Below, in pieces: positions 1 through 64,000 of a stretch of 64,000 bases of DNA. Made by a program: the position numbers and the translations under genes. This stretch comes from Rhizobium sp. 2MFCol3.1 (GTDB lineage Bacteria; Pseudomonadota; Alphaproteobacteria; Rhizobiales; Rhizobiaceae). Under the pieces are notes generated by a model that worked only from the letters and a program-made list of their open reading frames with translations, searched no databases and had not been told where the DNA came from. The first letter of the stretch is position 1; each line of letters begins with the position of its first letter. The stretch spans positions 248,001-312,000 of the forward strand of contig NZ_KB898355.1 in assembly GCF_000377565.1 (NCBI RefSeq), given 5' to 3'.

Positions 1-475
1 GGCCGCCGGAAAACTCGTGCGGATACCGAAACAGATGTTCTTCGCGCAGACCGACCTGCAAGAGTAGTTCCAGCACGCGCTCCGTGCGCTGGCGCGCCGT
101 CATGGGCACGATGTCGCGGTGGATGACCAGCGGTTCGGCGACGATGTCATGGATCGTCATGCGCGGATCGAGCGAGGCGTAAGGGTCCTGAAAAACGATC
201 TGCAGGCGCGCGCGCAGGCGGCGCATCTCGGTCGGCGTCAGTTTGGCTATGTCGGCGCCGTCATAAAGGATATTGCCGGAGGTCAGCGTTTCCAGCCGCA
301 GGATACAGCGTGTCAGCGTCGTCTTGCCGGAACCGCTCTCGCCGACAAGACCAAAGCTCCTGCCTTTTTTGACCCGCAGGCTGACATCGTCGAGCGCCTT
401 GAAACCCTCGGTGTGGCCGAACAGGCCCTTGCGCTGGCCCGGGAAAATTTTCGAGACGTTGTTGATCTCAAGCAT
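1..475 (-). CDS. Oligopeptide/dipeptide ABC transporter ATP-binding protein (DppF/OppF type), 3' part cut off
   Basis: Second ATPase of a dipeptide/oligopeptide importer, energising uptake at the inner face of the membrane. The visible 158 residues begin MLEINNVSKIF and include a Walker A (GESGSGKTT near residue 45), a Q-loop (VFQDPYASLDPR) that is typical of the Dpp/Opp group, and the start of the signature region (PHEFSGG) at the window edge. The gene continues beyond base 1. Its ATG overlaps the stop of the preceding dppD-like gene in a TAATG arrangement, so the two are translationally coupled. It is the last visible gene of a five-gene dpp operon. The family is sure; the substrate is not shown. 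Confidence 0.93.
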   Translation of the reverse strand, partial: MLEINNVSKIFPGQRKGLFGHTEGFKALDDVSLRVKKGRSFGLVGESGSGKTTLTRCILRLETLTSGNILYDGADIAKLTPTEMRRLRARLQIVFQDPYASLDPRMTIHDIVAEPLVIHRDIVPMTARQRTERVLELLLQVGLREEHLFRYPHEFSGG

Positions 476-1359
476 TACTGAACCTCCGGCATGACGCCGC
501 CAAGGCCGCGCAGTTCGCCGCGTTTGGTATGGGCCGTCGGAATGGAATTGAGGAGCGCCTGCGTGTAGACGTGGGCAGGCTTTTTCAGAACATCCGTGAC
601 CGGTCCGCGCTCCAGAATGCGGCCGCGATACATGACCGCAACATGGGAGCAGATCTGCGCCACGACGCCGAGATTGTGGGTGATCATCAGCACGCCGATG
701 TTTCTCTCCGCAACAAGGTCGTGGATCAGTTTCAGGATCTGCGCCTGGACCGAAACGTCGAGTGCGGTCGTCGGTTCGTCGGCGATCAAAAGGTCCGGCT
801 TGCCGATCATCGCCATGGCGATCAGCACACGTTGCTTCATGCCACCGGAAAACTGGTGCGGATAATCGTGCATGCGTTCCGCCGCCTTCGGGATGCCGAC
901 CTTTTCGAGCATTTCGATGGAAACGCGTTTTGCCGCCTTTTTCAGATCGCGCGAGGATGCGCCGGGTTCGAGGCCCAGCACGGTCGGATCGGCATGGCCG
1001 GCGTGCAGGGCCACATCGACCAGTTGCGTGCCGATACGAAAGACCGGGTTGAGGTTGGTCGTCGGGTCCTGAAAGATCATGCCGATCTTGCGGCCGCGCA
1101 GCGTGCGCATGTCCTTCTCGTTCGCCTTCAGCACGTCGCGGCCTTCGAATTCTATCGAGCCCGCGAGATAACGGCCGGTAGCCGGCGGAATGAGGCGCGA
1201 AACGGAGAGGCCGGTCAGCGATTTGCCGGAGCCGGTCTCTCCGACCATGCCCCAGATCTGACCGCGTTCGACCGTCAGGTCGATGCCGTGCAGGATCTGC
1301 GTTTCGCCCTCGAAGCTGCGCATGGATAGGTTGAGGTTCTTGATATCGAGCAATGTCAT
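475..1359 (-). CDS. Oligopeptide/dipeptide ABC transporter ATP-binding protein (DppD/OppD type)
   Basis: A 294-residue cytoplasmic ATPase subunit of a peptide-type ABC importer. Walker A is GETGSGKS near residues 41-48, the Q-loop is IFQDPTTNLNP, the signature is FSGGMKQRV, and Walker B is LLIADEPTTALDV. The C-terminus carries the Opp/Dpp extension (HVYTQALLNSIPT). It lies 9 bases after the dppC-like permease gene and overlaps the next ATPase gene by one base. Length and order match dppBCDF operons. The neighbouring hydantoinase/oxoprolinase fusion suggests that the transported compound could be a cyclic amide, pyroglutamyl compound or modified peptide, but that is inference. Confidence 0.94.
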   Translation of the reverse strand: MTLLDIKNLNLSMRSFEGETQILHGIDLTVERGQIWGMVGETGSGKSLTGLSVSRLIPPATGRYLAGSIEFEGRDVLKANEKDMRTLRGRKIGMIFQDPTTNLNPVFRIGTQLVDVALHAGHADPTVLGLEPGASSRDLKKAAKRVSIEMLEKVGIPKAAERMHDYPHQFSGGMKQRVLIAMAMIGKPDLLIADEPTTALDVSVQAQILKLIHDLVAERNIGVLMITHNLGVVAQICSHVAVMYRGRILERGPVTDVLKKPAHVYTQALLNSIPTAHTKRGELRGLGGVMPEVQ

Positions 1360-1368
1360 GTCGTCACC

Positions 1369-2265
1369 TCACCGCCGTGCCTTGGGGTCCATGACGTCGC
1401 GCAGACCGTCGCCAAGGAGGTTGAAGGCAAGAACTGCCAGGAAGATGGCGCAGCCCGGAAACACCGCCGTCCACCAGTAATCCGGCATGTCGGCGCGGGC
1501 GACGGACAAGAGCGTTCCCCATTCCGGCGTCGGTGCCTTCACGCCGATGCCGACAAAACCGAGCGAGGCGACGGTCAGAACGGCAAAACCCATGTCCAGC
1601 GACGCTTTGACGATGATCGGCGACATGATGTTGGGCAGAATATGGCGGCCGAGCATACGCGGCCAGCCGGCACCCAGCGCCTTGGCGGCGGTGATGAACT
1701 GTTCTTCCTTCTTGCCGATCACCTCGCCGCGCACGAGGCGGGCATAGGCCGGCCACCAGGTAATCGCGATGGCGATGATCATGTTGGTGACGCCGGTGCC
1801 GAGGGCAGCCGCCACCGCCATGGCGAGGATCAGGCTCGGGATGGTGAGCAGCAGATCGGTGATGCGCATCAGGATCTCGTCGATCCAGCCGCCGAAATAA
1901 CCGGCGATGGCGCCGATAATGCCACCGACGACAATGGCGATGACCACCACCGCCAGGCCGGAAAACAGCGAAACCTGCGAACCGACGAGAACGAGCGAAA
2001 ACACGTCCTGTCCGAGTGCATTGGTGCCGAACCAGTAGTCTGCGCCCGGCCGCATGAATCGGGCGGCGGTGTTGGTGCCGCCGGCAACATGTTCGGGATG
2101 CGGCACGATAAACGGCGCAAACAGGGCGATGAGGACGAGCGCCACGACGATGGCAAGGCCGATGACGGAAAGCCAGCTCTGGCGAAAACGGTAGAAAGCG
2201 CGTGACCAGTTTTCCAGCCGTGCCGACTGGTCGCGCTTCGGGAGGGTTACGGGTGTTGTGGTCAT
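1369..2265 (-). CDS. Peptide-type ABC transporter permease (DppC/OppC type)
   Basis: A 298-residue inner-membrane permease. It has an N-terminal cytoplasmic stretch and a first membrane segment near residues 30-52 (SVIGLAIVVALVLIALFAPF), then a BPD_transp_1 core with the EAA-like loop ALGAGWPRMLGRHILPNI near residues 195-212. The NALGQDVFS sequence near residues 95-105 is characteristic of OppC/DppC proteins, which carry a similar G(T/R)D-type motif before the second helix. Its ATG shares four bases (ATGA) with the stop of the dppB-like gene, so the permeases are translationally coupled. Confidence 0.94.
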   Translation of the reverse strand: MTTTPVTLPKRDQSARLENWSRAFYRFRQSWLSVIGLAIVVALVLIALFAPFIVPHPEHVAGGTNTAARFMRPGADYWFGTNALGQDVFSLVLVGSQVSLFSGLAVVVIAIVVGGIIGAIAGYFGGWIDEILMRITDLLLTIPSLILAMAVAAALGTGVTNMIIAIAITWWPAYARLVRGEVIGKKEEQFITAAKALGAGWPRMLGRHILPNIMSPIIVKASLDMGFAVLTVASLGFVGIGVKAPTPEWGTLLSVARADMPDYWWTAVFPGCAIFLAVLAFNLLGDGLRDVMDPKARR

Positions 2266-3269
2266 GTGTAACGAACCCTCGGGTTAAAGACGCCGTAGAG
2301 CAGGTCGACGATCAGCATGGTGACGAGATAGATCACGGCGATGACGAGTGTGACGCCGATGACCGGCATGAAATCCTGGGAGAGGATCGCCTGCGTGGCG
2401 TAGAGGCCGAGCCCCGGCCAGTCGAACACCGTCTCGACCAGAACCGTGCCGCCGAGCAGCCAGGAGACGTAGAGACCGATGACGGTCAGCGTCGAGGTCA
2501 TGGCGTTTTTCAGCACGTATTTGAACAGGATTTTGCGATTGGAAATGCCGAGCGCCCGTTCGGTCATGACAAAATCCTGTTGCAGCACCTCGATCGTCGA
2601 CGCACGCATCATGCGCATGATGGTCGCCAGAGGGGACAACGACATGGCAAAGGCGGGGAGAGCGAGGTGCTGCAGAGCGATCGTCAGCGAATACCAGTCG
2701 CCGGCGAGAATGGAATCGATCGTGTAAAAACCGGTCGGGCCTTCCGGCGGGATCTCGATCAGCGGGAAACGGCCCGAAAGCGGCAGGATGTCGAGCCATG
2801 AGACGAACATCAGCTGCAGCAGAAGGCCGAGGAAAAAGCGCGGCATGGCGATGCCGCCAAGTGCCACCGTACGGGTGAGATAATCGACAAGACCATTGCG
2901 ATAGACGGCAGCGGCGAGGCCCAGCGGAATGCCGAGCACGATGGCGATCAGCATTGCGGCGGCCACCAGTTCCAGCGTTGCCGGCAGGAAGGTCATGATG
3001 TCTTCGAAAACCGGCCGGCGCGTGAAGATGGAAACGCCCCAGTCGCCTTGAACCAGTCCCGTCACGTAAGCCAAGTATTGCAGGGGCAGCGATTTATCGA
3101 GGCCGAATTCCTGGCGCACGCTCTCGATCACGTCGGGCGTGGCATTCGGGCCGGCGGCAAGTGCCACCGGATCACCGGGAAGAAGGCGGGCGATGGCGAA
3201 AACGATCATCGTCAGCCCGATCAGCATCGGGATCAACAGGACGAGGCGTCGCAAGGTGTAAAGGATCAT
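2262..3269 (-). CDS. Peptide-type ABC transporter permease (DppB/OppB type)
   Basis: A 335-residue inner-membrane permease beginning MILYTLRRLVLLIPML, the classic DppB start, followed by LLPGDPVALAAG. The reading frame stays open upstream to 3338, but that extension has no permease character and runs into a palindromic spacer repeat, so the ATG at 3269 is chosen. The EAA-like loop (RALGISNRKILFKYVLKNA) sits near residues 225-245. It is separated from the binding-protein gene upstream by about 215 bases that contain the repeat, and it overlaps the dppC-like gene by four bases. Confidence 0.94.
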   Translation of the reverse strand: MILYTLRRLVLLIPMLIGLTMIVFAIARLLPGDPVALAAGPNATPDVIESVRQEFGLDKSLPLQYLAYVTGLVQGDWGVSIFTRRPVFEDIMTFLPATLELVAAAMLIAIVLGIPLGLAAAVYRNGLVDYLTRTVALGGIAMPRFFLGLLLQLMFVSWLDILPLSGRFPLIEIPPEGPTGFYTIDSILAGDWYSLTIALQHLALPAFAMSLSPLATIMRMMRASTIEVLQQDFVMTERALGISNRKILFKYVLKNAMTSTLTVIGLYVSWLLGGTVLVETVFDWPGLGLYATQAILSQDFMPVIGVTLVIAVIYLVTMLIVDLLYGVFNPRVRYT

Positions 3270-3302
3270 GGCGCTTCCGGTGGTCAGTATGTTTGGTCGA
3301 TC

Positions 3303-3450
3303 GCATGAGGCTAAAAGACCCCTCCCAACCCTCCCCACAAGGGGGAGGGCTTAACCCAGCCGATCCGCTGCGGCTCAATCGAGGCAGACGGCTGCGGCTC
3401 GGTTTCTCCCCCCTTGTGGGGGAGATGGCCGGCAGGCCAGAGGGGGACTT
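3303..3450. repeat. Rhizobial-type palindromic intergenic repeat (RIME-like), two hairpins
   Basis: The spacer between the dppA-like and dppB-like genes holds two G/C-tract palindromes facing each other. The first pairs 3329-3336 with 3342-3349 (CCCTCCCC/GGGGAGGG). The second pairs 3405-3412 with 3418-3425 (TCTCCCCC/GGGGGAGA) and is followed by ATGGCCGGCAGGCCAGAGGG. Arrangement and wording resemble the RIME-type mosaic elements that are dispersed in Rhizobiaceae genomes. Sitting directly after a binding-protein gene it could also protect the dppA part of the transcript. I identify it by eye, not by a repeat search. Confidence 0.7.
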
Positions 3451-3484
3451 TATTTCGGGGTTTTCCTCTATGCGATCGTCCTTA

Positions 3485-5041
3485 TCAATCAAGCGACAGC
3501 GGCAGAAGCTCGATGGCGTTGGCGGCAACCGGGGTGAAAACAAAGTTCTTCACGTTTGCACCGAAGCCGAGCTTGCGCTTTTCGAGCACGCCAAAGATAT
3601 CCGGCGCATCGTCAACCACAAGCTCCTGGAACTGCTTGTAGAGCTCCGCACGCTTGGTCTGGTCTGTCTCGATACGAGCGGCCTCGATCAGCTTGTCGAC
3701 TGCCTCGTTCTTGTAGACCGGGTTCTGCCACTGGCCGTTGCGCGACGAATGATAGGCGGCAAAGGCAACGTTGTCCGGATCGGCATAGTTGGCCGTCTGG
3801 AACAGGCACATGAAGCTCGGCATCGTGTCGGGCGACTGCGCGGCGGCAACCGTGTCCGGCCAGGTTGCGGGGCGAATGTCGAGTTCGATGTTGAGCGCCT
3901 TCAGGGCCTCCAGCAGAAGCAGAGACCAGCGGCGCTGGTTCTCGTAACCGGTGGCATGCATGACCGAAAGTTTGAAACCGCCATCCTTGTATTCGGATTT
4001 GGCGAGATATTCCTTCGCCTTGTCCATGTCGTGACGATAGACGGTGAGGCTCGGGTCGTGGCCAAAAATGCCGGTCGGCAGCGGGCCGACCATCAGCTCT
4101 GCCGGACCGGCGGCATCCAGCATGCTCTGGTAGTTGAAGGCATAGGAAATCGCCTTGCGCAGGTTCTTGTCGGCAAGCGGTCCCTTGGCGGTGTTCATCT
4201 TGATCGAGAAGGTGCGATATTCCGGCTCGATGACGCTGACGACCGCTGGATTGTCCTTCAGGGCATCCATGTCTTCGGCATAGAGTTCCAGCGCGATATG
4301 CGCTTCCTTGCGCTGTAGCATCATGCGTTCGGTGGAGGCCTCGCGCACGATCTTCCAGATCGCACCTTCGAGATTGCCGCCGCCCTGATGCCAGTCATCC
4401 TTGACGCGGATGAATTCGTAAAGATTGCCCGGTGCAACGCGACCCATCTTGAACGGGCCGGAACCGGCGGTGTTCTTCATCAGATAGGCCTGACCGTCAT
4501 CGCCGCCGATATTGGCTTCGACCACCGTATGGTTGACGATGAACATCCACGGCAGAACCTGCAGGAAGGGCGCGAACGGCGCCTTCAGGTCGAAGGCAAC
4601 GGTCTGGGCATCGACGGCCTTGACGCTGTCGGCATCGACGATGCCGGCGATCATCCATGAGGGGCCGCGCTTCAGTTTGACGATACGCTTGAAGGAATAC
4701 ACGACGGATTCGGCGGTGACCGGCGAACCGTCCTGAAATTTGGCGGTCGGGTCGAGCTTGAATTCGTAATGCTTCTGGTCTTCCGAAACGGTCCAGCTGA
4801 CGGCCAGACCCGGCTTGACGTCCGGCGGCGTGCCGACGACGCGCACCAGCGCATCATAGGTGTTGCGGAACAGCATGGCCGGTGCATAACCGGTGGCGAC
4901 ATGCGGGTCGAAATTCGGAATATCGACACTGCTGGCCATGATCAGGATCTTGCGGCCGGCTGCGAAGCTTTCGAGCGGCATCGAAGCGAGCGCGGCAGCG
5001 GAAACCGCCGATCCCATGAACGAACGTCTGGTCATCTGCAT
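3485..5041 (-). CDS. Peptide-type ABC transporter periplasmic substrate-binding protein (SBP_bac_5), Tat-exported
   Basis: A 518-residue periplasmic binding protein of the DppA/OppA family. The N-terminus MQMTRRSFMGSAVSAAALAS is a twin-arginine signal (TRRSFMG) with cleavage probably after SFA near residue 27. The body has family hallmarks: the early PNFDPHVATGYAPAMLFRNTYDALV segment, KFQDGSPVTAESVVYSF near residues 100-116 and LRKAISYAFNYQSML in the second lobe. The start at 5041 is supported by GGAGA eight bases upstream. It lies between the HyuAB fusion gene (upstream) and the permeases, and is probably transcribed with both. The ligand is unknown. Confidence 0.93.
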   Translation of the reverse strand: MQMTRRSFMGSAVSAAALASMPLESFAAGRKILIMASSVDIPNFDPHVATGYAPAMLFRNTYDALVRVVGTPPDVKPGLAVSWTVSEDQKHYEFKLDPTAKFQDGSPVTAESVVYSFKRIVKLKRGPSWMIAGIVDADSVKAVDAQTVAFDLKAPFAPFLQVLPWMFIVNHTVVEANIGGDDGQAYLMKNTAGSGPFKMGRVAPGNLYEFIRVKDDWHQGGGNLEGAIWKIVREASTERMMLQRKEAHIALELYAEDMDALKDNPAVVSVIEPEYRTFSIKMNTAKGPLADKNLRKAISYAFNYQSMLDAAGPAELMVGPLPTGIFGHDPSLTVYRHDMDKAKEYLAKSEYKDGGFKLSVMHATGYENQRRWSLLLLEALKALNIELDIRPATWPDTVAAAQSPDTMPSFMCLFQTANYADPDNVAFAAYHSSRNGQWQNPVYKNEAVDKLIEAARIETDQTKRAELYKQFQELVVDDAPDIFGVLEKRKLGFGANVKNFVFTPVAANAIELLPLSLD

Positions 5042-5068
5042 GCGTATGGTCTCCTAGTTTTTTGAGAA

Positions 5069-5095
5069 CCGGCCGTCTCCCCTTAAGACGGCCGG
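5069..5095. terminator. Strong hairpin between the HyuAB fusion gene and the dppA-like gene
   Basis: Perfect ten-base arms CCGGCCGTCT (5069-5078) and AGACGGCCGG (5086-5095) enclose a seven-base loop. On the minus strand, the direction of both flanking genes, no uridine run follows, so it may attenuate the transcript or stabilise it instead of ending it. Seen directly; the function is inferred. Confidence 0.6.
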
Positions 5096-5106
5096 AATTT
5101 TATCGT

Positions 5107-8100
5107 TCAGGCTGCGGTATCGGACTTCTTGCGTTCCTCGCTGCGGGCGGTGCGGCCATAGATGGCTTCGGCCGCTTCAGCGCTCACGTAACCCTGGCGC
5201 ACGTCGTCATCGAGTTTGTCGAGATCGCGCTTGTTCGGGTCGCCGTAACCGGAGCCGCCGGCCAGCGTCAGTTCCACGACAGCATCGGTATCGACGAGAT
5301 CGACGATCGCGCCGGTGCCGCAATCCTGCACTGTCTCACCGCTGGCATGCGACAGGATCTTGCCGGTTGCCGTCTTGCCCGGCTTGCCGCCGAACAGGCC
5401 TTCGACCGGAAGGTCGACGCCTTCAGGCGAAACGATCGCCTTGATCGGGTGACCTTTGGCATTGCGGCGCGAGATGCGGACGCGAACGCCGAGGCCGCCG
5501 CGGTTTTCACCGGCGCCACCGCTGTCGGTCATCAGGCTTTTTTCCCAGATGACAATAGGCGAGCGGGTTTCGAACATTTCCAGCGACGAGGTTGCCGCAG
5601 ATGTCGGCCAAAGAAGCGAGGATTTGCCGTCCTTGGTCTGTGATGCACCCTGACCGCCGCCAAGCAGCAGCAGTTCGTAGAACAAAGCGCCCGTTTCCAT
5701 GGACTTGCCGTAAAAACTCATCAGGCTCGGCAGGCCGGAGAAGGACTGCGCCGTGTCCGGTGCCGCTTCCGAGAGTGCTCGGAAAACGTTCGGCGCCAGA
5801 TACCAGCCGGTGCGGGTGCGGAGCGAAACCGGAGCCGGCTTTTCGCAGTTGAGGATCGAACCCTTCGGTGCTTTCACCGTGAATGGACGATAGCAACCGG
5901 CATTGCCACGAATGCCCGGTGTCAGCATGCATTTGATCGGGTAGGTGGCATGTGCCGTCGTGTAGGAAAGGGTGCAGTTGATGCCGCCCTTCACTGTCTG
6001 CGGCGGTGCGCCTTCGAAATCGAGTTCGATCTCGTCACCCTTGACCGTTACCTTCAGCGGGAAGGTCATGGTCGAGCCCATCGGATTGTTGGAAATCTCC
6101 GAATAGTAGACGCCGTCCGTCAGCTTGGTGACGGCATCGCGCATGGCCTTTTCGGACAGCGACTGCACGACATGCGACAAGGCCTTCAAGTCGTGCATGC
6201 CATACTCTTCCATGAAGGAGCGCATGCGGGCCGAGCCGGTTTCGTTGGCGGAGATGAACGAGCGAACGTCGCCGAGAACCTGATCGCTATCGCGAATATT
6301 GTCCGCCATCAGGCGGAACAGGTCTTCGTTTTCGACACCCTCGCGCACCAGCTTCATGGCCGGGATCTGGATGCCTTCCTCGTAAAGCTCGGTGACATTA
6401 AGGCCGTCACGGCTGCCGCCGATATCGCCGACATGGCCGACCGTGCCCATCAGTGCCACGACGCGGCCGCGATGGAAGACCGGCGTGACGATGGCGAGGT
6501 CGAACAGGTGACCGGCGCAGAGCCACGGATCATTGGTGATATAGACATCGCCCGGCTTCATCGTATCGACCGGGTAACGCTCGATGATCGCCTTCACTGC
6601 CATCGGCAGGGTCAGGTTGAAGACCGGCATGACGCGGGCGGAGTGGGCCAGCGTCTCTCCATCCGGATCGAGAATGGCGCAGCCAAAATCCTGGCTTTCG
6701 GAGATGATCAGCGAAAACGCGGTGCGGCAGACTGTCGACCACATTTCTTCCGCGACGTTGACGAGGCGGCTCCACATGACTTCCAGCGCGATCGGATCGG
6801 ACTGGATGCGGCGGCCTGCCTCTTCGAGCGACATGGTCTCGTCGACGATCGTCGCGCCCTTGGCGGTTTCGGCGATCTGGATGCGCAGGTTGCCGGTCTC
6901 GTCGACCGTCACCTTGTCTCCCGGCGGGATGATGGTGGTGGATTCGCGTTCCTCGATAATGGCAGGACCTTCGACGAGAATGCCCGGACGCATCGCGTAA
7001 CGGTCATAAATGCCGGCATCGACCCAGTCGCTGCCGAAGAACGTTTTGCGCGTACCCTTTTTGGCTTCGGTCGCGCCGCCTTCGATGCCGGCCTGACGGA
7101 CGGTCAGCTGCGGCACGGCGCCGGAAGCACGGATGCGGAAGGAGAGGATTTCGAGCTTCGCTTCGGACGGCACGCGGGTGTAGCGCGCGCTGTATACGGC
7201 CTCGAATGCCCCGCGTATTTCGGCATAGGCGCCGGCATCCAGCTTGCCGGCCGGCAGCGGCACGTTGATTTCATGCAGCTGGCCGACGAGGCGCATGTCG
7301 GCGGAGCGCTCGACCAGAATGTCGGCGTCGGCAACACCGGCGCTGCGCAGCTGCACGCGGCCATCCTCGGATATTTCCTCGATGATGGCGTTGAGCGTGT
7401 CTGCTTCCAGTTTTTCCGACAGCGCGATCGGGTGGGAGCGGACGATATCGATGGAAAGCGGTGCGGTGAGGAAGCCGAAGGCGGAGGCCGCGCCGCTTGC
7501 CGGCGGAATGATGACTTCGGAAACGCCGAGAATGCGGGCGACCTTGGCGGCGAATGCCGGGCCGGCGCCGCCGAAACCGATCATCGAATACCCGCGCGGA
7601 TCCTTGCCCTTTTCGACCAGATGGATGCGGGCAGCGCTCGCCATGCTTTCGCTGACGACCTGATGGATGCCCCAGGCCGCTTCCACGGACGAGATGTTCA
7701 GCGGCTTGGCGATCGTGCCGAGCGCCGCCTCAGCGGCGTCGAGATCCAGCGTCATGCGTCCGCCGAGGAAGAAGGACGGGTCGTAATAACCGAGCGCGAC
7801 CGAGGCGTCAGTGACGGTCGGCCGCGCTCCACCCCGGCCGTAGCAGGCCGGACCGGGTTCTGAACCTGCGGAATGGGGGCCGACCTGCAAAAGGCCGACG
7901 CCATCGATCGAGGCGATCGAGCCGCCACCGGCGCCGATCTCGATCATGTCGACAACAGGCGACTTGATCGGCAGGCCGGAACCGTTCTTGAAACGATGCT
8001 CACGACCGGCTTCCAGATAGGAGGCGATGTCGATCTTGCCGTCCTCGATCAGGCAGGCTTTTGCAGTGGTCCCGCCCATATCGAAGGCAATGACATTGTC

Positions 8101-8967
8101 ATGACCGGCATTCTTGCCGAACCATGCTGTGGCAAGCGCGCCGCCGGCCGGGCCGGATTCAAGAAGGCGGATCGGGAAGGCACGGGCGGTTTCCAGCGAC
8201 ACCAGGCCGCCGGCCGAATGCATCAGGCGGAAATCGCCGGCAAAACCGAGCTTTGCCAGCTCGCCCTCGAACCTGCGCAGGTAACGGTCCATCAGCGGCT
8301 GCACATAGGCATTGGCGCAGGTGGTGACAAAACGCTGATATTCGGAAATCTCGGCAACGACTTCCGAGGAAATCGAGATCGAAAGCTCGGGCAGGGCCTT
8401 GGCGATGATGTCGCGGGCGCGGCGCTCGTGGCTCGGGTTGCGATAGGAATGCATGAAGCAGATGGCGATCGCCTCGACACCGTCCTTCTTCAGGGCTTCG
8501 GCGGCGCGGAGAACCGCGACCTCATCGAGTTCGAGAATGACATTACCATCGGCATCGATACGCTCGGACACTTCCAGGCGGCGCGAGCGCTCGACCAGCG
8601 GCGCCGGGAATGCCAGCGTCAGGTCATAGATATCGTAACGCTGCTCGGTGCCGATTTCGAGGATGTCGCGAAAACCCTCGGTGGTGATCAGGCCGACGGC
8701 GGCCCCCTTGCGCTCGATGACGGCATTGGTGACCAGCGTCGTGCCGTGGACGATCTCGGAGAGGTCGGAGATGCCGATGCCGGCAGCCGCGACCAGTTCT
8801 CCGAGACCGCCCAATGCGCCCTGGGAGGGGTCCTTTGGAGTGGTCAGGCACTTGTGCAGACGGATCGCAGTCGCGCTCTCGTCGAAAAGGATGAAGTCGG
8901 TGAAAGTGCCGCCGATATCCACGCCCGCACGCAGGCGCTTACCGGTCGTCTGGCCAGTAGCTAACAT
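5107..8967 (-). CDS. HyuA-HyuB fusion: hydantoinase/oxoprolinase family ATP-dependent amidohydrolase
   Basis: A single 1286-residue protein joining an N-terminal HyuA-like half (about 1-690) to a HyuB-like half (about 700-1286). The family hydrolyses cyclic amides such as N-methylhydantoin or 5-oxoproline, using ATP, or carboxylates ketones. The N-terminal phosphate motif reads GVDIGGTFTDF (residues 15-25), a second nucleotide motif is VIAFDMGGTTAKA, and the HyuB half starts at DPIALEVMWSRL and contains GDVYITNDPW. Its length is that of eukaryotic-type 5-oxoprolinase, but that group normally has DRGGTFTD, so hydantoinase-like specificity is as likely. It precedes the dpp-type operon and faces a divergent IclR gene. 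Confidence 0.9.
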   Translation of the reverse strand: MLATGQTTGKRLRAGVDIGGTFTDFILFDESATAIRLHKCLTTPKDPSQGALGGLGELVAAAGIGISDLSEIVHGTTLVTNAVIERKGAAVGLITTEGFRDILEIGTEQRYDIYDLTLAFPAPLVERSRRLEVSERIDADGNVILELDEVAVLRAAEALKKDGVEAIAICFMHSYRNPSHERRARDIIAKALPELSISISSEVVAEISEYQRFVTTCANAYVQPLMDRYLRRFEGELAKLGFAGDFRLMHSAGGLVSLETARAFPIRLLESGPAGGALATAWFGKNAGHDNVIAFDMGGTTAKACLIEDGKIDIASYLEAGREHRFKNGSGLPIKSPVVDMIEIGAGGGSIASIDGVGLLQVGPHSAGSEPGPACYGRGGARPTVTDASVALGYYDPSFFLGGRMTLDLDAAEAALGTIAKPLNISSVEAAWGIHQVVSESMASAARIHLVEKGKDPRGYSMIGFGGAGPAFAAKVARILGVSEVIIPPASGAASAFGFLTAPLSIDIVRSHPIALSEKLEADTLNAIIEEISEDGRVQLRSAGVADADILVERSADMRLVGQLHEINVPLPAGKLDAGAYAEIRGAFEAVYSARYTRVPSEAKLEILSFRIRASGAVPQLTVRQAGIEGGATEAKKGTRKTFFGSDWVDAGIYDRYAMRPGILVEGPAIIEERESTTIIPPGDKVTVDETGNLRIQIAETAKGATIVDETMSLEEAGRRIQSDPIALEVMWSRLVNVAEEMWSTVCRTAFSLIISESQDFGCAILDPDGETLAHSARVMPVFNLTLPMAVKAIIERYPVDTMKPGDVYITNDPWLCAGHLFDLAIVTPVFHRGRVVALMGTVGHVGDIGGSRDGLNVTELYEEGIQIPAMKLVREGVENEDLFRLMADNIRDSDQVLGDVRSFISANETGSARMRSFMEEYGMHDLKALSHVVQSLSEKAMRDAVTKLTDGVYYSEISNNPMGSTMTFPLKVTVKGDEIELDFEGAPPQTVKGGINCTLSYTTAHATYPIKCMLTPGIRGNAGCYRPFTVKAPKGSILNCEKPAPVSLRTRTGWYLAPNVFRALSEAAPDTAQSFSGLPSLMSFYGKSMETGALFYELLLLGGGQGASQTKDGKSSLLWPTSAATSSLEMFETRSPIVIWEKSLMTDSGGAGENRGGLGVRVRISRRNAKGHPIKAIVSPEGVDLPVEGLFGGKPGKTATGKILSHASGETVQDCGTGAIVDLVDTDAVVELTLAGGSGYGDPNKRDLDKLDDDVRQGYVSAEAAEAIYGRTARSEERKKSDTAA

Positions 8968-9204
8968 ATGTCAATCCTAGATCACGCGAGTGAGCCGGCC
9001 GTTCTGGTCCGTGCTCGAATGTTCCCGAGCTGTGCTCTTGGGCAATTATCGCCACTGCGGGCGGTTGCCTCAAAATTCAGCTTCTCTTGTTCGTGCAAGA
9101 TTTGTAGGCGAGCTTTTCAAGCGAGTCTAGAAAGAGTTTCAAAGTTGACACCGAATTTCAATAGTGGAACAAATATGGTCGTCAAAGCAATTAGGGGTAG
9201 GTGA
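8968..9204. promoter_or_regulatory. Divergent control region between the HyuAB gene and the iclR-type gene
   Basis: These 237 bases separate the two divergently transcribed genes and contain no plausible coding frame. A TTGACA hexamer at 9145-9150 lies about 55 bases before the regulator's ATG, with only a weak -10 candidate (AACAAA) at 17 bases. TTTCAA occurs twice close by (9137-9142 and 9156-9161), and the AT-rich stretch 9155-9175 could hold the IclR operator. An AGGGGTAGGTGA ribosome-binding stretch precedes the regulator's start. The operator assignment is a guess. Confidence 0.4.
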
Positions 9205-9942
9205 ATGGGCGTTCTTGACGATGCGATTGCAATTTTCGAGTGCTTCTCCCTGGAGGAGCCGGCGATTGGACAAGCCGAGCTTGTGCGCCGTCTCGACCGC
9301 CCCAAGGCCACTGTGCACCGGGCTCTGAAGAGCCTCGTTGCCGCCGGTCTGGTCGAATATGATCACTCGACCAGGCTCTATGCGCCAGGCATGCGCCTGT
9401 TCGAGCTCGGTCAGATCTTTCGCTCCCGCCACCACTTCCTCGACATGATCTACACGCGGGTGAAGCAGATCTGCGATATTGGGGGGCATACGGGTTACAT
9501 CACCGTGTTCGATGGCTTTGACCTGATGGTGCTGCGCGTGGTGCGTGGATCCAGCCCATTGGCGATCGCTTCGACACCCGGCTATAAGTCATCGGCCTAT
9601 GCGACCTCCAACGGCCGCGCCATGTTGGCCCTGCTGGAGGATCATGTCTGGAAGGGCCGTGTGCCCGACCCACTGCCTTACGTCTCGGAAAATACGCCCA
9701 GAGATCACGAGGAGCTGAAGGAGCGAATCGGCAAGATCCGCGCAACCGGCCGGTCCTATGCCTCGAACGAGATCGTCGAGGGCGTATCCTCTCAAGGGGT
9801 CGCCATGCGTGATCCCGAAACGCTCGAGATTTTCGGCGTCGCGATTTCCTATCCAGCCAGCCTTGGAACAACGGAACTCAAGGAGAAGATTGCGGTGCTG
9901 CTCGATCAGATGCGCACGGATCTCAGCATCAAGTCGGATTAG
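9205..9942 (+). CDS. IclR family transcriptional regulator
   Basis: A 245-residue DNA-binding regulator. The N-terminal winged helix-turn-helix is visible at about residues 25-50 (QAELVRRLDRPKATVHRAL), followed by the GLVEYDHSTRLYAPGMRLFELG linker typical of IclR proteins and a C-terminal effector domain with RATGRSYASNEIVEGVSSQGVAM near 175-197. It is divergent from the HyuAB-dpp operon, so it probably controls that operon in response to its substrate. The gene is preceded by a purine-rich ribosome-binding stretch. The next gene starts only 38 bases downstream but belongs to a different functional class. Confidence 0.93.
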   Translation: MGVLDDAIAIFECFSLEEPAIGQAELVRRLDRPKATVHRALKSLVAAGLVEYDHSTRLYAPGMRLFELGQIFRSRHHFLDMIYTRVKQICDIGGHTGYITVFDGFDLMVLRVVRGSSPLAIASTPGYKSSAYATSNGRAMLALLEDHVWKGRVPDPLPYVSENTPRDHEELKERIGKIRATGRSYASNEIVEGVSSQGVAMRDPETLEIFGVAISYPASLGTTELKEKIAVLLDQMRTDLSIKSD

Positions 9943-9980
9943 CGAAGCGCCGAGGGCTCAAGCAGCTTCCTTAGCGGTAG

Positions 9981-12602
9981 ATGCCACTCTTATTGAATGA
10001 AGACTTCGGCTCATATTCATTAGACAATTCGCAAATACTTGTTTACGCTGTGGTTCTGGGCAGAGGGAACAAGTCCATTATCGATCGTTGGCGCGTATCT
10101 CGTCATCGCAACACCAGCCACGGCAAGCATATTGCCGGGGCACACTCTCGTCATGCTCTTCGCATTGCGCTTGCGCTTTGCGCTATTCCCTTTCTTTTGC
10201 CGGCCTATTCGCAGGCGCAAGAGCGCGTTCCCTACGACGTTGCACCGGGCACGACGCTGTCAGGTGGGGCAGGCGGCGCGGGCGGGGCGGCCAGTGGCTC
10301 ACCGGGATCCACCGGCGGCGCAGGCGGTGCAGGCGGCCCTGGATTGCTCGCCACCGTTCCGACGGCGGTCACGATCGGCGCGGGTGCTACGATCACGGGC
10401 GGTGCAGGCGGAGCCGGTGGGTCGGGCGGCCTCTTTGGCACGACGGGAGCGGCCGGTGCGGGTGGCGTCGGCATCATCGGTCGTGACCTCTCGATCATCA
10501 ACGGCGGCGCGATCAATGGCGGATTGAGTGGCGATGGCGCCACGCGCGCGGACGGGTTGCAGACTGGCGGCTCGACCTTTCTCGGATTTTCGACCGGTGC
10601 AACCCTTCTTGGCGGTATCCTGATTTCAGACGGTGAGCTGGCGATCGGCGCGAGCAGCACGACCATATCGGGCGGGATAAGGGGTGGCGGCGCGCTGACG
10701 CTGCAAAGCGGCCTGCTCACCCTTGGGGGAACGAACAGCTACAGCGGAGATACGACGATCAGATCCGCCGCCACCTTGCAGGCGGGCGCAGACAATGTGC
10801 TGTCTCCAACGAGCGGCTTTATCGTCAACGGCAGCCTCGACCTCGTGGGACATGTGGCGACGATCGGCTCGCTCGCAGGGGCCGGAAACGTTGGCACGTC
10901 GGGCGGCGCAGCGACGCTGACCATCGATACGGCGGCATGGCGGCAAGTGGCGTTTATGGGCAGCTTCTCCGCCGGTCCGCTCGGTATCGTCAAGGCTGGC
11001 GCCGGGACACAGATATTTTCGGGAACGGCGGCCTATACCGGCGCGACAATCGTCAACGGCGGCACCCTGGCGATCAACGGCATGAACCTGTCGAGCTCCA
11101 GTTCGCTCACAGTGAATTCCAGCGGCACGATCGCCGGCTATGACAGCACTTTGCCGTCGACGACGGTAAACGCAGGAGGCTTCATTTCGCCCGGCAGCAC
11201 CGGCCACGATATCGGCGTGCTATCCATCGCAGGCAACCTGCTGCTGGCGCCCGGCTCGACCTATCGCGCGGATATCGGCTATGCGGGCCTTGTGGGCACG
11301 AGCGATCTTCTCGACGTCACCGGCATCGCCACGATCGGCGGCTCGTCGCTTGATCTCGTCGGCTCGTTCTTTCGTCCGGCCCGCTATACGCTGATTTCGG
11401 CCACCGGCGGCGTCAGCGGTCTCTTTGCCAACACGCCCCAACAACTCCCGCTGGCCGACCTGGCCTTTGCATACGACGCCTCCAGCGGATATCTCGATGT
11501 GACCTATAACGGCCAGCCCATCACATCGGCCATCGCGGCGCGGACCTTCGCGCGGATTGGCACGGGAACCGGCGTGCAGTCATTGGGCTCGGGCAATCCC
11601 GTTTTCGACGCCATCGTGGGGCAGGTCTCCACGACCGCCATCGACACGGCCCTCGATCAGCTCTCGGGCCAGAGCTACGCATCCATCCGCTCCTCGATGA
11701 TCGACGACAGCCGCTTCGTGCGTGATGCGATCAACGACCGGCTCTATGGACCCGGCCCGACGGCGCGTAGCGAAGAGGCCGCAAATGGCTTCTGGCTTCA
11801 AGGCGTGGGCTCATGGGCCAGCCGCGACGCAACCTCGGACGCATCCGCTCTCGACCGCTCCATCGGCGGCTTCTTCTTCGGCGGCGATGGCGAAATGAGC
11901 GATAACGTCAGGATCGGCCTCGCCGGCGGCTACAGCAGATCGTCTTTCGACGATGATGGCCGTAATACCCGCGCGAATAGCGACGACTGGTACATTGCGG
12001 CCTACGCCGGGGCGGACTTCGGCCAGGTCAGGGTCAGAGGGGGGATTGCCTACACCTGGCACGACCTCGGTACGACACGCGACGTCGTCTTCACCGGGTT
12101 CAACGAAAGGCTTTCGGGCGGCTACTCGGCATCGACCGCGCAGATCTTCGGTGAAGTCGGCTACGCGACCGATCTCGGTCAGGCAACGCTGGAACCATTC
12201 GCCGGCGCCGCCTACGTCAATGTTCGCTCGGATGGTTTCACCGAAACCGGCGGGAGCGCGGCTCTCCATATGGACGACGGTAACGACAATGTCGGGCTGA
12301 CCACATTGGGATTGCGAACAACGTCCGCCTTCGCAATCGAGGACGTCACGGTCGAGGCCAGAGGGATGATCGGCTGGCGGTATGCGTTCGGCGATCTCTC
12401 GCCGGTCGATGTCGTTGCCTTTTCCGGCGGCTCGTCCTTTGGCGTGACCGGGCTTGGCGCAACGAGAAATGCCGCGCTTATCGAACTCGGTTTCGACGCT
12501 CTCGTCTCAGACAATATGAAGCTGGGCCTCTCCTACAACGCGGCCCTGTCCCGGGACGTCGTTGATCAGGGCGTGAACGCGCGGCTGATGGTGACGTTCT
12601 AA
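9981..12602 (+). CDS. Autotransporter (type V secretion) with Gly/Ala-rich passenger
   Basis: An 873-residue surface protein. A hydrophobic signal segment lies at about residues 58-78 (ALRIALALCAIPFLLPAYSQA), preceded by an unusually long N-region. The passenger opens with Gly/Ala-rich GGAGG repeats (about 90-165), then carries autotransporter-associated beta-strand repeats (LTLGGTNSYSGDTTI near 245 and IFSGTAAYTGATIVNGGTL near 345). The last 260 residues form the outer-membrane beta-barrel (from FWLQGVGSWASRDATSD) and end in Phe (LMVTF), as barrels do. The start is uncertain: there is no good ribosome-binding site before the ATG at 9981, and the first 55 residues may be untranslated or an extended signal peptide. 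Surface adhesion is the usual role of the family. Confidence 0.9.
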   Translation: MPLLLNEDFGSYSLDNSQILVYAVVLGRGNKSIIDRWRVSRHRNTSHGKHIAGAHSRHALRIALALCAIPFLLPAYSQAQERVPYDVAPGTTLSGGAGGAGGAASGSPGSTGGAGGAGGPGLLATVPTAVTIGAGATITGGAGGAGGSGGLFGTTGAAGAGGVGIIGRDLSIINGGAINGGLSGDGATRADGLQTGGSTFLGFSTGATLLGGILISDGELAIGASSTTISGGIRGGGALTLQSGLLTLGGTNSYSGDTTIRSAATLQAGADNVLSPTSGFIVNGSLDLVGHVATIGSLAGAGNVGTSGGAATLTIDTAAWRQVAFMGSFSAGPLGIVKAGAGTQIFSGTAAYTGATIVNGGTLAINGMNLSSSSSLTVNSSGTIAGYDSTLPSTTVNAGGFISPGSTGHDIGVLSIAGNLLLAPGSTYRADIGYAGLVGTSDLLDVTGIATIGGSSLDLVGSFFRPARYTLISATGGVSGLFANTPQQLPLADLAFAYDASSGYLDVTYNGQPITSAIAARTFARIGTGTGVQSLGSGNPVFDAIVGQVSTTAIDTALDQLSGQSYASIRSSMIDDSRFVRDAINDRLYGPGPTARSEEAANGFWLQGVGSWASRDATSDASALDRSIGGFFFGGDGEMSDNVRIGLAGGYSRSSFDDDGRNTRANSDDWYIAAYAGADFGQVRVRGGIAYTWHDLGTTRDVVFTGFNERLSGGYSASTAQIFGEVGYATDLGQATLEPFAGAAYVNVRSDGFTETGGSAALHMDDGNDNVGLTTLGLRTTSAFAIEDVTVEARGMIGWRYAFGDLSPVDVVAFSGGSSFGVTGLGATRNAALIELGFDALVSDNMKLGLSYNAALSRDVVDQGVNARLMVTF

Positions 12603-12802
12603 GGCGTCATCCAGAGTGGTCGCTATTGCCGTTAGCGCTTGTGGTGCGCTGCGTGTTCGCTCTGCCGATTTCCACGCCGCCCGCCTTGATCGATCCGATC
12701 GCACGCCTAGCGTGGCGGCTTGGTCCTATCGATGCTGAAGGCAAGCCGCGGCTCGTTGACCTGTACGTTCTGCAGGCGCGGGTCCCTTCTGGCTCAGTCC
12801 TT

Positions 12803-14065
12803 TCACTCAACAGACTGCCGGCTCGACCTGTAAATATGCGGGTCGCCATTGTGGAAACTCGGACGCCCGCTTTTCCAGCCCGCGACAACGCGGCCGATTT
12901 CGCGCACGGCGGCTCGTGGCCCGACTGCGTCGATGAGGATGATCGTCGCCTCCTTGCCTACGGTGAGGCCATGCGGCACTCCGAGTTGGCGGGCGGCGAA
13001 GCGTGCGACCATGTCGAATACGCCGGATATCTCAGCGTCGCGTGAGAGTTGCGCGACGTTGGCATACAGATTGGCCATCCGGATCAGCGAGGCGTCTCCG
13101 TAGGGCGTGAACGGGTTGAGGACGTTGTTGGTAGCGATTGAGGCGACAACACCGTGTGCCGCGAGGATATGGGCGGGGGCGACGCCGCGCGGCACCAGAT
13201 GGTCCTGCCCGCGACCGTTCAAGAATAGATCGGTGGCCGGCAGGACGGTGAGCGCGATCCCTGCTTCCGAGAGGTTCTTTGCGATCTCGATTACCGATGC
13301 CTCCGGCAATGCCGAGAGATTGGTGACATGGCCGATCGAAACGCGGCCCTGCCAGCCGTGGCGTTTCGTAGCCGCGATGACGGCGGGCAGGTCGGTCTTG
13401 TTGGGGTCGAGGCTGAAGTCGAGGTGGAAATCGACGGCGACGTCGTGTTTCATTGCTAGTTCGAAGATCCTGGTGATGTGGGCTTCAGGATCGGGGTCGG
13501 TGTAGGGGCAGCCGCCGATGAGATCGGCGCCCTCGGCGAGCGCTGCGTCGAGCATGGCCAAGGTTTCGGGCTCGCTCGTGAGGCCGTCCTGCGCGAAGGC
13601 GCAGATCTCGATGTCGATCGCGAAGGCGTAATCCGCCCTGATGCGCTTGATCGCCTGGAAGGAACGGAAACCGGCGCGCGGGTCGATCTCGACGAAGGTC
13701 CGCATCCGCACCGTGCCGTGCGCGATTGCCTTCTCGACGACGCGGGCGGCTCGCTCGTAAACGTCGTCCACCGTAAAGCCGGACTTGGCGCGTGCCGTCT
13801 CGCGCACCGCCTCGGCGAGCGTTCCCTCGCAGATCGAGCAGCGATCAAGGATGCAGGCCTTGTCGAGATGCACATGCGTATCGACGAAACCGCCGAACGC
13901 GAAGTTGCCTTTTCCATCGAAGTTCGAGACGGCATCGCAGCGGAAGTTAGACTCGATCGCGGCGATCAGCCCATCGCGCACCGCGATATCGACGAGGGCA
14001 CCGTCTTCCTCGATACGGACATTGCGGATGATGAGGTCGAAGAGATGATCGGACATGCTGCTCAT
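12803..14065 (-). CDS. Cytosine-deaminase-like metal-dependent amidohydrolase with Asn at the usual catalytic Asp
   Basis: A 420-residue cytoplasmic amidohydrolase. The metal motif DTHVHLDKACI is near residue 60 and a metal-binding His lies in VSIGHVTNLS near 245. Where E. coli CodA has the GHDDVFDPWYPLG segment with the catalytic Asp, this protein reads ATNNVLNPFTPYGD, so that position is Asn. The enzyme may belong to a subgroup with another reaction, or have low activity. It starts with an ATG that overlaps the ggt stop by four bases (ATGA) and is the last gene of the BMP transporter operon. The substrate is unknown, probably a cyclic amine, amide or base. Confidence 0.85.
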   Translation of the reverse strand: MSSMSDHLFDLIIRNVRIEEDGALVDIAVRDGLIAAIESNFRCDAVSNFDGKGNFAFGGFVDTHVHLDKACILDRCSICEGTLAEAVRETARAKSGFTVDDVYERAARVVEKAIAHGTVRMRTFVEIDPRAGFRSFQAIKRIRADYAFAIDIEICAFAQDGLTSEPETLAMLDAALAEGADLIGGCPYTDPDPEAHITRIFELAMKHDVAVDFHLDFSLDPNKTDLPAVIAATKRHGWQGRVSIGHVTNLSALPEASVIEIAKNLSEAGIALTVLPATDLFLNGRGQDHLVPRGVAPAHILAAHGVVASIATNNVLNPFTPYGDASLIRMANLYANVAQLSRDAEISGVFDMVARFAARQLGVPHGLTVGKEATIILIDAVGPRAAVREIGRVVAGWKSGRPSFHNGDPHIYRSSRQSVE

Positions 14066-15639
14066 AGGCCGATGGCTCCGCCATCGCTGCGAGGGTCGTG
14101 GGCTGCTTCCATTCGTCCGTTTTCGTGGATGCGGATGATGCCTGCCTGGCCGCCGAGTGGGCTGAGAGCAGAGATGGTCGCGACTTCGTGGCCCATGGCG
14201 CTGAGTGCCGCGAGCGTGTCGGCGCCGATATCCTCCTCGAGTTTCAGGTTGTCGCGGCTATCGGAAAAGGTGCGGCCGAGCAGGAAGCGCGGCCTGGACA
14301 ATGCGGCCAGCGGATCAAGTCCATGGTCGATCAGCAGGCTGAGCAGCAGCGTCAGCGTCTGCGGCTGGCCATCCGCACCCTGCGTCCCGTAGACCAGATG
14401 CGGACGTCCGCCCTTGAGCGCGAGACCGGGGTTCAGCGTGTAGAAGGGTCGTTTGCCGGGTTGGATACAGTTCGGGCTTGCAGGGTCGGTGGTGAAGGCA
14501 GCGCCTCTGTTCTGCCAGAGAATGCCGGTGTCGCCGGCAACCACCCCGCTCCCCCAATCGAAATAGATGCTTTGCAGCAGGCAGGCGGCGCGGCCTTCGG
14601 CATCGACCGCGGCGAGAAGCGCGGTGTCGCCCTGCCTGTAGGGCACGGGCCAGGCGGCGGCGCGGCTGGGGTCGATCGCCGCAGCCTTTGCGGCGAAGCG
14701 CGCAGGATCGAGAAGCATTTTCGTGGCGTCGCTCCCGAATTCGGGATCCGCGATCAGATGACGGTCGACAAAGGCCTGCTTCACGGATTCTACTAGCGCA
14801 TGGTAATAGGCAGCGCTGTCGGGCGCCTTGTCCTTCGGCGCCAGCTGGGCGAGCACGGCCATGATGCCCAGCGTCGTTACGCCCTGGGTCGGCGGGGGCG
14901 GTGCCAGCAGAACGGTGTCGCCATAGGCGAGCCGCACAGGCTCCACCATGCGGGTTCGCGTCGCCGCGAGATCGGCGGCTGTCAACGGTGAGCCTGCGGC
15001 GGCAAGACCCTGCGCTATCCGGTCTGCCAGTTCGCCCTCGTAGAATTCCCTGGCGCCATTCGCGGCGATGGCCTTGAGGGTTTGTGCCAAAGCCGGCTGG
15101 CGCTGGGTGCCGTCGCGCTGAAAGAGGTCGCGAAAGCCCGGCCATGTCCCGGATTCGTCTGCACGAAAATCGTGCCAGAATGTCTGCGACGGGCTGACGG
15201 CAAAGCCTTCTTCGGCGAGCGTTATGGCGTCGTCGAGCAGCGTGGCTAGCCGTTCGGAACCGCCCCAGTTCGCGACGGAATGATCGAGCACCTTCTCCCA
15301 GCTATCGACCAGGCAGGCGGTGGTCAGCGTCGAAGCCGGTCCGCGCGGCGGGATCGGGCCGTCGATCTCGGCATTCGCGGCCGCCTTGCCGATACCGAGG
15401 AAGGTGCGTGCGTCGCCATCCCGGTCGCAGACCATCCAGACGGCATCACCGCCGAGACCACAGAAATGCGGATAGGTGACGGAGAGCGCGGCGCCCGCGG
15501 CGACCAGCGCCTCGATCGCATTTCCGCCGCGCGCCAGCACCTTGGCGCCGGCCTCGCTCGCCGCCCAATGCGGTGTCGTCACCATGCCGTCGCGCGATTG
15601 CGCGACGGCTGTTGCGGTCTGCCGGCTCCGGTAGTTCAT
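14062..15639 (-). CDS. Gamma-glutamyltransferase family protein (Ntn hydrolase) without signal peptide
   Basis: A 525-residue member of the gamma-glutamyltranspeptidase family, which cleaves or transfers gamma-glutamyl groups after self-processing at a threonine. The segment around residue 339 (TALLAAVDAEG) aligns with the TTHYSVVD start of the small subunit of E. coli Ggt, so the nucleophile Thr is present, but the following Thr-His pair is replaced by Ala-Leu. Further family marks are GLGGDAVWM near 61-69, GSGVVAGDTGIL and TLNPGLALKGGRPHLVYGTQG. There is no N-terminal signal sequence, whereas classical Ggt is periplasmic. It is coupled to genes on both sides (TGATG and ATGA overlaps). Confidence 0.88.
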   Translation of the reverse strand: MNYRSRQTATAVAQSRDGMVTTPHWAASEAGAKVLARGGNAIEALVAAGAALSVTYPHFCGLGGDAVWMVCDRDGDARTFLGIGKAAANAEIDGPIPPRGPASTLTTACLVDSWEKVLDHSVANWGGSERLATLLDDAITLAEEGFAVSPSQTFWHDFRADESGTWPGFRDLFQRDGTQRQPALAQTLKAIAANGAREFYEGELADRIAQGLAAAGSPLTAADLAATRTRMVEPVRLAYGDTVLLAPPPPTQGVTTLGIMAVLAQLAPKDKAPDSAAYYHALVESVKQAFVDRHLIADPEFGSDATKMLLDPARFAAKAAAIDPSRAAAWPVPYRQGDTALLAAVDAEGRAACLLQSIYFDWGSGVVAGDTGILWQNRGAAFTTDPASPNCIQPGKRPFYTLNPGLALKGGRPHLVYGTQGADGQPQTLTLLLSLLIDHGLDPLAALSRPRFLLGRTFSDSRDNLKLEEDIGADTLAALSAMGHEVATISALSPLGGQAGIIRIHENGRMEAAHDPRSDGGAIGL

Positions 15640-16832
15640 CAGCGGACCACGGCTCCGTTCTCTGCAACCAATCGGCCTTCCTTGAAGACACGCCGGGGCT
15701 TCGGAATGGCGACGACGGCTTCCGGGATATGCTCGGCCGCAAGCGTCACGAAATCGGCCTTGGCGCCGATGGCGATGCCGTAGCCTTCGAGATTAAGCGC
15801 CTTGGCGCCGCCTGTAGTCACCACGTCAAAGGCGGCCGCGAGTTCCGTATCCGTGTAGAAGCCGGAGCGGTAGGCGATGATCTCAGCGCGGCGCAGCATG
15901 TCGCCATCGCCGAAGGGCCACCAGGAATCCCGGATATTGTCGTTGCCGGAGAAGACCGTGACGCCTGCCGCGCGCAGCAGCGCCACCGGCGGGAAGTTGT
16001 GGTTGCCCGGTGCGTTGGTCATGATCGCGACACCACTCTTGGCAATGAGAGCAGCGATCTTCTTGATGGCATCCGGTCCGAGATCGCCGAGGCCATAGGC
16101 GTGGCTGACGGCGACATGGCCCTGCATGCCGAGTGCGACCGTTCGGGCGCAGATTTCCTCGATGGTCATCGCGCCCATCGTGCCGGCGTCGTGGAGATGG
16201 ATATCGACATCGACGCCGCGCTTTTCGGCAATGCCGAAGACCACGTCGAGATGCCCTTTGATGTCACGGTCGAAGGAGAGCGGATCAAGCCCGCCGACAA
16301 GATCGGCGCCCATGCCGATCGCCTCGTCCATCAGCTCTGGCGTGCCGGGGCTTTTCAGAATGCCGCTCTGCGGAAACGCAACGAGCTGGATGTCGATGAT
16401 GTCCTTGTAGGCCTCGCGAACGGCAAGGATCGTCTCCAGCGATTTCAGCCCGACCGAGCCGTCGACCATCACATGGCTGCGCATCTGCAGCGCACCGTTT
16501 GCGATACAGAGATCGAGCTGCTTGCGGGCGCGCTCGTCCATCGGCGCGGCACTTGCCATGTTCTCGGCCTGGAAGGCCACGCGCTCATGCACGTCGAAGC
16601 CGTTCGTGCAGGCTTTGTGCGGGATCCACTTGTCGCCATAGAAGCTGGTGTCGAGATGGATGTGCCCCTCGACGAAACTCGGGACCAGAAGCGCGCCGGC
16701 AATGTCGACGGTCGTGGTGGCGGCCGTGCGCGTGCCAGCCTTGTTGATTGCCGCGATGCGGCCGTCCGAAACGAGGATGTCGTTGAGCGTGCCATCGGCC
16801 AGCTTGGCGTTTGTGAACAGTGTTTCGGTCAC
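15639..16832 (-). CDS. Cytosine-deaminase-like metal-dependent amidohydrolase
   Basis: A 397-residue amidohydrolase. The GTG at 16832 is chosen as start because AGGGAGA precedes it at good spacing; an in-frame ATG 54 bases upstream would add a meaningless leader. The metal motif is FVEGHIHLDTSF, a later His lies in VAVSHAYGLGDLG, and the catalytic Asp is present in SGNDNIRDSWWPFGDGD, the segment that aligns with CodA GHDDVFDPW. It is about 30% shorter in its tail than urease-type amidohydrolases and fits cytosine/isoguanine-type deaminases. It lies between the binding-protein gene (with a hairpin in the spacer) and ggt. It may deaminate or hydrolyse the base-like compound taken up by the transporter. 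Confidence 0.88.
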   Translation of the reverse strand: MTETLFTNAKLADGTLNDILVSDGRIAAINKAGTRTAATTTVDIAGALLVPSFVEGHIHLDTSFYGDKWIPHKACTNGFDVHERVAFQAENMASAAPMDERARKQLDLCIANGALQMRSHVMVDGSVGLKSLETILAVREAYKDIIDIQLVAFPQSGILKSPGTPELMDEAIGMGADLVGGLDPLSFDRDIKGHLDVVFGIAEKRGVDVDIHLHDAGTMGAMTIEEICARTVALGMQGHVAVSHAYGLGDLGPDAIKKIAALIAKSGVAIMTNAPGNHNFPPVALLRAAGVTVFSGNDNIRDSWWPFGDGDMLRRAEIIAYRSGFYTDTELAAAFDVVTTGGAKALNLEGYGIAIGAKADFVTLAAEHIPEAVVAIPKPRRVFKEGRLVAENGAVVR

Positions 16833-16874
16833 CGGGGTCTCCCTTGATGTCTTTGTTCTATCGTCATTTGCGAT

Positions 16875-16899
16875 GCTCCTCCCCAACCAGGGGAGGAGC
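16875..16899. terminator. Intercistronic hairpin after the BMP binding-protein gene
   Basis: Perfect ten-base arms GCTCCTCCCC (16875-16884) and GGGGAGGAGC (16890-16899) with a five-base loop. It lies between the binding-protein stop and the start of the amidohydrolase gene on the same strand. There is no uridine run, so it probably protects the upstream message or attenuates read-through. Confidence 0.65.
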
Positions 16900-16926
16900 G
16901 ATGTCGTGCAATCGGCGCGGCGCCGA

Positions 16927-18027
16927 TCAGTTCTGCGGCAAGGTGCCCTGCACGCCTTCGATCAGCCAGGTCATGCCCTTGATGTCGGCATCTGCGAGTT
17001 CCTGGCCCTTGGCGACCTTCACGTCACCCTTCTGATCCTTGATCTCGCCGGCAAAGGGCTTCAGCTTGCCGCTGATGATCGCGGCCTCGGCAGCCTTCAT
17101 TTCGGCGGCGACCGATTCCGGCAGTTCCGGACTGCTCGTCGTCATCTTGACGTAACCGCCCGGCCCGAGGCCCAGCCAGCGGCTTTCCGGCTTCCAGTCG
17201 CCTGCCATGACGGCCTTGGCGGCGTTGATATGGGCGGCACTCCAGTCCAACTCGAAGGATACGAGCTGCTTCTTCTTTACATAGGCGGAGAAATCGCCGG
17301 TCGAGCCGATCGACCAGACGCCCTTCTCTTCGGCGGCCAATCCCTGCACCGGCGTGTTGGGGCTGCCGGAGATGACGTCGGCGCCCTGTGCGATCAGTGC
17401 CGCGACGGCATCCTTTTCCTTGCCGGGATCAACCCAGGCGTTGGCCCAGACAACCTTCAGCGTCACATCTGGGTTGACCGAGCGGGCGCCGAGCAGGAAG
17501 GCGTTCAGGCTATAGATGACCTGCGGCACCGGGAAGGCGCCGACCCAGCCGAGAACGTTGGTCTTGGTCGTACGGCCGGCGGCGATGCCGGTGAGGTAGG
17601 TGCCCTCGTAGTGGCGGGCCTCGAAGACGCCGAGATTGTTGCCTGCCTCGATGCCGGCGCAGCATTCGAAATGCGACTTGGGCAGCATCGGCGCCAGCTT
17701 CTTCAGCGAGGCGTATTGTGAGAAGGTGGTGCCGAAGATCAGCTTGTTGCCCTGTGCAGAAAGCTGGCGGAACAGGCGCTCGCAATCCTGCACTTGGGCG
17801 ATGTTTTCGAGCACCGTTACCTTCACCTTATCGCCGAATTCCTTTTCGAGCGATTTCCAGGCGTTGGCCTGGAAATATTCCCAGCCGGTATCGGAGATGG
17901 CGCCCATATGGATGACGCCGACCTTGAGGGGCTCTTCGGCGGCGAAAAGAGGTCTTGCGCCCGCGCCGATCGCAAGCGCGCCGGCGGCGCTGGTTCTCAG
18001 GAAGTCGCGTCTGGAAAATGTGGTCAT
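16927..18027 (-). CDS. BMP family ABC transporter substrate-binding protein, Tat-exported
   Basis: A 366-residue periplasmic binding protein of the PnrA/BMP family, whose members bind nucleosides, purines or related compounds. The N-terminus has a twin-arginine signal (SRRDFLRTSAAGALAIG, residues 5-21) with cleavage probably after LFA. The family segment KVGVIHMGAISDTGWEYF follows at about 34-51, and GTTFSQYASLKKLAP and VQGLAAEEKGVWSIGSTGDF are typical of the fold. It is the fourth gene of the importer operon, after ATPase and two permeases. The link with amidohydrolases suggests a heterocyclic or modified-base ligand; the ligand is not shown by the sequence. Confidence 0.92.
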   Translation of the reverse strand: MTTFSRRDFLRTSAAGALAIGAGARPLFAAEEPLKVGVIHMGAISDTGWEYFQANAWKSLEKEFGDKVKVTVLENIAQVQDCERLFRQLSAQGNKLIFGTTFSQYASLKKLAPMLPKSHFECCAGIEAGNNLGVFEARHYEGTYLTGIAAGRTTKTNVLGWVGAFPVPQVIYSLNAFLLGARSVNPDVTLKVVWANAWVDPGKEKDAVAALIAQGADVISGSPNTPVQGLAAEEKGVWSIGSTGDFSAYVKKKQLVSFELDWSAAHINAAKAVMAGDWKPESRWLGLGPGGYVKMTTSSPELPESVAAEMKAAEAAIISGKLKPFAGEIKDQKGDVKVAKGQELADADIKGMTWLIEGVQGTLPQN

Positions 18028-18073
18028 TTCGGTTCCCTCTGTTGATGTTTGATCTGGTTGATGGACGGCTGTT

Positions 18074-18994
18074 TCAGCCCTCGGCGGCGAATGGCTTGCC
18101 GAGGGAAGCGGGGACGTTGAGGCGCATCAGTGCGGCGTTGCGCGAGATCAGCACCAGCACGACGATGGTGACGAGATAGGGAAGGGCGGACATGAGCTCG
18201 GACGGCAGGCCTATGCCGGCGCTCTGGGCAAAAAGCTGCGCGATTGTCGCACCGCCGAACAAATAGGCGCCGAGGAAGCAGCGTCCCGCTCGCCAAGTGG
18301 AAAAAACCACCAGTGCCACGGCGATCCAGCCGCGCCCGGCGATCAGTCCCTCGGTCCACAGCGAGGTGTAAACGATCGAGACATAGGCGCCCGCGATGCC
18401 GGCGCTGGCGCCGCCGAACAGCGTGGCGAGATAGCGGATGAAGTTGACCGGATAGCCGAGCGCATGCGCGGATGTGGGAGATTCACCGACGGCGCGCAGG
18501 ATAAGCCCGCTGCGGCTGCGGTTCAGGAAATACCAGACGCCGGCGAAGAAGACCCAGGACAGCCACGTCAGTGGATGAAGCTGGCCGAGAACCATGCCCA
18601 GCAACGGGATTTTCGCGGCAAGCCTTGATGCCGCCGAAGGCTCGATCACGATCGCCATACCGATATAGGGTTTGCCGATGAACGAGGCGAGGCTGGTGCC
18701 GAAGATCGTCAATGCCAGCCCGACCGCGATCTGGTTGGCGCGGAAGCCGACGGCTAGCACCGCGAACATCAGGGCGAGCAGCATGGCGGCCAGCATGGCC
18801 GCGAAGACGGCAAGCCACAGGCTGCCCGTCGCCATCATCACGATGAAGGCGATCACCGCGCCGATCACCATCATGCCCTCGACGCCCATGTTCAGCACGC
18901 CTGAGCGTTCGGCAACGAGTTCGCCGAGTGCTGCGTAGATCAGGGGCGTGCCGGCAACGAGCGTGGCCACGAGTATGGGAAGGATCTGGTCCAT
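18074..18994 (-). CDS. ABC transporter permease (nucleoside/base type, BPD_transp_2)
   Basis: A 306-residue inner-membrane permease of the type that pairs with BMP binding proteins (YufQ/NupQ-like). It begins MDQILPILVATLVAGTPLIYAALGELVAERSGVLNMGVEGMM; the ERSGVLNMGVEGMM segment (about 29-42) is the family hallmark. About eight to ten membrane helices can be seen. Its ATG touches the stop of the preceding permease gene (one-base overlap at 18994), showing coupling. Confidence 0.92.
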   Translation of the reverse strand: MDQILPILVATLVAGTPLIYAALGELVAERSGVLNMGVEGMMVIGAVIAFIVMMATGSLWLAVFAAMLAAMLLALMFAVLAVGFRANQIAVGLALTIFGTSLASFIGKPYIGMAIVIEPSAASRLAAKIPLLGMVLGQLHPLTWLSWVFFAGVWYFLNRSRSGLILRAVGESPTSAHALGYPVNFIRYLATLFGGASAGIAGAYVSIVYTSLWTEGLIAGRGWIAVALVVFSTWRAGRCFLGAYLFGGATIAQLFAQSAGIGLPSELMSALPYLVTIVVLVLISRNAALMRLNVPASLGKPFAAEG

Positions 18995-20070
18995 CAGGCG
19001 GCGGCTCCCTGCCGGTTGGAGGACTGGAAGCGGATGCGGTATTGAATGAAGACATCCGTCGTCAGCAGGAAGAAGAGGAGTGTGCTCTGCAGAAGGCCGG
19101 TGATCGAGGACGGCATGCCAAGCGACATCTGCGCGACATCGCCCGAGAGGTAGAGCAGCGCCATCAGGAGGCCGGAGAGCAGGATGCCGACGGGGTGCAG
19201 ACGCCCGAGAAAGGCGACGATGATCGCCGCGTAGCCATAGCCGGGCGATGCGGTGGGGAAAATCTGTGCAAGCGGTCCGGCGATCTCGCCGACGCCGGCG
19301 ATGCCGGCCGCCGCACCGCTTGCCAGTATGCCGATCCAGACCGCGCGGCTGACGCCGAAGCCGGCATAGCGCGCGGCACCTTCGGAGAGGCCAGTGACCT
19401 TTAGCTGGAAGCCGGCGAAGCTGCGGTTCATGAACAGCCAGCCCGCGACAACCGCGCCCAGCGCGAAGAGCACGCTGACATTGGCGCGGGTATCCTCGAT
19501 CAGGATCGGGAATAGGGCATCCGGCGCCAGCGGCTCCGACTGCGGGAAATTGAACCCGGCCGGGTCACGCCAGAGGCCGAAGATCAGCCAGGACAGCCAG
19601 AGTGCCGCGACGTAATTGAGCATCAGGCTCACCAGGATTTCGCTGGCATTGAACTTGATGCGCAACAGCGCCGGGATGGCTGCCCAGAAGACGCCGCCAG
19701 CGGCGCCGGCGATCACCATCAAGGGCAGAACCCACCAGCCACCAGTCGGCCCAAACTTCAGCGCGACATAACCGGCGAAGATGACGCCCACGGTCAGCTG
19801 TCCTTCCGCGCCGACGTTCCAGATGCCGGCGCGAAAGCCGATCGCGAGCCCGACGCCGATCAGCACCAGGGGCGCGGCCTTGATCAGGAGTTCGCCGAGA
19901 CCGTAGAGATCGGCAAGTGGCGCGGTCAGGAAGGTGATCAGCGCCTCCAGCGGGTTCTGGCCTGCGAGCGCGAAGAGCACCATGGCAACGATCGACGTCA
20001 GCGCGATCGCGATGACCGGCGACATCAGGATCATGATGCGCGAGGGATTGGGGCGCGGTTCAAAGCGCAT
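18994..20070 (-). CDS. ABC transporter permease (nucleoside/base type, BPD_transp_2)
   Basis: A 358-residue permease, partner of the shorter one downstream. The start MRFEPRPNPSRIM at 20070 is preferred to the in-frame ATG at 20163, because the extra 31 residues lie inside the upstream ATPase gene and lack membrane character. The family hallmark is the FRAGIWNVGAEGQLTVG segment, followed by many hydrophobic helices and YGYAAIIVAFLGRLHPVG near the end. The gene begins 11 bases inside the ATPase gene, so translation is coupled. Confidence 0.91.
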   Translation of the reverse strand: MRFEPRPNPSRIMILMSPVIAIALTSIVAMVLFALAGQNPLEALITFLTAPLADLYGLGELLIKAAPLVLIGVGLAIGFRAGIWNVGAEGQLTVGVIFAGYVALKFGPTGGWWVLPLMVIAGAAGGVFWAAIPALLRIKFNASEILVSLMLNYVAALWLSWLIFGLWRDPAGFNFPQSEPLAPDALFPILIEDTRANVSVLFALGAVVAGWLFMNRSFAGFQLKVTGLSEGAARYAGFGVSRAVWIGILASGAAAGIAGVGEIAGPLAQIFPTASPGYGYAAIIVAFLGRLHPVGILLSGLLMALLYLSGDVAQMSLGMPSSITGLLQSTLLFFLLTTDVFIQYRIRFQSSNRQGAAA

Positions 20071-21631
20071 GGGCAAGCTCCTTGCTGGCGCGTTCATCTG
20101 GCTCGTCAGCGGTACTTTGGCCGGACATGGCAATGCCGATCGCATCTCGGTTCGCCTCGGCAATCGGTATGGCCGCCGTCAGCCGGCCGCCGGCGATGAC
20201 GGCGATCCGGTCGGAGATTTCGAAGAGCTCGTCGAGTTCTTCGGAGATAACTACGATCGCCGCACCCCGATCGCGCAGGTCGAGCAGCGCCTGGCGGATG
20301 ACCAGTGCCGCGCCGACGTCCACGCCCCAGGTCGGTTGCGAGACGATCAGTACGCCCGGCTCCTGCAGGATCTCGCGGCCGATGATGAACTTCTGAAGGT
20401 TGCCGCCCGACAGGCTGCCGGCCCGCGCCTGTGCGCCGGGTGTCCTGACGTCGAAGGCCTGGATGCAGCGCTCGGCATAGGCCTTGACGCGATCGAAGCG
20501 GATGAGGCCGGCGCGAACGGCGCCGTTGCGATTGGCGGTGAGCAGGACATTCTCCAGGAGCGGCAGCGAAGGAACCGAGCCCTGCTTCAGCCGATCCTCG
20601 GGCACGGAGCAGAGGCCAAGCCGCCGCCGGCCGGCAGGATCGCGATGGCCCGCCGGCTTGCCGTCGATGGTGATCGTATCGGCGTTCGAGAGCGGCGTTT
20701 CGCCCGAGAGTGCTGCCAGTAACTCCTGCTGGCCGTTGCCCGAGACGCCGGCGATGCCGAGGATTTCGCCGCCGCGCACCGCAAAGCTGATGTCGCCAAG
20801 CGCCGTTCCGAACGGGTCCTGGGTGGGGAGCGTCAGACCGGAAACGCTGAGGCGTGTCTTGCCGGCCGACGTGTCGCTGCGATGGCGAAAGCTCGGGAGA
20901 TCGGCGCCGATCATCATGCGGGCCATCGAGGCCGGGCTTTCCTGCCTCGGATCGCACATGCCGGTCACCCGGCCGCCGCGCAGGATCGTCGCGGTGTGGC
21001 AGAGATCCCGGATCTCGTTCAGCTTGTGGCTGATATAGAGAATGCTGCATCCCTCGGCCGCGATCTGCCGCAGCGTTACGAAGAGCGTTTCGACCGCCTG
21101 CGGCGTCAGCACCGAGGTTGGCTCGTCGAGAATGAGCAGGCGCGGATTTTGCAAAAGCGCGCGGATGATCTCGACCCGCTGCCGTTCGCCGACCGACATC
21201 GTATAGATGTGCCGCTCCGGCTCGACCGGCAGGCCATAACGCGCGGCGACTTCGGCGATCCTTTTCGACAGCGGTTCGATCGGCGGCCGGCCGGGCAGCG
21301 CCAGCGCGATGTTCTCCGCCACCGACAGCGTGTCGAACAGCGCGAAATGCTGGAACACCATGCCGATGCCGAGCTTCTGCGCATCGGCGGGCGAGGCGAT
21401 CGACACCTCGCGTCCATCCCACAGGAGTTCGCCGGAATCCGGGCGCACCATGCCGTGGATGATCTTCATCAGCGTCGACTTGCCAGCGCCGTTCTCGCCG
21501 ACGACGGCGTGGATCTCGCCCGGACGGACGCAAAGGTCTATCCCGTCATTGGCGACCACGGCCGGATAGGCCTTGCGGATGCCTCGCAACTCAAGGCGGT
21601 GTTCGGTATGTGGCGATATCGTATGTGGCAT
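20060..21631 (-). CDS. ABC transporter ATP-binding protein with two ATPase domains (nucleoside/sugar type)
   Basis: A 523-residue fused double ATPase like RbsA/NupO. The first domain has Walker A GENGAGKST (about 45-53), Q-loop VFQHFALFDTLSVAENI, signature TMSVGERQRVEI and Walker B LLILDEPTSVLTP. The second has a degenerate Walker A region (GVSGNGQQELL) and signature SLSGGNLQKFIIGRE, which is normal for this class, where the second site is less active. It is the first gene of the importer operon; its promoter region holds two GntR-like operator sequences. Confidence 0.94.
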   Translation of the reverse strand: MPHTISPHTEHRLELRGIRKAYPAVVANDGIDLCVRPGEIHAVVGENGAGKSTLMKIIHGMVRPDSGELLWDGREVSIASPADAQKLGIGMVFQHFALFDTLSVAENIALALPGRPPIEPLSKRIAEVAARYGLPVEPERHIYTMSVGERQRVEIIRALLQNPRLLILDEPTSVLTPQAVETLFVTLRQIAAEGCSILYISHKLNEIRDLCHTATILRGGRVTGMCDPRQESPASMARMMIGADLPSFRHRSDTSAGKTRLSVSGLTLPTQDPFGTALGDISFAVRGGEILGIAGVSGNGQQELLAALSGETPLSNADTITIDGKPAGHRDPAGRRRLGLCSVPEDRLKQGSVPSLPLLENVLLTANRNGAVRAGLIRFDRVKAYAERCIQAFDVRTPGAQARAGSLSGGNLQKFIIGREILQEPGVLIVSQPTWGVDVGAALVIRQALLDLRDRGAAIVVISEELDELFEISDRIAVIAGGRLTAAIPIAEANRDAIGIAMSGQSTADEPDERASKELAHAL

Positions 21632-21660
21632 GATGACAATCTTGGCTACATGATCTCTGT

Positions 21661-21678
21661 AATCACGTATGCAAAATT
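21661..21678. promoter_or_regulatory. Partial GntR-type operator close to the importer start
   Basis: AATCACGTATGCAAAATT matches one half of the better palindrome at 21824-21841 (read on the other strand AATCACGTATACATGATT) and lies 30 bases upstream of the ATPase gene. Two copies before the same gene suggest control by the neighbouring GntR regulator. Confidence 0.45.
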
Positions 21679-21823
21679 GATGCCATTCCGTATCGATCGC
21701 CGCGTCAAACGCTGCGAAAAAGCCCTATAGGTATGGATTCATTGAGATAAAACACGCGCGGTGCCGGATGTTACGCAAAAGCGAGCAAAATCGTGAGCGG
21801 TTTTCCGTCTACATAAAATGCAA

Positions 21824-21841
21824 AATCATGTATACGTGATT
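21824..21841. promoter_or_regulatory. Palindromic GntR/FCD-type operator upstream of the BMP importer operon
   Basis: AATCATGTATACGTGATT is a palindrome with one mismatched base pair either side of a GTATAC core, the type bound by FCD-class GntR proteins. It lies between the importer's first gene and the GntR gene whose stop is at 21855, so that regulator is the likely binder. Confidence 0.55.
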
Positions 21842-21854
21842 GAAAAAGCGGCAA

Positions 21855-22553
21855 TCAGCCCGCGGTGCGAGCGGAGAAGCGGGAGAGGATCGAGCCGAGA
21901 TCAGGCTCGGCGGCAGGCTCGTCCTCGAACAGCGCACGGCTTTCCACAGACGACAGATGATCGTCCATCAAGCGCTCGGCAGCGGCGATATCGCCCTTCT
22001 TGAGGGCAACGATGAGCCCGGAGTGCTCGCTGATGGCGCATTCGCTCGAATGCGGGCGGCTGTACATGGCGAGGATCAGCGAGCAGCGCGACACCAGTTC
22101 GGAGAGATAGCGCTCCAGAAGCGTATTGCCGGCAAGGTCTGCAAGTTTCAAATGAAACTCACCGGCAAGCCGCGTCGAAAGTCGGACGTCACCCTTGGCA
22201 TGGGCCGCTTCCTCTTCCTGCACGTGCTCGCGCAGGCTCTTCTCGATAGCCGGGCTCCAGCGCTTGGCCACGGCCTTCATGACTTCGCGCTCCAGCGCAC
22301 GGCGCACGGCGAATGCATCGCGTGCTTCTTCAAGGCTTGGTTGCGCCACCGTGGCGGTGCGCTTGTGATAAGTATCGACAAGACCCTGCGCCTGCAATTT
22401 GGCCAGCACGGCGCGCACCAGGGTGCGGCTCATGGAAAAGTGCCGGCCGATCTCATCCTCCGGCAGCTTGGTGCCGGCTTTGATCGCCTGCTCGATGATG
22501 GCTTGTCTAAGGGTGCGATGGGCGATGTCGACCCGGTCGGAATTCGATGACAT
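21855..22553 (-). CDS. GntR family regulator, FCD subclass (importer-linked)
   Basis: A 232-residue regulator. The winged helix-turn-helix spans about residues 10-75, with LPEDEIGRHFSMSRTLVRAVLAKLQAQGLV as the recognition part, and the C-terminal FCD ligand domain contains the metal-binding-type residues in FHLKLADLAGNTLLERYL and HSGLIVALKKGD. It lies directly upstream of the BMP importer operon on the same strand, and an inverted repeat precedes its own gene, so it probably controls both. It is not a close copy of the neighbouring GntR protein. Confidence 0.9.
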   Translation of the reverse strand: MSSNSDRVDIAHRTLRQAIIEQAIKAGTKLPEDEIGRHFSMSRTLVRAVLAKLQAQGLVDTYHKRTATVAQPSLEEARDAFAVRRALEREVMKAVAKRWSPAIEKSLREHVQEEEAAHAKGDVRLSTRLAGEFHLKLADLAGNTLLERYLSELVSRCSLILAMYSRPHSSECAISEHSGLIVALKKGDIAAAERLMDDHLSSVESRALFEDEPAAEPDLGSILSRFSARTAG

Positions 22554-22573
22554 GGGACTTCAATGAATGTTTC

Positions 22574-22599
22574 GATGACGTATACGCTATATCGTCATC
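22574..22599. promoter_or_regulatory. Inverted repeat upstream of the first gntR gene
   Basis: Seven-base arms GATGACG (22574-22580) and CGTCATC (22593-22599) frame a TATACGCTATAT centre, 21 bases before the regulator's ATG. Position and TATAC core suggest an autoregulatory operator. The 236 bases between the two gntR genes hold nothing else that I recognise. Confidence 0.5.
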
Positions 22600-22789
22600 A
22601 CGCGTACAACAAGTCCAGCTTACTCGCCGGGAAGAGCTCTCAGCCAGATCCGCTGAAGGCGGCCCAATGCCTTTCTTGCCCGCTCGCGAACGAATGGCGA
22701 TGGACCGATTGAATGGCACGACCGCAGCAGCCTTGGAGGGCGCCGGCTTCCTTGATGGCACGCCGCGCAGCGCAACATGAGCCCACGGC

Positions 22790-23470
22790 CTAGATGGAGT
22801 CCTTCACCCGCTCCCAGGCCTTCAGCAGGTGGCGACCGAGAACCTCGGAGAGCGCCCTGCCATCCCGCGCTTCGAGCGCCGTGATCATTTCCTCATGCTC
22901 GGCGACCGCGGCCGCCCATTTCTCCGGCCCTTCATGGCCGATGAAGCGGATGCGCTTCAGGCGGGACTGTAAAAGCGCCTGCATGCTGGCGAGCGCCTCG
23001 TTGTGCGTGAGTTGGCTGATCTCGGTGTGGATGGCCTGGTTCAGCTTGTAGTAGCTGAGCCTGTCCTTGGCCTTGTAGCAGCGCAGCATCTCGTCGTGGA
23101 TGCGGCGGACGCGAGCGATCTCCTCGTCGGTTGCCGTCACGCAAGCGAGGTTGCCGGCGAGTTCCTCAAGGCTCTTCAGCACGATGATCATGTCGTGCAC
23201 GTCCTTGCCGGTGAACCGCTTGACGACGGCGCCGCGGCTCGGAACGAGCTCAACCAAGCCTTCGCTCGCCAGATACTTGATCGCTTCGCGCAGTGGCGTG
23301 CGGGAGACGCCGAGCTGTTCGCCGAGCTGGCTTTCGTGCATCCGCGAGCCCGGCGCGAGTTCGCCTTCGATGATCATATCCCGCAACCGGCCGACCAATG
23401 TGTCGTGCAGAGCGGTGCGCTGAATGCGCCCGCTATGCGATGCGGGCAGGTCGGACAATACATCACTCAT
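22790..23470 (-). CDS. GntR family regulator, FCD subclass (pdxA2 regulon-linked)
   Basis: A 226-residue regulator. Helix-turn-helix around residues 25-70 (MHESQLGEQLGVSRTPLREAIKYLASEGLVELVPSRGA contains the canonical SRTPLREA recognition helix), then an FCD effector domain with RIHDEMLRCYKAKDR and LNQAIHTEISQLTHN. It is transcribed away from the first pdxA2-type gene, and the 159-base gap contains an operator-like element that is repeated upstream of the second pdxA2-type gene 11 kb away. It is therefore the best candidate regulator of both arms of that cluster. Confidence 0.91.
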   Translation of the reverse strand: MSDVLSDLPASHSGRIQRTALHDTLVGRLRDMIIEGELAPGSRMHESQLGEQLGVSRTPLREAIKYLASEGLVELVPSRGAVVKRFTGKDVHDMIIVLKSLEELAGNLACVTATDEEIARVRRIHDEMLRCYKAKDRLSYYKLNQAIHTEISQLTHNEALASMQALLQSRLKRIRFIGHEGPEKWAAAVAEHEEMITALEARDGRALSEVLGRHLLKAWERVKDSI

Positions 23471-23546
23471 TCGAAAGCCGGGTCTTTCTGCTGCGGGGCC
23501 ATTAGATTCTAGGGTTACACCAGATCGCTTTCAGTTCAAATAAAAA

Positions 23547-23600
23547 ATGCTGCATACAAAATGCAAAAGACTTGTTCTTGAAATCCGGATGGCCTACAAG
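23547..23600 (+). promoter_or_regulatory. Operator plus promoter of the first pdxA2-type gene
   Basis: ATGCTGCATACAAAATGC (23547-23564) is followed by AAAAGACTTG (to 23574). A TTGTTC hexamer at 23572-23577 and TACAAG at 23595-23600 are spaced 17 bases apart, giving a plausible promoter 30 bases before the start codon. The same order, spacing and core words recur upstream of the second pdxA2-type gene at 34662-34717. Confidence 0.6.
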
Positions 23601-23629
23601 GTGCCCATCTTGGTAGGAGAACAGAAATC

Positions 23630-24667
23630 GTGGATATCAGCGCGCATAGAGACGACCGGCCCGTCATCGCCCTTGCGATGGGCGATCCCGCCGGCATCAG
23701 CCCCGAACTGACCGCAAGCCTTCTCGCTCTTGGTGACATCAAGGCGAAAGCGCATATCATCGTCATCGGCGACCGTCGCATTCTCGACAAGGGCGCCAAG
23801 GAGGCCGGCGTCACGCTTGATCTCGCCTCCGCATCGCTCGAGGATGCCGCCGCCGCCGACCGTTCCCGTCACGTTTTCGTCGATCTCGCGCATCTTGCGC
23901 CAGAAGAGGTGACGCGCGGCGAGGCGACGCTTGCCGGCGGCACCTTCGCCACCCGCAATTTCCGGGCAGCACTCGAATTCGCGCATGCAGGCAAGGCGGA
24001 TGCGGTCTGCTTCACGCCGTTCAACAAGAAGGCGATGCGCTACGCCTATCCCGGCTATGACGATGAGATCCGCTTCGTCTCCGACGTCCTGTCGTTCAAG
24101 GGCAAGGTCCGCGAATTCAACGTTCTGGAGAAGGTCTGGAACGCGCGCGTCAGTTCGCATATCCCGCTGAAGGACGTCGCCGCCCATCTCTCGGTGGAGG
24201 GCATTCTCTCCGAACTGGAACTGACGCTAGCCTGCCTGAAGGCATCCGGTATCGCGTCGCCCAAGGTCGCCGTCGCCGGTCTCAACCCGCATGCGGGTGA
24301 TGGTGGCAGCTTCGGCATGGAAGAGATCGACATCATCGAGCCTGCGGTCGCAGCAGCCAAGGATCGCGGCTTCGACGTCGAAGGTCCGTTCCCGGCTGAC
24401 ACCGTGTTCCTGCGGGCGCTGAAGGAAGGCTATAACGCGGTGCTGACCATGTATCATGACCAGGGCCAGATCGCGATGAAGCTGATGGGCTTCGACAAGG
24501 GCGTGACGATGATGGGCGGTCTGCCGTTCCCGCTCTGCACCCCCGCGCATGGCACGGCCTACGATATCGCCGGCAAGGGCATCGCCGATGTCGGCGCCAG
24601 CCGCGAGGCCATTCTGCTCGCCGCGCGCATGGCGGCGCAGAAGCGCCAGGCTGCCAAGGCAGCCTGA
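23630..24667 (+). CDS. pdxA2: PdxA2-type 4-phosphate-dehydrogenase (four-carbon acid-sugar phosphate dehydrogenase family)
   Basis: A 345-residue NAD-dependent dehydrogenase related to 4-hydroxythreonine-4-phosphate dehydrogenase. PdxA2 enzymes oxidise D-threonate- or D-erythronate-type 4-phosphates with loss of CO2 to give dihydroxyacetone phosphate. Visible marks are AMGDPAGISPEL (about 16-27), NPHAGDGGSFGMEE, PFPADTVF, MYHDQGQIAMK and CTPAHGTAYDIAGKG, with the metal-ligand histidines in HDQGQ and AHGTA. The start is a GTG at 23630 with TAGGAGA upstream. A second copy lies at 33613-34638. No biosynthetic pdxJ or ksgA neighbour is present, which argues for a catabolic role. Confidence 0.9.
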   Translation: MDISAHRDDRPVIALAMGDPAGISPELTASLLALGDIKAKAHIIVIGDRRILDKGAKEAGVTLDLASASLEDAAAADRSRHVFVDLAHLAPEEVTRGEATLAGGTFATRNFRAALEFAHAGKADAVCFTPFNKKAMRYAYPGYDDEIRFVSDVLSFKGKVREFNVLEKVWNARVSSHIPLKDVAAHLSVEGILSELELTLACLKASGIASPKVAVAGLNPHAGDGGSFGMEEIDIIEPAVAAAKDRGFDVEGPFPADTVFLRALKEGYNAVLTMYHDQGQIAMKLMGFDKGVTMMGGLPFPLCTPAHGTAYDIAGKGIADVGASREAILLAARMAAQKRQAAKAA

Positions 24668-24774
24668 TCAAGCAGGTCGAAATGACCACATGATTTTGCA
24701 GCCAGCGAGAGTGTCGCCGGCTGTATCGGGCCCGCAAGAGGATGCGGGCTTTCTGATGAAAAGGGAGGATCGCA

Positions 24775-25713
24775 ATGACCGGCGCAACCCGCAAATGGAC
24801 GCGTGACAACTGGCCGATCGCAGCGGCCATGATCCAGTATCCGAACATGCTGGCCGATGGCCGCTCGGTGCAGGATCAGAGCGCGGAGGAGTGGTCGCGG
24901 ACTGTCGGCGAAGTCGCTGATGCCGGCTTTACCGAAATCGACCCGACAGACAGTTGGTTGCGCGTCGCCGATCTTTCGGCCGGGCGCCGCCGCGAGTTTT
25001 TGGATGTCGTCGGCTCGCACGGCATGACCATCCCGGCCATTTCCACCTCGCGACGCAGCGTCATCGACGTCAGCAGCGGCGACGAATACCTGGCCTACAG
25101 CCACCGCGTCATCGATACGGTCGCCGAAATCGGCGCCGCCAGCGTGTCCTTCGGCTTCTTCGAGCCGCTCACCGACATACAGAAGAAGGCGCTCTGGTTC
25201 TGGACTGAACAGGGTGCGAAAAACCCCGACGACCCCGCCATATGGAAGAAGGCCGTCGCCCGCATCGCAGAGCTGGGCCGCCATGCGGCAGAGGTCGGGG
25301 TCGAGGTCTCGCTCGAAATGTACGAGGACACCTATCTCGGCACCGCGGATAGCTCCGTGCGCTTCGTCGAGGAGGTCGGGCTCCACAATGTCGGCATCAA
25401 TGCCGATCTCGGCAATCTCATTCGCCTCCACCGTCCGGTCGAACATTGGCTGCAGATGATGACCAAGGTTGCGCCCTACGCCAAATACTGGCACGTCAAG
25501 AACTACATGCGCATGGAGGACGAGCATGCCGGCCTGATCGCCACCCATCCGGTGCCGCTCGAATCCGGGCTGATCAATTACCGGACGGCGATCAAGCTGG
25601 CGCTCGAGCATGGCTTTGCCAGCGCCTTCCTTTGTGAGCATTACGGCGGCGACGGTCTTTCCGTCAGCGCCACCAATCGTGATTATCTCCGGCGTATCCT
25701 GCCGCGTAACTGA
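24775..25713 (+). CDS. Sugar phosphate isomerase/epimerase-like TIM-barrel protein
   Basis: A 312-residue protein of the xylose-isomerase-like TIM-barrel (AP_endonuc_2) family, whose members isomerise or epimerise keto sugars with a divalent metal. Probable metal ligands follow the family order: Glu in VSLEMYED, Asp in GINADLGN, His in YWHVKNYM and Glu in LCEHYGGDG. GGGAGG precedes its ATG. It lies 107 bases after the pdxA2-type gene and 10 bases before the kinase gene. It probably converts a four- or five-carbon keto sugar into the kinase substrate; the exact compound is not shown. Confidence 0.85.
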   Translation: MTGATRKWTRDNWPIAAAMIQYPNMLADGRSVQDQSAEEWSRTVGEVADAGFTEIDPTDSWLRVADLSAGRRREFLDVVGSHGMTIPAISTSRRSVIDVSSGDEYLAYSHRVIDTVAEIGAASVSFGFFEPLTDIQKKALWFWTEQGAKNPDDPAIWKKAVARIAELGRHAAEVGVEVSLEMYEDTYLGTADSSVRFVEEVGLHNVGINADLGNLIRLHRPVEHWLQMMTKVAPYAKYWHVKNYMRMEDEHAGLIATHPVPLESGLINYRTAIKLALEHGFASAFLCEHYGGDGLSVSATNRDYLRRILPRN

Positions 25714-25723
25714 GGACCGTTTC

Positions 25724-27436
25724 ATGACGACGATCTTTGATGCTCCCGAAGAATTTGCAGCAACCGCGCTTGCCGGCTTCTGCCGGATCTATCCGAACCA
25801 TGTGCGCCTGGTCACCAACGGCGTCGTGCGCGCCACCACCGTGCCGAAGGGCAAGGTCTCGGTCGTGGTCGGCGGCGGTTCGGGCCACTATCCGGCATTC
25901 GCCGGCTATGTCGGTCCCGGCCTGGCCGACGCCGCCGTTGCCGGTGACGTCTTCGCCTCGCCGTCGACGGCGGCGGTCGCGCGGGTCTGCCGCCACGCCC
26001 ACCACGGCGGGGGCATCATTCTCGGTTTCGGCAATTATGCGGGCGACGTCCTGAACTTCGGCGTTGCTGCCGAGCGCCTGCGCGCCGAGGGCATCGACGT
26101 GCGCATCATCGCGGTCACCGACGACGTCGCGAGCGCGCCGGCTGCTTCTCACGCCATACGTCGCGGCATTGCCGGTGACCTGGTGGTCTTCAAGATCGCC
26201 GGTGCCGCCGCTGAAGCAGGTTTGTCGCTGGATGAAGTGGAACGCGTCGCGCGGCTTGCCAACGACCGAACGGTCTCCTTCGGCGTCGCCTTTGCCGGCT
26301 GCACGCTGCCGGGCGCCAAGGAGCCGCTTTTTACCGTGCCGAAGGGTCGCATGGCGCTTGGCCTCGGCATCCATGGCGAGCCCGGGATCAGCGAACAGGA
26401 CATCGCCAGCGCTACGGATCTCGCCGCGCTTCTGGCCGACAAGCTGCTCGCCGAAAAGCCGGCCGACTGCACCCGCGTCGCCGCCGTGCTGAACGGCCTC
26501 GGCTCGACCAAATATGAAGAGCTCTTCGTCCTGTGGACTGCGGTCGAAAAGAAGTTGACGACCGCTGGCCTCGAACTCGTTCAGCCGGAAGCCGGCGAAT
26601 ACGTCACCAGTCTCGACATGCAGGGTTGCTCTCTGACTTTGACCTGGCTGACCGACGAATTGGAGCGTTACTGGACAGCACCCTGCGACGCGCCGGCCTT
26701 CCGCAAGGGCCGCACCGTTGCCGCCGATCTCCGCACCGACGCGATCACGGATGAGGAAACAGCGCCCAACATTCCGGCTGCCACCGAAATCTCCCGTCGC
26801 ACCGCTACCTGCATCCGCGACCTCTTCTCCGAGATCGCCGCGCTTCTGAAGGACCAGGAGGCTGAACTCGGCCGCATCGACGCGGTCGCCGGCGACGGCG
26901 ATCACGGGCAGGGAATGCGGCGTGGCGCCGAAGCTGCGGCTAAGGCGATGGCGGCGGCCGTGGACGCCGGTGCCGGCGCGCAGACCACGCTGGCGCTCGG
27001 TGGCGATGCCTGGGCCGACCGCGCAGGCGGCACCTCCGGCGCTATCTGGGGCTTGCTTCTGCGCTCCTGGAGCAACGCCTTCAACGACAGCGAAGCGCCC
27101 GACGACAAGGCCATCACCGAAGGCGCGCAACTGGCGCTTGACGGCGTCACCCGCCTCGGCCGCGCCCGCGTCGGCGACAAGACGCTGGTCGATGCGCTGG
27201 TACCCTTCGTCGAAACGCTGAAGACGGAAGCAGCGAAGGGCAAGCCGCTCGCCGAAGCCTGGACATCAGCCGCCAACGCCGCGGACACCGCCGCAAATGC
27301 GACGTCGTCGCTTACGCCCCGCCTCGGCCGCGCCCGCCCGCTCGCCGAAAAGAGCATCGGTCACCCCGACGCCGGCGCCGTCTCGCTGGCGATGGTGGCG
27401 CGGCTGGTGGCCGGATTTATCGGCAGAGGTCGGTGA
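25724..27436 (+). CDS. DhaK-DhaL fusion kinase (dihydroxyacetone/erythrulose kinase family)
   Basis: A 570-residue ATP-dependent keto-sugar kinase. The DhaK half (about 1-330) has GGGSGHYPAF at 50-59 and His217 in GIHGEPG, the residue that binds the keto substrate covalently. The DhaL half (about 355-570) has the Mg-ATP aspartates D386, D391 and D393 in the DAVAGDGDHG segment. The ATG at 25724 is chosen since the open upstream extension lies inside the isomerase gene. Relatives phosphorylate dihydroxyacetone, glyceraldehyde or D-/L-erythrulose. In this cluster, an erythrulose-like or branched tetrulose substrate seems likelier than glycerol breakdown; this is inference. Confidence 0.91.
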   Translation: MTTIFDAPEEFAATALAGFCRIYPNHVRLVTNGVVRATTVPKGKVSVVVGGGSGHYPAFAGYVGPGLADAAVAGDVFASPSTAAVARVCRHAHHGGGIILGFGNYAGDVLNFGVAAERLRAEGIDVRIIAVTDDVASAPAASHAIRRGIAGDLVVFKIAGAAAEAGLSLDEVERVARLANDRTVSFGVAFAGCTLPGAKEPLFTVPKGRMALGLGIHGEPGISEQDIASATDLAALLADKLLAEKPADCTRVAAVLNGLGSTKYEELFVLWTAVEKKLTTAGLELVQPEAGEYVTSLDMQGCSLTLTWLTDELERYWTAPCDAPAFRKGRTVAADLRTDAITDEETAPNIPAATEISRRTATCIRDLFSEIAALLKDQEAELGRIDAVAGDGDHGQGMRRGAEAAAKAMAAAVDAGAGAQTTLALGGDAWADRAGGTSGAIWGLLLRSWSNAFNDSEAPDDKAITEGAQLALDGVTRLGRARVGDKTLVDALVPFVETLKTEAAKGKPLAEAWTSAANAADTAANATSSLTPRLGRARPLAEKSIGHPDAGAVSLAMVARLVAGFIGRGR

Positions 27437-27501
27437 ACTGGGGCTGCGAACGCGGTGAATGCGCCGCGTTCCAACAGCGTTTCCAGACTGGTGCGAAGCC
27501 G

Positions 27502-27888
27502 TCACGCCCTCCGGCGCTGCGGAGGTTCAAGCTCGTAGGGTAGGACCAGGCAGTCTGCCGGGATACCCCACTCCTTGTGCAGCTTATGCACCATGTCGAT
27601 GGTGAGATATCGTCGCCGGTTCAGGATCTCCGATGCGCGTGAGGCGGAGCCGATCAAAGCGGCGAGGTCCGCCTGTTTTCGGCCGGTCATGTCCATATGC
27701 GTCTTGATGACGTCGATAGGGTGGGCGGCTTCTATCGGAAAATGCTCATCCTCGTAGCGATCCACCAGCGTGATCAGGATATCCAACTTGTCGCCGTCGG
27801 GCGTGCCGCTTTCGGCGCCCCACAGGGCTTCGATCGCGCGCAAGGCCTTCGCATGGTCGTCGGCAGTTCGGATCGGTTGAATGTCCAC
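27502..27888 (-). CDS. higA: HigA-type antitoxin
   Basis: A 128-residue antitoxin with an N-terminal HigA-specific segment (MDIQPIRTADDHAKALRAIEAL starts the protein) and a C-terminal helix-turn-helix at about residues 68-105 (KQADLAALIGSASRASEILNRR). It follows the toxin gene by 10 bases, the toxin-first order usual for hig loci. It should neutralise the toxin and repress the operon through the palindromes upstream at 28211-28274. It lies at the convergence point of the two catabolic arms, in neither of them. Confidence 0.9.
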   Translation of the reverse strand: MDIQPIRTADDHAKALRAIEALWGAESGTPDGDKLDILITLVDRYEDEHFPIEAAHPIDVIKTHMDMTGRKQADLAALIGSASRASEILNRRRYLTIDMVHKLHKEWGIPADCLVLPYELEPPQRRRA

Positions 27889-27898
27889 GCTACGCTCC

Positions 27899-28201
27899 TC
27901 AATATTGGCACACGGTCAGGGCGTCACAGGCATCATATTCGGCGTGCGTGCCGATAAACTTGATGAAAGCAACCTGACGGTTGAAGTCGAAGGCGACGAT
28001 AAGACGATAGTTTCCGCCCTGGATTTCGAACCTGATCCGCTCCGCGTTGAGCCCCTTGGATTTCGAGAACACCGACGTGACATCCTGGATCGATCGCCAT
28101 GAGGCGGATTTTGCCAAGCGCTCCCAATGCTCCAGCGAAGGCCTCGCCTGAGGGTGTTCGATTGCGAAATCGACAAGGACCTTTCGAGAGATAATTCGCA
28201 T
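27899..28201 (-). CDS. higB: HigB-type mRNA interferase toxin
   Basis: A 100-residue toxin of the RelE/HigB fold, a ribosome-dependent endoribonuclease. Family marks are the start MRIISRKVLVDFAIEHP, the segment SWRSIQDV and the core RIRFEIQGGNYRLIVAFDF followed by FIKFIGTHAEYD; the last block holds the usual basic and His residues. Two related palindromes lie just upstream. Intact and paired with higA. Confidence 0.91.
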   Translation of the reverse strand: MRIISRKVLVDFAIEHPQARPSLEHWERLAKSASWRSIQDVTSVFSKSKGLNAERIRFEIQGGNYRLIVAFDFNRQVAFIKFIGTHAEYDACDALTVCQY

Positions 28202-28210
28202 CCAGCCTCA

Positions 28211-28274
28211 TTTCCCATATTGGGAAAATAGACGCTTGATGGGGCAAGGTCAACAAAATTCCCATTGCGGGAAA
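28211..28274. promoter_or_regulatory. Two palindromic HigA operators
   Basis: TTTCCCATATTGGGAAA (28211-28227) and TTCCCATTGCGGGAAA (28259-28274) share TTCCC...GGGAA arms and lie 10 and 58 bases upstream of the toxin gene, about 47 bases centre to centre. They are best read as binding sites for the HigA antitoxin; the second also touches the 3' end of the TSUP gene region. Confidence 0.65.
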
Positions 28275-28286
28275 TCGACAAATTTC

Positions 28287-29015
28287 CTACCCAAACAATC
28301 CCACACCCGTCAGCCACAGGCCCGACACCAGCGTGATGACATCCATCATGATCCGGAAGGTCTTCTCCGACATGCTGATGACGTAGCGCTTGGCAAAGAA
28401 GGTTCCGGCCATCAGCGACGAGCCGATGATCAGGCCGCTGATCAGAAGATCGCCGGTCAATACGCCGGTTTCGCGGAAGGTCAGGACCTTGGCGGCCTGC
28501 ACGAAGATCGATGATGCCGCTTCGGTGGAGAGGAAGGCGCCGCGGGTCAGGCCGAAGGCGAGGAAGGCCGGGATGCTGAGCGGGCCGGTCGACAGGAACA
28601 GGCCGGTCAGGAAGCCGACGATCGCGCCGGCGACCGCAAGGCCCACAAGCCCGATTGTCAGCTCCTGCTTCTTGAGAAAACGCCGCAGCGGCACCAGCGC
28701 CATGATGAAGAGGCCGAGCAACGTGCCGCTGATCTCGGCCGGCAGGTTGACGAGGCTGATGGCGCCGAGCGAAGCCGCCGGAATGCCGGGTGTCGCGTAG
28801 GCGAGCACGGCCTTCCAGTCGACCTCCCGGTGCCAGGCCATGACGCGCGCCGTATTAGCCATAAGGCCGGCGATCGCCATGACCGGGATGGCGCGGCTCG
28901 GATCGAACATCGGTACCAGGACCGGCAGAAGAATGAGGCTGGCGCCCGTTCCGATGATGCCGCTAAGGCCACCGGCGACGAAGCCGATGGCGCAGACGAT
29001 GAGATAGGAGATCAC
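28287..29015 (-). CDS. TSUP family (TauE/SafE) membrane permease
   Basis: A 242-residue inner-membrane protein with seven or eight hydrophobic helices and the TSUP family start GFVAGGLSGIIGTGASLILLPVL (the early Gly-rich G-x-G segment is typical). It starts with GTG at 29015, with AGGAAAG upstream and nine bases after the preceding stop. Family members export or import sulfonates, sulfite or small organic anions. As the last gene of the pdxA2-tct arm it might export a by-product; the substrate is unknown. Confidence 0.86.
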   Translation of the reverse strand: MISYLIVCAIGFVAGGLSGIIGTGASLILLPVLVPMFDPSRAIPVMAIAGLMANTARVMAWHREVDWKAVLAYATPGIPAASLGAISLVNLPAEISGTLLGLFIMALVPLRRFLKKQELTIGLVGLAVAGAIVGFLTGLFLSTGPLSIPAFLAFGLTRGAFLSTEAASSIFVQAAKVLTFRETGVLTGDLLISGLIIGSSLMAGTFFAKRYVISMSEKTFRIMMDVITLVSGLWLTGVGLFG

Positions 29016-29024
29016 GAGACTTTC

Positions 29025-30407
29025 CTAGAAGAAGGCCTTGTCCTGTAGTCGTCGCAGGGTGAGCAGCTCAGAGGCCTCGTCGAACTCTACGTCGCCGCAC
29101 AGGATCGGCTGACCCGCCTTGACCGCGTTTTTGAGTTTGCGGTTGGCAGCCAGATAAAACGGCACCGGCGTGTCGTCGCCAAGCTTTCCTGCCGGCACCA
29201 TGCGGGCCGAGACATTGACGATCGAGTGATGGTGACCGCTGGCGGTCAGTACCGTGCCGGCGGCGATATCGGCATCGGCATGGGCGACGAGATCGATGAC
29301 AGGCTTCGGTTCCAGAGCGCCGCTCGAAACGCCCTTCAGGCCCACTTCGAGAATGCTGGTCGCCGCTTCGACGCCGAGCAGATGGCGGGGGATGTAAAGC
29401 ATGGCGACGTCGCCCTTGCGGCTGACGACATGACCCTTTTCCGCAAGCATCGCCCAGGTCTCGGCATCGTCGCAGCGGATGGTGACGAAGACGCCGCCGG
29501 CAAAGCTCACTTCGCCTGGAAGCCTGAGGCAATGAAAGACGTCGAGGCTACGCGGCGTATCGAGCAGCCCGCCGCTGGCGGCAGGCGAGAAGAAGTCGGC
29601 GACTTCGCTGATGCGGGCGATCGGCGCATGCAGTTCCGCGCGGTCGACGGTGAAGCCGTTGGCATTGGCGACCAGCGTCATTTCGCAGAGGTCAGGCACG
29701 GCCCGCTGCGGGAAGCTCTCAGCGATCGCGCCGCGCTTGGCGGCGATTTCGGCGAGGTCGGATGTCGCGGTCTCTATCAACACGCCGAAACCCGAGGCGG
29801 CGGCGGTGTGGCCGTTCGATGTCAGGGTCTCTTTTTCGGAATCGAACACGAAGTCGTATTCGCTAGCCTTGCCGGCCGCGACGATGTCGAGCCCCAGCAC
29901 TTCGGCCCAGGTAATCAGCCCCATCAGCAGGCTCGGCTGGTCACCGTCGACAGGCGTGACGATCACGTTGTTTTCGCGTGCGCGCCGCGACAGGCCGGGG
30001 CCGACCACGCTGTCGACCTCCTTCGACACGAGCGCCACATGCTTGCCCGCGTCAATCGCCAGGCGGCAATGTCGGGCGCCGGCTTCTGGGTGACCGGTCG
30101 CTTCGACTACGACGGAAACCGGAAGGTCAAGCACGACGGCGATATCGCCGGCGGCAATGAAGGTGCCGTTGTCCCACGCGGCCTTCGCCTCGTCGGCCGT
30201 GGTGCAGATGGCGATCCGGGTAGGGTCGATGCCGAGGCTGCCGAGGACCGCGGCCGCGGTCTCCGCCTTTAGGTCGACCGCGACGCGGGTGCTGATCAGC
30301 GGCGTCTTCAGGCTCTGGGCGAGAAAGCTGCGGCCGAAGCCGCCGGTGCCGACGATGCAGCATTCCACAGGCTCGGTCTGCGTGCCGAAGTAGCTATGGT
30401 AGTTCAT
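29025..30407 (-). CDS. SAF-domain NAD(P)-dependent oxidoreductase (homoserine-dehydrogenase-like; DXP-reductoisomerase-like DRL relative)
   Basis: A 460-residue cytoplasmic protein. The Rossmann start is CIVGTGGFGRSFLAQSL (about 16-32), a central catalytic region contains VEATGHPEAGARH and HVALVSKEVDSVVGPGLS, and a C-terminal SAF domain follows (AGTVLTASGHHHSI, VPFYLAANRKLKNAVKAGQPI). This architecture is that of COG4091 proteins, to which the DRL enzymes of Brucella (DXP reductoisomerase-like) belong. The ATG at 30407 has GAGGGGA before it; the open upstream extension overlaps the tctA gene and is discarded. In a sugar-acid catabolic operon, a role in reducing or isomerising a keto sugar or sugar phosphate is more likely than isoprenoid synthesis, but is unproven. 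Confidence 0.8.
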   Translation of the reverse strand: MNYHSYFGTQTEPVECCIVGTGGFGRSFLAQSLKTPLISTRVAVDLKAETAAAVLGSLGIDPTRIAICTTADEAKAAWDNGTFIAAGDIAVVLDLPVSVVVEATGHPEAGARHCRLAIDAGKHVALVSKEVDSVVGPGLSRRARENNVIVTPVDGDQPSLLMGLITWAEVLGLDIVAAGKASEYDFVFDSEKETLTSNGHTAAASGFGVLIETATSDLAEIAAKRGAIAESFPQRAVPDLCEMTLVANANGFTVDRAELHAPIARISEVADFFSPAASGGLLDTPRSLDVFHCLRLPGEVSFAGGVFVTIRCDDAETWAMLAEKGHVVSRKGDVAMLYIPRHLLGVEAATSILEVGLKGVSSGALEPKPVIDLVAHADADIAAGTVLTASGHHHSIVNVSARMVPAGKLGDDTPVPFYLAANRKLKNAVKAGQPILCGDVEFDEASELLTLRRLQDKAFF

Positions 30408-30462
30408 GAATTCCCCTCGAATGCCCTTGGGCTTATCGGCGGCGGAAGCGATGGACCCTGCC

Positions 30463-31977
30463 TCAGGCCGCCGAGTCCACCTTTCCGTGCTGCTTGAAAT
30501 AGGAGACCAGCTTGGACAACTGCGGCACGATGAGCAGGCCGAGCGCCACCACCATGATCCCGCCGACAAGATAGTTGGAGAAGAACACGCTGAGCGAGCC
30601 GTCGGAGACGATCATCGACTGGTGGAAGGATTCTTCCGCCTTGTCGCCGAGCACCATGGCGAGCACGAGCGGTGCCAGCGGAAACTCCAGCTTGTTGAAG
30701 ATAAAGCCGATGAGCCCGAAGATCAGCACCAGCCACAGATCGAAGGTCGAGTTCGCGACCGTATAGCCGCCGACGAAGCAGATGGCGATGATCATCGGTC
30801 CGATAATGGTGAAGGGAATACGCAGCAGGGCGGCGAACATCGGCACGGTGAGGAGCACGAGGATCACGCCAACGATGTTCGACACATACATGCTGGCGAT
30901 CAGGCCCCAGACGAAGTCCGGCTTGGTGGCAAACAGCATCGGTCCGGGTGTCAGGCCCCAGATCATCAGGCCGCCCATCATGACGGCTGCCGTTGCCGAA
31001 CTCGGGACGCCCAGCGCGAGCATCGGCAGCATGGCGCAGGTGCCGGCGGAGTGGTCGGCCGTCTCCGGTGCGATGATGCCTTCCGGACGGCCGGTGCCGA
31101 ACTTGGCGCCGGGCTTCGACCATTGCCGGGCAAGGCCATAGCTCATGAAGGATGCCGCCGTCGGACCGCCGGGCGTGATGCCCATCCAGATGCCGACCAG
31201 CGCCGAGCGGATCACCGTCGCATAGTAACGCGGCATTTCGCAGATTGTCCGAAAGACGTCGCGTGGGTCTATGCGGGATGAGACGCCACGAAAATGCAGG
31301 CCGTCCTGCACGGTCGCGAGCAGCTCCCCGATACCAAACAAGCCGATGACAACGACGAGGAAGCTGATGCCGCTGATGAGTTCGTCGAAGCCGAAGGTCA
31401 GGCGCAGCGATCCGGTGATGGTGTCCATGCCGACGGTCGACAGCAGAAGGCCGATGCCGAGCGATACGACCGTCTTCAGCGGCGAGGCGCTGCCCATGCC
31501 GATGAAGGCGCAGAAGGCGAGGAAGTAGACGGCGAAATATTCAGGCGCGCCGAACTTCAGCGCGAAATTGGCGGCCCAGGACGACAGAAGCGTGATGACG
31601 AGAACGCCCACCAACGCGCCGATGCCGGCCGACACGAAAGCGAAGGTCAGCGCCCTTGTCGATTGCCCTGTGCGGGCCAGCGGATAGCCGTCGAACGTCG
31701 TTGCCACGGAACTCGGTTCACCGGGGATGTTGAAGAGGATCGACGTCGTGGAGCCGCCGAAGAGCGCGCCCCAGTACATCGATGCCAGTAGGATGATGGC
31801 CGAAACAGGATCCATCGAGAATGTCAGCGGGATCAGCAGCGATACACCGTTCGGCGCGCCAAGGCCCGGCAGGACGCCGACGACGAGGCCGAGCAGGACG
31901 CCGACCACCATCAGCATGATATGAGTGGGGCTCAGCGCAATGCTGAAGCCATGCATGAGCAGTTCAAAATTGGCCAT
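30463..31977 (-). CDS. tctA: Tripartite tricarboxylate transporter large membrane subunit (TctA)
   Basis: A 504-residue inner-membrane protein with about eleven helices. Family signatures are LGLVVGVLPGLGAPNGVSLLIPLTF condensed near residues 27-50 (GVLPGLGAPNGV) and the second Gly-rich GIWMGITPGGPTAASFMSYG near 255-275. The ATG at 31977 (MANFELLMHGFSIAL) is chosen; the longer open frame upstream overlaps tctB. It works with the TctB small subunit and the TctC binding protein to take up a carboxylate, by sodium or proton symport in known cases. Confidence 0.94.
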   Translation of the reverse strand: MANFELLMHGFSIALSPTHIMLMVVGVLLGLVVGVLPGLGAPNGVSLLIPLTFSMDPVSAIILLASMYWGALFGGSTTSILFNIPGEPSSVATTFDGYPLARTGQSTRALTFAFVSAGIGALVGVLVITLLSSWAANFALKFGAPEYFAVYFLAFCAFIGMGSASPLKTVVSLGIGLLLSTVGMDTITGSLRLTFGFDELISGISFLVVVIGLFGIGELLATVQDGLHFRGVSSRIDPRDVFRTICEMPRYYATVIRSALVGIWMGITPGGPTAASFMSYGLARQWSKPGAKFGTGRPEGIIAPETADHSAGTCAMLPMLALGVPSSATAAVMMGGLMIWGLTPGPMLFATKPDFVWGLIASMYVSNIVGVILVLLTVPMFAALLRIPFTIIGPMIIAICFVGGYTVANSTFDLWLVLIFGLIGFIFNKLEFPLAPLVLAMVLGDKAEESFHQSMIVSDGSLSVFFSNYLVGGIMVVALGLLIVPQLSKLVSYFKQHGKVDSAA

Positions 31978-31996
31978 CGGAATGCGTCGCCTTCCC

Positions 31997-32485
31997 TTAG
32001 TAGATGCCGAGCATGTCTTCGATCGGCCCCTTGTGCAGCGGCACCTGGAAGGCGGTCTCGAAAACCAGATAGAGAGCGACCGAAAAAGCGATGCCGATGA
32101 GCAGCGCGACATACGGCTTGTACTTGCCCTGTCGCCAGGCGACGTAGAACAGGTAGAGTGCGGTTGCGACATAGAAGCCGAGGAAGATGGTCACCACGAC
32201 ATAGATCGCCATCGGCACGAAGAAGGAGAGGAGCCGCATCGTCTGCTCGGATTCGAGGAATGTTTCCCTTTGTTCCGAGCTTTTGGCCTTGAGCAATGCC
32301 TGGATGATGCAGCCGATGCTGGCCGCGATCACGATCAGGCCGACATAGAAGGGGAAGTAGCCGGGTTTCGGGCCTGAATCCCCCCAGCTTACGCCGAGTT
32401 CCAGGGCGCCCGTGGCGCCGAGCACGCCGACGATCGCCAGGCAGCCGGCGGTTATAATCTCCATATGGAGGCGCTTGATATGCAT
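31997..32485 (-). CDS. tctB: Tripartite tricarboxylate transporter small membrane subunit (TctB)
   Basis: A 162-residue protein with four membrane helices (about 10-28, 45-65, 85-105 and 125-150) and the family segment GPKPGYFPFYVGLIVI after the first helix. It starts with an ATG at 32485 preceded by GAAGGAAAG. It lies between tctC and tctA; a hairpin fills the tctC-tctB spacer. Poor sequence conservation is normal for TctB, and position settles the call. Confidence 0.9.
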   Translation of the reverse strand: MHIKRLHMEIITAGCLAIVGVLGATGALELGVSWGDSGPKPGYFPFYVGLIVIAASIGCIIQALLKAKSSEQRETFLESEQTMRLLSFFVPMAIYVVVTIFLGFYVATALYLFYVAWRQGKYKPYVALLIGIAFSVALYLVFETAFQVPLHKGPIEDMLGIY

Positions 32486-32505
32486 GATCGCTTTCCTTCG
32501 TCGAA

Positions 32506-32530
32506 GGGTCCGGCAGAGTTTGCCGGACCC
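32506..32530. terminator. Intercistronic hairpin after tctC
   Basis: Perfect ten-base arms GGGTCCGGCA (32506-32515) and TGCCGGACCC (32521-32530) around GAGTT, in the tctC-tctB spacer. There is no uridine run on the coding strand. It may keep binding-protein mRNA more abundant than the membrane subunits. Confidence 0.65.
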
Positions 32531-32557
32531 GTTGGCGCTTGACGCTTGCGGGCGCGA

Positions 32558-33547
32558 TTACTGAACCAGCCAGCCTTCTTCCTTGAAGACCTTCACGGCA
32601 TTCGTCTCGCTGCTGGAAATGAAGCTCTTCAGCTTGGCCGGGTCGAGATAGTCGCCGGTCTGCGAGGTCTTTTTGATGTACTCGGCCCATTCCGGGGTTT
32701 CGCTGACCTTTTTCATGACATCGGCGTAGTAGGCGACGGCATCGGCGGGCGTCCCGGCGGCGGCCCAGACCGTGCGCGGCATCTTGTAGCTTTCGATCGG
32801 AAGGCCTTGCGAGACGCAGGTCGGGATGTCGCCCCAGCCCTTGCCGTCGTGAACCGGCTCGCCCTTGGCCATCGGATTCGGCGAGAAGACGCAGAGCGGC
32901 TTGACGACGCCGGCCTGCCACTGGCCGAGGTTTTCGTTCGGGTTGTTGACGTTGGCAGCGACATGGCCGCCGGCCAGCTGTACGCCGACTTCACCACCGC
33001 CGTTGAACGGCAGATACTTGAACTTGGCGCCGGTTGCCTGCTTGATCAGCGCGACCAGAGTTTCGTCCGTATCCTTGGACTGGCTACCCGCGAAGGCAAT
33101 CGTGCCCGGTGCCGCCTTGCCGGCGTCGATCAGTTCCTTCGGCGTCTTGTACTCGGAATCCGATTTAACCCAGATCAGGAATTCGTCGAAGGCGAGCGCC
33201 GAGACCGGCTCCAAATCCTTCATCGAATAGGCCATCTTGGCGACATGCGGCAGCAGATAGGCGTTGTTAGTGCCAAAGTAGAGCTTGTTGGCGTCGCCTT
33301 CGTTCTTCTTCGCGTAAAGAAACGCCTCGGCGCCGCTGCCGCCACCCTTGTTGAGGATGACCATCGGCTTGCTCATCAGATTGTGCTTGGTGATGATCGA
33401 CTGGATGGTGCGGGCGAAGTTGTCGGTGCCGCCACCGGCGCCCGATGCCACCACGAATTCGACCGGACGCGTCGGCTCGAAGGCCAATGCCGGACCGGCA
33501 GCCACGACCGTGGCGGCAAGAACCATACCTAAAGATAGTTTTTTCAT
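32558..33547 (-). CDS. tctC: Tripartite tricarboxylate transporter substrate-binding protein (TctC/Bug family)
   Basis: A 329-residue periplasmic binding protein. The Sec signal is MKKLSLGMVLAATVVAAGPALA with cleavage before FEP. The Bug-family loop VVASGAGGGTDNFAR follows at about 33-47, and NKGGGSGAEAFLYAK and YLPFNGGGEVGVQLAGGHV are typical ligand-site segments that bind a carboxylate. AAAGGAGG lies six bases before the ATG, the strongest ribosome-binding site of the cluster. A sugar acid is the expected ligand from context. Confidence 0.94.
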   Translation of the reverse strand: MKKLSLGMVLAATVVAAGPALAFEPTRPVEFVVASGAGGGTDNFARTIQSIITKHNLMSKPMVILNKGGGSGAEAFLYAKKNEGDANKLYFGTNNAYLLPHVAKMAYSMKDLEPVSALAFDEFLIWVKSDSEYKTPKELIDAGKAAPGTIAFAGSQSKDTDETLVALIKQATGAKFKYLPFNGGGEVGVQLAGGHVAANVNNPNENLGQWQAGVVKPLCVFSPNPMAKGEPVHDGKGWGDIPTCVSQGLPIESYKMPRTVWAAAGTPADAVAYYADVMKKVSETPEWAEYIKKTSQTGDYLDPAKLKSFISSSETNAVKVFKEEGWLVQ

Positions 33548-33612
33548 CCTGTTCCTCCTTTGAGATGAAAGCCGGCGCGGCCTCCGCACGCCGGTATGCA
33601 CGTGAAAACTTG

Positions 33613-34638
33613 CTAGGCGGCGGGCTTTGCCCTCCCGGCCATGCGCGCGGCAAGCAGCACTGCCTCGCGGCTGGCGCCGATATCGGCGAGGCCCTTGCCG
33701 GCGATATCGTAGGCGGTGCCGTGCGCGGGGGTGCAAAGCGGGAACGGCAGGCCGCCGATCATCGTCACGCCCTTGTCGAAGCCCATCAGCTTCATGGCGA
33801 TCTGGCCCTGGTCGTGATACATGGTCAGCACCGCGTTGTAGCCTTCCTTGACGGCACGCAAGAAGACGGTGTCGGCGGGGAAGGGGCCTTCGACATTGAA
33901 GCCCTGCGTTTTGGCCCGCGCGACCGCGGGCTCGATCACCTCGATCTCCTCCATGCCGAAACTGCCGCCGTCGCCCGCATGCGGGTTCAGCCCGGCGATA
34001 GCGATACGCGCATCGGCGTGTCCGGCCTCCTTCAGGCAGCGGCTGGTCAACTCCAGTTCGGCGATGATGGCTTCTACGGAGATCGCATCGGACACTTCCT
34101 TGAGCGGGATGTGCGAGGTGACGCGGGCGTTCCAAATCTTTTCCAGAACGTTGAATTCGCGCAGCTTTCCGGAAAACCCGAGTACATCGCAGACGAAGCG
34201 GATTTCGTCGTCATAGCCGGGATAGGCGTAGCGCATCGCCTTCTTGTTGAAGGGCGTGAAGCAGACGGCGGAGACGTGTCCGGCGCGCGCGAACTGCAGC
34301 GCATGACGGAAGTTGGCCGTGGCGAACTGTCCACCGGCAAGCGTTGCCTCGCCGATCGCGACCTCTGAAGGGTCGAGATGGCCAAGATCGATGAAGACGT
34401 GACCGTGATCATTCAGCCGGCCGATCTGATCGGCTGTAACGGTCGGGATCTGCAGCGCAAGGCCGGCATCGGCGGCGCCTTTGTCGAATATGCGGCGATC
34501 GCCGATGACGATCAGCTGGACAGCTGCGGCAATCTCGTCGAGTGCCACCAGCTTCGCCGTCAGTTCAGGGCTGATGCCTGCGGGATCGCCCATGGCGAGA
34601 GCGATGACTGCACGCGTCTGACCTGTGCTTGAATTCAT
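33613..34638 (-). CDS. pdxA2: PdxA2-type 4-phosphate-dehydrogenase, second copy
   Basis: A 341-residue paralogue of the protein at 23630-24667 that keeps the same landmarks: AMGDPAGISPELTAKL near 16-31, NPHAGDGGSFGMEE, PFPADTVFLRAVKEGYNAVL, MYHDQGQIAMK and CTPAHGTAYDIAGKGLAD. The two differ mostly in the first 150 residues. GGAGGACAATC precedes the ATG. It heads the left-going arm (pdxA2-tctCBA-SAF oxidoreductase-TSUP) and has the same upstream operator and promoter as its paralogue. It may act on a stereoisomer of the other copy's substrate, or be a dosage copy. Confidence 0.9.
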   Translation of the reverse strand: MNSSTGQTRAVIALAMGDPAGISPELTAKLVALDEIAAAVQLIVIGDRRIFDKGAADAGLALQIPTVTADQIGRLNDHGHVFIDLGHLDPSEVAIGEATLAGGQFATANFRHALQFARAGHVSAVCFTPFNKKAMRYAYPGYDDEIRFVCDVLGFSGKLREFNVLEKIWNARVTSHIPLKEVSDAISVEAIIAELELTSRCLKEAGHADARIAIAGLNPHAGDGGSFGMEEIEVIEPAVARAKTQGFNVEGPFPADTVFLRAVKEGYNAVLTMYHDQGQIAMKLMGFDKGVTMIGGLPFPLCTPAHGTAYDIAGKGLADIGASREAVLLAARMAGRAKPAA

Positions 34639-34661
34639 GATTGTCCTCCATCCTCCCGACC

Positions 34662-34717
34662 GTCATACGCCATCCAAATCCCCACTTCAAGTCTTTTGAA
34701 TGCTGTATACAAAATTC
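34662..34717 (-). promoter_or_regulatory. Operator plus promoter of the second pdxA2-type gene
   Basis: The 30 bases 34688-34717 contain a GTATAC-centred element (GAATGCTGTATACAAAATTC at 34698-34717) flanked by CAAGTCTTTT. On the minus strand TTGAAG (34685-34690) and TATGAC (34662-34667) are 17 bases apart. Element, orientation and distances match those upstream of the first pdxA2-type gene. The remaining bases up to the antiporter stop at 34903 hold nothing that I recognise. Confidence 0.6.
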
Positions 34718-34902
34718 TGAGCGCGCGAAATTCGCCGTCCCGCGCAATGTCTATTGCGTGCGGTACGGTGTTTTCGGGGGATGAGGAATTTGCTCAGGCC
34801 GCCGACCCGGCAGCATTCATCGCGACTAAGCCTGCGGCGCTGGTGCCCGGCGCGACGACGCCGCCAGCTTTCGGACTCAAACAGTCGCCACGGGAGTTTG
34901 GA

Positions 34903-36486
34903 TCAAGCCTTGGCGGAAATCGCGCTCAGTTCTTCGAGATCGAGATCCCGTTCCAGTTCGCGCAACGTCTCATCATCGATCTGTCCCGATCGATGAAGGC
35001 GTATAAGCTCGGTTCGTCCGACGGCTACAGCTTGGAGAACGACGTCGAAATGCGCATGAAGCATCGGCGTGTAATCCTCGGTGCGCTCCGCGTAGTCGAC
35101 GATGGCCGTCGCGCGATGCTCGTAGCGCTTCAGCAACTGAGGATGGATCAACGTGCCGTCGGCATCGTAGGCGAGAGTACTCACCTTCGCGAACTGAACC
35201 TGGGCCATCGCGGCCTCCGCCTGGCTCATCGTCATCGGCGGACGCTCGCTCTCGCTTGCACCCAAGCCAGCCCAGGAGATCACGGCTCCAAGGGTCGTCC
35301 CCTGCATGAGAACCGTTCCCATGATCACCGCAAACGACATGACGAGAATGAAGTCCCGCCCGGGAAAGCCTGCAGGCAAGCTCAAGGCGAGCGCCAGCGT
35401 GACCACGCCGCGCACGCCCGCCCAGCCTAGAACGGTCGCGGCGCCGGCGCCCATCGGCGAAGATCGCGCAAGTCCCGTTTTATGGGCGAGGCCGATCGCA
35501 AGATCGGAGGCGAAGACCCAAAAGAAGCGGGCGGCGACAAGGGCGGCGAGGATTGCGAGCGCCGGAAGCGCCATCGTCCCCATCATCGCGCCGAACCCGC
35601 CGCCCCGCTCGACGACATCGCGAAGCGACAGGCCGATGAGGATGAAGACCATCGCCTCCATAAGAAAGACAAGCACCGTCCAGAACGAGGTGCCACGCAT
35701 GCGCGTCGCCGCCGACATCACCGTATGCTGGTGCCAGGAGGCGATCAGACCAGCGGTGACGGTCGAGATGACGCCGGATACATGGAGCTGTTCGCCGAGC
35801 AGATAGGCGACCCAGCAGAGTAGCGTCGTCGCCGCAATCATCAGGTAGTCGTCGCGTAGCCGGCGGACGAACTTCACCCAAGCGTAGCCGATCACTGCTC
35901 CAACGGCCGCGCCTCCGAGGGCGAGAAGGACAAAGGTGCCCACGGCGCCCGACGCGCTGAATGTGCCCGTCGTCGCGGCGGCGACCGCGAAGCGGAAGAG
36001 CACCAGCCCGCTCGCATCATTGAGCAGGCTCTCGCCTTCCAGAAGGATTTGAAGGCGCCGGGGCAAGTTGACCCGTTCGAGAATGGCGCGGGCCGACACA
36101 GCGTCCGGCGGCGAGACGATGGCGCCAAGTGCTGCGCAAGCGGCCCACGGCAATGATGGCATGAGAATATGGGCAACGAGGGCGACGATGACGGTCGTGA
36201 AGAACACGGCCCCGACCGCGAGCGAGGCGATGCCGAACATGTGGCGCTTAAGACGGTCCACCGCGATCGACCACGCGCCGTCGAACAGAAGCGGTGGAAG
36301 GAAAGTGACGAGCACGAGCTCGGGATCGACGGTGATCGTCGGCAGCCCAGGCATGAAGGCAAGCGCTGCACCACCCGTCAGCAGCGCCACGGACGGCGGG
36401 AGCCCGAGACGATGGGCGAGATAGTGAAGCGCGATGATCGCAAGAAACATCGCGATCACCAGTTCAAAGAGATGGGTGCCGTCCAT
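34903..36486 (-). CDS. Na+/H+ antiporter, CPA1 family
   Basis: A 527-residue inner-membrane cation/proton antiporter. About twelve helices occupy residues 5-400; the CPA1 ion-site motif is visible as LLEGESLLNDASGLVLFRFAV near 150-170, preceded by LGAIVSPPDAVSARAILERVNLP. A C-terminal cytoplasmic tail of about 120 residues (from ASESERPPMTMSQAE) ends EELSAISAKA. It has its own spacer on both sides and no functional link to the sugar-acid genes is evident, apart from general ion homeostasis. Confidence 0.92.
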   Translation of the reverse strand: MDGTHLFELVIAMFLAIIALHYLAHRLGLPPSVALLTGGAALAFMPGLPTITVDPELVLVTFLPPLLFDGAWSIAVDRLKRHMFGIASLAVGAVFFTTVIVALVAHILMPSLPWAACAALGAIVSPPDAVSARAILERVNLPRRLQILLEGESLLNDASGLVLFRFAVAAATTGTFSASGAVGTFVLLALGGAAVGAVIGYAWVKFVRRLRDDYLMIAATTLLCWVAYLLGEQLHVSGVISTVTAGLIASWHQHTVMSAATRMRGTSFWTVLVFLMEAMVFILIGLSLRDVVERGGGFGAMMGTMALPALAILAALVAARFFWVFASDLAIGLAHKTGLARSSPMGAGAATVLGWAGVRGVVTLALALSLPAGFPGRDFILVMSFAVIMGTVLMQGTTLGAVISWAGLGASESERPPMTMSQAEAAMAQVQFAKVSTLAYDADGTLIHPQLLKRYEHRATAIVDYAERTEDYTPMLHAHFDVVLQAVAVGRTELIRLHRSGQIDDETLRELERDLDLEELSAISAKA

Positions 36487-36632
36487 TTATGTCCCCGCGC
36501 CAATGCGGCCTCCATAAAATGACGGCTTCGACGAAAACGCAACAGCGGTTAGAGGCCGGTCGTCCTCTCTCTTTCAAAGGCGCGACGCTTGCGCACGCAA
36601 TACCATCGCCAAGGTTGCAAGCGCCTAACCGA

Positions 36633-37277
36633 CTAGCGTCGGGATAGCAGCTCCGCCTTTTGATCCGCTGTAAGCGGCCTGGTCTGATGCGGGCGCAGCA
36701 AAAGGTGGAGCTTCGCCGTTTCCTCAAGCTCCTCGGTTGCGTATTGCGCTTCGCGCAGCGTCTTGCCCGCGACGACCGGGCCATGGTTGGCCAGAAGCAC
36801 GGCGTGGCTGTGCTTTGCTTTTTCCGCGACTGCCGCGGCGAGGGCAGGGTCGCCGGGCGGGAAGTATTCGACGAGCGGAAGCTTCCCCACCCGCATCACG
36901 TAATAGGCCGTCAGTGGCGGCAGTACGTCGGCCGGGTCGACATCGTCGAGAATGCTGACGGCAACCGCGTAGGTGGAATGCAGGTGAACGACGGCGCCGC
37001 TCATCTTCTGCTGGCAATACATGCATTGATGCAGGAACGCTTCCTTCGTCGGTTTGTCGCCCGCCACATGCACGCCCTCGGCCGTGAAGCGCGAAAGACG
37101 CGCCGGATCGAGGTCGCCGAGCGAAGCGTTCGTCGGCGTCATGAGAATGTCGCCGTTGGCAAGCCGCGCGCTGATATTGCCGGTCGAGCCAAAGGTTAGC
37201 GACCGATCGAACAGGGATCGTCCGACGCTGGCAATCTCGTCACGCAATTTCGTCTCTTCCGAAATGATCGCTGTCAT
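36633..37277 (-). CDS. otnC: 3-oxo-tetronate 4-phosphate decarboxylase (class II aldolase/adducin family, OtnC type)
   Basis: A 214-residue zinc-dependent class II aldolase-fold enzyme. OtnC splits CO2 from 3-oxo-tetronate 4-phosphate to give dihydroxyacetone phosphate. Visible are the substrate loop SLTFGSTGNISARL (about 20-33), the catalytic Glu in PTKEAFLHQCMY, the metal-binding pair HLHSTYAVA near 95-100 and the later His in LANHGPVVAG. The ATG at 37277 shares bases with the kinase stop (TGATG), so kinase and decarboxylase are coupled. An open extension upstream lies inside the kinase gene and is rejected. Confidence 0.88.
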   Translation of the reverse strand: MTAIISEETKLRDEIASVGRSLFDRSLTFGSTGNISARLANGDILMTPTNASLGDLDPARLSRFTAEGVHVAGDKPTKEAFLHQCMYCQQKMSGAVVHLHSTYAVAVSILDDVDPADVLPPLTAYYVMRVGKLPLVEYFPPGDPALAAAVAEKAKHSHAVLLANHGPVVAGKTLREAQYATEELEETAKLHLLLRPHQTRPLTADQKAELLSRR

Positions 37278-38545
37278 CACACCAAATCCCATGCCCGCAA
37301 GAAGAAGTCGTCGCCCCCGAAGTTTCCGGATTTGAGCGCCAGCGCCAGCGGCTCCTCGCGGCCGATGCTCACGGTCCACGGAACCCCTGGATCGATCTCG
37401 GGGCCGATGAAAAGCGCCTGTACATCAAGACGGTTGACCACCGCACCGGAGGTTTCCCCACCCGCCACGAGGAAGCGGCAGTAGCCTAGGCTTGTCAGCC
37501 GGAAAGCCACCTCACCCAGCAGGTGCTCCACCAATTCGCCCGCCCTGTCGCGCCCCAGCGCCTGCTGCGCTCGCCTGACGTCCTCCGGATCGGAACTGGA
37601 ATAGACAAGCGGGATGGCGTCGGTGATGGACGCCACCCAGTCGACAACAGAATCCACGGTGGTGCGGCCGGCCGCGATGTCGAGCGGATCGAGTTTCAGT
37701 GCCGGTGTTCCGGCCTTGATCGCGACCGACACCTGCCGGCGGGTCGCCGTCGAGCAGGAACCGGCGAGGATCACCGCCTTGCCTTTCGGCGCGGCGAGAC
37801 CTTTCTCGGTGCCGTTTGCGCCGAGCTTGCCGGCGCGACGGAAGTTTTCGGGCAGGCCGATCGCGATGCCGGAGCCGCCCGTGATCAAGCGCATGCCGGC
37901 TGCGGCCTGTCCGATCGCGCGAAGATCATCGTCGGTGATGGCGTCGACGATGACAATCCCTTCGCCGCGTTCCGCCGCCTGGCGAAAGGCAGCGCCAATC
38001 TCATCGCTGCCCTTTTCCACTGTGTCGCGAGTAACCAGCCCAACCTTGAGCGCCGTCTGCTGCTGCAACACCCGAACGAGGTTCGGATCCGTCATCGGCG
38101 TCAGCGGATGGTCCTTCATCGGGCTATCGGACAGAAGCATGTCGCCGACGAACAGGTGGCCGCGATAGACCGTGCGGCCGTTGGCGGGGAAGGCGGGGCA
38201 GGCCAGCGTGAGCGCGCCGCCCAGTTCCGCGTGCAAGGCTTCGGCCACGGAGCCGATATTGCCCTCCGGCGTGGAATCGAAGGTCGAGCAGTACTTGAAG
38301 ATGATCTGCTCGGCGCCAGCCGCGGTCAGGCGGCGGCAGGCCTCAAGCGATAAGGCGACTGCTTCTGCTGCCGGGATCGTTCTTGATTTTAGCGCGACGA
38401 CGACCGCCTCGGCGTCGCCATAGTCAAAATCGGCGGGCGGGATGCCGACCACCTGTACCGTTCGCATTCCCTCTCGAGCCAAGGTCAGAGCGAGGTCCGT
38501 CGCTCCCGTCAAATCATCCGCCACCGCGCATAAAAGCATGTTCAC
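37277..38545 (-). CDS. otnK: Four-carbon acid sugar kinase, DUF1537 family (OtnK type)
   Basis: A 422-residue kinase that phosphorylates 3-oxo-tetronates (or threonate/erythronate in relatives) at carbon 4. The N-terminal substrate domain starts AVADDLTGATDLALTLAREG (residues 7-26, with the DDLTGA motif), followed by KYCSTFDSTPEGNIG near 105-120. The C-terminal nucleotide domain has LAGSCSTATRRQV and FLVAGGETSGAVVNRLD, the DUF1537 glycine-rich signature. The partner aldolase downstream makes the OtnK assignment preferable to the DtnK type that pairs with PdxA2. It follows the LacI gene by 23 bases. Confidence 0.9.
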   Translation of the reverse strand: MNMLLCAVADDLTGATDLALTLAREGMRTVQVVGIPPADFDYGDAEAVVVALKSRTIPAAEAVALSLEACRRLTAAGAEQIIFKYCSTFDSTPEGNIGSVAEALHAELGGALTLACPAFPANGRTVYRGHLFVGDMLLSDSPMKDHPLTPMTDPNLVRVLQQQTALKVGLVTRDTVEKGSDEIGAAFRQAAERGEGIVIVDAITDDDLRAIGQAAAGMRLITGGSGIAIGLPENFRRAGKLGANGTEKGLAAPKGKAVILAGSCSTATRRQVSVAIKAGTPALKLDPLDIAAGRTTVDSVVDWVASITDAIPLVYSSSDPEDVRRAQQALGRDRAGELVEHLLGEVAFRLTSLGYCRFLVAGGETSGAVVNRLDVQALFIGPEIDPGVPWTVSIGREEPLALALKSGNFGGDDFFLRAWDLV

Positions 38546-38568
38546 TCACTCCCAAATGTAGAAATTTC

Positions 38569-39573
38569 TCAGGCCGTCGCGCCTTCGATGATATCGAAAC
38601 CGGTATCCACCACCACACGCTCCTCCGGCCGGGTCGGGTTCTCCAGCAGCTTCTCAACCGCTGTCTTGCCGATCAGGAACCGGTTGGATCGTATGGTTGA
38701 AAGCGGCATCGGCAGTGCCTGGCCGATGTCGAGACCGTTAAAGCCGAAGAGCGCAAGCTGCTTGCGCACGACAATACCGGCCCCGAGGCAATGGAAAAAA
38801 CCGCCGACGGCCATGTCGTCGTTGGAAAAGACGACGGCGTCGATATCGGCTGCGCGCGTCAGCAAGCTTGCCAGCGTGTCGCGCCCCGCGATCGTCGAAC
38901 TCGGGCCATTGAAGCGCTCCTCGGCCCGCAAGGTCAAGCCGGCTTCCGACAGAGCCTGGCAAAGGCCATCGTATCGCAGCCTGGCGCGCCGGTCGGCCAC
39001 CCAGTCATGGCCGACATAGCCGAAGCGACGGTAACCGCGCTCGATCAGGTGGCGACCGGTCGCGTATCCGGCCTGGCGGTGGGAAAGGCCGACAGCCACG
39101 TCGATTGGTTCGGCATCGATATCCATCAGTTCGGCGACGCGCACGCGGCTGTTATCCAGCATACGCCGTGTCGCCTCCGTATGATCGAAACCTGTAGTGA
39201 TGATCGCCGCCGGCTGCCATGCGAGCAGCGATGATAGGATATCCTGCTCCTTGCCCGCATCGTAATTGGTTACGCCGACCATCGGCTGATAGGCGGTCGT
39301 GGCAAGGGCTGCATGTATCCCCTGCAGCACTTCTGGAAAGACGATGTTCGATAGCGATGGCAGGAGGACGCCGATCAGCAGCGAGCCGGAGGAGGCGAGC
39401 GATCCCGCCGCGCGGTTGGGCACATAGCCCAGCGTCTCGATCGCCCTGGCGACTCGGCTGCGCGTCTGCTCAGCGATCGGGCCCTTGTTGCGGATGACGC
39501 GCGATACCGTGTTTTCACTGACACCGGCGAGCTTGGCCACGTGCGCGAGGGTCGGAACTTCATACTGCGTCAC
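38569..39573 (-). CDS. LacI family transcriptional regulator of the four-carbon acid-sugar genes
   Basis: A 334-residue repressor. The start is taken as the GTG at 39573, with AGGAGAG nine bases upstream; the longer open frame to 39669 would run through the operator. The LacI helix-turn-helix is PTLAHVAKLAGVSENTVSRV (about 6-25) with the RAIETLGYVPNRAA hinge following, then a periplasmic-binding-protein-like effector domain. It lies between kinase/aldolase genes (same strand) and the divergent dehydrogenase/isomerase genes, and two identical inverted operators lie in the divergent gap. Confidence 0.93.
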   Translation of the reverse strand: MTQYEVPTLAHVAKLAGVSENTVSRVIRNKGPIAEQTRSRVARAIETLGYVPNRAAGSLASSGSLLIGVLLPSLSNIVFPEVLQGIHAALATTAYQPMVGVTNYDAGKEQDILSSLLAWQPAAIITTGFDHTEATRRMLDNSRVRVAELMDIDAEPIDVAVGLSHRQAGYATGRHLIERGYRRFGYVGHDWVADRRARLRYDGLCQALSEAGLTLRAEERFNGPSSTIAGRDTLASLLTRAADIDAVVFSNDDMAVGGFFHCLGAGIVVRKQLALFGFNGLDIGQALPMPLSTIRSNRFLIGKTAVEKLLENPTRPEERVVVDTGFDIIEGATA

Positions 39574-39611
39574 ATGGCTCTCCTTTCTCCAATGATGATG
39601 CAAGTTGACTA

Positions 39612-39627
39612 TCTCAGCGCTAACATG
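39612..39627. promoter_or_regulatory. LacI-type operator 1
   Basis: TCTCAGCGCTAACATG contains the imperfect palindrome TCAGCGCTAA around AGCGCT, typical of LacI-family operators. It lies 39 bases before the regulator's start. Its exact reverse complement recurs at 39667-39682, suggesting repression by a DNA loop or adjacent dimers. Confidence 0.75.
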
Positions 39628-39666
39628 TTTCGCTTGCGGATTGCTAGAGGATGTGCTTGTTATTTT

Positions 39667-39682
39667 CATGTTAGCGCTGAGA
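39667..39682. promoter_or_regulatory. LacI-type operator 2
   Basis: CATGTTAGCGCTGAGA, the exact reverse complement of operator 1, 55 bases away start to start. It is placed 92 bases before the LtnD-type start codon, so the pair can control both divergent promoters. Confidence 0.75.
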
Positions 39683-39773
39683 CGGTGCTTTGGAGAGGCC
39701 TATTCATGAGTTTCGGCCTTGGTCCATGCGCTCTCCCAGCATTGATGTACGGATTTAGAGGGAATAATCGATA

Positions 39774-40688
39774 ATGGCCGGATCCACCCATGTAGCAATC
39801 GTCGGACTGGGTTCGATGGGCCTTGGCATGGCGCGCTCGCTTCTGCGCGCCGGCCATGCGGTTTCTGGTTGCGACATCAGCGACGCGGCTTTGGCCAGTT
39901 TGAAAGCTTCTGGTGGCAAGCCGTTCGCAACGCCGGCCGCGGCCGCCAGGGATGCGCGGATCGCCGTTGTCGTCGTCGTCAATGCGGCGCAGACCGAGGC
40001 GGTTTTGTTTGGTCCCGAAGGCGCCGTTGGCGCGCTGGCGCCGGGCTCGGTCGTCATATCGTCGGCGACCATCTCGCCGGCCGAAGCGAAGGATTTCGCC
40101 CGAAGGGCCGGCGAACATGGGGTGCTTTATCTCGACGCGCCGATTAGCGGCGGCTCCGTCAAGGCCGATGCCGGCGCGCTGACCGTCATGGCATCTGGCT
40201 CGCCGGAGAGCTTCGCGGCGGCCCGACCGGCGCTGGATGCGATGGCGGCAACGGTCTACGAACTTGGAGACGATGTCGGCGTGGGCTCGTCCTTCAAGAT
40301 CGTCAATCAGCTTCTCGCCGGCGTCCATATCGCCGTCGCGTGCGAGGCGATTACCTTCGCCAAGAGCCTCGGGCTCGACATCTCGCGGGTCTTCGACGTC
40401 ATCACCAAGTCGGCCGGCAACAGCTGGATGTTCGAAAACCGCATTCCGCATGTCGTTGCCGGCGATTACACGCCGCACAGCGCCGTATCGATCTTCACCA
40501 AGGATCTCGGCATCGTTTCCGATATTGGCCGCCAGCAGAAATTCCCACTGCCGATCGCCAGCGCCGCCTTGCAGCTTTTCCTCATGACGGAAGCGGCCGG
40601 CATGGGGCGGGACGACGATTCGTCCGTCGCCCGTCTTCTGGCGTCGATCGCCGGGCTGCAGCTGCCTGGTATGGATAAGGAGGCCTGA
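39774..40688 (+). CDS. ltnD: NAD-dependent tetronate dehydrogenase (LtnD type, 3-hydroxyisobutyrate dehydrogenase family)
   Basis: A 304-residue dehydrogenase that in this pathway oxidises L-threonate (or D-erythronate, DenD type) at carbon 2. The Rossmann motif is GLGSMGLGMA (11-20), the substrate loop is DAPISGGSVKADAGALTVMASG (about 121-142), and the catalytic Lys is K175 in GSSFKIVNQLL. It is the first gene right of the LacI operators and ends one base before the isomerase gene. LtnD and DenD differ mainly in stereospecificity and cannot be told apart here with certainty. Confidence 0.88.
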   Translation: MAGSTHVAIVGLGSMGLGMARSLLRAGHAVSGCDISDAALASLKASGGKPFATPAAAARDARIAVVVVVNAAQTEAVLFGPEGAVGALAPGSVVISSATISPAEAKDFARRAGEHGVLYLDAPISGGSVKADAGALTVMASGSPESFAAARPALDAMAATVYELGDDVGVGSSFKIVNQLLAGVHIAVACEAITFAKSLGLDISRVFDVITKSAGNSWMFENRIPHVVAGDYTPHSAVSIFTKDLGIVSDIGRQQKFPLPIASAALQLFLMTEAAGMGRDDDSSVARLLASIAGLQLPGMDKEA

Positions 40689-40689
40689 G

Positions 40690-41457
40690 ATGCCGCGTCT
40701 TGCCGCCAACCTCACCATGATGTTCAACGAGCATGCGTTTCTCGACCGTTTTCAGGCGGCCGCTGATGCCGGCTTCGAAGCGGTCGAATATCTGTTTCCT
40801 TACGATCATCCCGCCGATGTGGTCGCCGGAAGGCTTCAGGCTGCCGGATTGAAGCAGGCTCTCTTCAACATGCCGCCCGGCGATTGGGCCGCTGGCGAGC
40901 GCGGCCTGGCTGCCTTGCCGGAGCGGCGCGACGAATTTCGAGCTGCGGTAGGCAAGGCGATCCAATACGCCAAGGCGATCCAGTCGCCGCTGCTGCACAT
41001 GATGGCGGGGATCGCCGATGCGAATGACCCAGCCGCGAGCGCATGCTATCGCGACGCACTCGCCTATGCCGCCGACGCCACGGCGCGCGACGGTATCGGC
41101 CTAGTGATCGAGCCGATCAACGGTCGCGATATGCCGGGATATTTCCTCAACGATTTCAACCTTGCCGTCGGCCTCATCGCCGAGCTGAACCACGCCAACG
41201 TCAAGCTGCAGTTCGATATCTATCACCGGCAGATCATCCATGGAGACGTGCTTGTCGGCCTAGAAAAGACAATGCCTGTCATCGGTCACGTGCAGATCGC
41301 ATCCGTGCCGAAGCGTAACGAGCCGGGAACCGGCGAACTCGATGATTTCAGGATCCTCGCAGCACTCGATGAGCTCGGCTACCGCGGCTATGTCGGTTGC
41401 GAATACCGCCCGGCGGGAGAAACGGTTGCCGGGCTCGGGTGGATGAAGCGCCTTTGA
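40690..41457 (+). CDS. otnI: 2-oxo-tetronate isomerase (OtnI type, hydroxypyruvate isomerase family)
   Basis: A 255-residue TIM-barrel isomerase converting a 2-oxo-tetronate to the 3-oxo isomer that the kinase uses. Typical start NLTMMFNEHAFLDRFQAAADAGF; probable metal ligands are Glu in GLVIEPINGRDMPGYF, Asp in LQFDIYHRQ, His in GHVQIASVP and Glu in GCEYRPAG. It starts one base after the dehydrogenase stop. Together with OtnK and OtnC on the other side of the regulator it completes a route to dihydroxyacetone phosphate. Confidence 0.9.
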   Translation: MPRLAANLTMMFNEHAFLDRFQAAADAGFEAVEYLFPYDHPADVVAGRLQAAGLKQALFNMPPGDWAAGERGLAALPERRDEFRAAVGKAIQYAKAIQSPLLHMMAGIADANDPAASACYRDALAYAADATARDGIGLVIEPINGRDMPGYFLNDFNLAVGLIAELNHANVKLQFDIYHRQIIHGDVLVGLEKTMPVIGHVQIASVPKRNEPGTGELDDFRILAALDELGYRGYVGCEYRPAGETVAGLGWMKRL

Positions 41458-41556
41458 GACGCGACACGACGGCAAGGCTCTCAACAGCCTGAAATTCTTC
41501 TGTTTCCATCGCTGGCGTTCGCTAGGATGGGTGGGGAACACAGAGAGAGTGAGAAG

Positions 41557-42588
41557 ATGCGCACCACAAAGATCGTTCATGTTGTCAGTTGTCATGCCGA
41601 GGGCGAGGTCGGCGACGTGATCGTCGGCGGCGTCGCGCCACCGCCCGGTGAAACCGTGTGGGAACAATCCAGATGGATTGCCAAGGACCAGACGCTTCGC
41701 AACTTCGTTCTCAACGAGCCGCGCGGCGGTGTCTTCCGCCACGTCAACCTGTTGGTGCCGCCGAAGAACCCGAAGGCGCAGATGGGCTGGATCATCATGG
41801 AACCGGAGGACACGCCTCCGATGTCGGGATCGAACTCGATCTGCGTTTCCACCGTCCTCTTGGACAGCGGTATCATCCCGATGACCGAACCGGTGACCAG
41901 GATGGTGCTCGAAGCGCCCGCCGGCCTCGTCGAGGTCGAGGCTGAATGCCGGAACGGCAAGGCAGAGCGCATTACCGTGACCAACGTCAAGAGCTTCGCC
42001 CAGAAGCTGGGTGCCAAGCTTGATGTGCCTGGAATTGGTGCGCTCACCGTCGACACGGCCTATGGCGGCGACAGTTTCGTAGTCGTCGATCCCGAAGAGA
42101 TCGGCCTCGAGCTGATCCCGGAGAACGCCCGCCTGATCGCCGAGACGGGCATCAGGATCACCAATGCCGCAAATCAGCAGCTGGGCTTCTCGCACCCCGA
42201 AGATACGGGTTGGAACCACATCTCCTTCTGCCTCTTTGCCGGCAAGCCCTATCGCGAGGATGGCGATCTTCTGGTCAAATCGGTCGTCGCCATCCAGCCT
42301 GGCAAGATCGACCGCTCGCCCACCGGCACGGCGGTCTCGGCGCGCATGGCGCTTCTCAACGCGCGCGGCGAGCTGCACGAAGGCGAGAGCCTGACCGGCG
42401 TCTCGATCATCGGCACGAGGTTCGTTGGCAAGATCGTCAAGGAGACGACGATCGCCGACCAAAAGGCGATCGTTCCCTCAATCACCGGCAGCGCCTGGAT
42501 CAGCGGCACCGCCCAATTGATGCTCGACCCAACCGATCCATTCCCCGGCGGCTACAAGCTTTCGGATACTTGGCCGATGCTGAAGTGA
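41557..42588 (+). CDS. Proline racemase/hydroxyproline epimerase family protein with Ser/Thr catalytic pair
   Basis: A 343-residue protein of the proline racemase superfamily. The first catalytic position is Ser90 ([10 protein letters not shown]) and the second is Thr256 ([10 protein letters not shown]). Characterised members have Cys/Cys or Ser/Cys pairs (racemases and epimerases) or Cys/Thr (trans-3-hydroxy-L-proline dehydratase); Thr at the second site favours a dehydratase-type reaction, while Ser at the first site is unusual with it. The ATG at 41557 with GAGTGAGAAG before it is preferred to an ATG 30 bases upstream. It lies 100 bases after the isomerase gene and may be separately expressed. 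No proline-catabolic neighbour is visible. Confidence 0.85.
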
Positions 42589-42594
42589 GCGCGT

Positions 42595-42626
42595 GGTTCC
42601 GGGTTGCGACGCAACAACCTGGGACC
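42595..42626. terminator. Hairpin between convergent genes, probable bidirectional terminator
   Basis: A stem with GTTGC (42603-42607) pairing GCAAC (42611-42615), extended outward with a few mismatches by GGTTCC and GGGACC. It sits six bases after the racemase-family stop and ten bases before the stop of the convergent ParB-like gene, and marks the left edge of the recombinase island. There is no clear T run. Confidence 0.5.
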
Positions 42627-42635
42627 AACAATAGA

Positions 42636-43562
42636 TCATCCGCTTTCGGGAGGCATCGTTGATGTGATTTCGACGATGCTTTGAAACTCGGGTAAATATT
42701 CGGGTCGATTGACGACGAGATAACTCACCACCCGAGAATTTCCGAGAAGGCGCTTTAGATAGCCTTTGACCACCGTAAGCTCCAAGTGGTCCTTCCCATA
42801 GCTGTCCTGGATCGAACTCATGGCCTCCTGGAGCCGAGCCAGCTCTTTCTCCATGCGGGCAATGGCGTCGGCTGTCATGCCTTTGATCGTTTTGGGCTTG
42901 TCCGGCTCGGCCAGTTGATTGCGTGGCGTTCCAGCCAAGATCGCCGATGCATAGGCGACGGAGTAATTATTGGCGTTGATCATCAGGTCGGCTGTTTCTA
43001 TCTGCCTGAGAGGTTGCATCTTCTTCAGGATCTCGAAGATCGCCATTGGGCAGTTCTTGTCTTTCAAGAGTTCCGTTGCCTCGGCACAGACACCGTTCAG
43101 CATCCGTGAACGCCGACGGATCGTTGCCACATTGACCGAAAGAACTCTCGCGATCCTGTCTTCAGGCACTCCCTGGTTCATGGCGTTGACGATCATCGCG
43201 TATTCCTGCACGGCGGCGAGGCGATTGATCTGCTTGTTGTACGTGAACGCTTCGTCGTCCGTTGAAACCAGGCACTCCACTTCCGTTCGCCCAAGATCTT
43301 TCAGCACCTCAATTCGCAGATGGCCGTCAAGGACGAAAAATGTTCCCACGTTGTCCGGATTGCGGGCAACGACCGGCGGTTCGACCAGGCCGACTTCCGT
43401 TACGGATGTTGCGATCTGCTTGTATTTTCGGCTCGACTTGACGGCCTTGCGCATCACCCTGCCGGGCAACAACTGATCCAGCCTGACAAGGATGCAGTGG
43501 TTTTCGAAGCCCTGGCGTACTGGCTTGTCTTGCGGGGGATTGTCGGTGTCGTCGTTGTTCAT
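42636..43562 (-). CDS. ParB/RepB-like protein B of the recombinase operon
   Basis: A 308-residue protein with ParB-like organisation: an N-terminal ParB domain (VRLDQLLPGRVMRKAVKSS near 26-45 and FVLDGHLRIEVLKDLG near 90-105, the equivalent of the ParB GxRR box), a helix-turn-helix around residues 145-170 (PEDRIARVLSVNVATIRRRS) and a C-terminal RepB-type region with a coiled-coil-like helix (MEKELARLQEAMSSIQ). It starts three bases after the stop of the other ParB-like gene. It has no RepA or ParA partner here, so plasmid partition is unlikely; its actual role is unknown. Confidence 0.82.
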   Translation of the reverse strand: MNNDDTDNPPQDKPVRQGFENHCILVRLDQLLPGRVMRKAVKSSRKYKQIATSVTEVGLVEPPVVARNPDNVGTFFVLDGHLRIEVLKDLGRTEVECLVSTDDEAFTYNKQINRLAAVQEYAMIVNAMNQGVPEDRIARVLSVNVATIRRRSRMLNGVCAEATELLKDKNCPMAIFEILKKMQPLRQIETADLMINANNYSVAYASAILAGTPRNQLAEPDKPKTIKGMTADAIARMEKELARLQEAMSSIQDSYGKDHLELTVVKGYLKRLLGNSRVVSYLVVNRPEYLPEFQSIVEITSTMPPESG

Positions 43563-43565
43563 GGC

Positions 43566-44471
43566 TCAACCTCTTACAAGCCGATGCCTTAGAGGGGCGG
43601 GAACAGCATCCAGCCCTTCTGTTTGCAACAAACTCATGAAGCCGTCCTCCGCCATGAGCGAGCGGATGGCTTCAACGACGAACAGCAGCTTGCCTTGCGT
43701 GACTTCGGCCTTCTTGATCAAGACCTTCTGTCGATCAGCCTCCAGCTGGTAAGCCCTGACCATCGCTTCGCTTGTCAGAGTGCGCCTCGGCGCATTGTAT
43801 CTCCCGAAATTCTGATCAAGTAGTCGGCCACCTTTCAGGCTGCGTTGTTGCAACAACCTTCGTACTGTGACGAGCTTTTTGCCCCGGAGTTTCTTTTGCG
43901 TGTAAGCTTCCACGAGAGCGGCTTGGGCGCCTTCTTCATCTGCCTTGGCAATATCGACAGCGAGGCTCAACGGCAGAACGCCAGCTTCGACGGCGGAAAG
44001 AAGTCGCTCCTCGCCCTTTTCGAGCAGGCCGCCGATCATGTTCACATACTCGGATGTAAAGCCGATCTTTCTGCCGATCTCCTTGTCGCTGTAGCCACGT
44101 TGACGGAGGTTCGCTATTTCCTGAAGCAGATCGATCGCGCGATGCTGCCGTCGCGCACAATTCTCGACAAGGCTCATGACGAGGCACTCATTTTTGCTCG
44201 CCTCGATGACCATTGCCGGAATATGCGTTTGTCCCAACGCTTGATAGGCTTCGATACGTCCCTGTCCGCACACGAGGTCGTAGCTTGCGTCGGGTCCATC
44301 GACATGTCTCTTGCTGACCGTGATCGGCCGTTTCAGTCCCACCTTTGATATATTGTCGACGAGAAGCTTAAATTTGCGCTTGTCGCGCTCCCTCGGGTTT
44401 AAGACACGGATTCGATTGATTGGAATGATGTCGATGTATTTCCAAGCGTCGTCGGTTGTTTCGTTTGTCAT
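43566..44471 (-). CDS. ParB/RepB-like protein A of the recombinase operon
   Basis: A 301-residue ParB-family protein. The N-terminal domain includes INRIRVLNPRERDKRKF, ISKVGLKRPITVSKR (about 40-55) and LVCGQGRIEAYQALGQTHIPA (about 66-86, ParB box), followed by ENCARRQHRA and a helix-turn-helix at about 122-145 (YSDKEIGRKIGFTSEYVNMI). Its ATG overlaps the recombinase stop in an ATGA arrangement, so it is made together with the recombinase. It differs clearly from protein B, so the two may form a heteromeric DNA-binding complex. Confidence 0.85.
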   Translation of the reverse strand: MTNETTDDAWKYIDIIPINRIRVLNPRERDKRKFKLLVDNISKVGLKRPITVSKRHVDGPDASYDLVCGQGRIEAYQALGQTHIPAMVIEASKNECLVMSLVENCARRQHRAIDLLQEIANLRQRGYSDKEIGRKIGFTSEYVNMIGGLLEKGEERLLSAVEAGVLPLSLAVDIAKADEEGAQAALVEAYTQKKLRGKKLVTVRRLLQQRSLKGGRLLDQNFGRYNAPRRTLTSEAMVRAYQLEADRQKVLIKKAEVTQGKLLFVVEAIRSLMAEDGFMSLLQTEGLDAVPAPLRHRLVRG

Positions 44472-46042
44472 GCTGCATCCTCCAAAATTGCTCTTCGGCT
44501 GAGATCAAAGAAGAAGTCCAGTGAATGAAAACGGTAGGCGTCCAAGGAGAAGGCGTTTTGTTCCATGAGGCTGAGTTTTGGTGGCGTCATGTCGATGGAT
44601 GGGAGCAGGTAGTAGTCCAGTGTGCCCTCATTGGTTTCATCCATGCGGACCACGATTGTGATGTCGGGAACAAGTCCCGTATCAAGCCGTATTTTCCATC
44701 GCAGCGCGCCGGCTTTCGTGCATGCCGAGCGTGCCAGGATGACGGAGATGGAGAATTCCTCGTTGACGTGAAGTAGGTCTGTGAAGGGGTCCTGAACAAC
44801 AGATGCGCCCACGGAGACAAGCTTTTCGATGAGAGAGGTGACTGTGTGTGGGTGCCGCCGCCGCAGGTCGCGGTTGATCTCGATGTAACGATAGTCTCGG
44901 CCCGGATCGTAACCGATCATGCTGTATGCGCGAAGAAGGCTGCCGAAACGCCTACGATAGGTATTCGTGGATGGCATCGAATCCATTTCATCGATGATGA
45001 ATCCCGAGAGGCTTCCTTGCGTTTCGAGGACGTTTCGTAAAAGTCCGAGCAGCTCTCCGTCGCTGAGATGTTGGCTTCGCGCATCGATTATGGCGCGTGC
45101 CCGGTCGAACAGGGCTTTCTCGACAACCGGAGTGAACACGCCTTCGGCTCGAATCCACATATCCGGCTTGTTGCGAACACGCTGTTGTTTCAGCTTGAAA
45201 GAGACACGGTTGTAGACGTTGTTTCCGATGTACTTTTCGTTCACCAGGATCTGATGGATCGTACCGCGGCTCCAAGGCCTGCCAAGATCGGATGTTAAGC
45301 CCACCATGTTCAGCAGGTCGGCGATTTCCGCTTCCGGTTTTCTTTCCTCGACAAACATTTGATAGATACGTCGGACAGTATCTGTCTCAAGCTTGGGGCC
45401 GGGGATGAGAATCACCCGGTCGGTTTGAAGGCTTTTGCGTTGGCCAGGTAGCAGTTCCCCTTTGGAGTTGCCGTGCTCGTCGATGAGCAAGCGCCTTAAG
45501 CCGAAACCGGGAGCGCCACCTTGGCGATATCCCAACTCGGTCAAGCGACATTGTCCGGCAAACACTTTCACGGAAAGATCCCGGCTGTAATCTCCCGCCA
45601 TAATTCGACCGACTGATTTCAGGATATGCGCTTTGGTGCTTCCGTCATTCTCGAACTGCTCTGCGCAGTAGTGCACGCGTATTCCCGTTCGCGAGCACAT
45701 GTATTCGTAGTGCGCACTCTCGTCTGAATTTTGAAAGCGCCCCCATCGGCTGATGTCGTAGACAAGGATGGCCGCAAATGGTGCCTCACCGGAATCGACG
45801 TCGTCCATTAGTTGTTTCAGCGCGTCGCGGCCATCGAGCCGTAAGCCGCTGCGACCAGCGTCTTCGTAGATGCGAACAATTTCAAAGCCTCTGGCATCGG
45901 CATAGCGGCGGATGGCCGTGAGCTGATTTTCCATCGAATATTTTTGGAGATCGGTTGACGTGCGAATGTATGCAGCGGCCGGTGTCGTCACGCCGTCGCT
46001 CGCCGTGCTTGGCGAAATGGTCTTGGTTGAGGACTTCACCAA
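44468..46042 (-). CDS. Large serine recombinase
   Basis: A 524-residue site-specific recombinase. The catalytic resolvase domain occupies about 22-160, with nucleophile Ser29 in AYIRTSTD, the arginine-bearing YEDAGRSGLRLDGRDAL and VYDISRWGRFQ. The Recombinase domain (about 175-310) has GYRQGGAPGFGLRRLLID and NEKYIGNNVYNR. The last 200 residues lack an evident cysteine-rich zinc ribbon and may be a special domain of recombinases that travel with ParB-like genes. Codon use and base composition are more A+T-rich than in flanking operons. It is the first gene of a three-gene coupled operon. Confidence 0.9.
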   Translation of the reverse strand: MVKSSTKTISPSTASDGVTTPAAAYIRTSTDLQKYSMENQLTAIRRYADARGFEIVRIYEDAGRSGLRLDGRDALKQLMDDVDSGEAPFAAILVYDISRWGRFQNSDESAHYEYMCSRTGIRVHYCAEQFENDGSTKAHILKSVGRIMAGDYSRDLSVKVFAGQCRLTELGYRQGGAPGFGLRRLLIDEHGNSKGELLPGQRKSLQTDRVILIPGPKLETDTVRRIYQMFVEERKPEAEIADLLNMVGLTSDLGRPWSRGTIHQILVNEKYIGNNVYNRVSFKLKQQRVRNKPDMWIRAEGVFTPVVEKALFDRARAIIDARSQHLSDGELLGLLRNVLETQGSLSGFIIDEMDSMPSTNTYRRRFGSLLRAYSMIGYDPGRDYRYIEINRDLRRRHPHTVTSLIEKLVSVGASVVQDPFTDLLHVNEEFSISVILARSACTKAGALRWKIRLDTGLVPDITIVVRMDETNEGTLDYYLLPSIDMTPPKLSLMEQNAFSLDAYRFHSLDFFFDLSRRAILEDAA

Positions 46043-46127
46043 TAGAAAACCTCTTCAAAAACGCTTGCAGTGAAATTGTCCGGCTCATGAGAGCAGGCAT
46101 CCCAAACGTACTTGAGAGGAGGCTAGA

Positions 46128-46523
46128 ATGTCGTTTACCAAGAAGGGTAAGTCCTTTCCCTATGCTGCACGCGGAAAGAGGGGTCTTATAGATGAGCTGA
46201 AGTTCGCGACGGTCATTTCATTGGCGCTAGAGCGGGCCGTTGAAGATACACAATTGAACGTCAAGACGGTGGTCGGGTGGACTGGTGCCAATGACCGGAC
46301 CGTCAAAAACTGGTTTAGCGGCCGATACGCGCCCCTTGGCCATCATCTGATGCTACTTGCTACTCACTGCGATGACGTGATGGAGGCAATCATCATGATG
46401 GCCGGACGAGATAGCTTGTTGGTCGCTGTGAGCCTTGACGACGTTGAGCGACGTCTGACGGCGGCTTTAGCGCTAGTCCGTAGCGTTCAAGCAACTGGTT
46501 TGGGGGCAGATACCGTGCCCTAA
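46128..46523 (+). CDS. Small helix-turn-helix-like protein divergent from the recombinase operon
   Basis: A 131-residue basic protein of unrecognised family. The middle part KTVVGWTGANDRTVKNWFSG (about 46-65) looks like a short helix-turn-helix, with VKNWFSG as recognition helix, and the C-terminal half is helical. GAGAGGAGGC precedes the ATG. Only 85 bases separate it from the recombinase start, so it could regulate the operon or act as a directionality factor. Base composition is as in the island. Its function is not known to me. Confidence 0.65.
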   Translation: MSFTKKGKSFPYAARGKRGLIDELKFATVISLALERAVEDTQLNVKTVVGWTGANDRTVKNWFSGRYAPLGHHLMLLATHCDDVMEAIIMMAGRDSLLVAVSLDDVERRLTAALALVRSVQATGLGADTVP

Positions 46524-46715
46524 GGTAGCAGGCGCTGACGATCTGAATCTTGTTGATTTCGAGTATAATTTCGTCGGCCAAAGCTCGCGGCTCGATCACT
46601 GATCGGGCCAGGTGCTTGCCGCCGGGTCCATGCCCTGCGTTCTCAGCTAGGCGTGGATCCGGTGGGGGTAGTCGTCGGTGCGACCTGGGTTTGGGCCACG
46701 TCGGCCGCGCGGCGC

Positions 46716-47717
46716 TTAGCGCGACGCGATCAGAACCGTGCCGGATTTGCCGGGCTTTTCGACAAGTGCGGCAGCCTTGCCGACATCCGCGAGATCGAAC
46801 GTCTGCTCAACCTGAAAGAGCTCCGGCTTGCTGGCTGCGAGCTCAAGCGCCAGCTTGAGGTCGGCCTTGCGGACGTCTACAGGCAAGCCAGCCCACCGCC
46901 CGACCGTCACGCCCGACAGCCGGATGTCGCGTGTCGAAAAGTAAAGCGCGGGGACCGAGATCGGCTGTCCGGAAAGGTCGCCGTAGGACACCAGGCTACC
47001 GCCTTGGGCGAGCAGGCCGACCGCCGCACTGGCCGTCTCGCCGCCAACCGGGTCGAGCACGACGCCGATGGGATGGTCGTCGGCGGCCGCAACGACCTTG
47101 TCCTGCCAGCCGGGCTTGTCAGTTGAAACCACCGGCAGATCAGGAAACACGACATTGAGCTCGTTCACGCCGGCTTCCCGTCGGACGACACCGACGACAT
47201 CGAAGCCGCGATCGAGAAGCAGTCCGATCACCAGTCTGGCGACCGCGGATCCTGCGGCGCTGAGGACGACGACGTCGCGGCCCGGCTTCGCGCCGGATGT
47301 CTCTACGGCCCGCAAGAGAAGCGCCGTTGTCAGCGGATTGACGTGCAGCTGTGCTGCGGCTTCGTCCGATACGTTATCGGGGATTTTGGTGACGTATTCG
47401 GCCGAAACGATTGCCTTCTCGCTCCACGCACCCCTGCCGGGGAAGAAGGCAACGCGTGTGCCGGGTTTCAGATCGACGCCACTACCGGCTTCCTCGACGA
47501 TGCCGTAGCCTTCGAAGCCGACGCGCACGCCCTCCTTTGGAAGCGGTGCTCCCGGCTGGTAGCGTCCTGCTATGCCGAGAAGGTCGCCGTGATGGACCGG
47601 CCGGAGAAGTACCCGGATCAGCACTTCGTTGTGGTCTGGATGCTTGGGATCTTCGACGTCGACTGCCTGAAGAACGTCCTCAGGCTTGCCATGCTTGAAA
47701 TAGACTGCGGCACGCAT
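46716..47717 (-). CDS. MDR family NAD(P)H-dependent oxidoreductase (quinone/enoyl reductase-like)
   Basis: A 333-residue medium-chain reductase without zinc ligands. The catalytic domain begins MRAAVYFKHGKPEDVLQAV with VRVGFEGYGIVEEAGSG at about 60-76; the nucleotide domain has VVLSAAGSAVARLVIGLLLDRGFDVVGVVRR condensed near 150-180 (AAGSAVARLVIG as dinucleotide loop), and the tail reads VGKAAALVEKPGKSGTVLI. The ATG at 47717 is chosen; AAGGAGAGC precedes it. It follows the SDR gene by 58 bases and the two are probably co-expressed in the reduction or detoxification of a carbonyl compound. Confidence 0.88.
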   Translation of the reverse strand: MRAAVYFKHGKPEDVLQAVDVEDPKHPDHNEVLIRVLLRPVHHGDLLGIAGRYQPGAPLPKEGVRVGFEGYGIVEEAGSGVDLKPGTRVAFFPGRGAWSEKAIVSAEYVTKIPDNVSDEAAAQLHVNPLTTALLLRAVETSGAKPGRDVVVLSAAGSAVARLVIGLLLDRGFDVVGVVRREAGVNELNVVFPDLPVVSTDKPGWQDKVVAAADDHPIGVVLDPVGGETASAAVGLLAQGGSLVSYGDLSGQPISVPALYFSTRDIRLSGVTVGRWAGLPVDVRKADLKLALELAASKPELFQVEQTFDLADVGKAAALVEKPGKSGTVLIASR

Positions 47718-47775
47718 CGCGGGCTCTCCTTGAGAATGAGAAGTGGAGCGGCTGTTCGCCGCTCCTGCTGTGGGG

Positions 47776-48531
47776 TTAGACCTGAGCCTGGCCGCCATCG
47801 GCGAAGAGTTCGGCGCCGTTGACGAAGCTTGCATCGTCGGAGGCGAGGAACAGGGTTGCCTTGGCGATCTCCTCGGATTCACCGACGCGGCCGAGCGGGA
47901 TGCGCGAGGCGAGATAGTCGAGCAGGCCCTGCTGCTGTTCCTTGTCGTCACCGGCAAGCTCGACTAGGCCGGGCGTGCGTGTGGCGCCGGGCGAGACCAC
48001 GTTGACGCGGATGCCGGTGCCCTTGAGATCAAGCGCCCAGGAGCGGGCGAGGTTGCGGACAGCGGCCTTGGAGGCGGAGTAGACGGAGAAGGCAGCCGTG
48101 CCTTCGGTGCCTGCGGTCGAGCCGGTCAGTACGACCGACGAGCCCTTGCCCATAAGCGGAAGCGCTTTCTGCACCGTGAAGATCACGGCCTTCACGTTGC
48201 GGCCGAAGGTGTCGTCGACCTGCTCTTCGGTGATCTGGCCAAGCGGAAGCATGCTACCGCCACCGGCGTTGACGACGAGAGCGTCAAGGCGACCCTGTTC
48301 CGCCTTAACCTGGGCGAAAAGCTTGTCGAGATCAGCATTGCTCGAGGAGTCGGCCTGTACGCCGACAGCGCCATGACCGATCTCGGCCACTGCCTTGTCC
48401 AGCGCATCCTTGCGGCGGCCGGTGATGTAGACGCGAGCGCCTTCGGCGGCGAAGAGCTTGGCGGTCGAGAGGCCGATGCCGCTGGTTGCTCCGGTGACGA
48501 CAGCGATCTTGTTTTCAAGTCTTTTGGTCAT
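47776..48531 (-). CDS. Short-chain dehydrogenase/reductase
   Basis: A 251-residue SDR of the classical type. Cofactor motif TGATSGIG (about 14-21), [10 protein letters not shown] (arginines at 37-38 suggest NADPH), NAGGGSMLP near 88, catalytic [12 protein letters not shown] and [10 protein letters not shown] (Tyr-x-x-x-Lys near 152-156), and C-terminal [27 protein letters not shown] precedes the ATG. The LysR gene lies upstream on the same strand and may regulate it together with the downstream MDR gene. The substrate is unknown. Confidence 0.92.
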
Positions 48532-48698
48532 TTTACTCTCCTGATGCTGGGCGCGCGAAAGGGTTCAGCCCGAATGCGCGGCCTGTTGAAGTTCTGAAAC
48601 TGTTCGGGAGGTGGCGTTGGCCGTTGGCCTCGTCGCCGTCCGATGAGGAGAAGTTAGTTCGTCAGCTTGGCGGCGAGAAGCCGCTCAGGGTGGAGACA

Positions 48699-49640
48699 TT
48701 ATCCATGGGGATGGATGGTCTCCGTCGTCACATTGCGTCTGGCATCGACGGCTTCGAATATTTTCGCCGCCCACTCCGTGAAGGCGCGCAGCCGCGGGTT
48801 TGGAAATCGATCGGCCGGGTAGACGAGGTGCAGCGGATGATTGTCCGGCTTCCACTCAGGCAGCAGTTCGATCAGCGCCCCGGTCTCGAAGTGCGGTCTT
48901 GCGAGGAAGCCGAAGCTCTGGCCGATCCCCAGTCCCGACAGCAGCGCGTTCAGGTGTGCGGTGCTCTCGTTCACCGAAATGCCGCTGGAGGTCGGGAGAT
49001 ACTCGCCTCGCTCGTCTCCGCGCTGGAACCGCAGCGGAAACCTCTTGCCAGATGATGCAGAGAAGTAGCTGACGATCCGATGCTGCTCGATATCCTCCGG
49101 CCGCTCCGGCAACTGCAGGCCATCCAGATAGCTGGGCGACGCGCAAATGACGTAGTCCAACTCGCACAGTTTTCGCGCCTTCATCGATGAGTCACTCAGC
49201 GCCCCGCCGCGAATGACGCAATCGATCCCCTCACCGACGAGGTCGGCGGGCCGATCGCTGACCCCAAGCATGAGATCGATATCAGGATACTGGTGCTGAA
49301 AATCTGAGAGTGCGGGGATGAGGATCTGATTTGCCAGCACGGACCCGATATCGACGCGCAGCTTTCCCTTTGGCGCGCTGCGGGAACCGGCGACCGTGCC
49401 GTCCATGTCATCAAGATCGGCGAGGAGCTTCAGCGCGCGCTCGTGATAGGCGACACCCTCGGTGGTCATCGTGACCGACCGCGTGGTGCGCTCGACCAGC
49501 TTGGTCCCGAGATGCGCCTCAAGATCCTGCACCAGTTTGCTGACGGAGGAGCGGGGCAGGTTCAGCGTATCCGCCGCCTTGGCAAACGAGCCGGCCTCGG
49601 CGACGCGGACAAAGGTTCGAATGGCGAGTATCTGATCCAC
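48699..49640 (-). CDS. LysR family transcriptional regulator
   Basis: A 313-residue regulator. The helix-turn-helix is FVRVAEAGSFAKAADTLNLPRSSVSKLVQDLEAHLG in outline (about 10-45; key words AGSFAKAADTLNLPRSSV), with LVERTTRSVTMTTEGVAYHERAL following, as in the AaeR/DmlR branch of LysR proteins. The effector domain occupies about 90-300. It lies 167 bases upstream of the SDR gene on the same strand; its own promoter faces open sequence to the right. Confidence 0.93.
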   Translation of the reverse strand: MDQILAIRTFVRVAEAGSFAKAADTLNLPRSSVSKLVQDLEAHLGTKLVERTTRSVTMTTEGVAYHERALKLLADLDDMDGTVAGSRSAPKGKLRVDIGSVLANQILIPALSDFQHQYPDIDLMLGVSDRPADLVGEGIDCVIRGGALSDSSMKARKLCELDYVICASPSYLDGLQLPERPEDIEQHRIVSYFSASSGKRFPLRFQRGDERGEYLPTSSGISVNESTAHLNALLSGLGIGQSFGFLARPHFETGALIELLPEWKPDNHPLHLVYPADRFPNPRLRAFTEWAAKIFEAVDARRNVTTETIHPHG

Positions 49641-49782
49641 GGGAGGTCCGGCTGCTGTTGGTTAGACGATGACCATCTATACCGGATCGCTTAGCCCCGT
49701 CATGCAAGTTATTGCTTGATTTGGATAATCCTGCGCCATTGACGCGTCCATCGCGGTTCGGGCACGACGGACGCGATCTGGT

Positions 49783-50439
49783 TCATTTTGCTGGCTTTGC
49801 CTCGTGCGTGTCATCGGCGGCCTGAGGCGGCTGCAGTTCCGTTTCGATGATGACGGTCACCTCGTCGCCGATCGACTTGATCTTCGGCGCAAGGCCCCAG
49901 TCACTGCGCTTGAAGGTCATTTGCGCGGAGAAGCCGATCTTCGGCGTGTCGGCTGCGGGTTGCCGCGCCATCGAGCCGTTGAAGGTGACATTCAGCACGG
50001 CCGGATGCGTCTCGTCGCGAAAGGTCAGATCGCCCGCGACCGTTCCATGGTGCGGATCGATGACTTTGATTTCTTTCGAGACGAAGCTGATCGGCTTGCC
50101 GGCCAGAAACCGGTCCTCGGTGCCGATCTCCTTGTCGAAATCCTCGCGCTCGGGGAAGGGGAAGTTCGTCTGGACGGACAGCGGGTCAATGGTCGCGGTC
50201 ACGGAGGATGTCTCGGGGTGTTCCGCGTTCCAGTTCAGCTCCGCCGTCATGCGGGTGAAGCGGGCGGTGTAGTTGGAAAGGCCGAGATGGTTGACCTTCC
50301 AGATCACGCTCGAATGGGCGGGGTCCGACACATAGGCGCCCGACGGCGCGGGATCGCGTTCGGGCTGGGCAGCCCAGACGGAGCTGGAGAAAAGCGTGGC
50401 GGCCGCAACGAGGGGCAGGACGATCCGGTTCAATGACAT
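49783..50439 (-). CDS. YceI family periplasmic protein
   Basis: A 218-residue secreted protein. A Sec signal (MSLNRIVLPLVAAATLFSSS, cleavage after WAA near 24) is followed by a YceI lipocalin-like domain (SGAYVSDPAHSSVIWKVNHLG near 33-53, FDKEIGTEDRFLAGKP, VAGDLTFRDETHPAVLNVTF). The family binds isoprenoid or lipid-like amphiphiles in the periplasm. The ATG at 50439 is chosen on the signal peptide; the ribosome-binding site is weak. It follows pqqA by 135 bases. Confidence 0.9.
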   Translation of the reverse strand: MSLNRIVLPLVAAATLFSSSVWAAQPERDPAPSGAYVSDPAHSSVIWKVNHLGLSNYTARFTRMTAELNWNAEHPETSSVTATIDPLSVQTNFPFPEREDFDKEIGTEDRFLAGKPISFVSKEIKVIDPHHGTVAGDLTFRDETHPAVLNVTFNGSMARQPAADTPKIGFSAQMTFKRSDWGLAPKIKSIGDEVTVIIETELQPPQAADDTHEAKPAK

Positions 50440-50574
50440 TCTATTCGCTTTCAATTCGCGGCCTGAGTTCTGTGGCGGCAGGTCCGGGTTGCCGGCGACG
50501 GCATCGATACGCGTCATCATTGAAACACGCAACGCCGTCGCCGGCAGACTTGGCGAGATGGGATGTCCGGCTGC

Positions 50575-50670
50575 TTAGAACAGGATCGGCTCACCGCCAT
50601 CAGCCGGCGCATAGCGATTGATTTCCATGCCGCAGCTGACTTCGATGAACTTCGGGGCAGACCATGTCAT
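50575..50670 (-). CDS. pqqA: Pyrroloquinoline quinone precursor peptide PqqA
   Basis: A 31-residue peptide beginning MTWSAPKFIEVSCGMEIN and ending NRYAPADGGEPILF. Glu16 and Tyr20 (in EINRY) are the pair cross-linked and processed to PQQ, and their four-residue spacing is kept. GAATATCCCC lies before the ATG. It sits between the PQQ-dependent glucose dehydrogenase gene and the yceI gene on the same strand, without pqqBCDE in the window. Too short for routine gene calling, but the match to PqqA is unambiguous. Confidence 0.93.
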   Translation of the reverse strand: MTWSAPKFIEVSCGMEINRYAPADGGEPILF

Positions 50671-50702
50671 GGGGATATTCCTTTCGTGTTTGATTTCAGA
50701 CG

Positions 50703-50808
50703 CCACCGATCCTGCGAGCGGTGGTCAAAATACTGCGGCAAGACGCTCTGTCCTGCCGCAGCGGTTCACAGGTACATCCACCCGCTCGACGATCAGTCGA
50801 GCGGGTGG
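50703..50808. terminator. Three consecutive hairpins between gcd and pqqA
   Basis: CCACCG/CGGTGG (50703-50708 and 50719-50724), CTGCGGCA/TGCCGCAG (50733-50740 and 50754-50761) and CCACCCGCTCGA/TCGAGCGGGTGG (50778-50789 and 50797-50808, a perfect 12-base stem). The last lies 12 bases after the gcd stop and probably ends or trims the gcd message; the others may shape the pqqA leader. Confidence 0.65.
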
Positions 50809-50820
50809 AGATCTCAGAGG

Positions 50821-53208
50821 TTACTTCGGCAATGCGAATGCGATCGTCTCGTCGCCATAGGAGGTGCCGAGCGCGCCATGGCCACCAGCGGTGATAACCA
50901 CATACTGCCGGCCATCCTCGCCGATGTAGCTCATCGGGTTGGCCTGCCCACCGGCGGGCAGGCTGTAGCGCCAGACTTCCTTGCCGGTATGGGCATCGAA
51001 TGCGCGGACGTAGTTGTCCGTGGTTGCGCCGATGAACACCAGACCGCCCGCGGTTGCCAGCGAACCGCCGAGGTTCGGCGTGCCTGTGGGCAGCGGGAGG
51101 TTCTGCGTCAGACCGAAGGCGTTGTTCTTGCGAGCATTGCCGAGCGTCTTGCGCCAAAGCACCTTCTGCGTCTTCAGGTCGATCGCCACCAGCTGACCCC
51201 ATGGCGGCGGGACGCAAGGCACCATGAAGGGGCTGAGCCATGCGCGCAGCGTCGCCAGATAGGGCGTGTTTTCCTGCAGGCGCACGTCGAGCTTCTGGGC
51301 GTTTTCGCCGCCGCTGCTCTTCTGCTTCAGCAGTTCCTTGCCATAAGGCGTGTTGCGGTCGACCAGCTGGAAATAGAAGGGCATGTTCATCGTGTTGACG
51401 TACATGACCTTATTCACCGGATCGACCGAGGCGCCGCCCCAGTCCGTCACACCGTCGAAGGCCGGGTTGCCGATCGAACGCGTCGGGCCGATGGGCGTGA
51501 AGATGCCTTCGCTGCGTGCGCGGGCGAAGTCGATGCGGCATGCGAGCTGATCGATCGGTGTCGCGCCCCACATGTCCTGCTCGGTCAATTTTTCCGGGAC
51601 CAGCGAGGGCATGCCAACCGGAACCGGCTGGGTCGGCGAAACAGGAACGTTTGGTGCTGCGCCGTTCTGCGCAAAGGGCATTTCCTTGGTCTCGACCAAA
51701 GGCTCGCCCGTTGCGCGGTTGAACATGAAGACCTCGCCCATCTTGGTGGTCTGGATGAGGGCCGGCGTGCCATCTGGCATATCGAAGAGCGACGGGCCAA
51801 CCGGCACGTCAAAGTCCCACATGTCGTTGTGCACCAGCTGGTAGTGCCAGCGCAGCTTGCCGGTCGTGACATCAAGGGCGACAAGCGAGGTGCCGAACTT
51901 GTTGTCGAACGGACGACGGAAGGCGGTGTAGTAGTCGGGTGCGGCGTTGCCGGTACCCAGATACACCATGTTTAGCTTCGCGTCGCCGGTGATGGTGCCC
52001 CAGACATTGGGCGTGCCCTTGGTGTAGACTTCACCCTCCGGCAGGCGGCCGGGCAGGGCATCTTCCGAGCGGCCGACGTCCCAGGCCCAGACCTGATGTC
52101 CGTCGAGCGGGTCGAAGGCCCGCACGACGCCCGAAGGCTCGTCAGTGGACATGTTGTCGATGACGCGACTACCGACGACAAGGCGGTCGTTCATGACCAG
52201 CGGCGTCGAGGTCGAAACCTGCCAGCCACCGCCCCAGGACTTGCCATTGTTGTCCTTGCCGGTCTGGTCCTTCAGGTCGATGAAGCCGTTCTGGCCGAAG
52301 CCTTCGCAGATCTGACCGCTTTCGGCATCAAGCGCGTAGATGCGCCCGTCCATGGTCGGCGCGAAGACGCGGGCCTTGCAGGTATCGGCCTGCGGGGCGT
52401 CGTAGTAGCTGACACCGCGGCACACGATATAGGGGTTGGTGCGCGGCAGCTTGGGGTCGAAGGTCCACTTCACCTTGCCGGTCGTGGCATCGGTGGCGAT
52501 GACCCATGAATGCGGCGTGCAGCTATAGAGCGTGTTGCCGATCTTGATGGGGGTCGATTCCGAATGATACTCGCGGCCCTTGCGGTGCAGTTCCGTGTCG
52601 TCGGGCATGTCGCCCGAATGCGAGCTCCAGGCAACCTGTAGCTTGCCAACGTTGTCAGGCGTGATCTGGGCCAGATCGGCAAAGCGGCTCTGGCCGGCAT
52701 CATTGCCGTAGTGTTCCCACCCGGTCGGGCTCATCGGAGCCGTCTGGGCTGTAATCTGAGTGGTCTCGCCCGAAGTCGGGCCATAGGCGGCGTAAAGGAT
52801 GGCGCCGACCAGAAGCACGGCAACGACACCAGTCGCTGCCTGGAAGCCACGCCAGAAACGGGGGCTGGCGGCCTTGATGCCGCGGCCAAGCCCCGGCAGG
52901 AGGAAGGCGGCAAGCAGAACGCTCGGCGCGAAGAGGCGTACCTCGAGCTTCCACGGATCAAGCCCGGATTCGACGAAGCTCCAGACCAGCGTCAGGACCC
53001 AGGCGACGAAATAGATGATGAAGCCGGAATTGCGACCGCGCGCCACTTGGACGCCGCTGGCGATCATCAGGAGACCGACGATGAGATAGTAGAAGGTGCC
53101 GCCCAGGGTCACCAGCCAGCCGCCATTCGCGGCAAAGTACAAGCCTAGAAGCGATAACACCGCTCCGAACACAGTCTGCGCGATCTTCGCGCCTCGATTA
53201 GATAACAA
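50821..53208 (-). CDS. gcd: Membrane-bound PQQ-dependent glucose dehydrogenase
   Basis: A 795-residue quinoprotein, the same size as E. coli Gcd. About five N-terminal membrane helices (residues 10-150) dock it in the inner membrane; the rest is a periplasmic eight-bladed propeller with W-motifs, from GWEHYGNDAGQSRFADLAQI through LRWHYQLVHNDMWDFDVPV (active-site Asp region) to VWRYSLPAGGQANPMSY. It oxidises aldoses such as glucose to lactones and passes electrons to ubiquinone. A pqqA gene lies just downstream. Confidence 0.95.
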   Translation of the reverse strand: MLSNRGAKIAQTVFGAVLSLLGLYFAANGGWLVTLGGTFYYLIVGLLMIASGVQVARGRNSGFIIYFVAWVLTLVWSFVESGLDPWKLEVRLFAPSVLLAAFLLPGLGRGIKAASPRFWRGFQAATGVVAVLLVGAILYAAYGPTSGETTQITAQTAPMSPTGWEHYGNDAGQSRFADLAQITPDNVGKLQVAWSSHSGDMPDDTELHRKGREYHSESTPIKIGNTLYSCTPHSWVIATDATTGKVKWTFDPKLPRTNPYIVCRGVSYYDAPQADTCKARVFAPTMDGRIYALDAESGQICEGFGQNGFIDLKDQTGKDNNGKSWGGGWQVSTSTPLVMNDRLVVGSRVIDNMSTDEPSGVVRAFDPLDGHQVWAWDVGRSEDALPGRLPEGEVYTKGTPNVWGTITGDAKLNMVYLGTGNAAPDYYTAFRRPFDNKFGTSLVALDVTTGKLRWHYQLVHNDMWDFDVPVGPSLFDMPDGTPALIQTTKMGEVFMFNRATGEPLVETKEMPFAQNGAAPNVPVSPTQPVPVGMPSLVPEKLTEQDMWGATPIDQLACRIDFARARSEGIFTPIGPTRSIGNPAFDGVTDWGGASVDPVNKVMYVNTMNMPFYFQLVDRNTPYGKELLKQKSSGGENAQKLDVRLQENTPYLATLRAWLSPFMVPCVPPPWGQLVAIDLKTQKVLWRKTLGNARKNNAFGLTQNLPLPTGTPNLGGSLATAGGLVFIGATTDNYVRAFDAHTGKEVWRYSLPAGGQANPMSYIGEDGRQYVVITAGGHGALGTSYGDETIAFALPK

Positions 53209-53445
53209 GATTGCCTCACAGAAAGACGATGCCTAACGGCAAAGGTCGGCGTGATTGGAAGACCCGCGCAAATTGACGCAGGTCAAAGTGACGCCGCGTT
53301 TTGCGCCGTTGACATTGTCTGGACAAGCAATGATGGCGGGTGGTGAAAACATATCCGGCCAGGTGAAATTTTCTCATTTCGCTTTCGCAAGATGACAAAA
53401 TGTCCTAGCGGTGCCGCGACTGCGAAACAGACGGATCGACAACTG

Positions 53446-54324
53446 ATGAAGCGGATTCCAATCGGCGGGCTGCCGGCTTTCGAGGCTGCGGCGCGGCATC
53501 TCTCGTTCAAGCTGGCCGCCAAGGATCTGAACCTCTCGCCGAGCGCCGTCAGCCATGCGATCACCAAGCTCGAGCGCGAGATCGGCACGCTGCTCTTCGA
53601 CCGCAGCCATGGTGAGCTGCGGCTGACCGCCGATGGGCTGATGTTCCAGCGCCCCGTCGTCGAGGCGATGGCGCTGTTGCGCGGCGCGATGGAGACGCTA
53701 TCGGCCCGCCAGTCGCTGGTGCTGCGCCTGCATTCATCCCCAAGCTTCGCGGCACAGTGGCTGGCGCCTCGCCTCAACAGGTTCCTGATCGATAATCCCG
53801 GTTTCGAGGTAACGATCTCGGCGGACACGAAACCCGTTCACTTCGCCCAAGACCAGTTCGACGTCGATATTGTCTATGGTCTGAGCGGTCACCACGAGGG
53901 GTTGGTCATCCATTCGCTTGGCCCGGTGGAGGTTCAGCCGATGTGCACGCCTGAAATGGCGCGACAGCTTGAAACGGTTGAGGACCTGCATCGCGTGCCG
54001 CTCATTCGCAGCATGATCAAGAATGTCAGCTGGTCGGACTGGTTTCACGCCAACGGATCGGCGATGCCGCGCCAGCCCGCGCTTCGTTTCGATCGCAGCT
54101 TCATGGCGATCGCCGCAGCGGCGGATGGCATGGGCGTATGTCTCGAAGCCGTCAAGCTCGCCGAGCGCGAACTGTCGAGCGGCCGCCTCGTGCAGCCATT
54201 GGCCGGACGCGCGGTGGCGCTGACCGAGGCCAACCACTTCCTGGTCTATCCCCAGCGCAACGAGGCACGACCGGTCGTGCTCGCGTTTCGCGACTGGCTG
54301 CTGGCGGCGGTGAGCGAGGGCTAG
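53446..54324 (+). CDS. LysR family regulator (GcvA-like)
   Basis: A 292-residue regulator. Typical GcvA-like start RIPIGGLPAFEAAARHLSFKLAAKDLNLSPSAVSHAI, in which FKLAAKDLNLSPSAVSH is the helix-turn-helix (about 20-40), then LFDRSHGELRLTADG and an effector domain. The ATG at 53446 is preferred; an earlier in-frame ATG at 53392 adds 18 residues of no known type. It is divergent from gcd with 237 bases between them, so gcd is a possible target. Confidence 0.92.
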   Translation: MKRIPIGGLPAFEAAARHLSFKLAAKDLNLSPSAVSHAITKLEREIGTLLFDRSHGELRLTADGLMFQRPVVEAMALLRGAMETLSARQSLVLRLHSSPSFAAQWLAPRLNRFLIDNPGFEVTISADTKPVHFAQDQFDVDIVYGLSGHHEGLVIHSLGPVEVQPMCTPEMARQLETVEDLHRVPLIRSMIKNVSWSDWFHANGSAMPRQPALRFDRSFMAIAAAADGMGVCLEAVKLAERELSSGRLVQPLAGRAVALTEANHFLVYPQRNEARPVVLAFRDWLLAAVSEG

Positions 54325-54396
54325 AATGCGATAAGCCCTCGTGGCGCAGCAATCCTAAAGTTGCTAAGCAAGCCGGGCAGCCTTTAGGAGCGTGCC

Positions 54397-54891
54397 ATGA
54401 CCACCAACCCTTCCTTCAGACATCCCGTTCCAGCCGATGCCACCCGATGCTTCGAGATCGAAACCGCCGCCTACGAGGGTGACGAGGCGGCGACGTTGGA
54501 GAAGATAGCCACACGCATCGAGCAATATCCCGAAGGCTTTCTCATCCTTGAGGAAGAAGGCAGGATCGCGGGCTTTATCAACAGTGGTTGCGCATTCGAC
54601 GTTGTGATGTCCGACGAGGCGTTCAAGGAATTGATCGGCCACGATCCGGCGGCGCCGAACGTCGTCATCATGTCGGTGGTGGTTGATCCCGCTGAGCAGG
54701 GCAAAGGCTATTCAAAGCTGCTTATGCAACATTTCATCGAGCAGATGCGGGACGCGGGCAAGTCGAGTATTCATCTGATGTGTCGGGAGCAGCACGTACC
54801 GCTCTATGCGAAGATGGGCTACCGCTACACGCAGCCATCCGCCTCTGATCATGGCGGCATGGCCTGGCATGAGATGGTTATGGACCTTTGA
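54397..54891 (+). CDS. GNAT family N-acetyltransferase
   Basis: A 164-residue acetyltransferase. The acetyl-CoA binding loop is VVVDPAEQGKGYSKLLMQHFI (Q-x-x-G-x-G/A-type, about 92-112), preceded by the beta-bulge strand APNVVIMSVV and followed by HVPLYAKMGYRY. TTAGGAGCG precedes the ATG. The order resembles serotonin N-acetyltransferase-like bacterial proteins. The substrate is unknown. It lies 72 bases after the LysR gene on the same strand. Confidence 0.9.
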   Translation: MTTNPSFRHPVPADATRCFEIETAAYEGDEAATLEKIATRIEQYPEGFLILEEEGRIAGFINSGCAFDVVMSDEAFKELIGHDPAAPNVVIMSVVVDPAEQGKGYSKLLMQHFIEQMRDAGKSSIHLMCREQHVPLYAKMGYRYTQPSASDHGGMAWHEMVMDL

Positions 54892-54917
54892 ACCGAGCGC
54901 GCCTAAAGGCGCTCATC

Positions 54918-55640
54918 TCAGTGCAGGCCGCCCACACCCAATAGCCGCTCCACGGCGTCGTGGTCTTGAGCCAACGCCTGCGGCGTACCGGTCCAGGCGA
55001 GCCGGCCGCGTTCGAGAATGATCACCTGATCGGCGAATTCGAGCGCACTCTGGATGCGCTGCTCGACGAGCAGAATGGTCATGTCGCCGGTCTTGGCGAG
55101 TTCGGCGAAAGCAGCCATCAGTTCCTCGCAGATGACCGGCGCCAGGCCCTCCAGCGGTTCGTCCAGAAGCAGCACCGAGGGCCGCCCGAGAATGGAGCGG
55201 GCGGTGGAGAGCATCTGCTGTTCGCCGCCGGAAAGCTGGTTGCCGAGATTGCGGCGGCGCTCCTTAAGGCGCGGGAACATCTGGTAGGCTTCCTCGAGTG
55301 CGGTCTTGGGACGTCCTTTCAAGCCGACGAAGAGGTTCTCCTCGACCGTCAGCGTCGGGAAGATGCAGCGCGCCTGCGGCACATAGCCCAATCCCTGATG
55401 CGCCCGCGCAGCACTCGGTATCGCCGTGACATCGGCGGAACCGAGTCTGATGCGACCGTCGTAGCGCTTCGTCTGTCCGGCAAGGGTTGCAAGCAGCGTG
55501 GTCTTGCCCATGCCATTGCGGCCGAGCACCGCAAGCCGCGCGCCGGCAGGAACCGAGAAGGAAACATGTTCGAGAACGCGCATCGGGCCGTATCCGGCCG
55601 ACAGGTTTTCGACCTCAAGCGACGTGGCTGGCATTGGCAT
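54918..55640 (-). CDS. Liv-type ABC transporter ATP-binding protein (LivF type), probable protocatechuate uptake
   Basis: A 240-residue ATPase. Walker A GRNGMGKTT (about 38-46), Q-loop VPQARCIFPTLTVEENL, signature QLSGGEQQML and Walker B VLLLDEPLEGLAP, all of LivF type. The ATG at 55640 (or at 55634, which has the better distance to GGGGAG) lies inside the end of the LivG gene, so the two are coupled. Last gene of the importer operon. Confidence 0.92.
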   Translation of the reverse strand: MPMPATSLEVENLSAGYGPMRVLEHVSFSVPAGARLAVLGRNGMGKTTLLATLAGQTKRYDGRIRLGSADVTAIPSAARAHQGLGYVPQARCIFPTLTVEENLFVGLKGRPKTALEEAYQMFPRLKERRRNLGNQLSGGEQQMLSTARSILGRPSVLLLDEPLEGLAPVICEELMAAFAELAKTGDMTILLVEQRIQSALEFADQVIILERGRLAWTGTPQALAQDHDAVERLLGVGGLH

Positions 55641-56379
55641 AGCTCCCCAGATAGGCTTCGCGTACGCGGGCATCCTTGGTGACATCGGCGGGCGAACCGT
55701 CGAAAATGATGGCGCCAGCGGCGAGCACGATGACGCGCTTGGCGAAGCGGAAGACCAGGTCCATGTCGTGCTCGATCATCAGCACGGCAAGATCGGCGGG
55801 CAGGTCTGCCAGCGCCTGTTCTATGCGTCCCGTATCGCTCTGCGGTACGCCGGCGGCCGGTTCGTCAAGCAGAAGCACCTTCGGCTTCAGCGCCATGGCG
55901 ACGGCGATTTCCAGCAGGCGCTGCTGGCCGTAGGCGATCTCGTTGACTTTGCGGTGCATCAGGTTATCGAGGCCCAGCGTGTGCAGCATGCCGGTCACCT
56001 CGTCCATGACACCAGGCATCGACAGGAAGTTGCCGAACATGCGGCCCGTCCGTCCGTCTCGCTGCAGGATGGCGAGCGCGACATGCTCGGCCGGCGTCAT
56101 ATCGTGAAAGAGCCGGGTCACCTGGAATGACCGGACCAGCCCGCGCTTGACGCGGCCAGCGGCATCCAACCGGGTCACGGTTTCGCCCCCCAGCCGGACA
56201 TCGCCGGAATCTGGCGCCAGATTGCCGGTGACCAGATTGACGAAGGTGGTCTTGCCCGCGCCGTTCGGGCCGATCAGCGCGACGCGGTCGCCAGGATGCA
56301 TCGAGATCGACACGTCGTTGGTGACAGCCAGGCCACCGAAGGATTTCTTCAGGTTGACGACTTCGAAGACGGCGTTCAT
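55615..56379 (-). CDS. Liv-type ABC transporter ATP-binding protein (LivG type), probable protocatechuate uptake
   Basis: A 254-residue ATPase. Walker A GPNGAGKTT (about 38-46), LivG-type signature region VNEIAYGQQRLLEIAVAMALKP, Walker B VLLLDEPAAGVPQ, and the LivG C-terminal block GAIIFDGSPADVTKDARVREAYLGS. It overlaps the LivM gene by four bases (ATGA) and the LivF gene by 26. Confidence 0.93.
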   Translation of the reverse strand: MNAVFEVVNLKKSFGGLAVTNDVSISMHPGDRVALIGPNGAGKTTFVNLVTGNLAPDSGDVRLGGETVTRLDAAGRVKRGLVRSFQVTRLFHDMTPAEHVALAILQRDGRTGRMFGNFLSMPGVMDEVTGMLHTLGLDNLMHRKVNEIAYGQQRLLEIAVAMALKPKVLLLDEPAAGVPQSDTGRIEQALADLPADLAVLMIEHDMDLVFRFAKRVIVLAAGAIIFDGSPADVTKDARVREAYLGSYANASHVA

Positions 56380-57380
56380 TCGGCGGCCTCCTTACGTCGC
56401 GAAAAGAGGGCTGCGACCGTACCGTAAATGCCCTTTGGCGCGAAGAGGACGACGAGGATCAACAGCGCGCCGACCATGGTCAGCCAGTGGAACGGATTGG
56501 CGGCCGAGACATAATCCTCAAAGAGCATGAAGATGACGGTTCCCGAGAGAGCGCCGAACAGCGAGCCGGTGCCGCCGAGCACGAGCATGACGAGGCTTTC
56601 GGCCGAAAGCGTGAAGGAGAGGCTGTCGAGGCCGACGACCTGCGTCGAGATCGCCGTCAGCGCCCCGCCAGCCCCGGCGACCGCGCCCGATATGACATAC
56701 ATCTTCATCAGCGCCGCCTTCGGCGATGCGCCCATCGCCTTGATACGCAGCGGATCTTCCTTAACGCCGCGGCAGAGCATGCCGAACGGCGAGCGCACCA
56801 GCAGGCGTAGCAACAGGAAGACGACGAGCAGCAGCACGACGCCGAAGACATAGGCGGTGTGGCCATAGAGATCGAACTCGAAATAGCCGAGCAGGGGATC
56901 GGTGGAAATGCCGGAGAGGCCATCGCTGCCGCCCGTCCAGGACGAGGCCTTGTTGGCCAATTCGTGGAAGAGGTTGATCAGCGCGATCGACAGCACCAGT
57001 TGCGGCAAGCCATGGGCGCGCAGGATGATCGCACCGCAGACCAGCCCGGCAATCGCGCCGCCGACGATGCCCGCCAGCGTCATCAGCAGCGGGTCGGTAA
57101 TGCCGTAATGAGCAGACACGATCCCTGCGGCATATGCGCCGCTGCCGAACAGCGCCGCATGGCCAAGCGTTGCAATGCCGCAATAGCCGGTGACAAGGTC
57201 GAGCGACAGGACCAGCAGCGCAATGGCGATGATGCGCGTCAAAAGCGCCAGATTGTCTGGAAACAGCAGGTAGCCGATGCCTGCAAGCAGGATGATCGCA
57301 GCGATGCCCGCGAGATCGCGACCCGCGGAGCGATGGCGTCGGACCGTAGCGGTCGTGTCGGTGTTCACGGCGAGCGTCAT
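56376..57380 (-). CDS. Liv-type ABC transporter permease (LivM type), probable protocatechuate uptake
   Basis: A 334-residue permease with about ten helices. LivM marks are SLDLVTGYCGIATLGHAALFGSGAYAAGI in outline (about 60-90; GYCGIATLGHAALFGSGAY) and LRLLVRSPFGMLCRGVKEDPLRIKAMG near 200 (EDPLRIKAMGASP). The ATG at 57380 follows the LivH stop by one base; a longer frame upstream would overlap LivH and is rejected. Confidence 0.92.
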   Translation of the reverse strand: MTLAVNTDTTATVRRHRSAGRDLAGIAAIILLAGIGYLLFPDNLALLTRIIAIALLVLSLDLVTGYCGIATLGHAALFGSGAYAAGIVSAHYGITDPLLMTLAGIVGGAIAGLVCGAIILRAHGLPQLVLSIALINLFHELANKASSWTGGSDGLSGISTDPLLGYFEFDLYGHTAYVFGVVLLLVVFLLLRLLVRSPFGMLCRGVKEDPLRIKAMGASPKAALMKMYVISGAVAGAGGALTAISTQVVGLDSLSFTLSAESLVMLVLGGTGSLFGALSGTVIFMLFEDYVSAANPFHWLTMVGALLILVVLFAPKGIYGTVAALFSRRKEAAE

Positions 57381-57381
57381 C

Positions 57382-58245
57382 CTATTTCGCCCTTCCGGCA
57401 AAGCCACGCGGGAAGATGCAGATGATCGCGATGACGGCGAGGTAGAAGAAGAATTCGCCGAACTCGGGCATCAGGTAGCGGCCTGTCGTGTCGATGCCAC
57501 CAAGCACCAGGCAGGCGATCAACGCGCCGGGGATCGAGCCCGCGCCACCGACCGAAACGACGACCAGGAAGGTCACCATGTAGCGCAACGCGTAGTAGGG
57601 TTCGACCGGCAGCAGCTCGGCGCCGACGACGCCACCGAAGGCGGCGAGGCCGACGGCGACCGCGAAGCTCAGCGCATAGATGATCTCCGTGCGCACCCCA
57701 AGTGCTGCCGCCATGGCAGCATTGTCGACCGAGGCGCGGAGTTTCACGCCGAAGCTCGTCCGCTCGATCGTGAACCAAAGTGCTACGGCGACGCCAAGCC
57801 CGCAAACGATCGCGAAGAGGCGGTGAACGGGAATGGTGCGGAAACCCAGGTTGGCGGAGCCCTGCAGGCTCTCGGCCAATGGTATGGTCTTCAACGTCGG
57901 TCCCATCGCATAGTTGGCAATGCCGATGATGCAGAAGGTGATGCCGATCGTCATCAGCACCTGCGTCAACTCAGGCGCCCCGTAGATGCGGCGATAGAGG
58001 AAGCGCTCCATCGGAATGGCAATGATGATCGTGCCGACCACGGCGGCGATGACGCCGATCCCATAGCCAAGCCCAAGGTCGCGCACCGCATAGGAGGCGA
58101 TATAGCCGCCGATCATCGCAAACGCGCCGTGCGCGAGATTGACGACCCGCATCAGGCCCATGGTCACCGAAAGACCGATCGAGATCACGAACAACACCAT
58201 GCCATAGGCGAGCGCATCGACGGCTATGCTGAAGACAGTTTGCAT
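57382..58245 (-). CDS. Liv-type ABC transporter permease (LivH type), probable protocatechuate uptake
   Basis: A 287-residue permease. LivH marks are ALAYGMVLFVISIGLSVTMGLMRVVNLAHGAFAMIGGY in outline (GLMRVVNLAHGAFAMIG near 30-46) and the loop FGVKLRASVDNAAMAAALGV near 175. The 252-base gap to the binding-protein gene upstream contains a hairpin and short direct repeats. It is followed at once by LivM. Confidence 0.93.
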   Translation of the reverse strand: MQTVFSIAVDALAYGMVLFVISIGLSVTMGLMRVVNLAHGAFAMIGGYIASYAVRDLGLGYGIGVIAAVVGTIIIAIPMERFLYRRIYGAPELTQVLMTIGITFCIIGIANYAMGPTLKTIPLAESLQGSANLGFRTIPVHRLFAIVCGLGVAVALWFTIERTSFGVKLRASVDNAAMAAALGVRTEIIYALSFAVAVGLAAFGGVVGAELLPVEPYYALRYMVTFLVVVSVGGAGSIPGALIACLVLGGIDTTGRYLMPEFGEFFFYLAVIAIICIFPRGFAGRAK

Positions 58246-58405
58246 GGGTTCGGTATGGTCCTTGTTGTATACGAGGCAGACACTGGCGGCTTTGCCCCGC
58301 GTGGCCCCTTATCCGCCTGCCGGCACCGCGAGGTTAAGCCGCTTGTCTTGCCCCGTCCTTCGGCGCCCGAAGGACGGAAGGGATGTCAGGCACCGTGTTC
58401 ACTTC

Positions 58406-58428
58406 CCCTCTCCCCAGCGGGGAGAGGG
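58406..58428. terminator. Intercistronic hairpin after the Liv-type binding-protein gene, within a repeat-like spacer
   Basis: Perfect ten-base arms CCCTCTCCCC (58406-58415) and GGGGAGAGGG (58419-58428) with a three-base loop. The spacer also carries a near-repeat (GGCACAACGTTCACG and GGCACAACGTCCACG, 58446-58460 and 58471-58485). Similar G/C-tract palindromes are common intergenic repeats in Rhizobiales. It lies between the binding-protein gene and the LivH gene on the same strand. Confidence 0.6.
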
Positions 58429-58497
58429 TAGGGTGAGGGGGCCTGCGGCACAACGTTCACGTCGTGACCGCTGGCACAACGTCCACGTTTGATGTCC

Positions 58498-59670
58498 TCA
58501 CTTCACAGCCGCAAGCCCCGGATCGCCCTGCTTCTCGAAGGTCTGGATTTCCTTGTTGATGAACTTGCCGTCGGCATCCTTGGCGACTTCGCGCAGGTAG
58601 ATGTTCTGCGTGATATGGCGGCTTTCGGGGTCGATCGAAACAGGACCGCGCGGGCTGGCCCAGGTAAGGCCCTTGACCGCGTCGACAGCTTTTTGCGCAT
58701 CCTGCTTGCCGCCGGTCGCCTCGATCATCTTGTAGATGACATGCATGCCGTCATAGGCGCCGACAGCAGGGAAGGTGAGTTCCGCCGGGTTACCGATCGC
58801 CTTGTCGGCCGCCTCGACGAAAGCCTTGTTCTCAGGGGAATCGTGCGAGACAGCGTAGTGGAAGGTGGTGAGCATGCCGAGTGCCGCATCGCCGAGCGCC
58901 GGCAGGTCGGATTCCTGCGTCAAGTCGCCGGGGGCGAAGAGTTGGATATTGGCGCCCTTCAGGCCGTTCTCGTTATAGGCCTTGACGAAGCCGAGCGTTG
59001 TCGGGCCAGACGGCAGGAAGGCGAAGACGCCCTGGGCGCCGGAATCCTTGATGCGCTGCATGATCGGGCTGAAGTCGTTGGTGGCAAGCGGCATGCGGAT
59101 CGCCTCGACGACTTCGCCGCCGGCCTTCTCGAAGCCGGCCTTGAAGGCGTTTTCGGCATCGACGCCCGGCCCATAATCACTGACCACGGAGATGACCTTC
59201 TTGACGCCCTTGTCGAAGGCGACCTGCGCCATCGGTGTCGATGTCTGCCAGGTGGTGAAGGAGGTGCGCACGACCAGCGGGCTCTTGGTGACGATTGCCG
59301 AGGTCGCGGCATTCATGACGACGAGCGGCGTGTTGGCCTGCTTGAGGATCGGCGTCACGGCCATCGCGTCGGGGGTGAAATAGAAGCCGGCCAGATACTG
59401 GACCTTTTCCTTGACCACCAGCTCCTGGGCGAGCGACTTGGACTGCGCGGGGTCGGCGGCCGGGAGGTCACGATAGATGATCTCCACCGTGTTGTCGCCG
59501 ACCTTGTTGCCGTTGGTCGCCATGTAGGCGTCGATCCCGGCCTTGAAGTTCTTGCCCTGCAGTGCGAACGGACCGGAAAACGGGCCAACCACGCCGACCT
59601 TGATCGTGTCGGCATAAGCGCCCGAACCCATAAGCAGGGCCGCGGCGGCGGCCAGAAGCAGCTTCCTCAT
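58498..59670 (-). CDS. Liv-type ABC transporter substrate-binding protein, probable protocatechuate uptake (PcaM type)
   Basis: A 390-residue periplasmic binding protein of the Leu/Ile/Val type. Sec signal MRKLLLAAAAALLMGSGAYA, then DTIKVGVVGPFSGPFALQGKNFKAGIDAY in outline (VGVVGPFSGPFALQGKNF near 25-42), VISVVSDYGPGVDAENAF and FPAVGAYDGMHVIYKMIEATGG. AGGGAGAGAG precedes the ATG at 59670. It begins 109 bases after pcaB on the same strand, as expected if it takes up protocatechuate or a related aromatic acid, like the PcaQ-controlled pcaMNVWX system of Sinorhizobium meliloti. The ligand is inferred from position only. Confidence 0.9.
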   Translation of the reverse strand: MRKLLLAAAAALLMGSGAYADTIKVGVVGPFSGPFALQGKNFKAGIDAYMATNGNKVGDNTVEIIYRDLPAADPAQSKSLAQELVVKEKVQYLAGFYFTPDAMAVTPILKQANTPLVVMNAATSAIVTKSPLVVRTSFTTWQTSTPMAQVAFDKGVKKVISVVSDYGPGVDAENAFKAGFEKAGGEVVEAIRMPLATNDFSPIMQRIKDSGAQGVFAFLPSGPTTLGFVKAYNENGLKGANIQLFAPGDLTQESDLPALGDAALGMLTTFHYAVSHDSPENKAFVEAADKAIGNPAELTFPAVGAYDGMHVIYKMIEATGGKQDAQKAVDAVKGLTWASPRGPVSIDPESRHITQNIYLREVAKDADGKFINKEIQTFEKQGDPGLAAVK

Positions 59671-59767
59671 TCTTTCTCTCTCCCTTTTAGGCGACTCCAA
59701 CGCCTTAGTTTTCAGGCCAGTTTGTCATGCGAAACGGTAATGTAAAATGAAATAAAGGCCGCAAGTC

Positions 59768-59783
59768 ATGTCCCGTGGGTTAT
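59768..59783 (-). promoter_or_regulatory. Candidate PcaQ site upstream of the Liv-type operon
   Basis: On the minus strand the bases read ATAACC-CACG-GGACAT, a full left half and partial right half of the known PcaQ box ATAACC-N4-GGTTAA. It lies about 98 bases before the binding-protein start and overlaps the end of pcaB. Weak, but position and half-site fit PcaQ control of the transporter. Confidence 0.4.
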
Positions 59784-60829
59784 GGATCAGCGAATCCCAG
59801 GCGGCTTACATTGACCGCCAGTTCGTGCGCCAGTCGCAGTGCGGCACCCGTGGAAATTGCCATCTGGGGCAGGACCAGCCATTCGAGCGTCCAGGCCGCA
59901 CCGGAGCGCTCCTGTTCATGCACCATCGAATGGTGGATCGCGGATATCTGCGTCGCGTTGAAGCGAGCCAATGCCACCAGGGTCTCGGCCGCGACCGGGT
60001 TCTGCTTGTGCGCCATGGCGGATGACGCGCCGCCACCCGTCAGTCCGATTTCGTCTCCGGCTTGCGCCATCAGCGCGACGTCCTGGCCGAATTTGCCGAG
60101 GCCGCCCGAAATCAGAGTGAGCAGACCGGCAAATTCCGCGATGAAGGCGCGTTGGCTCTGCCATTGCTGGATATCGACGAGCCCAAGCTCCTGCGCCAAC
60201 GAGCTACGCACCGCTGCGGCCCTTTTGCCGAGTTTATCGAGCGTGCCGGCCGCCCCTCCGAACTGCAGGGGAAAGCGCAGCGCAGTCAGTGTCTCGCGGT
60301 AGCCGCCCAAGGGGGCGCGCCAAGCCTGCAGCCGGTCGGCAACGGTGATCGGAATTGCCGCCTGCATGCGGGTCCTGCCCATCAGCGGCCTTTCGCCGAA
60401 GGCCTGCTGTAGTTCCGATAAACGCAGCTCGATTGCCGCCAGACGCGCTGCGAAAACAAAGGCGACGGGCTTCAGCCTCATCATCAGGCTGCTATCGATG
60501 ACGTCCTGACTAGTGGCGCCGACATGGACATGGGGCGACGCGTCGCCGACGGTGGCGCGCAGTTGGCGAACGAGCTCGGGAACGACGACGCCATCGCGGG
60601 CAGTAGCGGCGCGAAGAGCGGGGAGGTCGGCGCTGAAGGCGGCGCAGGCGGCGGAGATTGTCTGCGCGGCAGGCTCAGGGATGATGTTATGGGCAGCCTC
60701 CGCGCGCGCAAGTGCCGCCTCGAATTGCAGCATGGCGTGAATATCGGCCTCGGCCGTGAACCAGGCCGACGTCTCCGCATCGCCAACGAGGCCGGAGAGA
60801 AAGGGGTGGTCGAAGGCAGTCGCGCCCAT
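59780..60829 (-). CDS. pcaB: 3-carboxy-cis,cis-muconate cycloisomerase
   Basis: A 349-residue fumarase/aspartase-superfamily enzyme that lactonises 3-carboxy-cis,cis-muconate to 4-carboxymuconolactone. Marks are HVHVGATSQDVIDSSLMMRL near 100-119 and the superfamily signature GGGASSAMAHKQNPVAAE near 275-292. The ATG at 60829 (MGATAFDHPF) is chosen over an upstream in-frame ATG. At 349 residues it is shorter than the roughly 450-residue Pseudomonas enzyme, as in other rhizobial PcaB proteins. Last gene of the pca operon. Confidence 0.93.
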   Translation of the reverse strand: MGATAFDHPFLSGLVGDAETSAWFTAEADIHAMLQFEAALARAEAAHNIIPEPAAQTISAACAAFSADLPALRAATARDGVVVPELVRQLRATVGDASPHVHVGATSQDVIDSSLMMRLKPVAFVFAARLAAIELRLSELQQAFGERPLMGRTRMQAAIPITVADRLQAWRAPLGGYRETLTALRFPLQFGGAAGTLDKLGKRAAAVRSSLAQELGLVDIQQWQSQRAFIAEFAGLLTLISGGLGKFGQDVALMAQAGDEIGLTGGGASSAMAHKQNPVAAETLVALARFNATQISAIHHSMVHEQERSGAAWTLEWLVLPQMAISTGAALRLAHELAVNVSRLGFADP

Positions 60830-60888
60830 TTGTCGTCCCGTCGTTGATGGTCTTGAGCGGATGTGGAATGGACGGTCCCGCACCGTCG

Positions 60889-61503
60889 TCAGATATCGAG
60901 AAACACGGTCTCGTTTTCGCCCTGCAGCCGGATGTCGAACGTATAGGTAGAACCATCGCGCGCGGCAATAAGCGTTGCCACGCGATCCCTGTGTTCGATG
61001 CGCTGAAGCAGTGGGTCGGCGCCGTTCGCCTCGGTCTCTTCAGGAAAGTACATGCGCGTTTGCAGGCCGACATTGATGCCGCGCGCGACAATCCAGAAGC
61101 TGATATGCGGCGCCTGTCTGCGCCCGTCCTTGAAGGGAACCTTGCCCGGCTTGACGGTGTCGAAGCTGTAGACGCCATCCTCGGCGCGGCTCGGGCAACG
61201 CCCCCAGCCGGTGAAATTCGGATCGGCTGTGCCGCGCATTTCCGACGGGCTGTTGTAGAGCCCGGCACTGTCGGCCTGCCATATCTCGATGACGGCATCG
61301 CGCACAAGCGCGCCGCCACCATCGAAGATGCGGCCGGTGACGGTAATGCGCTCGCCTGTTGTCTTGTCGTTGACCATCGCGACGCCGAGATCCCGTTCAT
61401 AGACACCGCCGATATCGCAGAAGTTCGGCGTCAGGCCGATATGGACGTAAGGGCCAGCCGTCTGCGAGGGCGTTTCCTTGAGATAGCGCAATTCCTGAGC
61501 CAT
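60889..61503 (-). CDS. pcaG: Protocatechuate 3,4-dioxygenase alpha subunit
   Basis: A 204-residue subunit of the ring-cleaving dioxygenase. Typical TPSQTAGPYVHIGLTP start (about 11-26), then ALVRDAVIEIWQADSAGLY, FTGWGRCPSRAEDGVYSFDTVKPG and APHISFWIVARGINVGLQTRMYF. It lacks the iron ligands of the beta subunit, as is normal. The ATG at 61503 touches the pcaH stop (TGATG); the open frame that runs further upstream lies inside pcaH and is discarded. Confidence 0.95.
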   Translation of the reverse strand: MAQELRYLKETPSQTAGPYVHIGLTPNFCDIGGVYERDLGVAMVNDKTTGERITVTGRIFDGGGALVRDAVIEIWQADSAGLYNSPSEMRGTADPNFTGWGRCPSRAEDGVYSFDTVKPGKVPFKDGRRQAPHISFWIVARGINVGLQTRMYFPEETEANGADPLLQRIEHRDRVATLIAARDGSTYTFDIRLQGENETVFLDI

Positions 61504-62252
61504 CAGTTGCCCTCCAGCTTGTTTTCGAACATCGTCGAGCGGCGGCCGCGCAGCACGATGTCGAACCGGTAGGCGCGGCTGTCCATGGGGATGGTGTTGC
61601 CCCAATCCATCGGCGCGATCAGTTGTTCGATGGCGGCCTTGTCGGGGATGGTGCCGACGATCGGACACTTCCAGATCATCGGGTCGCCTTCGAAGTACAT
61701 CTGGGTGATCAGGCGCTGCGAGAAGCCGTGGCCGAAGATCGAAAAGTGGATGTGCGCCGGGCGCCAGTCGTTGACGCCGTTCGGCCATGGATAGGCGCCG
61801 GGTCTGACAGTGCGGAAGAAATAGCGGCCGTCTTCATCGGTGATCGCACGCCCGCAGCCGCCGAAATTCGGATCGATCGCCGCAAGGTAGCTTTCCTTCT
61901 TGTGGCGGTAACGCCCGCCGGCATTGGCCTGCCAGAACTCGACGAGCACACCGGCCTGCGGCCGCCCGCGTTCATCGAGAACCTGTCCGTGGACGATGAT
62001 GCGCTCGCCGATGGCGCTTTCGCCCGGTTTGGCGAAGTTGTGGAGCAGGTCGTTGTCGAGCTCCCCGATCATCGCGTGGCCGAAGACGGGACCAGTGATC
62101 TCCGAGATCGTGCCGTCGAGCGAAAGAAGCGCGCGCTTTGGCGAGCGCAGGACGGACGTCTTGTAGCCGGGCGCAAAAGCCGGCGGATGCCAGCTGAGGT
62201 CGCGGGCGAAGAAGGCGCCCGTCTCGGGCTTGCGGTTCGGTATTTCGGACAT
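61503..62252 (-). CDS. pcaH: Protocatechuate 3,4-dioxygenase beta subunit
   Basis: A 249-residue iron-bearing subunit that opens protocatechuate between carbons 3 and 4. The family segment LVEFWQANAGGRYRHKKESY has the first Tyr ligand region, GAYPWPNGVNDWRPAHIHFS supplies the second Tyr and the two His ligands (HIH), and DPNFGGCGRAITDEDGRYFFRT lies between. It follows pcaC by nine bases and is coupled to pcaG. Confidence 0.95.
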   Translation of the reverse strand: MSEIPNRKPETGAFFARDLSWHPPAFAPGYKTSVLRSPKRALLSLDGTISEITGPVFGHAMIGELDNDLLHNFAKPGESAIGERIIVHGQVLDERGRPQAGVLVEFWQANAGGRYRHKKESYLAAIDPNFGGCGRAITDEDGRYFFRTVRPGAYPWPNGVNDWRPAHIHFSIFGHGFSQRLITQMYFEGDPMIWKCPIVGTIPDKAAIEQLIAPMDWGNTIPMDSRAYRFDIVLRGRRSTMFENKLEGN

Positions 62253-62261
62253 GACTTCCTC

Positions 62262-62666
62262 TCAAGCCGCCTTTTCGGCGTCCATCTGTTCGAAGACCTG
62301 CTTGGCGATCTTGATCGCGTGATTTGCGGCCGGGACGCCGGCATAGATCGCGACGTGCAACAGCGCTTCGCAGACGTCGTCTCGGCTGGCGCCTGTGTTT
62401 GATGTGGCGCGCACGTGCATGGCCACCTCGTCATCCTGTCCGAGTGCCGCGAGCAGCGCGATCGTGACGATGGAGCGCTCGCGCTTGGTCAATCCCGGGC
62501 GCGACCAGACGTGCCCCCAAGCTGCTTCGGTGATCAGATCCTGAAAAGGCTTGTCGAACGCCGTCGCGACGGCTTCGGCGCGATCGACATGGCTGTCGCC
62601 CAGAACGGCGCGGCGGGTCGCCATGCCTTGCCTGTAGCGCTCGGAGGCAAGCGGAGTGTCACTCAT
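62262..62666 (-). CDS. pcaC: 4-carboxymuconolactone decarboxylase
   Basis: A 134-residue CMD-fold enzyme converting 4-carboxymuconolactone to beta-ketoadipate enol-lactone. Typical RYRQGMATRRAVLGDSHVDRA start, FQDLITEAAWGHVWSRPGLTKRERSIVTIALLAALG core (outline) and SNTGASRDDVCEALLHVAIYAGVPAAN. The ATG at 62666 (MSDTPLA) with GGAAAAG upstream is preferred; an ATG at 62678 would add four residues. It overlaps the pcaD stop. Confidence 0.94.
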   Translation of the reverse strand: MSDTPLASERYRQGMATRRAVLGDSHVDRAEAVATAFDKPFQDLITEAAWGHVWSRPGLTKRERSIVTIALLAALGQDDEVAMHVRATSNTGASRDDVCEALLHVAIYAGVPAANHAIKIAKQVFEQMDAEKAA

Positions 62667-63468
62667 GAGCTTTTCCATCTAATGCGAAGTCGATGAATGC
62701 GCGGATCACCGCCGTCAGCGCCTCGGGCTGCTCGACGCAGGGAATATGGCCGGCATCGCGGATGATCTCGTAGCGAGCGTTGGGGATCAGCTGCGCCAGC
62801 GATTTGACGAGGTCGGGCGGCGTCGAGCCGTCCCGGTCACCGACGATGCAGATCGTCGGCACGGTGATCGCCTTCGCCGCTTCGGTAAAATCGGCATCGC
62901 GCACGGCAGCGCAGGTGGCGACGTAGCCGGCCACCGGTTGGCGGACGAGCATGTTGCAATAGCCGTTATAGGCGGTGTTTTCGGGGCGGCGGAAAGCCGG
63001 TGTGAACCAGCGCTCCATGATGGCATCGCACATGCTGTCGATGCCATTTTGTTCGATGGCCGAGATACGCTTGTTCCAGCTGTCGGCGGTGCCGATCTTG
63101 TGGGCCGTGTCGCAGAGGATAAGCGCGCTGACGAGATCCGGCCGCTGCCGGTAGAGCGACTGGGCAATCAACCCACCGACCGAGAGCCCGCAGATGATCG
63201 CCTTCTTGATCTCAAGCGTTTCGAGTAAGCCGATCAGGTCCGAGGCGTGGTCCTCGATCGTGTAGGGCGTCTGGCCGACATCGGAGAGTCCGTGGCCGCG
63301 CTTGTCATAGAGCAGTATGGCGAAATCGCCCGCCAGCCGGACGATAACGTCGCGCCAGATGCGGAAATCGGTGCCAAGCGAATTCGCAAAGACAAGAACC
63401 GGCTTGTCGGCCGGACCGCCGATAACCTGGTAGTGGATCGCGATGTCGTTGACGCGGGCAAACTGCAC
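62659..63468 (-). CDS. pcaD: 3-oxoadipate enol-lactonase
   Basis: A 269-residue alpha/beta hydrolase that opens beta-ketoadipate enol-lactone to beta-ketoadipate. Oxyanion region VFANSLGTDFRIW, nucleophile Ser in CGLSVGGLIAQ (about 95-105), acid in VGDRDGSTPPDLV and catalytic His in DAGHIPCVEQPE. The start is a GTG at 63468 preceded by AGGAGG at ideal distance; a longer open frame would run through the PcaQ box and into pcaQ. First gene of the pcaDCHGB operon. Confidence 0.94.
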   Translation of the reverse strand: MQFARVNDIAIHYQVIGGPADKPVLVFANSLGTDFRIWRDVIVRLAGDFAILLYDKRGHGLSDVGQTPYTIEDHASDLIGLLETLEIKKAIICGLSVGGLIAQSLYRQRPDLVSALILCDTAHKIGTADSWNKRISAIEQNGIDSMCDAIMERWFTPAFRRPENTAYNGYCNMLVRQPVAGYVATCAAVRDADFTEAAKAITVPTICIVGDRDGSTPPDLVKSLAQLIPNARYEIIRDAGHIPCVEQPEALTAVIRAFIDFALDGKAHE

Positions 63469-63538
63469 TGGAAACTCCTCCTGACAGGAAATTGAATGTT
63501 TAATCTGGTTAGGTAAAATGATATTTCGTGGCGATCCT

Positions 63539-63554
63539 ATAACTTCAGAGTTAT
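63539..63554. promoter_or_regulatory. PcaQ box in the pcaQ-pcaD gap
   Basis: ATAACT-TCAG-AGTTAT is a perfect inverted repeat with the N4 spacer of the published PcaQ box (ATAACC-N4-GGTTAA), matching it at 10 of 12 positions. It lies 7 bases before the pcaQ start and 70 bases before pcaD, fitting activation of pcaD and autorepression of pcaQ. A LysR-type TAATCTGGTTA stretch lies near it at 63500-63511. Confidence 0.7.
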
Positions 63555-63561
63555 GTAAGAG

Positions 63562-64000
63562 ATGATCGACAGCCGTATAAAGTTCCGCCATCTGCAAACC
63601 TTTGTCGAGGTCGCGCGCCAGAAAAGCGTGATGAAGGCGGCAGAACTGCTGCATGTCAGCCAGCCCGCCGTAACCAAGACGATCCGTGAGTTGGAAGGCG
63701 TTCTGGGCGTCGAAGTCTTCGAGCGCGACGGCCGCGGTATCAAGATCACCCGCTACGGCGAGGTCTTCCTGAAACACGCCGGCGCGGCGCTGACGGCGCT
63801 GCGGCAGGGGCTCGATTCGGTCACGCAAGAGCGGATCGGCGATGCGCCACCGATCCGCATCGGCGCCTTGCCGACAGTATCGACGAGGATCATGCCGCGA
63901 GCCATGCAGCTCTTCCTGAAGGAGAACACCTGGAGCCGGCTGAAGATCGTCACCGGCGAGAACGCCGTGCTTCTCGAGCAGCTTCGTGTCGGCGATCTCG
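63562..64000 (+). CDS. pcaQ: LysR-type activator PcaQ, 3' part cut off by the window
   Basis: The visible 146 residues begin MIDSRIKFRHLQTFVEVAR and show a LysR helix-turn-helix (SVMKAAELLHVSQPAVTKTI, about 22-41) followed by LGVEVFERDGRGIKITRYGEVFLKHA and the start of the effector domain (PPIRIGALPTVSTRIMPRAM). PcaQ proteins activate pca genes in response to beta-carboxymuconate-type intermediates. It is divergent from pcaD, the standard place of pcaQ in Rhizobiaceae. Confidence 0.93.
   Translation, partial: MIDSRIKFRHLQTFVEVARQKSVMKAAELLHVSQPAVTKTIRELEGVLGVEVFERDGRGIKITRYGEVFLKHAGAALTALRQGLDSVTQERIGDAPPIRIGALPTVSTRIMPRAMQLFLKENTWSRLKIVTGENAVLLEQLRVGDL

What the first reader, a model, noticed from the sequence alone, without database searches (positions are those of the whole stretch)
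42636..46523. Translationally coupled operon of a serine recombinase and two different ParB/RepB-like proteins, no ParA partner
The three minus-strand genes overlap or nearly overlap (ATGA at 44468-44471, three-base gap at 43563-43565), so recombinase and both ParB-like proteins are made together. There is no ParA/RepA, no replication gene and no transposon ends that I can see, so plasmid partition is not a satisfactory explanation. The two ParB-like proteins differ from each other, both have an N-terminal ParB domain and helix-turn-helix, and the recombinase lacks an evident zinc ribbon in its last 200 residues. One reading is that the ParB-like pair replaces the recombinase's own DNA-targeting domain or assembles a nucleoprotein complex at the site. 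Alternatives are a domesticated integrative element or a defence-type module. The region is more A+T-rich than its neighbours, which suggests transfer.
Basis: partly seen in the sequence, partly recalled or inferred. Interest (0 to 1): 0.78.

Follow-up and report, generated by a model that had tools for sequence, protein, structure and literature searches.

The report
Four-gene recombinase–ParB mobile element
Genes for a serine recombinase, two ParB-like proteins and a small likely regulator recur together as one compact unit at unrelated places in many bacteria; the unit likely moves by site-specific recombination, with the ParB-like pair predicted to help the recombinase rather than to segregate a plasmid.

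Summary
In detail: serine recombinase (44468-46042), ParB1 (43566-44471) and ParB2 (42636-43562) form a tight minus-strand operon, and a divergent small gene (46128-46523) belongs to it. The unit recurs in the same order: 71 of 73 genome loci with room carry recombinase-ParB1-ParB2, 57 of 76 the divergent gene. Its surroundings mostly do not recur: 240 of 251 locus pairs align only inside the unit. Two Agrobacterium plasmids share 3,904 bp of it (96.9%) in unrelated flanks, and a third shows the probable unoccupied site, by its left flank. It is best read as a stand-alone integrative element of about 4 kb, not a partition module: the genome's other two RepB proteins lie beside ParA matches, these two do not. 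Proposed mechanism: the recombinase integrates and excises; the ParB-family pair, possible CTP clamps, assembles the synaptic complex or sets direction. Mobility is inferred from comparison; the ParB role is untested. The unit also lies near the end of many predicted proviruses, but 13 of 43 carry two or more large serine recombinases, so it need not be the phage's integrase. Ten literature searches showed no description.

The parts
44468..46042 (-). Serine recombinase, 524 aa, TTG start; Resolvase + Recombinase domains, no zinc ribbon, conserved C-terminal region
43566..44471 (-). ParB1, 301 aa: ParB_N + RepB domain; GxGRxEA and EN..RR residues invariant in 37 sequences
42636..43562 (-). ParB2, 308 aa: diverged ParB N-domain, HTH-like helices, long C-terminal helix, RepB domain
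46128..46523 (+). Divergent 131-aa small protein, probable helix-turn-helix regulator (assigned by eye; no Pfam family over cut-off); conserved upstream of the recombinase
46043..46127 (.). 85-bp intergenic region between the divergent genes; promoter/operator region by position only
42589..42635 (.). Left edge of the unit (ParB2 side); the best congener matches to the neighbouring host gene stop at or before 42586
46524..46623 (.). Right edge of the unit (small-gene side); congener similarity starts abruptly at 46624 in 4 of 4 congeners aligned
46624..46704 (.). Host DNA: piece of a gene that is intact in congener G015 (L168); in four congeners about 2.7 to 6.9 kb separate it from the next conserved block (46707 onward)
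42599..42604 (.). CCGGGT, tentative left crossover core; the only 6-mer shared directly by the two edges
   Evidence: may be chance
46622..46627 (.). CCGGGT, tentative right crossover core
   Evidence: may be chance

Best explanation
The four genes at 42636-46523 recur together, in the same order, at unrelated places in other bacteria, and are likely a compact integrative element that the recombinase would move by site-specific recombination, with the two ParB-family proteins likely acting as its DNA-bridging or direction-setting partners. Shown by comparison: the conserved unit, the mostly unrelated flanks, and occupied and unoccupied sites in relatives. Inferred: that the recombinase cuts at the unit's ends, using a short core and neither long terminal repeats nor target duplication. 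Predicted: the small divergent protein represses the operon. Also predicted: ParB1 (which keeps CTP-clamp-like motifs) and ParB2 (where they are degenerate) load at or beside the attachment sites and control synapsis or the choice between integration and excision.
For: Gene order: of 80 genome loci, 71 of 73 with room have near-full-length ParB1 and ParB2 directly after the recombinase (exceptions L080, L130); 57 of 76 with room have the divergent gene. Of 80 viral-contig loci found with ParB2, 51 of 51 with at least 3 kb in front have ParB1 and the recombinase. Stand-alone: 240 of 251 pairs, 54 loci, judged on the longest alignment, are confined to the unit within 320 bp. Same element, different place: pAtC58 and pAt1D1460 share 3,904 bp at 96.9%; L219 and L220 share 4,196 columns at 92.7%. 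Empty sites: pAtCFBP5877a matches the C58 left flank up to the element edge; 16 listed plasmid records match both flanks of the Sphingobium pSF1 insert without its 5.6 kb, two of them checked by alignment. Both C58 junctions, one 1D1460 junction and the empty site carry CCTTGA (the other 1D1460 junction CCTGGA) followed by a tRNA T-arm-like stretch. Recombinase: active-site-type residues (assigned from knowledge) Y25, R27, S29, Q40, D96, R99, R102 invariant in 38 sequences; best fold matches are serine integrases incl. Bxb1 and phiC31, E 2.5e-10 and above, but TM at most 0.24. Co-inheritance: distance correlations 0.91, 0.79, 0.77, 36 loci, 0 of 2,000 permutations as high. ParB homology.
Against: No excision, circle or movement was observed. 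For the window's own copy neither an empty site nor a proven core was found: the two flanks are not adjacent in the congeners examined, CCGGGT may be chance, and the window takes part in only one confined pair (with L051). In the C58 case only the left flank of the empty plasmid matches. In Sphingobium the insert is flanked by an imperfect 76-bp repeat, unusual for a serine recombinase. Eleven of 251 pairs share more than the unit; in a re-run at a laxer threshold 243 of 254 were confined, and 3 of these have a further collinear flank match of 300 bp or more. Confinement between distant pairs can partly reflect divergence of flanks. Nothing here tests what the ParB proteins do. ParB2 has no glutamate aligned to that of ENxxR. 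Models are moderate: pLDDT 73.3 and 78.0, pTM 0.51 and 0.46.
Confidence: 0.6

Rival explanations
1. The unit is an integrative element, but the ParB-like proteins are only transcriptional autoregulators (as KorB is on RK2, recalled) and take no part in recombination.
For: The ParB1 profile matches KorB and Noc chains; overlapping genes with the recombinase.
Against: Two different ParB-family genes plus a separate small likely regulator would be much regulation for one operon; both are kept in 71 of 73 loci.
Confidence: 0.22
2. The trio is the integration module of temperate phages, and stand-alone copies are its remnants.
For: 41 of 59 virus records of at least 20 kb have ParB2 within 8 kb of one end with the recombinase side outward, 5 the other way, 13 neither; about 12.6 expected on either side by uniform placing. 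L288 lies in a provirus with terminase, portal, tape measure and tail proteins.
Against: PF05065 capsid in 5 of 43 and PF04860 portal in 6 of 43 records only. 13 of 43 hold two or more PF07508 recombinases, about nine of them with one towards the opposite end, and in G418 and G431 the only one lies far from the trio genes; 8 of 43 hold a tyrosine integrase. Provirus boundaries may be trimmed at integrases. Near-identical stand-alone units occur in different places without phage genes next to them.
Confidence: 0.15
3. The ParB pair is a plasmid or element partition module beside a resolvase.
For: PF07506 is named for RepB partition proteins.
Against: No PF13614 match on contig C3; the genome's two other PF07506 proteins lie about 0.8 kb from such matches on C1 and C7. 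Relatives occur on plasmids and on other contigs alike.
Confidence: 0.05
4. The trio is an anti-phage or anti-plasmid defence module.
For: Neighbours in some plasmids include Fic, AbiEii, restriction and Abi genes.
Against: PADLOC: only a weak methyltransferase match to ParB2, E 4.6e-6; neighbours differ between loci and are mostly outside the shared unit.
Confidence: 0.03

Closest known systems
Large serine integrases (e.g. Bxb1, phiC31)
   Same: Resolvase catalytic domain plus Recombinase domain; best fold matches, at low TM; short shared core at junctions of the C58-type copies.
   Different: No zinc-ribbon domain; a conserved C-terminal region instead; encoded with two ParB-family partners in 71 of 73 loci. 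Known directionality factors are not ParB proteins (recalled).
RepB/ParB proteins of RepABC and ParABS, Noc, KorB
   Same: ParB N-domain, HTH and, in ParB1, the GxxR and EN..R motifs.
   Different: No ParA-type gene (PF13614) on the contig; encoded with a recombinase; two dissimilar copies; ParB2 motifs degenerate.
RIT elements and GInts
   Same: Compact set of recombination genes found at many sites (GInt: title, start of abstract in the listing, one passage; RIT recalled).
   Different: Those use tyrosine recombinases, three in RIT (recalled); here one serine recombinase and two ParB-like proteins. The GInt main text has no occurrence of 'ParB'.
Ccr recombinases of SCC and IS607-type transposases
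   Same: Serine recombinases; best NCBIfam matches.
   Different: Far under the cut-offs: CcrB 75.1 of 900 bits, IS607 29.4 of 110 bits.

Membership tests
Large serine integrase | Resolvase domain with catalytic Ser/Arg residues | tested here: met
   (residue roles recalled)
Large serine integrase | Recombinase domain (PF07508) | tested here: met
   E 3.1e-19
Large serine integrase | C-terminal zinc ribbon | tested here: not met
   no such Pfam hit in the C-terminal part; no invariant or nearly invariant cysteine after residue 126
Large serine integrase | attP x attB recombination in vitro or in vivo | not testable with these tools
   needs experiment
ParABS/RepABC partition | ParA/RepA partner nearby | tested here: not met
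   PF13614 only
ParABS/RepABC partition | ParB N-domain and HTH | tested here: met
CTP-switch ParB clamp | CTP-binding motifs | tested here: inconclusive
   ParB1 keeps GxGRxEA and EN..RR; ParB2 only partly; no binding assay
DDE-type or Tn3-type transposon | Terminal inverted repeats / target duplication | tested here: not met
   Direct repeats: no long ones at most unit ends (up to 21 bp at L053). Inverted repeats tested only at the window edges: no shared word of 7 or more
RIT / GInt | Tyrosine recombinases in the unit | tested here: not met
Known anti-phage defence system | PADLOC model match | tested here: not met
   one weak methyltransferase match to ParB2
Prophage integration module | Sole integrase of proviruses that carry virion genes | tested here: inconclusive

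The most novel reading that the evidence does not exclude
A widespread, apparently undescribed class of integrative element in which a zinc-ribbon-less serine integrase works only with a pair of ParB-family CTP-dependent DNA clamps: one clamp with intact motifs (ParB1) and one degenerate clamp (ParB2) load at the attachment sites, bridge them and, by a CTP switch, decide between integration and excision.
Probability: 0.3. Interest if true: 0.88.

Novelty: new variant of a known kind. Interest (0 to 1): 0.64.

Why it matters
Many proteins annotated 'plasmid partitioning protein RepB C-terminal domain-containing' beside a 'recombinase family protein' may not concern plasmid partition at all. If the ParB pair is an obligate recombination partner, it would give serine integrases a nucleotide-switched accessory factor, ParB clamps a new role, and perhaps a new kind of small integration tool. 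It would also give genome annotators a signature for element ends.

Tried and rejected
Partition module: disfavoured. Defence: no support. Long direct repeats as att sites: absent at most loci. A palindrome upstream of the recombinase was dropped: by position it lies inside the small gene's coding start. tRNA targeting as a general rule: T-arm-like words are enriched near unit ends (8 in 93,755 bases, in 7 loci, against 13 in 1,150,134) but only in a minority of loci; the near length is inflated by slicing errors for L062 and L109, as is the looser and weaker scan. A clean empty site for the window's own copy: not found. Provirus-integrase reading: weakened by second recombinases. Dropped rows: L117 from alignment A2, L076 from A1 and A2; the 11 non-confined pairs are reported. 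L051 was given a later start in A3. Pair counts used 88 of 90 sequences whose unit could be bounded and, of their pairs, only those with flank on both sides.

Full report
What is there. The three minus-strand genes exist as described and overlap or nearly overlap: ATGA at 44468-44471 and three bases at 43563-43565. Pfam gives Resolvase and Recombinase domains for the 524-aa protein, ParB_N plus RepB (PF07506) for the 301-aa protein and, over cut-off, RepB alone for the 308-aa protein. A fourth ORF, 46128-46523 on the plus strand, 131 aa, starts 85 bp away and points the other way; it has no Pfam family over cut-off, and by eye looks like a Cro-type helix-turn-helix protein. The stretch 42605-46621 has GC 0.543 against 0.625 and 0.626 in the 10 kb on either side.

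It is one conserved unit. A scan of genome contigs with the recombinase confirmed 229 relatives and kept 80 loci. Of 73 with at least 2.1 kb after the recombinase, 71 have near-full-length ParB1 and ParB2 in the same order and strand; L080 (ParB1 cut short) and L130 (ParB1 in two pieces) are the exceptions. Of 76 with at least 700 bp before it, 57 have the divergent small gene. By record titles the hosts are mostly Alphaproteobacteria, with metagenome bins named Acidobacteria, Verrucomicrobia, Planctomycetota and others. The reverse search, ParB2 in 240 genomes of the class, hit 33 at E 0.001; of the 14 strong matches fetched from genomes other than the window's, 13 are nearly full-length and have ParB1 and the recombinase next door, and one (L200/L308, lacking the first 82 residues) has neither. 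Second copies in G166 and G260 were not fetched; three C-terminal fragments (L202-L204) have no partners in their short loci. Distances between loci agree among the three proteins: r = 0.91 (ParB1-ParB2), 0.79 (ParB1-recombinase), 0.77 (ParB2-recombinase), 36 loci, 0 of 2,000 permutations as high.

It mostly stands alone. Among pairs of loci with at least 3 kb of DNA alignment and at least 1.5 kb of flank on both sides, the longest alignment is confined to the unit within 320 bp in 240 of 251; the 11 others come from an Erythrobacteraceae group (6 pairs), a Sphingobium plasmid group (3), one Sphingomonas pair and two copies in one Pinisolibacter genome. At a laxer threshold 243 of 254 were confined, and 3 of these 243 have another collinear flank match. 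The clearest case: Agrobacterium fabrum pAtC58 (L132) and A. tumefaciens pAt1D1460 (L179) share 3,904 bp at 96.9%, from 39 bp beyond the small gene to 56 bp beyond ParB2, in unrelated flanks. Plasmid pAtCFBP5877a (L180) matches the C58 left flank up to that edge and has no unit there; to its right it does not match C58. Both C58 junctions, the right 1D1460 junction and the unoccupied site carry CCTTGA, the left 1D1460 junction CCTGGA, each followed by a stretch like a tRNA T-arm. A 54-nt query of this site found 143 plasmid records at E up to 1, nearly all Rhizobiaceae, many by partial matches. A second pair, L219 and L220, matches over 4,196 columns at 92.7% with no other plus-strand match. 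In Sphingobium the pSF1 copy carries an extra gene (CoiA-like in sister plasmids): 16 listed records cover both flanks but lack about 5.6 kb (pSLPG and one more were aligned), and the insert is flanked by an imperfect 76-bp repeat that pSLPG has once. In Roseomonas a 7.4-kb stretch with a restriction-enzyme gene is shared between contexts.

The window's copy. On the left, the best congener matches to the neighbouring gene stop at or before 42586. On the right, four of four congeners aligned match from 46624 onward and not before; 46624-46704 is a piece of a gene intact in G015, and in the four congeners about 2.7 to 6.9 kb separate it from the next conserved block. The unit therefore spans about 42.6-46.62 kb. 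The only 6-mer shared directly by both edges is CCGGGT (42599-42604 and 46622-46627), a tentative core that may be chance. The two flanks are not adjacent in the congeners examined, so no empty site could be shown. Of 59 congeners searched, three (G022, G031, G044) have a full-length relative at 55-59% identity, and G022's lies on another contig than its copy of the right flank.

The recombinase. Residues of the serine-recombinase active site (assigned from knowledge) are invariant in 38 sequences, as are many in the last 200 residues; no zinc ribbon was found and a sub-threshold HNH_repeat match lies at 350-377. The AlphaFold2 model (pLDDT 73.3, pTM 0.51) matches serine integrase structures best by Foldseek E-value, with TM-scores of at most 0.24 over the long chains, so it supports the family, not a detailed shape. 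The protein keeps DNA-binding-type regions of its own; the ParB pair need not replace them.

The ParB pair. ParB1 keeps GxGRxEA where aligned ParB chains have GERRYRA, and EN..RR where they have ENLQR. ParB2 aligns to Noc, but no glutamate is aligned to that of ENLQR; its model (pLDDT 78.0, pTM 0.46) has a ParB-like N-domain, helices and a long helix, with ParB, Noc and KorB as the best fold matches, TM 0.24-0.32 on the query length. One clamp with intact motifs and one degenerate partner is a reading, not a test. The genome's two other PF07506 proteins (contigs C1 and C7) lie about 0.8 kb from PF13614 matches; contig C3, which holds the window, has none.

Phages. The best PHROGs are an integrase family for the recombinase and families of unknown function for ParB1 and ParB2. 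ParB2 found 84 relatives in viral contigs, 80 kept; 51 of 51 with at least 3 kb in front have the whole trio. In records of at least 20 kb, 41 of 59 have ParB2 within 8 kb of one end with the recombinase side outward, 5 the other way, 13 neither, against about 12.6 expected for either side. One record is a siphovirus-like provirus by its genes. Against a simple integrase role: capsid PF05065 in 5 of 43 and portal PF04860 in 6 of 43 records tested, two or more large serine recombinases in 13 of 43, a tyrosine integrase in 8 of 43. The 43 were chosen by me from the 80. Some proviruses may use the trio, some may only neighbour it.

Literature. Ten full-text searches gave listings; passages only were seen in PMC6536676, PMC10853773, PMC5385486, PMC7466150 and PMC8627217. 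None of these lines or passages describes the unit. Subscription papers and preprints are not held, one search listed 20 of 1,433 and 20 of 44, so this is not proof of novelty.

Verdict. An ordinary kind of chemistry (serine integrase) in an unusual package: a compact, widespread element with an obligatory-looking ParB-family pair. That it is one mobile unit is well supported by comparison; how the pair works is a prediction that can be tested directly.

Noticed in passing
L180:7957-8868: A VapC-family toxin gene and its neighbour on pAtCFBP5877a lie between two copies (one with 3 mismatches) of the CCTTGA + T-arm-like motif that flanks the recombinase unit in C58, as if small modules are exchanged at such motifs.
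   Followed up: partly
window 12829-21681 and 46712-49730: In several congeners (G043, G015, G022, G032) these two blocks are adjacent, so the window is rearranged relative to them.
   Followed up: no
L175:9830-9990: In congener G043 the orthologue of the window's left-flank gene (41527-42588) is followed directly by a tRNA-Gly-like gene (by eye), a usual integration hotspot.
   Followed up: no
virus records G406, G407, G408, G413, G423, G424, G426, G427, G435: Predicted proviruses with the trio near one end and a second large serine recombinase towards the other.
   Followed up: partly
L134: A 13.5-kb 'Lactiplantibacillus plantarum' plasmid record with the trio has GC 0.647, far above that host (recalled), and is probably a contaminant contig.
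   Followed up: partly
L131:7483-11307: The trio sits on the 496-kb Pseudomonas aeruginosa plasmid p12939-PER between lvaB/prpR-type genes and a site-specific integrase.
   Followed up: no
L307:3509-4075: In G282 the ParB2 end of a diverged trio abuts what by eye looks like a truncated acyl-CoA synthetase gene, suggesting insertion into a gene.
   Followed up: no
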